This document shows, piece by piece, positions 1-20,240 of a stretch of 20,240 nucleotides of DNA. Source of the DNA: a virus; the IMG/VR virus record IMGVR_UViG_3300004806_000112, positions 1 through 20,240 of that record; one strand, given 5' to 3'. The notes under the pieces were generated by a model. It did no database searches. It was given only the letters and a program-made list of their open reading frames with translations, and was not told the DNA's origin. Made by a program: the position numbers and the translations under genes. How positions within the stretch are numbered: position 1 is the stretch's first letter; every line of letters begins with the position of its first letter.

Positions 1-1228
1 CAAGACCTGAATTTTGAACGTTAGCGAGATTAAGATTATAAAGATCTTGTTTTGAAATATATTGCTGACCATTTATAGTTGCTATATTATACCCGGGCTG
101 ACTACCAGAGGGTGCTATATTAATATTACTTGTTGGTGTAACAACAGCGCCTGGTGAATAGACACCTGGACCATTACTATTTGCGGCTGTTACTCCTTGT
201 TGCTGTTGAGCTATTGCGGCTGATGCTTGTGCATCAGCTTTTTCTTGATTAGCTTCATCGATAGAGGCTTGAGCATTTTTCTGTGATGTTACTACTTTAA
301 AGTCTCTATCACCAGCTGCAACAGGAAAGATATCGCGTAAGTTTAGCGCTGTAACGTTACCAATAGTGTTAAGATATTGTACAAAACTAAACGCTTTTAA
401 TTGAGGAAATACTGCTGTAAGTGCTAATTTTAAATCATTAAGTTTCTTGTTAATGTTAACAAATGTCGGTAAATCATTTATAAGATTTAAACCGTGAGAC
501 GTTGTAGCATCTGCTGCAAGATTTTGTTGAAGAGCAGTATTTGAATACCCAATATTGAGTAGGTTACGCTTCATATATGTTGTAGTCTTTTGGCTTAGAT
601 TAAACATAACATTTCTCGTGGTGGCGCTAATTTTACTATCTGTTGATGCAGCTATTGGAATTGGTGTACCGTAGTACTGTTGAGTAACATCGAATAAAGG
701 TAAGGTACTATCGAGTTGTAAAAATTTTGAGTTAACAATAATACCAATACTATCACTTACTATATCAAAATAATTATTTGTATTAATCAAACTATTAATG
801 CTATTCTGTACAAAAAGAGAAGCAGTCTGTAAGTTATAACCGTGTTGAGCGTTGAAATCGTTTTGTGATTTATAAGCAGTTATTTCCTTATTACTATATT
901 TTGATTTTTGATACCAATAAAGAACAGCATCTAAAGAAAAATCTGGTTGCTGTATATAGCTTGTTGGTAAACTGTTAAAAAATTTATTTACAGCTGTTAT
1001 AGTATCTCCTTGTTTAAAGGCATTACGATAAGCCATTGCTGCATTTAATTCACTAGCTGGCACCGTACTAGATGAAAATACGTTAGCTAGGGATGTATTT
1101 TTAGTATCAACTAACTGAGTATATGTATCAGCTAAATCAATATCAGCTATATTTGGAGCTATAGTAATAGCGTTTGTATCGGGATCCCTTTGTGGTCTAG
1201 CTATATATGTTTTTGATACAGTGCTCAT
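1..1228 (-). CDS. Virion structural protein, partial (C-terminus beyond left edge)
   Basis: The minus strand is open from an ATG at 1226-1228 to position 1, giving about 409 residues with no stop, so the gene continues past the left edge. The protein begins MSTVSKTYIARPQRD and is rich in Asn, Gln, Ser and Thr. It has no membrane segment, and a Gln run followed by a Gly/Pro/Asn-rich stretch appears near the visible end. I do not recognise the family. Its start lies 1 nt after the stop of the hub-like gene (stop at 1230-1232), so the two are almost certainly co-transcribed and translationally coupled. Its place at the end of the baseplate gene run suggests a baseplate or tail component, but that rests on position alone. 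The start has no Shine-Dalgarno sequence and no late-promoter motif, as expected inside an operon. Confidence 0.75.
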   Translation of the reverse strand, partial: MSTVSKTYIARPQRDPDTNAITIAPNIADIDLADTYTQLVDTKNTSLANVFSSSTVPASELNAAMAYRNAFKQGDTITAVNKFFNSLPTSYIQQPDFSLDAVLYWYQKSKYSNKEITAYKSQNDFNAQHGYNLQTASLFVQNSINSLINTNNYFDIVSDSIGIIVNSKFLQLDSTLPLFDVTQQYYGTPIPIAASTDSKISATTRNVMFNLSQKTTTYMKRNLLNIGYSNTALQQNLAADATTSHGLNLINDLPTFVNINKKLNDLKLALTAVFPQLKAFSFVQYLNTIGNVTALNLRDIFPVAAGDRDFKVVTSQKNAQASIDEANQEKADAQASAAIAQQQQGVTAANSNGPGVYSPGAVVTPTSNINIAPSGSQPGYNIATINGQQYISKQDLYNLNLANVQNSGL

Positions 1229-1229
1229 A

Positions 1230-2990
1230 TTATTGTCCGTTTGATACTAATCCAATTAATTCATTATGTAAGTCAGCTGCAGGCCCTGATGATAAAGATA
1301 GCGTATATGTATCGTCCTGTGGATCAAAATTATATACTTTAATACAGCAGAGATCATTAAAGTATTCGTTACCTATGAATATATGTTTTGCTTCTATAAT
1401 AAGATAGATACCTAATAATTTATTGTCAAACTTACTAGCTGACATTGCTCCATCTCTATCAATACCAATAAAGTCACCAGCTTGACGATGGGTTGAGCCA
1501 CCAAGACGGAAACTTAAAAGATTATTAGTAAAAATACTAGCATATAAAAATTCATTTCTACCAACACCGAGTCTTTGATCGGCATTTTGCTCAGTTGTAG
1601 AAAACACATTATTAACATTTTTGTTTTTGTATCTTAACTGACCGGGCGCAAAATTTGAATAGGGAGAATGTTGTTGATCCTTACTATTCATATAATTAAC
1701 GTAATTTTTTTGATACGTTTTCATTGATTGAGCTATACCGTTGCGTGCTATATCAATTTGAAATTGTTTATTTTCATAGTCATAGCTATGAACAAGATAG
1801 GGTACTAATTTTTTCTGTGCATACAGAGCTGACATGCTATCAAAAGAAAATGTTTTTATAGAACCAATACGAAGAAATATACCGTTTGACGGTGTAAAAT
1901 ATGTTTCTTTTTTATTGCTACCGTTCTCTCCTGTATAACCACCTAATTTAATTGTCTCAATATAAGCTTGACCTGGTCCATTAGTTGTAGGATTATAAGC
2001 CTCTTTAAAATATTGTGAAAGACTTCTAAATTTCCATTTACGGTTATATCTTTCAAGTTGTAAGAAGCACTGATCGAAATTACTATCAGCATTAGAAACA
2101 TGGCGGGATAAAATATAATTTAAGCAATCAGTAGCTTTATAATTTGCTGGTGTTGAAAAGAATATTTTTGTACCACCTATATCCCAATCCGTATTTTTCA
2201 TATCAATCTCATCTTGAGACATATTTGTCGTATCACTAACTCCGGGTATATTAACAGAGAAATCGGCAGTATACTTTTCATTAGGTGGAAATGTTGCTTT
2301 AAGAAATTCTTTTAAAGCAATTCCAGTAGGGATAGCACGATCGGTATTATCGGCGTTTTCAGCAAATATTGTATCTTTTGTACCGGCTACATTTTGACTA
2401 TAGGCAGAGGTTGTACTTGCAAATGTAGCTGTTGAAAACGGTACATTTTTTTCAAGCATTAACTGATAATACAAATCCCAAAAATATAATTTTTTTGATT
2501 TTATACCTGTTGAACTATCGACCATTTCTTCAAAGTCATAAACAGCAAAATCAAAATTCATATAAAAGAATTTTTGACCTTGTTCTGAGCCTAGACCATT
2601 CGCTTTTGTACTGTCAAGCCTAGGCATAATGTCGACACGCAAAATATCACGACCCTCGCCTTTAAATAAATATCCGGCATTAATATTACTCGTCGCGCCA
2701 TCTGTATTATCAGCAATAGGAGTTGGGTTACCAGCATTATTATAATAATAAGGATTTCCATAGGGATCAGCAATAGGCGTGTCGCGTTCTATAATATCAA
2801 ATGTATTATTAATAATAATATATCCTTGTTGATAGAAGTTATTAAGAGTATCACTAATAAAAAATTCCTGTATAGCAGATGGTTTAATATCCTGTGCTCT
2901 AGATTGATTGCCAGCAGCACTAATAAGGGTTACCTTAAAAAGGTAATCATTATTATTAATGAGATGGTTGTATTCAATACTAGTGCTCAT
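1230..2990 (-). CDS. Baseplate hub-like protein (gp27-type candidate)
   Basis: A 586-residue protein, probably a structural part of the baseplate hub. Residues about 35-125 hold a pattern seen in hub proteins: a segment on forming an extended chain (FFISDTLNNFYQQGYIIINN), then FKGEGRDILRVDIMP. Near the C-terminus the stretch RLGGSTHRQAGDFIGIDRD, then GIYLIIEAKHIFIGNEY and a final beta strand, resembles the second beta-barrel of gp27/gpD-type hub proteins, where a surface contact and a 'Y.v..v.H' strand recur. The assignment is from pattern memory, not from a search. The ATG overlaps the TAA of the gp53-like gene by one base (TAATG), which implies coupling. There is no Shine-Dalgarno sequence. 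It could instead be another baseplate wedge or hub-associated protein. Confidence 0.6.
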   Translation of the reverse strand: MSTSIEYNHLINNNDYLFKVTLISAAGNQSRAQDIKPSAIQEFFISDTLNNFYQQGYIIINNTFDIIERDTPIADPYGNPYYYNNAGNPTPIADNTDGATSNINAGYLFKGEGRDILRVDIMPRLDSTKANGLGSEQGQKFFYMNFDFAVYDFEEMVDSSTGIKSKKLYFWDLYYQLMLEKNVPFSTATFASTTSAYSQNVAGTKDTIFAENADNTDRAIPTGIALKEFLKATFPPNEKYTADFSVNIPGVSDTTNMSQDEIDMKNTDWDIGGTKIFFSTPANYKATDCLNYILSRHVSNADSNFDQCFLQLERYNRKWKFRSLSQYFKEAYNPTTNGPGQAYIETIKLGGYTGENGSNKKETYFTPSNGIFLRIGSIKTFSFDSMSALYAQKKLVPYLVHSYDYENKQFQIDIARNGIAQSMKTYQKNYVNYMNSKDQQHSPYSNFAPGQLRYKNKNVNNVFSTTEQNADQRLGVGRNEFLYASIFTNNLLSFRLGGSTHRQAGDFIGIDRDGAMSASKFDNKLLGIYLIIEAKHIFIGNEYFNDLCCIKVYNFDPQDDTYTLSLSSGPAADLHNELIGLVSNGQ

Positions 2991-3352
2991 TATTGTAGTG
3001 ACGCGTTAATTTCTTTTAAGATATCAGGTATATATTCAGGTTTAATTAGTTTTAATACTGTTCCTACCTGTGGTAGCTTAAAAGGATTATAAATCTTATT
3101 TGTTAATAGAATCAACCACCAAAGTTCAATTGTCTGATAAGCGTTAAAGCTTACCATTGTCCAGGGCTGTGATTGCTGAATGGTGAGATAAAAAAGTGCT
3201 CGTTTATCTAAATTATCTGGTAAAAAGATTGACTGAATAAGGTTATAAAAATACTGCTGGTTACCGGTTTGATACAGTTTAAATATCTTCTCGTACCGGT
3301 ACATATTTAAATCCGGTAAGCTAGCTATAGAATTTTGATACTGACCATCCAT
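2990..3352 (-). CDS. gp53: Baseplate wedge protein, gp53-like
   Basis: A 120-residue protein resembling T4 gp53, which joins neighbouring wedges in the baseplate and has a LysM-like fold. The visible signature is at about residues 68-112: FNAYQTIELWWLILLTNKIYN, then NPFKLPQVGTVLKLIKPEYIPDIL, matching the family pattern of a Tyr-Thr/Leu-Trp-Trp helix, an Asn-Pro-Phe turn and a 'G..L.ip' strand. It is shorter than T4 gp53 (about 196 aa), keeping mainly the LysM-like part. It heads the short operon gp53-like, hub-like, 1228-1 gene. A TAAATA motif lies 6 nt before the ATG, so the operon probably has its own late promoter. Confidence 0.65.
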   Translation of the reverse strand: MDGQYQNSIASLPDLNMYRYEKIFKLYQTGNQQYFYNLIQSIFLPDNLDKRALFYLTIQQSQPWTMVSFNAYQTIELWWLILLTNKIYNPFKLPQVGTVLKLIKPEYIPDILKEINASLQ

Positions 3353-3358
3353 ATAAAT

Positions 3359-3366
3359 TATTTAAC
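3359..3366 (-). promoter_or_regulatory. Late-promoter-like motif before gp53-like gene
   Basis: The minus strand reads GTTAAATA, followed by 6 nt (ATTTAT) and the ATG at 3352. It matches six of eight positions of T4 late consensus TATAAATA, including the whole TAAATA core. Confidence 0.6.
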
Positions 3367-3388
3367 AATAGCTTATTGTTTATCTATG

Positions 3389-4918
3389 TTACTGAAGACC
3401 GTTAAAATTAGCTGGAATATTAGGAGTTTGTGGTTGAAAACCAGCTACTGGATTTACATTAGGATTACCTCCTGTAATTATATTATTCGGTGAAGGCTGA
3501 AGTTGTTGTACTGGGTTGGTAGCAGTATTAGTAGGTAGTGTGACCGGTGTAGGCGCGGTAGTTGGAGCCGTACTAGCTTCTACAAGACTATGAGGTCCGA
3601 TCATGTGCTGCATAAAGTTTTTTGAATTTGCGAGCATGCTCTTTAATGAAATTGTTACTTTGTATGCGTCAGGTATAATAGCGGGTATAGATTGATAGCT
3701 TGCTGCAGTTCCTAGATCTTGTCCAACGTCGCCTAAGTCTGATGATACGGTATCTGCTACTGGAATTTTAATATTCAATTCACGGCGTGACCCCATAAAT
3801 TCAATATTAAGGGATTGAATAAAACAGTAAGGGAAGAATTTAGCGCCTGGCACTTCAACTTGATAAATTACAGGCTGGTCGACGGTATTAGCACTCGTCT
3901 TTCCTGGCCTGTTTTGATAAAGAAGTAAGAATAAAAATTGCCAATTTTTAACAACATCACTATAGGATACTTGACCAGTATTAATTAACGGAAATTCCAC
4001 GGTAATATCCTCACCTTCAGTCGGATAATTATAGTATTTTGTCTTTTCAATAAATGTAATTTGTGCTGGGTTATTAAGTGTGGATATAAAGCTAGCCACG
4101 TCTGTTGCAACTCCTGCTGCTGCGCCAATTAATCCTTGAATAAGAGCGTTACCTGTACTGTCGCCTGCACTATTCATAAAATCATTTCCTTGATTAGCAT
4201 GATTATTATTGAAGTATGGTAAAATATAAACCCAACCTGTAGGATCGGTGAGATAGAGATTTCTATAGGGAGCTAACCACGGACTTGTATTAACGGTAGG
4301 GTTATTATCATCACCAGGTGATGTTATTTGTTTTACATATGCGCCAGCTGGTGAATTGGCGAGAGTATTAAAAACATTTTTTGCCGCTGCATCAGAGCTA
4401 GCATAGACACCCTTCGCTTTTGCAGCTAGATTACTGGTTGTATCTTGTAAAGCTTGTTGAGCTGCTTGTCCATTTGCAGGATCAATATAATACTCCGATA
4501 TATTTGGGGCTGTGGGATTTGTTACTGCATTTTCTGCACTACTTACTAGGTCACTTATAAACTCAGCTAATTTAGTATTTTGTGTAATTTCTTTTATATT
4601 TTGAATAGTTTGTGCTACACCGCTACGGGCCTGACCAAGAGAGTATTTTAACTGAGCTACTAAAGCATTAGTTCTCAACTTACGCTCGGTGAGAATAATT
4701 CTCGGTGTTTCAGCTCGAGCTATATCACCAGCGGGTGAATACGTCCAATAAAAATCACGTACTACGTTGATTGAATTTGTTTTGCGTGGCTTACCGGGTG
4801 CTGTAAAATTACTAGCTAACTCACTCGTTGGTGTAGGTATTGGTAAAGCAATAACATCTGGTGATATTCCACCGGTAGTTGCTGAACTATTAAAGCCCCA
4901 AAGGTATTGCGATGCCAT
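3389..4918 (-). CDS. Putative baseplate/tail structural protein
   Basis: A 509-residue protein of unrecognised family. It is Ala/Asn/Thr/Pro-rich, with a small hydrophobic stretch around residues 255-280 (GLIGAAAGVATDVASFISTL) that may be a membrane-like or buried helix. The better ordered part is residues about 280-440, where PFFPYCFIQSLNIEF-like and PDAYKVTISLKSMLANSKNF segments suggest a beta-sandwich similar to tube-cap or tail-completion proteins. The C-terminal 70 residues are Pro/Asn/Thr-rich and look disordered. Placement between the coiled-coil protein and the gp53-like gene supports a baseplate role. It begins ATG after an ATTAAATA motif 5 nt upstream and is preceded by a 39-nt gap, so it probably has its own promoter. 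Confidence 0.6.
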   Translation of the reverse strand: MASQYLWGFNSSATTGGISPDVIALPIPTPTSELASNFTAPGKPRKTNSINVVRDFYWTYSPAGDIARAETPRIILTERKLRTNALVAQLKYSLGQARSGVAQTIQNIKEITQNTKLAEFISDLVSSAENAVTNPTAPNISEYYIDPANGQAAQQALQDTTSNLAAKAKGVYASSDAAAKNVFNTLANSPAGAYVKQITSPGDDNNPTVNTSPWLAPYRNLYLTDPTGWVYILPYFNNNHANQGNDFMNSAGDSTGNALIQGLIGAAAGVATDVASFISTLNNPAQITFIEKTKYYNYPTEGEDITVEFPLINTGQVSYSDVVKNWQFLFLLLYQNRPGKTSANTVDQPVIYQVEVPGAKFFPYCFIQSLNIEFMGSRRELNIKIPVADTVSSDLGDVGQDLGTAASYQSIPAIIPDAYKVTISLKSMLANSKNFMQHMIGPHSLVEASTAPTTAPTPVTLPTNTATNPVQQLQPSPNNIITGGNPNVNPVAGFQPQTPNIPANFNGLQ

Positions 4919-4923
4919 ATTAA

Positions 4924-4931
4924 TATTTAAT
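4924..4931 (-). promoter_or_regulatory. Late-promoter-like motif before the 509-aa gene
   Basis: The minus strand reads ATTAAATA, then 5 nt (TTAAT) and the ATG at 4918. The TAAATA core of the T4 late consensus is intact. Confidence 0.6.
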
Positions 4932-4957
4932 ACACGTACAAAATGTTAGCAGTACTT

Positions 4958-7120
4958 TTATTGTCCGTAACTCCTATTACTAAATGCACTTCTTGTTGCC
5001 GGGGTTGTTGATTGTTGACTATTAATTGATGTACTTGATGAACTAACAATATTAACAGAATTACCAGCCTTAAAGTCTCTAAAAGCTTTAATCAAATCGT
5101 CTTGTTTTTTACCAGCATCATATTGAAGCTCGAATTGACGCTTACTTAAATCAAAAGACTGTTTAAGTTGATCTAGTTGCGCTTGAAGTATGTCTCCTTG
5201 CTGAGCTAAATTGGCTCTGTCTTGTGCACCTTGTTTAATTTCGTCTAAAGCAGCTTGATTGTTATCAACAGGTTGTATGTTTGCTGCTGTAACTCCTTTG
5301 ATATATTGACCCAATTCGTACATCGTTTTTTTCTCTTCATTAATTTTATAATTTGGATCCATTTCTTTTTCTGTTTTTTCTGTTGCTTCTTTTATTTCTT
5401 TATCTGAATAAATTGATTTTTCTTTGTCTTGATCTCTACCTGTTATAGCGTTAAAAAGATATTTGATATCAGAGGCAACTCCTTGTACTATTTCTGTTAA
5501 ATTTTTATTACCGAGAACAATATTAGTAGGATCTTTTATTAAATTTTGATAGTGCAAATCTTCTAAATTTTTTGAAAATCTAGCGTTTTTTATACGCTCT
5601 TCGTCTTCTTGTTTATTTACACCAATTTCAGGTCCAAATGATGTGGGGTTAATTATCGCTCCACCATATATTCCCAATGGTCCCCACTCACCGAGTGCGG
5701 TGCCAGTAACTTTACCCAACGCGCCTTTTAAGACTGATTTTGTACCTGTATTTTCAACAGCACCAACTGCTTTACCTGAGGGTAAATACTTACCATCTAC
5801 AATTGATCCTTCAGTAGGTAATTTTACTTCACCGGTGGGTTCAGGGGCTAGTTTAGGTTCAGGAGCTGGTTCAGGTTCCGGAGCTGGTGTAGTTTTTTTG
5901 AGCTCTTCGAGTTGTTTTACAGCTAATTCACGATCGTCGGTAATTGCTTTAATGTTTTTATTAACATCCTCGATACCATCTTTCATGAGTTTGGATTCTT
6001 CTTCAAATGCAGTACGTCTACGTTCTAAAAGTTTTATTTCGTTGTCAGTATTTTCATTACCAGAGAGAATAGATTCAGCGCGTATACTTTCAATTTGTTT
6101 GTCTATTTTATCAATCTCTTTTAAATGTTCTTCTAAATCTGCTTCCAGGTCCGTACGATTAGTACGCAATTCCTCTTCAATATTATCTAACTCTTTAGCG
6201 CTATTTTCTTTTTTCTTAATTAAATCTTCTAATCTTTTTATGTCGGCTTCCTTATCAGCAATTTCTTGATCACGAAGTTGTTTTTCAGCGTCTTGTAATT
6301 TTTTTTCTGTCTCTAATCTTTTTTCTTCTTCTTTAGCGCGTTTTGCGGTGCGCTCGGCGTCTGTTTCAGGCGTATTTTTAGTTACATCACCTTCTCCTTC
6401 TACTAATGGTTTAAATAATGCTTTTAAAGCTTTAAATCCGAGCACAGCTGCAGCTATATCTAACGCTATTTCTCCAAGGCCCGCTGCAAGACCTGCTAAT
6501 ACTGCTGCTATTTCTGGTAAAAATGGTAATATCTTTTTCCACCAAGAATCTTCTTCTTTTTTACCACCAAACTTACCACTTCCAATAAGCTCGTATATAT
6601 TATGTAAAGTTTTATAAATGTCGTCAACGCCACCATTTTTATTAAAAAGATCATCAAAGAAATATTTTAAATTATCATGTAGTAAGTTATCAATTACAGT
6701 TCTTGTACTTTCTGGTAACTCAATATAAACGCTACTATATTTACCTGTTTTTATTTCGTCGGTTTTTTTGCTTTTTAAATCTAAGGCATCAATAATACGA
6801 ACAGGTAAAGCTTTAGTATTATTACTAATATTTTTAGATAGCGTGGTAGGTATAACTCCATCCAAAGCAGGTATTGATTGTTTTGCTGTAGCAGAGGGTT
6901 GATCAGTATCTTGTTTTAAGCCTAATCCTTTTAAAGCATTTGCAATATATTCAATTTTTTCAGATACTATATCTTTAACTTTTGTAGTTTTCTTTTGCCC
7001 GGTAATATCTCTTAAAACAGTTTCAAGAGCATTTGTCTGATTTTGCTGTATAAGATCAAGTTTTTCACCGAAACCGGTAAATACCTTTTCTAAATCTTCT
7101 AATGTTACTGCAGAGGCCAT
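4958..7120 (-). CDS. Large coiled-coil protein, tape-measure candidate
   Basis: A 720-residue protein. Visible parts in order: a helical N-terminus (1-70); a mixed region (100-190); a long hydrophobic, Ala/Leu/Gly-rich segment at about 197-230; a highly charged coiled coil at about 255-410 rich in Glu, Lys, Leu and Arg; a Pro-Glu-Ala repeat linker at 411-430; a Gly-rich region at 440-500; further helices to 685; and a Ser/Thr-rich tail. A hydrophobic segment plus a long coiled coil is typical of tape-measure proteins, and T4 places its tape-measure gene (29) in the hub gene cluster, as here. T4 gp29 is about 590 aa. The role is inferred from composition and position. A structural coiled-coil or internal protein is the main alternative. 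An ATTAAATA motif sits 6 nt before the ATG. Confidence 0.6.
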   Translation of the reverse strand: MASAVTLEDLEKVFTGFGEKLDLIQQNQTNALETVLRDITGQKKTTKVKDIVSEKIEYIANALKGLGLKQDTDQPSATAKQSIPALDGVIPTTLSKNISNNTKALPVRIIDALDLKSKKTDEIKTGKYSSVYIELPESTRTVIDNLLHDNLKYFFDDLFNKNGGVDDIYKTLHNIYELIGSGKFGGKKEEDSWWKKILPFLPEIAAVLAGLAAGLGEIALDIAAAVLGFKALKALFKPLVEGEGDVTKNTPETDAERTAKRAKEEEKRLETEKKLQDAEKQLRDQEIADKEADIKRLEDLIKKKENSAKELDNIEEELRTNRTDLEADLEEHLKEIDKIDKQIESIRAESILSGNENTDNEIKLLERRRTAFEEESKLMKDGIEDVNKNIKAITDDRELAVKQLEELKKTTPAPEPEPAPEPKLAPEPTGEVKLPTEGSIVDGKYLPSGKAVGAVENTGTKSVLKGALGKVTGTALGEWGPLGIYGGAIINPTSFGPEIGVNKQEDEERIKNARFSKNLEDLHYQNLIKDPTNIVLGNKNLTEIVQGVASDIKYLFNAITGRDQDKEKSIYSDKEIKEATEKTEKEMDPNYKINEEKKTMYELGQYIKGVTAANIQPVDNNQAALDEIKQGAQDRANLAQQGDILQAQLDQLKQSFDLSKRQFELQYDAGKKQDDLIKAFRDFKAGNSVNIVSSSSTSINSQQSTTPATRSAFSNRSYGQ
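5816..5892 (-). repeat. Pro-Glu-Ala repeat-encoding tract
   Basis: Short imperfect direct repeats of GGTTCAGG(A/G)GCT (plus-strand reading) encode a run of EPAPEP-like units at residues about 411-430 of the 720-aa protein. It joins the coiled coil to the Gly-rich half and is probably a stiff linker. Confidence 0.55.
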
Positions 7121-7126
7121 TAAGAT

Positions 7127-7134
7127 TATTTAAT
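7127..7134 (-). promoter_or_regulatory. Late-promoter-like motif before the coiled-coil gene
   Basis: The minus strand reads ATTAAATA, then 6 nt (ATCTTA) and the ATG at 7120. Confidence 0.6.
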
Positions 7135-7158
7135 GGCTAAACAATTGATCTGTGTTCT

Positions 7159-7908
7159 TTATACGCTAAAGAAACTACTATCAACTTCCACACTAATTTC
7201 GTTTAATGTGACAAATTTGCTTTCAAACGCTCTGTAGGACTTAATATAATCTAAAATTTTACCTGTAACAGTTGAAGGAAGCTGCTCGGTTACAGTAATC
7301 TTATCGTCTACCTTTAATTCACTAAAATTAACTATTTGCTCGCCACTTTCCGTCTTAAACGTAATTGATTTAATAAATTTAACAATTTCATGAACAAATA
7401 ATTCTCCAACAAGAGTCTTAACATCCTTGTCGGATACATTTTTTAATTTAGCTGTGGTGGTTAGGTTGACATCTCTATCAACACCGAGTGTTGGTGCTTC
7501 GAGATTGACTGTTAAGTCTTGAACGTTGAGGGTTGTACCGAGTGACTCAGGACTAATATCAATTGTCTGTGTCTGAGTAATGACATCATTAAGATTAATA
7601 CCATTATATGTTGAGCTCAATCCATTTGCTCTTAAGGAAAGAGCAATAGCTGATCGATCGAACGTATATAGTTTATTAATATCTAAAATATCAATAGCAT
7701 TTTCTTGAATGATGTTATAAAACTTTGTAGTGAAGGAGAGTTTAGTTAAAGTATCGTCAATCGATGACTTGAGAAGATCTTTTTGCTGCTTGAGGTTAAG
7801 ATTTTTAAATCTAACAGCCTTTTTAAGCGAAGGAATATATACACTAATTCCAGCTGACGCGTTTAATGTTTCTAATTGCTTAAGAATGTCACTAACATTA
7901 CTACTCAT
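7159..7908 (-). CDS. Baseplate protein, T4 gp26/gp51-like (copy 1)
   Basis: A 249-residue protein whose first 100 residues follow the T4 gp26/gp51 pattern: a beta-hairpin (ISVYIPSLKKAVRFKNLNLK) followed by a 'K.LL' helix and a helix ending in a FDRSAIALSLRANGLSS segment. In T4 these proteins belong to, or help assemble, the central baseplate hub. Residues about 190-240 (LPSTVTGKILDYIKSYRAFES) align with the equivalent part of the gene next to it, so the pair looks like a tandem duplication. It begins ATG, 12 nt after the stop of copy 2. The upstream TATATA with a 5-nt gap is a one-mismatch version of the late motif. Which of the two T4 proteins it corresponds to cannot be told. Confidence 0.65.
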   Translation of the reverse strand: MSSNVSDILKQLETLNASAGISVYIPSLKKAVRFKNLNLKQQKDLLKSSIDDTLTKLSFTTKFYNIIQENAIDILDINKLYTFDRSAIALSLRANGLSSTYNGINLNDVITQTQTIDISPESLGTTLNVQDLTVNLEAPTLGVDRDVNLTTTAKLKNVSDKDVKTLVGELFVHEIVKFIKSITFKTESGEQIVNFSELKVDDKITVTEQLPSTVTGKILDYIKSYRAFESKFVTLNEISVEVDSSFFSV

Positions 7909-7920
7909 ACTAATATATAA

Positions 7921-8808
7921 TTAAGGTTGTAGCGGATTCAAGGCTTTATTACCCTTACTCATTCTATCTTTTTCTTGTCTCTTTTCTTCTTTAAACAGAT
8001 TAATGTAGATATTAAGTTCAGCAGGGGTTGCGTCTCTTATAAGCTCGTAATCAATGTTTAAATGATTAACTAAAAAATACTCTAGTTCATAAAGTGACAT
8101 TAGATTGCGCTTAAAGCATATTTTTAAAAAATTTATAATAGAGCTAGAAAATAAATTCAATGGTATCTCAATAGCTTCATTCATGGCAAAGGGTGACTTT
8201 ACTGAAAGAATTGTAACGTCAGAAAGACTTTTACTGAAAAAATTAATGTAATCGCTGATATCCTTTAATACAGCAGCTGGTAGGTGATCGGCTATCTCCT
8301 CCTTTACGTTTGTTACATCTTCATTATTAAGAATAATTTTACGTATAACAGTATTAATAATAGAAAGATCTGTTATACCTACATTTAAAATGCTAGGCAT
8401 TCCTAGTTCAACAATAAGGTTACCATTATTATATTTTTTAGTTATGGAGTAGACATCTTCTGGTAAATTAAGATTTTGAAGCCTGTCAATAAGATCAACG
8501 AGTTTGACAGAGAAATTAAAAGTATTTTTAGTTTCCGGGCATGTACCGGTTAATTCAAGCTCTGGTGATACACAAACCGATCTTACTGTAAGAAGAAGAA
8601 TAAGCTTATCTAAAAATGAATAATCCTTTACATTCTCTTCTTTAATACAAAGATCTTTTAAGAGTTCATCAAAGAAACTAATAATAATTTCATCATTATC
8701 ATTGGTAATGTTCTTAACAAGATGTTTATATCGATTAAACTTTAATTCTTCTATTTGTACAGTCTTTTTCTGTCCAGGTAGATAGACTGTGTAGGTAAAC
8801 TGTCTCAC
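7921..8808 (-). CDS. Baseplate protein, T4 gp26/gp51-like (copy 2)
   Basis: A 295-residue protein of the same family as the gene downstream. It opens with TYTVYLPGQKKTVQIEELKF, which aligns position by position with the opening of copy 1. A helix SFLDKLILLLTVRSVCVSP is followed by the 'LTGTCPETKNTFNFSVKL' strand pair typical of gp26-like proteins; only one Cys of the usual zinc-like pair is kept. The C-terminal region (LPAAVLKDISDYINFFSKS) also matches copy 1, and a charged tail is added. The start is GTG at 8806-8808, chosen because the family hairpin begins at once. A one-mismatch late motif (TAAGTA) lies 6 nt upstream. Confidence 0.65.
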   Translation of the reverse strand: MRQFTYTVYLPGQKKTVQIEELKFNRYKHLVKNITNDNDEIIISFFDELLKDLCIKEENVKDYSFLDKLILLLTVRSVCVSPELELTGTCPETKNTFNFSVKLVDLIDRLQNLNLPEDVYSITKKYNNGNLIVELGMPSILNVGITDLSIINTVIRKIILNNEDVTNVKEEIADHLPAAVLKDISDYINFFSKSLSDVTILSVKSPFAMNEAIEIPLNLFSSSIINFLKICFKRNLMSLYELEYFLVNHLNIDYELIRDATPAELNIYINLFKEEKRQEKDRMSKGNKALNPLQP

Positions 8809-8844
8809 AAGGAATACTTAAGTCATTGACCGAAAGACTCAAAT

Positions 8845-9738
8845 TTAAACAGGTGATTTAAAGCCTTGGAAAAGGCTTGGATTACCAATTTTTGGTAATC
8901 CGTATTTTGCAAAGTTATTAATAATCTCACCAATCGGTAGATATAAATTATTTGCTACTGTATAGTTTGAATACGTCCAGCGGGTATTATGTACAACCAT
9001 CTTTTCTTCTGTATAATCTAAAGTTTCTTCGTTGACAGTAAATGGTACACAATTATAAAAACTCCATACCTTTCTTGGAATCATTGATACACCAGCCCTT
9101 GAACGAGTGTATTGCATTACATGCATATTACACTTCATGTTTTTAATAGCTTGGGTAACATCATTAGGGTCTCGAGCAACAAGACCAAAGTGTGCAGCAA
9201 GAATGACCCAAGGTCTTACTACGAAATCAATAAACGATGTATTTGTTTCTCTAAATCCAATATCTAAAACCGGTGCTTCATGATTTCTACTACCACCTAA
9301 GACACCGGGTAAGAATCCCCTATTATTATCTACATACGCACTTTCTACATTCCATGCTTCATTAGGGATAGTAATATTAGCAGCGAATAAACAACCAACA
9401 ACTTTTTGTAATGGGTAAGCTGTTAAAATATTCTTAGCCTCATCGATATCAAACTCGTTACCAGATGCATTACGCTCTAATCCTTGAATAATAGAAGTTT
9501 TAAGACCGGGTGGATATTGATCAATAAGAACAATCCACTGGGTAGTCATGGGTATGGCCGTAAACCATGACTCCATTTGGTTTAAAAAATAATCCCTTGC
9601 GCTAATAATCGGGACCGCAGGTAGATTTAAACCAAATAGCTGGGATATTTGAGGGGCAAATAATGGGTTTGACCCTGTACCAACACCGGCTATGTTTTGA
9701 CCTAAACTATCAAGTGCACTACTAAAGGGATCGTTCAC
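8845..9738 (-). CDS. Tail-tube cap/initiator-like protein (gp54/gp48-type candidate)
   Basis: A 297-residue structural protein. The first 45 residues are low in charge and probably flexible. Residues about 165-260 contain FIDFVVRPWVILAAHFGLVAR and, further on, PRKVWSFYNCVPFTVNEETLDY with a final antiparallel strand. This is the tube-fold pattern (an arm strand, 'D..i.PW' helix and a 'NC.P..v' strand) also found in baseplate proteins that cap the tube. T4 gp48 and gp54 start the tail tube on the baseplate, and a gene next to the tube gene suits that job. The start is GTG; the reading frame and spacing to the upstream GCTAAATA motif (5 nt) support it. gp48 versus gp54 cannot be decided by eye. 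Confidence 0.55.
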   Translation of the reverse strand: MNDPFSSALDSLGQNIAGVGTGSNPLFAPQISQLFGLNLPAVPIISARDYFLNQMESWFTAIPMTTQWIVLIDQYPPGLKTSIIQGLERNASGNEFDIDEAKNILTAYPLQKVVGCLFAANITIPNEAWNVESAYVDNNRGFLPGVLGGSRNHEAPVLDIGFRETNTSFIDFVVRPWVILAAHFGLVARDPNDVTQAIKNMKCNMHVMQYTRSRAGVSMIPRKVWSFYNCVPFTVNEETLDYTEEKMVVHNTRWTYSNYTVANNLYLPIGEIINNFAKYGLPKIGNPSLFQGFKSPV

Positions 9739-9743
9739 CTAAT

Positions 9744-9751
9744 TATTTAGC
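9744..9751 (-). promoter_or_regulatory. Late-promoter-like motif before the tube-cap gene
   Basis: The minus strand reads GCTAAATA, then 5 nt (ATTAG) and the GTG at 9738. Having the motif at the usual distance also supports the GTG start. Confidence 0.6.
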
Positions 9752-9767
9752 TTAGGTAGCTACTTCT

Positions 9768-10334
9768 TTAGGGGGATGTACGTGTGAAGTAGTGGTAAGC
9801 CATTGTAGCAGTGAACTCAATGGTCTGACCTGTACCACCGGCAATATTGTAGGTAAGAGCACCAACACTACGCGGTGATACACCAACAAGATTATACTCA
9901 GCAATACGATTCATCTTGTTGTCAAGCTGAATAAGGTTAATGACTGAAGTTTGTTTAGGTGTGAGATAATCACCGGTACTATTAGCATCATCAAACGTGT
10001 AGCGTGACCAATCTTCAAACTTCTGTCTAATTTGTGAATTAGCATCAGCGTAGAATAACATGCTATAGGCTTCAGAACCGGGATAAGTGGCATTACCAGG
10101 AAGGTTAAACTGGAGACCCATATAAGGAACGGGTACGTTAGTAATTGATCTTTCAGGTAAAATTGCTGTCTTGACGTAAACTAAATCGGTATCACCGAAA
10201 GTAATTGTCTGTCCAGCTGCATTTGTGGCGCCACCAGTCGTAATCGACAATACACGGAAGTTAAAATCGCGTGCGAAGTCTCTATTGGCTGCTGTGCTAT
10301 AGAAGTTTTGGATGAGTTGGTTTGTATCGGCCAT
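9768..10334 (-). CDS. gp19: Tail tube protein (gp19)
   Basis: A 188-residue protein of the gp19 family that stacks in hexameric rings to form the inner tail tube. Seen directly: an N-terminal strand-rich RDFNFRVLSI, a FGDTDLVYVKTAILPERSI segment, the VPYMGLQFNLPGNATYPGSEAY motif that is highly characteristic of the family, an IRQKFEDWSRYTF helix and a final strand pair (TIEFTATMAYHYF). T4 gp19 is 163 aa, so the length fits. It lies directly downstream of the sheath gene, as in T4. An ACTAAATA motif 5 nt before the ATG gives it its own probable late promoter, fitting a very abundant protein. Confidence 0.9.
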   Translation of the reverse strand: MADTNQLIQNFYSTAANRDFARDFNFRVLSITTGGATNAAGQTITFGDTDLVYVKTAILPERSITNVPVPYMGLQFNLPGNATYPGSEAYSMLFYADANSQIRQKFEDWSRYTFDDANSTGDYLTPKQTSVINLIQLDNKMNRIAEYNLVGVSPRSVGALTYNIAGGTGQTIEFTATMAYHYFTRTSP

Positions 10335-10339
10335 ATAAT

Positions 10340-10347
10340 TATTTAGT
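10340..10347 (-). promoter_or_regulatory. Late-promoter-like motif before the tail tube gene
   Basis: The minus strand reads ACTAAATA, then 5 nt (ATTAT) and the ATG at 10334. It lies in the 16-nt gap between sheath stop and tube start. Confidence 0.6.
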
Positions 10348-10350
10348 TGT

Positions 10351-12759
10351 TTATGCTACGATCTCAGAGAAGTTTTGATTTGTTCTTGTAGCGTAGAAGT
10401 TAACAAGAACGAATTCGGCTGTTCTGACTGGCTTGATATAGATATCAACTACGAGTGAATTGTCGTCAATAACAGTTGGTGTGTTATTTCTTTCATCGCA
10501 GATTAACAAGTAATCGTAGATACCAGATGAATTCTTAGCATTATCAAAGATCGGAGTCAAGACGTTCTTAACTTGCGTTCTTGTAAAGAGCGTATTAGGC
10601 TCGAATACGTAGTATCTTGCAACAGCGTTGGTCTGATTCTCGAGAGTCAAGAACAATCTACGAACGTTAATGCGATCGAAAGCACTTGGAATCTTTTGCA
10701 TCGTCTTTTGACCGTATACCACATACCCTTCATTCGGGAAGAATGCAATTGGGTTAAGTGAGATCTTATAGAGTTGATCGCGCTGCTTTTGCTTTGGATA
10801 GATTGCAATGTCAGCTACACCGTTGAGTACACCGCGACGGAATCCAGCAGGAGCTGTCCAGGGCTGATAATTGGCATCTGTATTGGCCATAATGGCTGCA
10901 ACAAAGCCCGAAGATGGTACCCAGACAAGACGGCTTGAGGATTGATCAGGTACTTGTACACAATTTGCATATACAGCGGTATAGCTATTATTAATAAAGC
11001 TAAACTGGTTATATAACGGCCAGTAAATGTACGTGCTAAAGTCCTTCGAAGGATCGTCTAATGTCTTGACATTGTTTTGTACAAAGATGTTTGTAAGAGG
11101 ATCAGCAATAAAGAGGTGGTCCTTACGCTGAAGTGCAGCGAAGTTTACAAACTGTGTTGCGACAGCCTTATAGTTAAGAGCAATATTTGCACTAGCTCCG
11201 GTACCGTCTTGCGCTGTAAGCTGGAAGAAATCAGTACCTGTATAAGGAACGGTATCATCAAAGTAACCAGACGTTGCTGGGTTGAATGAATTGGCGTAAA
11301 TTGTACCAAGACCGGCTTCAACTACAACGGATAACGGATAAAGATCGGCATTATCCATGAGATTAAGCATGTTATTAACCTTTGTTGGTACGTCACCGAT
11401 TGTCTTTGTTGTTACAGTCTCAACAGCGTAGTCACCAAGAGCAACAAGGCTATTTGTTGATCCAAATTGATTGATAAGAGCGGTATAAGTGGCAGATGTT
11501 GCACCTGTACGAGTTGCGAAGGTGTCAATAAATCCGCCGTTGCCATTAGAGGAAAGTGCATCATAGGCTAAGGTACCAGCGCGAGCTGTATTCAAGAAAC
11601 GAATATTCTTATTAGGAGTACCACTAAGATTCAACCAAGATGTTGTATTCTTATTGGAAATGAACGGATTAACAAGAGCAACAATATTGTTTGAATTGTT
11701 TTCAACGTTTTCAATGAAGTAGCTAGTAGCAGGTCCGCCCTTAGGGTTATTAATCTGGCGATAATAATCGAATGAAGCGTTATAACCTTCTTGAAGAACG
11801 TAATCAAGCTGAATAGTATCAGGAGAGAATACAGACTGACGAAGTTTGAATACGCCAAGGTTAATTGTATCGTTGAATTGAACTGGAGATGTATCGAAAG
11901 TAGCGATATTCTCGACAACCTGTGATACACTACCGTTAGCTCCAAGAGTTGTAGCAGAAAGAGGGAAGGTTAAGCGCTGACTTGGTACGGTAACGTAATT
12001 ACTTGGTGTAATGTATCCGTTTGTATTAACAGATTGTACACTATTAAAGTCATCGTACTGAGTAGCAGGATTAAGTGCTGTATTATCAACAATACCGATA
12101 TAGGTACCTTCAAAACGACTATTAATAGAAGCCTGAGACTTGTTAAGAACAATTAAACCGGCTTGACCGAGGCTTGAAAGACTGGTAAAGGTGGTTGTTG
12201 GTGTAGCGCTACTTAATACACCAGCGTTCGTATATGCCCAAGTAGTAGGATCAGCAGCTGCGCTTAACCAGGTATAAGCACTACCACGAAGAATAGAAAG
12301 ATAATCGGACTCACTAAGTGTAACATGCGATGGTGCGCCGAAGAAATAAGTCTGCCCAGAAGCCGAAGCAGGGTAGCTAAGAACCGTTGAGGTAACAGTC
12401 GCAAAATTTGTACTACCGGCAGAAAGAGTAGCTGTTACAACAGGATATACAAGGGCACTATACTGGTTTGTTGTACCGAGACCTTGACCAGCACCATATG
12501 GAATACGATAGCAAGTAACATTCGCCGGTGACTGAAATACTGCTTTAGCAGACTGGTAGAAATAACGCTCAGATGCATTCGTTGGGGTACCGAAAATCTG
12601 TTCAAATTCAGATAATGTGCTTACCTGGATAGGTTCAGAAGATGGACCCTTAGCAGCAAAACCAGGAATTAAGACATTTGTTGGGGAAGCAAGATTTGCA
12701 GTAAGAGAAAGATCAGTTTCACTAATCTGTACGCCGGGACTTTGAATTATACGTGCCAT
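10351..12759 (-). CDS. gp18: Tail sheath protein (gp18)
   Basis: An 802-residue contractile sheath subunit. The N-terminus, MARIIQSPGVQISETDLS, is the conserved sheath opening ('SPGV...E.D.S'), followed by a GFAAKGPSSEPIQVSTLSEFEQIFG segment. The C-terminal 240 residues hold the conserved polymerisation domain: YIYWPLYNQ, VWVPSSGFVAAIMANTDANYQPWTAPAG, then GVADIAIYPKQKQRDQLY, NPIAFFPNEGYVVYGQKTM and a final VRTAEFVLVNFYATRTNQNF strand. It is longer than T4 gp18 (659 aa). The extra length lies in the middle (about 100-560), probably surface domains. Codon choice is more GC-rich and even than in the baseplate genes, as expected for an abundant protein. A CATAAATA motif lies 6 nt before the ATG. 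Confidence 0.93.
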   Translation of the reverse strand: MARIIQSPGVQISETDLSLTANLASPTNVLIPGFAAKGPSSEPIQVSTLSEFEQIFGTPTNASERYFYQSAKAVFQSPANVTCYRIPYGAGQGLGTTNQYSALVYPVVTATLSAGSTNFATVTSTVLSYPASASGQTYFFGAPSHVTLSESDYLSILRGSAYTWLSAAADPTTWAYTNAGVLSSATPTTTFTSLSSLGQAGLIVLNKSQASINSRFEGTYIGIVDNTALNPATQYDDFNSVQSVNTNGYITPSNYVTVPSQRLTFPLSATTLGANGSVSQVVENIATFDTSPVQFNDTINLGVFKLRQSVFSPDTIQLDYVLQEGYNASFDYYRQINNPKGGPATSYFIENVENNSNNIVALVNPFISNKNTTSWLNLSGTPNKNIRFLNTARAGTLAYDALSSNGNGGFIDTFATRTGATSATYTALINQFGSTNSLVALGDYAVETVTTKTIGDVPTKVNNMLNLMDNADLYPLSVVVEAGLGTIYANSFNPATSGYFDDTVPYTGTDFFQLTAQDGTGASANIALNYKAVATQFVNFAALQRKDHLFIADPLTNIFVQNNVKTLDDPSKDFSTYIYWPLYNQFSFINNSYTAVYANCVQVPDQSSSRLVWVPSSGFVAAIMANTDANYQPWTAPAGFRRGVLNGVADIAIYPKQKQRDQLYKISLNPIAFFPNEGYVVYGQKTMQKIPSAFDRINVRRLFLTLENQTNAVARYYVFEPNTLFTRTQVKNVLTPIFDNAKNSSGIYDYLLICDERNNTPTVIDDNSLVVDIYIKPVRTAEFVLVNFYATRTNQNFSEIVA

Positions 12760-12765
12760 ATAAAG

Positions 12766-12773
12766 TATTTATG
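12766..12773 (-). promoter_or_regulatory. Late-promoter-like motif before the sheath gene
   Basis: The minus strand reads CATAAATA, then 6 nt (CTTTAT) and the ATG at 12759. Seven of eight positions match T4 consensus TATAAATA. Confidence 0.7.
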
Positions 12774-12799
12774 GACTTCTGGAAATATTTTTTTAGCTT

Positions 12800-13423
12800 T
12801 TAGAGACTTTCTATTTCGTAAATGGGTGTGACGATGAGCTGAGAGTAGCTAATAGTCATTGTTGATTCAATTTCACCACCATCCTTATAATTATAGGTAA
12901 TTCCACCTAGATTTGTCGGAAATGCATCGATATATTTAAATTCAATGACACGTTTATTGTATTCATCTAAACCGTAAACTGATATTGTTGTCTTGTACTG
13001 ACTGTATTGACCTCTAGCACTGGATTGAACCACAGATTGTGTAGGATTTGTATAGTCATTACTGTCGTATATGTCTAGCTGATCATCATTTAGTAAATTA
13101 AGCCAGGTATAGATTACCCAGTAATTATTAAATCGGTTATCAACAATGAAGTCAACAGTAACTGGAGGATATGGGTCACGAGAGTGTGAAGTAACGGTTT
13201 GTGTCTGTCCAGCATAACGATTTTGCACTGCGGGAACAGAAATTTCAGGAATTACCGTACCAGCTACGGCAAATTGCATCGTATCGGGCTGAATATTAAC
13301 GTTATCACGTACAAATTTTGAAGTAATTTTCTTTAAAGCGGTTGGAACGTCTAGAACTAATAGAAATTTATCTTTTCTTGAAAGATTGAACGGACTTTGT
13401 GTATAATCAACAGCGTTTGACAT
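12800..13423 (-). CDS. Tail-tube-fold protein (gp19/gp54-related)
   Basis: A 207-residue protein that looks like a distant relative of the tube protein. Seen: a central VAGTVIPEISVPAVQNRYAG segment (the gp19 'a..iP...i....v.y.G' pattern), PPVTVDFIVDNRFNNYWVIY followed by a TWLNLL helix, and a C-terminal GGITYNYKDGGEIESTMTIS strand pair close to that of the tube protein (GALTYNIAGGTGQTIEFTATM). It could be a tube-terminator, a neck protein or a baseplate tube-cap protein; position between terminase and sheath does not decide it. It starts ATG 6 nt after the terminase stop. No clear TAAATA motif precedes it, so it is probably read through from the terminase promoter. Confidence 0.55.
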   Translation of the reverse strand: MSNAVDYTQSPFNLSRKDKFLLVLDVPTALKKITSKFVRDNVNIQPDTMQFAVAGTVIPEISVPAVQNRYAGQTQTVTSHSRDPYPPVTVDFIVDNRFNNYWVIYTWLNLLNDDQLDIYDSNDYTNPTQSVVQSSARGQYSQYKTTISVYGLDEYNKRVIEFKYIDAFPTNLGGITYNYKDGGEIESTMTISYSQLIVTPIYEIESL

Positions 13424-13429
13424 ATAATA

Positions 13430-15151
13430 TTAGCCTATTAGTTTCCAACCCTGTTCTTCCATCTCATTAATATCGGTTTTTTCTGGTCCATCACCAATAT
13501 CGAAGATAATAGGCATTGGAATACCTTCTTCTTTATTGATTTCATTATTGTACATGGAAGTAGGGTTAATAAAATATTTAATACCGTAATCTAAAGATTT
13601 GATATGAAGAGGCCGTTTATTGTCATCTAGATCGACAATTTCAAAGTACTTTTCTGTAATTTCATTCTCTAAAATCATTAAAGTCCAGATAAGACTCATA
13701 ACCCTATCATCTTGATTACCGTTGCCAGGTTTTGTGGACCATGAACCATTCGGATAACGAACAAAGTTTTTTAACTCTAGTAATGTTCTAAAATCTTTGA
13801 TTCTAACAACGTTAAGCTCATTCAACCAGTAACGCATATTCATTACACCCTTATATTTTGTGTTTGTATGGGCTACGACACCAGGTTTTGTAAAAACCTT
13901 ATCACCGGCCTTAGCTCCATAATATACAATATTTTCATAACCAATATTGTTTTTAAGTTGATCAACAACCTGGGCACCGCAATTATTTCTCTCAATTAAA
14001 GCTGGAGGGTTACCCCAATGCTGTAGGATTTCATGTAATTTTGTAGTAAAATTATACGGACTTATTTCATTATTATGATAAATTGCTACTTGTTCTATAT
14101 TACGTAAATCTGTAATATCCAGAACTTGTATAACAGAAGCTGCTTCACCGACACCTTCAGAAACATCGACTCCAGCTACATACAACCGTTCTTTATTTGG
14201 TTCACCCCATAGAAGATAATGGCCCTCATCAAATACAAACGTAGGCTCTCGACACTCTGACTTTAATCGATCAAAGAAAGCTTCATTAATAGCGCTTTCA
14301 CCGGATTGTAAGAAAGTATTACCAAACTCTTGATCAAATTTCTCTCTACTACCCATCTCTCGGATTGTCTTAAGCTTCCATTTTTCGTCTCTTCCGGGAA
14401 CCTCCCACCAATCTACACGTTCAGCCTTCCAGCCATTGTGCTTTTCAGGATCGTCTTCCATAGCACCTTCATATAAATCATGGAATAAATTACCGGTTCC
14501 GTTAGGAGTACTTGCTACAAAGATTTTTGATTTCTTAGAAGATGATATAATTGGATATACTGAAGCCCAGAATTCTTCTACTAGGTGGTTATCAATAAAC
14601 GCTAACTCATCAAGGAGAACTACGTTTACAGAATCACCACGACCGGCATCACTACTTGTTGTACTAATACCAATACTCGAGCCATTAGCTAGAGCCATTG
14701 ATGTTTTACCATATTCTAAAATACCGGGTTTTAGATAATTTGGTAACATTTCATATGCCATTCTAACACGTTTAAAAATATTAATAGCTGTAGCTTCTTT
14801 GTTAGCTACAATAAGAATACGTTGATCGGTTTGAAAGCATACCATCCAAAGAGCATAAATTGTAAACAATGTTGTTTTACCACTCTGACGAGAAGATAAC
14901 ATAACCACAAATCGATTATCGCGTAAAGATCGGAGGATTCGTTTTTGGAATAGATGTAGCTTAATTTTTATTTTACCTTCATCAAGGTTAGTAATAAAGA
15001 AAAAGTTTTCAGCAAAATAAAGTATATTCTTTTTACATTTATCTATATCCTTGATCCATTCAGGGTTTGATTCGTAGTCAAATAAAGCATCTGGTGTTGG
15101 TAACTTTTCATTACCAAGATAAAATTGCTGTTTCTCTTTTTTAGTAGCCAT
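13430..15151 (-). CDS. gp17: Terminase large subunit (gp17)
   Basis: A 573-residue packaging motor and nuclease. The ATPase domain shows Walker A SSRQSGKTT at about residues 86-94, Walker B VNVVLLDE at 175-182 (D181, catalytic E182) and coupling motif STPNG at 214-218. The nuclease domain shows an RNase H-like triad: D329 in AGVDVSEG, E387 in ALIERNN, and D481/D482 in GNQDDRVMS. T4 gp17 is 610 aa. It pumps DNA into the prohead at the portal and cuts concatemers. The gene is divergent from 15175 with only 23 nt between starts. That gap has no late motif facing the terminase, so its promoter is not evident. No small terminase is recognised in the window. Confidence 0.95.
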   Translation of the reverse strand: MATKKEKQQFYLGNEKLPTPDALFDYESNPEWIKDIDKCKKNILYFAENFFFITNLDEGKIKIKLHLFQKRILRSLRDNRFVVMLSSRQSGKTTLFTIYALWMVCFQTDQRILIVANKEATAINIFKRVRMAYEMLPNYLKPGILEYGKTSMALANGSSIGISTTSSDAGRGDSVNVVLLDELAFIDNHLVEEFWASVYPIISSSKKSKIFVASTPNGTGNLFHDLYEGAMEDDPEKHNGWKAERVDWWEVPGRDEKWKLKTIREMGSREKFDQEFGNTFLQSGESAINEAFFDRLKSECREPTFVFDEGHYLLWGEPNKERLYVAGVDVSEGVGEAASVIQVLDITDLRNIEQVAIYHNNEISPYNFTTKLHEILQHWGNPPALIERNNCGAQVVDQLKNNIGYENIVYYGAKAGDKVFTKPGVVAHTNTKYKGVMNMRYWLNELNVVRIKDFRTLLELKNFVRYPNGSWSTKPGNGNQDDRVMSLIWTLMILENEITEKYFEIVDLDDNKRPLHIKSLDYGIKYFINPTSMYNNEINKEEGIPMPIIFDIGDGPEKTDINEMEEQGWKLIG

Positions 15152-15155
15152 TTAG

Positions 15156-15163
15156 TATAAATA
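15156..15163 (+). promoter_or_regulatory. Perfect T4-type late promoter (TATAAATA)
   Basis: TATAAATA lies 11 nt before the ATG at 15175, in the 23-nt gap between divergent starts. The T4 late consensus is matched in full. Spacing is larger than at the other motifs, which would leave about 6 nt of 5' leader. Confidence 0.7.
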
Positions 15164-15174
15164 ATTAAGCATAT

Positions 15175-16152
15175 ATGAATAAAGCACGCAATCTCGTTGA
15201 AATGGGTGAATTTTACGCTTCTACAGTACTTACTGAAGCAGCTAAGAAGAACAACCTTAAAGGTATTGGTAAAGACACTTTTGCCATGGCAGGTAAGAAG
15301 ACATCTGATGTTGTTTTACCTAAAGGTTTTAAGACAAAAGCTTACGATAAGTGTGGACCTATGAGTAACGAAAATGAAAAATCTCTTGCTAAGCCTCTTG
15401 AGGCTAGAGACGCAAAGGGTAAGAAAACATTCTCCGGAGTAGAAAATCTTTCTTCAGCTTCAGAAAAAATGGAAGTGGAGACTATAAATAATTTTATGAA
15501 CAAATCTATTTTTGATCGCTTATATGAGGACGTAATGTCCGATAACATTCATACACCTGAAGATGCAGATATGCACGACGCCCACGCTCTTGACCTTCCT
15601 GGAGCTGAAGGACATGAAGATGGTGATGAAGTAACAATCACCCTTAGCAAGGAGCTTGCTGGTAAGCTTCACGACGCTCTTATGGCCGTTCTTGGTTCTG
15701 ACGAAGAACAGCACGGTGAAGAAGAGGGTGGTATGGAAGGTGAAGACGAAGGTGAAATGGAAGAAGATGATTCAATGAGTGCAGAAGCTACTGAACTCGA
15801 AGAAATCAAGATTCCCGGAACCGTTCACGGTGGTGGAAAGCATCCTTGGGAACTCGGCGGTGCTAAAAGCAATGTGGTCAAGAATTCCTGGTCATCACAT
15901 CACGTCGATGGTAAGATCGGTGAAAGTGAACTTGAAGGTCAAGAATCCGGAATCGGTGCTAAGGGCGCTAAGGTTCGTATTTACGGAGCTGCTGATGGAG
16001 TACCTGATACAGCTGACACAACACCAGTACCTGTTAAGCCAGTACCTGTTGATTCAAAGGTTTCGAAGAACGTTGGTAAGGTTCTTTTCGCGACTGGTAA
16101 GGACAACTATAAGGCTCCTAAGGGCCAGCTTCGCGACTTCCGTAAGCTCTAA
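15175..16152 (+). CDS. Acidic putative internal head / prohead-core protein
   Basis: A 325-residue protein of unrecognised family. Residues about 170-210 are extremely acidic (Glu/Asp runs such as EEEGGMEGEDEGEMEEDD), recalling the acidic prohead-core proteins of T4. The N-terminus MNKARNLVEMGEFYASTVLTEAA ends in LTE followed by Ala, matching the T4 gp21 prohead-protease rule (Leu/Ile-X-Glu, then Ala/Ser/Gly), as found in capsid-targeting sequences. A second candidate site is IGE/S at 248-251. Codon choice is markedly different from its neighbours: more AAG, CTT, GGT and GCT and more GC, suggesting high expression. A perfect late promoter and a strong terminator flank it, so it forms its own transcription unit. 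The function is inferred, not recognised. Confidence 0.7.
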   Translation: MNKARNLVEMGEFYASTVLTEAAKKNNLKGIGKDTFAMAGKKTSDVVLPKGFKTKAYDKCGPMSNENEKSLAKPLEARDAKGKKTFSGVENLSSASEKMEVETINNFMNKSIFDRLYEDVMSDNIHTPEDADMHDAHALDLPGAEGHEDGDEVTITLSKELAGKLHDALMAVLGSDEEQHGEEEGGMEGEDEGEMEEDDSMSAEATELEEIKIPGTVHGGGKHPWELGGAKSNVVKNSWSSHHVDGKIGESELEGQESGIGAKGAKVRIYGAADGVPDTADTTPVPVKPVPVDSKVSKNVGKVLFATGKDNYKAPKGQLRDFRKL

Positions 16153-16180
16153 TAAGTTAGATAGATCAAAAATTAAAATT

Positions 16181-16210
16181 AAGGGCCTTAGCAATAAGGC
16201 CCTTTTTTTT
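16181..16210 (+). terminator. Strong intrinsic terminator
   Basis: A perfect 10-bp stem AAGGGCCTTA / TAAGGCCCTT closes a GCAA (GNRA) tetraloop at 16191-16194, followed by eight T (16203-16210; the first two also pair in the stem). It sits 28 nt after the stop of the acidic protein and ends 1 nt before the next TATAAATA. Confidence 0.93.
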
Positions 16211-16211
16211 G

Positions 16212-16219
16212 TATAAATA
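16212..16219 (+). promoter_or_regulatory. Perfect T4-type late promoter (TATAAATA)
   Basis: TATAAATA begins 1 nt after the terminator T tract and ends 5 nt before the GTG at 16225. All eight consensus positions match. Confidence 0.72.
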
Positions 16220-16224
16220 TATGT

Positions 16225-16581
16225 GTGAATAGCTTTAAAGATCATTATAGAAAGTTTCATAAAGATGGCACAGCAGTAAAGCGTAGACACATTGATAGTA
16301 TGTTTACTAGTAATGCTACAGATCCTAATATGAAACATGCTAACGATATTGTACCAGTTTGTCATCGTGCTAATAATAACGCTGTTCAACCCTTTGAGGA
16401 ATTAAAACGAGTAGGAAGAGGATCAAAGCCTATTACCGGTGTTCAGGCTACCGCACTCGCAAAACAATTTGGTTTCAATATACCTTCACAAGCTAATGAG
16501 GAGGTAAAATGCGGTAATACAGGTATTAGTATTACTCGTCATCCAACTAATCCTAATTCATATCTTTTATATAAACGATAA
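16225..16581 (+). CDS. Small basic protein of unknown function
   Basis: A 118-residue protein I do not recognise. It is basic (many Lys, Arg and His), with an N-terminal YRKFHKDGTAVKRRH stretch, a middle FEELKRVGRGSKPITG loop and a C-terminal beta-like CGNTGISITRHPTNPNSYLLYK. A nucleic-acid-binding or head-neck role is possible but is only a guess. The start is GTG at 16225; an ATG at 16221 in another frame stops after three codons. A perfect TATAAATA 5 nt upstream supports the GTG. Its stop overlaps the start of the neck gene (TAATG), so the two are coupled. Confidence 0.65.
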   Translation: MNSFKDHYRKFHKDGTAVKRRHIDSMFTSNATDPNMKHANDIVPVCHRANNNAVQPFEELKRVGRGSKPITGVQATALAKQFGFNIPSQANEEVKCGNTGISITRHPTNPNSYLLYKR

Positions 16582-17321
16582 TGACTATTGAGACAAAAGA
16601 TTTCTATACTGGTAATCCTACCCCGCAGATCTATCCTGCGAGTATAGATTATAATACTAATCCATGTTTTCGGTTTACCGATAAAGGAAACAACGAGAAC
16701 GAGCGCATTTTATATTCAAATTATTGGCAAGAGCAAATTAGTCAATTTGGACAGCAAACGCAGTATTACGTAAACACCTTTAATACATTATCTGCTGATA
16801 TGCTATATGGTGAACAGCCAACTCAGCAATTCGCACCGCCCTTACCGATTATTCTCGCTATTAACTTAAATGAAAACGCACTTATGCTTAGTAAGTATGG
16901 GTTACTTTCAGAGGATGAAGTTACTGCGTTTATACCGTATAATAGTTTTTATACAACATTTGGTAATGGTGCAGAACCGAAATCAGGTGATGTATTTCAA
17001 TTATCTGAATACGGTCAAGATCGTGTTGATGGTCGTAATGGAAATTTTTATGAGATAACTGAGCGTCTTGATCAAGATATTGCCCAAATTAATCCTCTTG
17101 CCGGTCACTATGTATGGTTAATTAAAGCTAAGCGCTTTGAGTGGTCATTTGAACCTGGTCTATCGGGTGAAGCAGTTAATCAACAGGTATATGATGATAC
17201 TCTCAGCGCTACAGCCTCTGGTGCTCAAAAACCATATAGCTATAGCGCTGACGTTGAGTCTGTACAGGTATTTGATTATTCGAAAACTGATTATGGTGAC
17301 GTATATGGCGGGTACTCTTAA
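16581..17321 (+). CDS. gp14: Neck protein (gp14-like)
   Basis: A 246-residue homologue of T4 gp14 (256 aa), which with gp13 closes the filled head below the portal and provides the surface to which the tail joins. Features shared with T4 gp14 are a tyrosine-containing QYYVNTF segment, then DMLYGEQPTQQF (T4 has a similar 'D.i.GE' element), LSKYGLLSEDEVTAFIPYNSF (T4 'F.ff..FGm...DEvt..I...f'), and AEPKSGDVFQL (T4 'EPK.GDl'). Residues 170-195 (INPLAGHYVWLIKAKRFEWSF) form a conserved C-terminal strand pair. The start overlaps the stop of the 118-aa gene. Its stop overlaps the stop of the convergent gene on the other strand by 3 nt. A gp13 partner is not seen in the window. Confidence 0.85.
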   Translation: MTIETKDFYTGNPTPQIYPASIDYNTNPCFRFTDKGNNENERILYSNYWQEQISQFGQQTQYYVNTFNTLSADMLYGEQPTQQFAPPLPIILAINLNENALMLSKYGLLSEDEVTAFIPYNSFYTTFGNGAEPKSGDVFQLSEYGQDRVDGRNGNFYEITERLDQDIAQINPLAGHYVWLIKAKRFEWSFEPGLSGEAVNQQVYDDTLSATASGAQKPYSYSADVESVQVFDYSKTDYGDVYGGYS

Positions 17322-17590
17322 ACGTCTATTTTACCAATATCAGCTGCATATACCGGTAATTGTTCGTTACGTAATTTTGCAATAAAACTATCTGCAATCT
17401 TACTTGATTCAAATGGCATTTTGACACATGATCGATCAGTACCATCAAATGTATAAGTTAACAAATTGTTAATCATAGCAATATTTGTCAATTTATATAA
17501 GACATTAACAGAAAAATTATTCTCTGGTGATTTAAATCCTCGACGAGGATCTGGCCTTACGCTAAAGCTGGTACCAATGATGTAGTGCAT
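17318..17590 (-). CDS. Small protein of unknown function (90 aa)
   Basis: A 90-residue protein of unknown family. It looks beta-rich at the start (MHYIIGTSFSV), has a central YKLTNIAMINNLLTYTF strand pair and an F/AD-containing helix (ESSKIADSFIAKLRNEQLP). The start at 17590 lies 34 nt inside the end of the gene before it, an unusually long overlap, but the next Met (residue 39) would cut away half the protein. Its TAA shares the bases TTAA with the neck gene's stop on the other strand. No late motif is present, so it is probably read from upstream. Confidence 0.6.
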   Translation of the reverse strand: MHYIIGTSFSVRPDPRRGFKSPENNFSVNVLYKLTNIAMINNLLTYTFDGTDRSCVKMPFESSKIADSFIAKLRNEQLPVYAADIGKIDV

Positions 17591-17868
17591 GAAAGTTTAG
17601 GTGCTGTAATAGAATTATTGGCTTCAATTTCATCTAGATCAGATTTCATAGAAAGAAAACGTTCATCAATATACTTTTGAAATGCTAATGGCTTAATCCA
17701 ATCAATATCACCACTAATGGATCGCCTCTTAAGCTGTTCTACTCGGTTACCTACAATTTCAATACCTTCCAAGAGACATAGCCAACGAGCGTATTCGTCG
17801 TATGACATATTGTTTTCTTTAAGGCTATCGTTTAGTGATGTTGATACGTTTGATGGTGTCGATGACAT
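17557..17868 (-). CDS. Small helical protein of unknown function (103 aa)
   Basis: A 103-residue, mainly helical protein: a Ser/Asn-rich first 20 residues, then MSYDEYARWLCLLEGIEIVGNRVEQLKRR and a second helix (YIDERFLSMKSDLDEIE). No family recognised. The start is uncertain. From 17868 it overlaps the preceding gene by 44 nt. From the internal Met at 17808 it would begin 16 nt after that gene's stop, and the sequence before it is A-rich. The shorter form may be right. Confidence 0.55.
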   Translation of the reverse strand: MSSTPSNVSTSLNDSLKENNMSYDEYARWLCLLEGIEIVGNRVEQLKRRSISGDIDWIKPLAFQKYIDERFLSMKSDLDEIEANNSITAPKLSCTTSLVPALA

Positions 17869-18283
17869 ATCCGAGTATTATGTATGAAATTCGCTGCACG
17901 TCAAGAATATTCTTACCATCATTAAAGAAATTTAATAACGCGTGTGTAGCGTCAATACTTTGTATTGCACCATTGATGGATGTATTGAGCGTTTTAATCA
18001 ATTCGCTTTTAAATTCTTCCTTAACACTCGATACCTGTATTGCTTTTGAAAGTGTATCAATATAGAGAAGAAGTAAATTTTTAATAATATTTTTGTCTGA
18101 TGTCGTGTCTTTCTTATAAAAGACCGTACCCTCTTCAAGTGATTTATAATCTTGAAAGTCTAGTTTTTGCTTTAATGTATGTACTAACTCATCAAGAGAT
18201 GGTTGTTGTACAGGAGGAGTTATTGCAAATTGATCAGCTACCGATTCTTCAGTTAAATTGCTAATACTTTCAGGAATTTCCAT
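17825..18283 (-). CDS. Helical protein of unknown function (152 aa)
   Basis: A 152-residue, helix-rich protein without recognised motifs. It has an acidic N-terminus with PPVQQPS, a SLEEGTVFYKKDTTSDKN segment and helices to a basic C-terminus (YVIDTIKRINITKR). Its ATG lies 14 nt inside the membrane-protein gene before it, and no Shine-Dalgarno sequence is seen. It could be a head-assembly or packaging accessory protein given its neighbours (neck, core-like and terminase genes), but no evidence names one. Confidence 0.6.
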   Translation of the reverse strand: MEIPESISNLTEESVADQFAITPPVQQPSLDELVHTLKQKLDFQDYKSLEEGTVFYKKDTTSDKNIIKNLLLLYIDTLSKAIQVSSVKEEFKSELIKTLNTSINGAIQSIDATHALLNFFNDGKNILDVQRISYIILGYVIDTIKRINITKR

Positions 18284-18701
18284 TGTCAGTAATAATTAAA
18301 GGTACCGGGGCTGGTAGTGTTACACTAGCGATAGTATCGGTCATAAGCGCGGTTTCAGTAGCAATATACACACTTACATTCTTTTGACAATGATCGCATT
18401 TATACGTATTGTTTGTATTTAAAATAATAGGAACAAATTCAGTTTTCTTTAGAGAACAAGGACATGTAACATCAAGACCTTGAAGACTAAATTCCTTAAT
18501 TCTTTCATTTTCGAGTTGTTTATTTTTTAATTCTACATACGCACTAAGTGCTGTAATAAAGGCGTAATATAGTCCAAACTGAACAATGACACCGATTGGT
18601 ATACCAATTAATAATGATACGCCAAAGTGTTTAAAGAGTAGGCCGATTAAAATTGCCGTTACAACTAACGAAGTTAATTGTGTTAAAAGTTTTCCTAACA
18701 T
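18270..18701 (-). CDS. Membrane protein with zinc-ribbon-like cytosolic domain
   Basis: A 143-residue protein. Residues about 8-24 and 28-56 are strongly hydrophobic (LVVTAILIGLL and LLIGIPIGVIVQFGLYYAFI), forming two membrane helices. A charged helix follows (ELKNKQLENERIKEF). Cys80 and Cys82 (CPC) and Cys102 and Cys105 (CDHC) are spaced like a four-Cys zinc ribbon. The likely layout is a membrane hairpin with a small metal-binding domain on the inner face. The function is unknown. The start at 18701 follows the 131-aa gene by 30 nt. The upstream sequence is AT-rich (TATATTATAAT) but lacks TAAATA. Confidence 0.65.
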   Translation of the reverse strand: MLGKLLTQLTSLVVTAILIGLLFKHFGVSLLIGIPIGVIVQFGLYYAFITALSAYVELKNKQLENERIKEFSLQGLDVTCPCSLKKTEFVPIILNTNNTYKCDHCQKNVSVYIATETALMTDTIASVTLPAPVPLIITDNGNS

Positions 18702-18731
18702 TATTATAATATAATGTAAGAACTATAAAAA

Positions 18732-19127
18732 TCAAGTATCGTCCTGCTTAGCGCTTTTACCAAGAACAATGAATATTTGTTTAATATCGAGTAAAGCCTT
18801 ATCGAGACAATTAATAATTAGTTCTAATTCCTTTTTTGCCTTTTCATCTTCTCGTACAAGAGGATTGTTTAATGCAGTTCTATACGTACCGATAGCATTT
18901 GTTGCGTTTGTTAGTAGATCACCTAAAATAGCTGCCGTATTTGGCAGGGGGTACGGTAGAACATTATTTGCCTTTGCGTCGTCAGGGTTTTGTGTTTTAT
19001 GGCCCTTATCATTGCCAAGAAGGTCATTAAACTTCATTTTAATTGCACTAAATTCACGCGACGCTTGACCTGACACCCATTTATTATATACAGAAACCGT
19101 ATCTTCAAATAGAACCTTCTTTTTCAT
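18732..19127 (-). CDS. Helical protein of unknown function (131 aa)
   Basis: A 131-residue protein, unrecognised. It opens MKKKVLFEDTVSVYNKWVSG, has a Pro/Asn-rich loop (PYPLPNTAAI) near the middle, and ends in helices with a long Glu/Lys stretch (EKAKKELELIINCLDKALLDI). Its N-terminus lies beside the divergent start at 19162. An ATTAAATA motif sits 7 nt before the ATG, so it probably leads the transcript that covers the five small minus-strand genes down to 17318. Confidence 0.65.
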   Translation of the reverse strand: MKKKVLFEDTVSVYNKWVSGQASREFSAIKMKFNDLLGNDKGHKTQNPDDAKANNVLPYPLPNTAAILGDLLTNATNAIGTYRTALNNPLVREDEKAKKELELIINCLDKALLDIKQIFIVLGKSAKQDDT

Positions 19128-19134
19128 GTAAAAT

Positions 19135-19142
19135 TATTTAAT
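19135..19142 (-). promoter_or_regulatory. Late-promoter-like motif before the 131-aa gene
   Basis: The minus strand reads ATTAAATA, then 7 nt (ATTTTAC) and the ATG at 19127. It faces away from another late motif only 6 bp to its right. Confidence 0.6.
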
Positions 19143-19148
19143 CTCTAC

Positions 19149-19156
19149 CATAAATA
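19149..19156 (+). promoter_or_regulatory. Late-promoter-like motif before the 137-aa gene
   Basis: CATAAATA is followed by CTATT and the ATG at 19162. The run matches the extended T4 late consensus TATAAATACTATT at 12 of 13 positions. The gap to the start is 5 nt. Confidence 0.72.
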
Positions 19157-19161
19157 CTATT

Positions 19162-19575
19162 ATGAGTTATTTTAAGTCGAGATTTGATTATATTTTGGAA
19201 GCTGATGTAGCTCCTACACCTGAACCAGCTCCTGGTACACCTGCAAATGATCAGGAAGCTATGGCGCAGAGTTTAGACACAGCAAAGCCAGCAGATTTCG
19301 ATGTCAAGGCCGCAGAAAGACAAACACGTATTGATCATGTTAAAGTTGAGCAAATTAATAGACTTCATGAATGGATTGGAAAGATTGATGACTTTATTAT
19401 TTTCTTAAATGATACAAATAGTGACTCAATGCAGATTCAGCTTCACTCAGCTCCTTGTGATACAATGTTTGAAAATATTGCAAGAAGTGAAAAGAAAAAG
19501 ATTTCTCGTCTTGCTGCCGATTTAGGTGGTCTTAGTCAGTCACTTAAAGGATATCTTGCTTCTGCAAACGACTAA
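19162..19575 (+). CDS. Putative internal head protein (137 aa)
   Basis: A 137-residue protein of unrecognised family. Its N-terminus MSYFKSRFDYILEADVAPTP has the layout of T4 capsid-targeting sequences (a short amphipathic helix ending in Ile-X-Glu and Ala, as in the T4 internal proteins). Cleavage after Glu13 would leave Ala14. A Pro/Ala/Glu-rich linker follows (APTPEPAPGTP), then helices with a charged core (KAAERQTRIDHVKVEQINRL) and a C-terminal RLAADLGGLSQSLKGYLAS. The internal-protein role is inferred from the N-terminus alone. Its stop overlaps the stop of the convergent primase gene (CTAA shared). Confidence 0.65.
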   Translation: MSYFKSRFDYILEADVAPTPEPAPGTPANDQEAMAQSLDTAKPADFDVKAAERQTRIDHVKVEQINRLHEWIGKIDDFIIFLNDTNSDSMQIQLHSAPCDTMFENIARSEKKKISRLAADLGGLSQSLKGYLASAND

Positions 19576-20240
19576 ATTTTAATTTCTGATAATAAGAGTT
19601 TAGCTTTTAATCCGCTATAGGAATTATTAATAATAAACTTAGATGAAATTTCATCTATATTTGACGCTATACAAGCATCGTTAAAATCTTTATATATTTT
19701 TCCGATTTTCTCAGGCCATATAAATACTGTCTCACCTGCATCAATTAACCGCTGTGTTTTTATTTTACTAGCTTTATCCAACCACTGACTATCTAATACC
19801 CATATCATCTTAGATAATTTAAAATTATTAATCTGAGATTGCTGTAATGTGGAGAATGTATTATTACTATTTTCCTGTATACCTGCTACAGCTGTCCCGT
19901 TCTTAACAAAGAAAGCATCAATCGGACCTTCAAAAATAAAAATATGTTCTAGTAATGTATCTATATTATTAAGATTAAAGAGAGATTTTTCACCATTTAT
20001 CTTACTAAGATATTTTGGTAATTTGACCGCAGGCTGATCTATAATAGTTCTTGATTGATAGAATATAATTTCATCTTTCTCGTCATAAAACGGTATAATT
20101 AATCTATTTTTATGTATCTTATCAGTTAAGGATAGCCAAAGAGATTTTGGTCGATTAACAGCAGTATCTAATCTTCTACTTCTTATTACTTCAACAGCTT
20201 TTTGAACAATAATGTTATCCTTATGGTAATTGACTTGATG
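19572..20240 (-). CDS. gp61: DNA primase, gp61-type, partial (N-terminus beyond right edge)
   Basis: The minus strand stays open from 20240 to a TAG at 19572-19574, giving about 222 C-terminal residues of a primase. An internal Met at 19808 would give only a 78-aa fragment and is not a real start. Seen: RLIIPFYDEKDEIIFYQSR (a primase core strand pair), the Toprim-like motif FEGPIDAF at 19911-19934 with its Glu, a second acidic motif WVLDSQWLD at about 19776-19802 in place of the 'D.E.R' of T4-type primases, then WPEKIGKIYKDFNDA (19674-19718), matching the 'WP....KDiN' element of gp61 homologues. It makes RNA primers for lagging-strand synthesis with the replicative helicase. It is the only replication gene visible here. 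Confidence 0.8.
   Translation of the reverse strand, partial: HQVNYHKDNIIVQKAVEVIRSRRLDTAVNRPKSLWLSLTDKIHKNRLIIPFYDEKDEIIFYQSRTIIDQPAVKLPKYLSKINGEKSLFNLNNIDTLLEHIFIFEGPIDAFFVKNGTAVAGIQENSNNTFSTLQQSQINNFKLSKMIWVLDSQWLDKASKIKTQRLIDAGETVFIWPEKIGKIYKDFNDACIASNIDEISSKFIINNSYSGLKAKLLLSEIKI

Follow-up and report, generated by a model that had tools for sequence, protein, structure and literature searches.

An acidic protein of a T4-like phage with a candidate N-terminal capsid-targeting propeptide and a putative gp21-type cleavage site conserved in part of its family

The internal proteins of bacteriophage T4 are basic and carry N-terminal propeptides of 10-19 residues, which dock them on the core and are cut by the protease gp21 after L/I-x-E, while T4 gp22, with 576 copies per head, is also processed by gp21 (PMC9026906, in part). 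Internal proteins of the T-even phages are otherwise diverse (PMC3012670, in part). In SPN3US and phiKZ, head proteins are cut after Glu by a gp21-related protease, and the parts of PMC5694885 dealing with SPN3US give A-x-E as its motif and propeptides that are mostly far longer than the one described here. The mechanism of targeting and cleavage is already known from T4; among the literature matches listed, which cover few subscription journals, no earlier description of such tags from uncultivated T4-like phages was seen.

We analysed a stretch of 20,240 bases, hereafter the window, which is IMG/VR record IMGVR_UViG_3300004806_000112 from position 1 to 20,240. It is a 20 kb piece of a T4-like myovirus genome, with genes for the terminase large subunit, the tail sheath and two clear tail-tube proteins, besides a head-closure protein, baseplate proteins and a primase fragment. 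The terminase large subunit (TerL) was, among the tblastn matches listed, 32-39% identical to TerL of cyanophages, rhizobial phages and other T4-like phages, which placed the window in the T4-like lineage. The gene under study (the focus gene) is the divergent neighbour of TerL, and the features of this region are as follows.

13430..15151, minus strand: TerL, divergent neighbour of the focus gene (phrog_2, 8e-51; tblastn)
15156..15163, plus strand: TATAAATA, T4-type late promoter, 11 nt before the focus start codon (read directly)
15175..16152, plus strand: focus gene, 325 aa, candidate acidic head-core or internal protein (open reading frame, family alignment of 36, AlphaFold2)
15175..15237, plus strand: candidate propeptide or capsid-targeting sequence, residues 1-21, ending in LTE (sequence, alignment, low-confidence model helix 3-25)
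15229..15240, plus strand: candidate gp21-type site LTE/A, residues 19-22 (rule from PMC9026906, in part; family conservation)
15484..15537, plus strand: most conserved segment, INNxMNKSIFDxLYEDVM, residues 104-121 (family alignment)
15628..15696, plus strand: conserved EVTITLxxELAxKLHDxLMxVLG, residues 152-174, holding the best-predicted helix, 159-174 (alignment, AlphaFold2)
15700..15786, plus strand: acidic linker, residues 176-204, net charge -16, of varying length among relatives
15784..15798, plus strand: EATEL, residues 204-208; all 36 aligned members have the E, A and T and vary after them
15916..15927, plus strand: IGE/S, residues 248-251, not conserved (rule-fitting in 5 of 36 members)
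16182..16209, plus strand: terminator-like hairpin and T-run 3' of the focus gene (by eye)

The focus protein begins MNKARNLVEMGEFYASTVLTE/A, and the open reading frame bore out the original prediction that Leu19-Thr20-Glu21 followed by Ala22 matches the gp21 rule; LTEA at 19-22 and IGES at 248-251 were the only [LIVMF]xE[AGS] matches in the protein. An acidic region had been placed at residues 170-210, and a strongly acidic stretch was indeed found there, at 176-204. Overall the protein has a net charge of -20 and a pI of 5.0, with -22 over residues 22-204 and +3 over residues 205-325, and the pI ranges from 4.4 to 5.2 across 38 family sequences. This acidity suggests a component of the core. 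The reading that we favour, and think rather probable, is that the abundant, acidic and largely unstructured focus protein would reside in the prohead core or the head interior, that its residues 1-21 would form a helical capsid-targeting sequence docking it onto the scaffold core, and that in the window's clade a phage gp21-type protease would cut after Glu21 during head maturation, the mature protein then starting at Ala22. Docking, cleavage, location in the head and the presence of the protease in the window's own phage are what we infer.

The propeptide would have 21 residues, as against 10-19 in the T4 internal proteins (PMC9026906, in part). Like T4 IPI, IPII and IPIII, the focus protein has a short N-terminal peptide ending in L/I-x-E/A and a gp21-type protease in its lineage; the T4 sites, as read from the record, are IAE/A at 8-11 in IPII and IPIII and ITE/A at 17-20 in IPI. 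Unlike these three, it is acidic instead of basic, is longer, has another peptide before the site, and belongs to a family in which the site was lost in some clades. With T4 gp67, which is acidic, and gp68 it would share a location in the core, and the rule sites of these two also lie near the N-terminus. The properties proposed for it, a core protein in many copies with gp21 processing, are also those of T4 gp22, which however has eight strict sites where the focus protein has one supported site. BLASTP found no similarity of the focus protein to gp22, gp67 or gp68.

The family of the focus protein is so far undescribed. The annotated phage collection held no relative of the whole protein (E up to 1) or of its middle segment (E up to 10), and neither the protein nor its family had a significant Pfam or PHROG match. 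In IMG/VR, 11 loci matched the protein and 44 its profile; removal of L123, L125, five exact duplicates and L150, which comes without the N-terminus, and addition of the window left 37 sequences, while the maximum likelihood tree has 36 rows, with L120 (partial) and L150 left out. The conserved N-terminal motif of the family is MNxxRxLxExGxxY. AlphaFold2 on the 36-row alignment gave a mean pLDDT of 51.5 and short helices only (3-25, 112-121, 128-138, 159-174 and 300-304), so that most of the chain is probably disordered as modelled; the model was kept out of fold searches, since matches are meaningless at such quality. No solved structure matched the focus protein (best E 0.56). Single family members matched DUF2884 (0.00053) and DUF2505 (0.0051), and no other member shared either. 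A late-transcription coactivator was considered and dropped as too weak, Pfam Trans_coact matching below the cut-off (E 0.076) and in 4 of 36 members (best 0.036). We also observed that the acidic linker of only some relatives (L002, L003, L005 and L007) carries Cys-rich inserts, CSHCGKLKSDCEC, CKCDDC, CKCNDC and CKCDKC, which are possibly small metal-binding knuckles.

The focus gene adjoins TerL in the window and in two relatives, G002 and G004 (these three were checked gene by gene), as would befit a DNA-packaging accessory, either small-terminase-like or a partner of TerL. We regard this as improbable, because the window protein has no significant Pfam or PHROG match, is mostly without predicted structure, and combines the codon use of an abundant structural protein with a propeptide-like N-terminus. 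The small terminase itself was rejected, as comparison with T4 gp16 gave at best E 0.19 over 9 residues, a similarity which is not real.

The N-terminal site fits [LIF]xE/[AGS] at residues 19-22 in 20 of the 37 sequences, including the window, in two clades, with the variants LTE/A, LTE/G, LTE/S, FTE/S and INE/G (one sequence having Phe at P3). Within the window's clade and the second clade (INE/G) P1' is always small (A, G or S) and the residues downstream diverge. In the remaining 17 the site is altered or absent, P1' being Lys in seven and Asn in one, and nine having no Glu, with the segment there shortened; the N-terminal peptide is still recognisable in members without a fitting site. Cleavage is thus not essential to the family, and since other clades have kept the tag without the site, its conserved function is probably docking and not cutting. 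Three members have extra rule-like matches at 13-16, namely LYE/A (L124, L131) and VYE/S (L149). On the 36-row tree the site label needs three changes, against 12.3 with shuffled labels, which argues that the site was gained or lost rarely, yet did change. The same data can be read differently: the N-terminal helix might serve assembly or the binding of a partner and never be cut, LTE/A being incidental to it. The persistence of MNxxRxLxExGxxY in clades without the site and the 17 sequences that do not fit the rule are in keeping with such a helix, whereas the small rule residue always found at P1' in the window's clade and the INE/G clade speaks against it, and we consider it rather unlikely.

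A four-residue rule with loose positions allows accidental matches; the chance per protein is about 0.03 near the N-terminus and about 0.5 anywhere in 325 aa, calculated from the rate in G002 (152 proteins, with 5.2 motif starts expected over 20 positions). In the window alone two proteins had the N-terminal motif against 0.73 after shuffling, which is not significant (147 of 1000 shuffles as high). By itself, then, LTE/A is only mildly unusual, and its weight comes from conservation and from the genomes of relatives. That it is pure chance, in a gene unconnected to head maturation, we hold to be highly improbable, because the site is conserved with permitted substitutions and the motif is enriched in the relatives' genomes.

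The second site, IGE/S, for which repeated cutting had been suggested, did not hold up: the sequence is present at 248-251, but the column fits the rule in only 5 of 36 family members, leaving gp22-style repeated cutting without support. IGE/S is probably a chance match. A better internal motif is the invariant EAT at 204-206, yet it fits the gp21 rule poorly, P3 before E204-A205 being Leu in 10 of 36 rows and Ile in none as read from the alignment. A second E/A cut at E204/A205 is possible, or, because P3 is not conserved, EAT may instead be a binding motif.

A search for a gp21-like protease, which had been proposed as a check, gave a divided answer: no Peptidase_S77 gene was found within the 20 kb window fragment, but 5 of 32 relative records encode one (E 1e-34 to 3e-37). 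These are G002 (131 kb), G004 (199 kb), G021 (119 kb), G024 (193 kb) and G026 (98 kb), which make up five of the six relative records exceeding 98 kb, the remaining records being shorter; G014 (98 kb), a relative by its TerL, was searched and none was found. The proteases of G002 and G004, the two that were aligned, match T4 gp21 through the segments GELNHP and SSR, which we take to contain the catalytic His and Ser. In all five relatives gp22-like and capsid (gp23-like) genes lie within about 5 kb of the protease. The gp22-like proteins have four strict [LI]xE[AGS] sites in G002 and six in G004, compared with eight in T4 gp22, and each of the five capsid proteins has CFE/A (in G024 CFE/S) around residue 60, not far from the LTE/A of T4 gp23 at 63-66, although the rule does not provide for Cys at P3. 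A further small protein is encoded between the protease and scaffold genes of G002 and G004. Since the relatives carry their own gp22-like gene with several sites near the protease, the focus protein was ruled out as the scaffold, and it is better described as a putative protein of the core or head interior bearing a targeting propeptide. Of the predicted core protein cut in head maturation, the site in 20 of 37 sequences, the relatives' protease, the promoter, the acidity and the codons agree with the idea, which is qualified by the 17 sequences in which the site is altered or absent.

We then examined all N-termini for the motif [LI]xE[AGS] starting at residues 4-23, with the expectation taken from residues beyond 40 of the same proteins and one first-ATG gene caller applied to all genomes. 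In the five protease-bearing relatives pooled, 67 N-terminal motif starts were observed against 24.7 expected (Poisson P = 1.8e-12, which treats orthologues as independent), and 41 against 16.2 after removal of similar N-termini. Individually the counts were 16 vs 5.2 in G002, 17 vs 5.9 in G004, 16 vs 6.1 in G024 and 11 vs 4.1 in G021, and weak in G026 (7 vs 3.4, P = 0.06). Shuffling with the first-ATG caller gave the same picture, with 17 proteins vs 6.75 in G002 (0 of 1000 shuffles as high) and 17 vs 8.3 in G004 (2 of 1000). The first gene caller, with a Shine-Dalgarno-like choice of starts, was dropped because it misplaced starts, including that of the focus gene; with it, the N-terminal:rest rate ratio for [LIV] at residues 6-41 was 1.2 in G002, 2.0 in G004 and below 1 in the window. 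T4, tested over 60-110 kb only, had 13 N-terminal motif starts vs 3.7 expected, and lambda showed no N-terminal enrichment (0 vs 1.5 expected). No enrichment at the N-termini of the five genomes was seen for the reversed motif or when E was replaced by D, Q or N, and the K-for-E control was flat or near-flat in four of them and raised in G024 (14 vs 7.9, P = 0.03).

In the pooled genomes P1' was enriched for Ala (35 vs 9.0), Ser (20 vs 8.7) and Gly (12 vs 7.0), and P3 for Leu (38 vs 12.1) and Ile (29 vs 12.7). The strongest enrichment, for Glu at P1, Ala or Ser at P1' and Leu or Ile at P3, comes near the gp21 rule. Other residues exceeded expectation as well, namely Leu and Arg at P1, Asp, Asn, Leu and Tyr at P1', and Thr and Gln at P3, the last two to the same degree as Ile. 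The motif occurred at the N-terminus of 63 of 792 proteins, at residues 44-63 of 37/792 and at residues 64-83 of 22/759, and from these internal segments a third to over half of the N-terminal matches are background. N-terminal [LI]xE with other P1' residues was somewhat enriched too (195 vs 142 expected), as a helix that is never cut would allow; against this, N-termini showed a specific excess of A, G or S after [LI]xE (odds ratio 1.98, P = 1.7e-5; 2.04, P = 4e-4, with similar N-termini removed), as the favoured reading of a cut propeptide would have it.

The late promoter of T4 and cyanophages is TATAAATA/NATAAATA (PMC2984593, in part), which the TAAATA element found here resembles. In the focus family 33 of 37 members have TAAATA at 3-20 nt before the start, and TAAGTA was seen by eye in the other four. 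In G002, 35 start codons have TAAATA 4-14 nt ahead of them and only 6 have it at 15-33 nt; the numbers for G004 are 57 and 8, and the usual distance in both is 5-7 nt. Permuted hexamers were less concentrated before starts in these two genomes, except the overlapping ATAAAT. TAAATA at 4-14 nt preceded motif-bearing genes more often than others in four of the five genomes, with 9/14 vs 25/138 in G002, 8/15 vs 49/188 in G004, 8/16 vs 41/189 in G024 and 6/11 vs 28/121 in G021 (one-sided Fisher, uncorrected, P 0.0005 to 0.03), the link being weak in G026 (2/7 vs 21/93, P = 0.51). For the full octamer TATAAATA within 60 nt the figures were 3/15 motif-bearing vs 0/168 other genes in G002, and in G004 no link was seen (2/25 vs 13/224). 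In T4 (60-110 kb) 0 of 12 motif-bearing and 4 of 48 other genes had TAAATA at the 4-14 nt spacing, which is thus not a T4 feature. TAAATA stands mostly 5-7 nt before the starts of many virion genes (window 2990-19162; G002, G004), and at such a distance late mRNAs would have almost no leader; by eye, no Shine-Dalgarno sequence was apparent at TAAATA-preceded starts in the window, G002 or G004. A second TATAAATA at window 16212-16219 lies directly before a GTG-started open reading frame (16225; region 16212-16581), which begins MNSFKDHYRKFHKD, like T4 tag starts but without the cleavage site.

High-expression codon use, also part of the original prediction, was found as well, the codons being close to those of sheath in the window and of capsid in the relatives. 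The focus gene ranked 2 of 16 other window genes in closeness to the sheath gene, and by similarity to the capsid gene, alone or with sheath, 6/125 in G002, 19/170 in G004, 1/183 in G024 and 1/126 in G021, whose copy of the gene is truncated at its 5' end by a piece boundary; the test covered these four relatives and the window, G026 being left out. Its codon use is near that of the capsid and scaffold genes.

The window holds a second gene with a targeting-type N-terminus.

19162..19575, plus strand: second gene, N-terminus MSYFKSRFDYILE/A, 137 aa (homologue comparison)

Its 49 homologous loci gave 40 distinct sequences, of which 36 have [ILV][LI]E/A; in three of the other four, Glu is followed by Gln, and L224 has ALEQ. 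TAAATA stands upstream in 39 of the 40. By eye its tag resembles those of T4 internal proteins (MKTYQEFIAE/A, MKTFKEF...) in aromatic spacing, and relatives have starts which are closer still (MITFKQFITE/A, MLSFSQYLTE/A and MLTFKEYFLKE/G). The start MNKDxxLIFE/AYKK, or a close variant of it, recurs in several genes that are not otherwise alike, as an interchangeable tag would (G004 L101, L104 and L109; G024 120465-121385 and 181387-186043; G002 81809-82723). Proteins of about 80 aa, L097 (G002, minus strand), L168 (G021, plus) and L172 (G026, minus), have the targeting-like N-termini MSNFNKLVDQLLTE, MSKFNRLVEELLSE and MSIFHRIFESLLSE, followed by a near-copy of a stretch from the N-terminal region of the capsid protein, YGNQFPSQNDSAYAPxDAR, and a basic tail, and may bind where that capsid stretch binds. 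Twenty G002 and G004 genes whose N-termini look targeting-like, some of them lacking the strict motif, were compared with Pfam, and a single match, to DUF6321, exceeded its cut-off. Among the sub-threshold matches two were to RNA_ligase, in genes with rule-like N-terminal motifs, G002 66747-67856 (E 0.0012) and G004 87695-90271 (2.8e-5); if these are real, RNA repair enzymes might travel in the head.

Beyond the favoured reading we put forward, tentatively and as a possibility only, that these phages have a large set of head-targeted proteins with interchangeable tags and a gp21-type protease, the focus protein being an abundant, acidic and unstructured part of the core that receives the set, with the cleavability of its own tag gained or lost and its docking kept. 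The set would exceed background by about ten genes per genome in the three largest relatives; these genes would have unrelated bodies and often late promoters, and their tags would include MNKDxxLIFE/AYKK, MLTFKQFxxE/A, MxxFKxRFDYILE/A and others. Most tagged genes, which are without known function, would then be injected into the host. If the favoured reading is right, a simple N-terminal rule would predict which unknown proteins of a group of uncultivated phages are packed in the head and delivered to the host, in parallel to the anti-restriction and host-takeover proteins of T4, and would supply candidate tags for loading proteins into phage heads, while the clades that have the peptide but not the site would be a natural test of targeting without cleavage.
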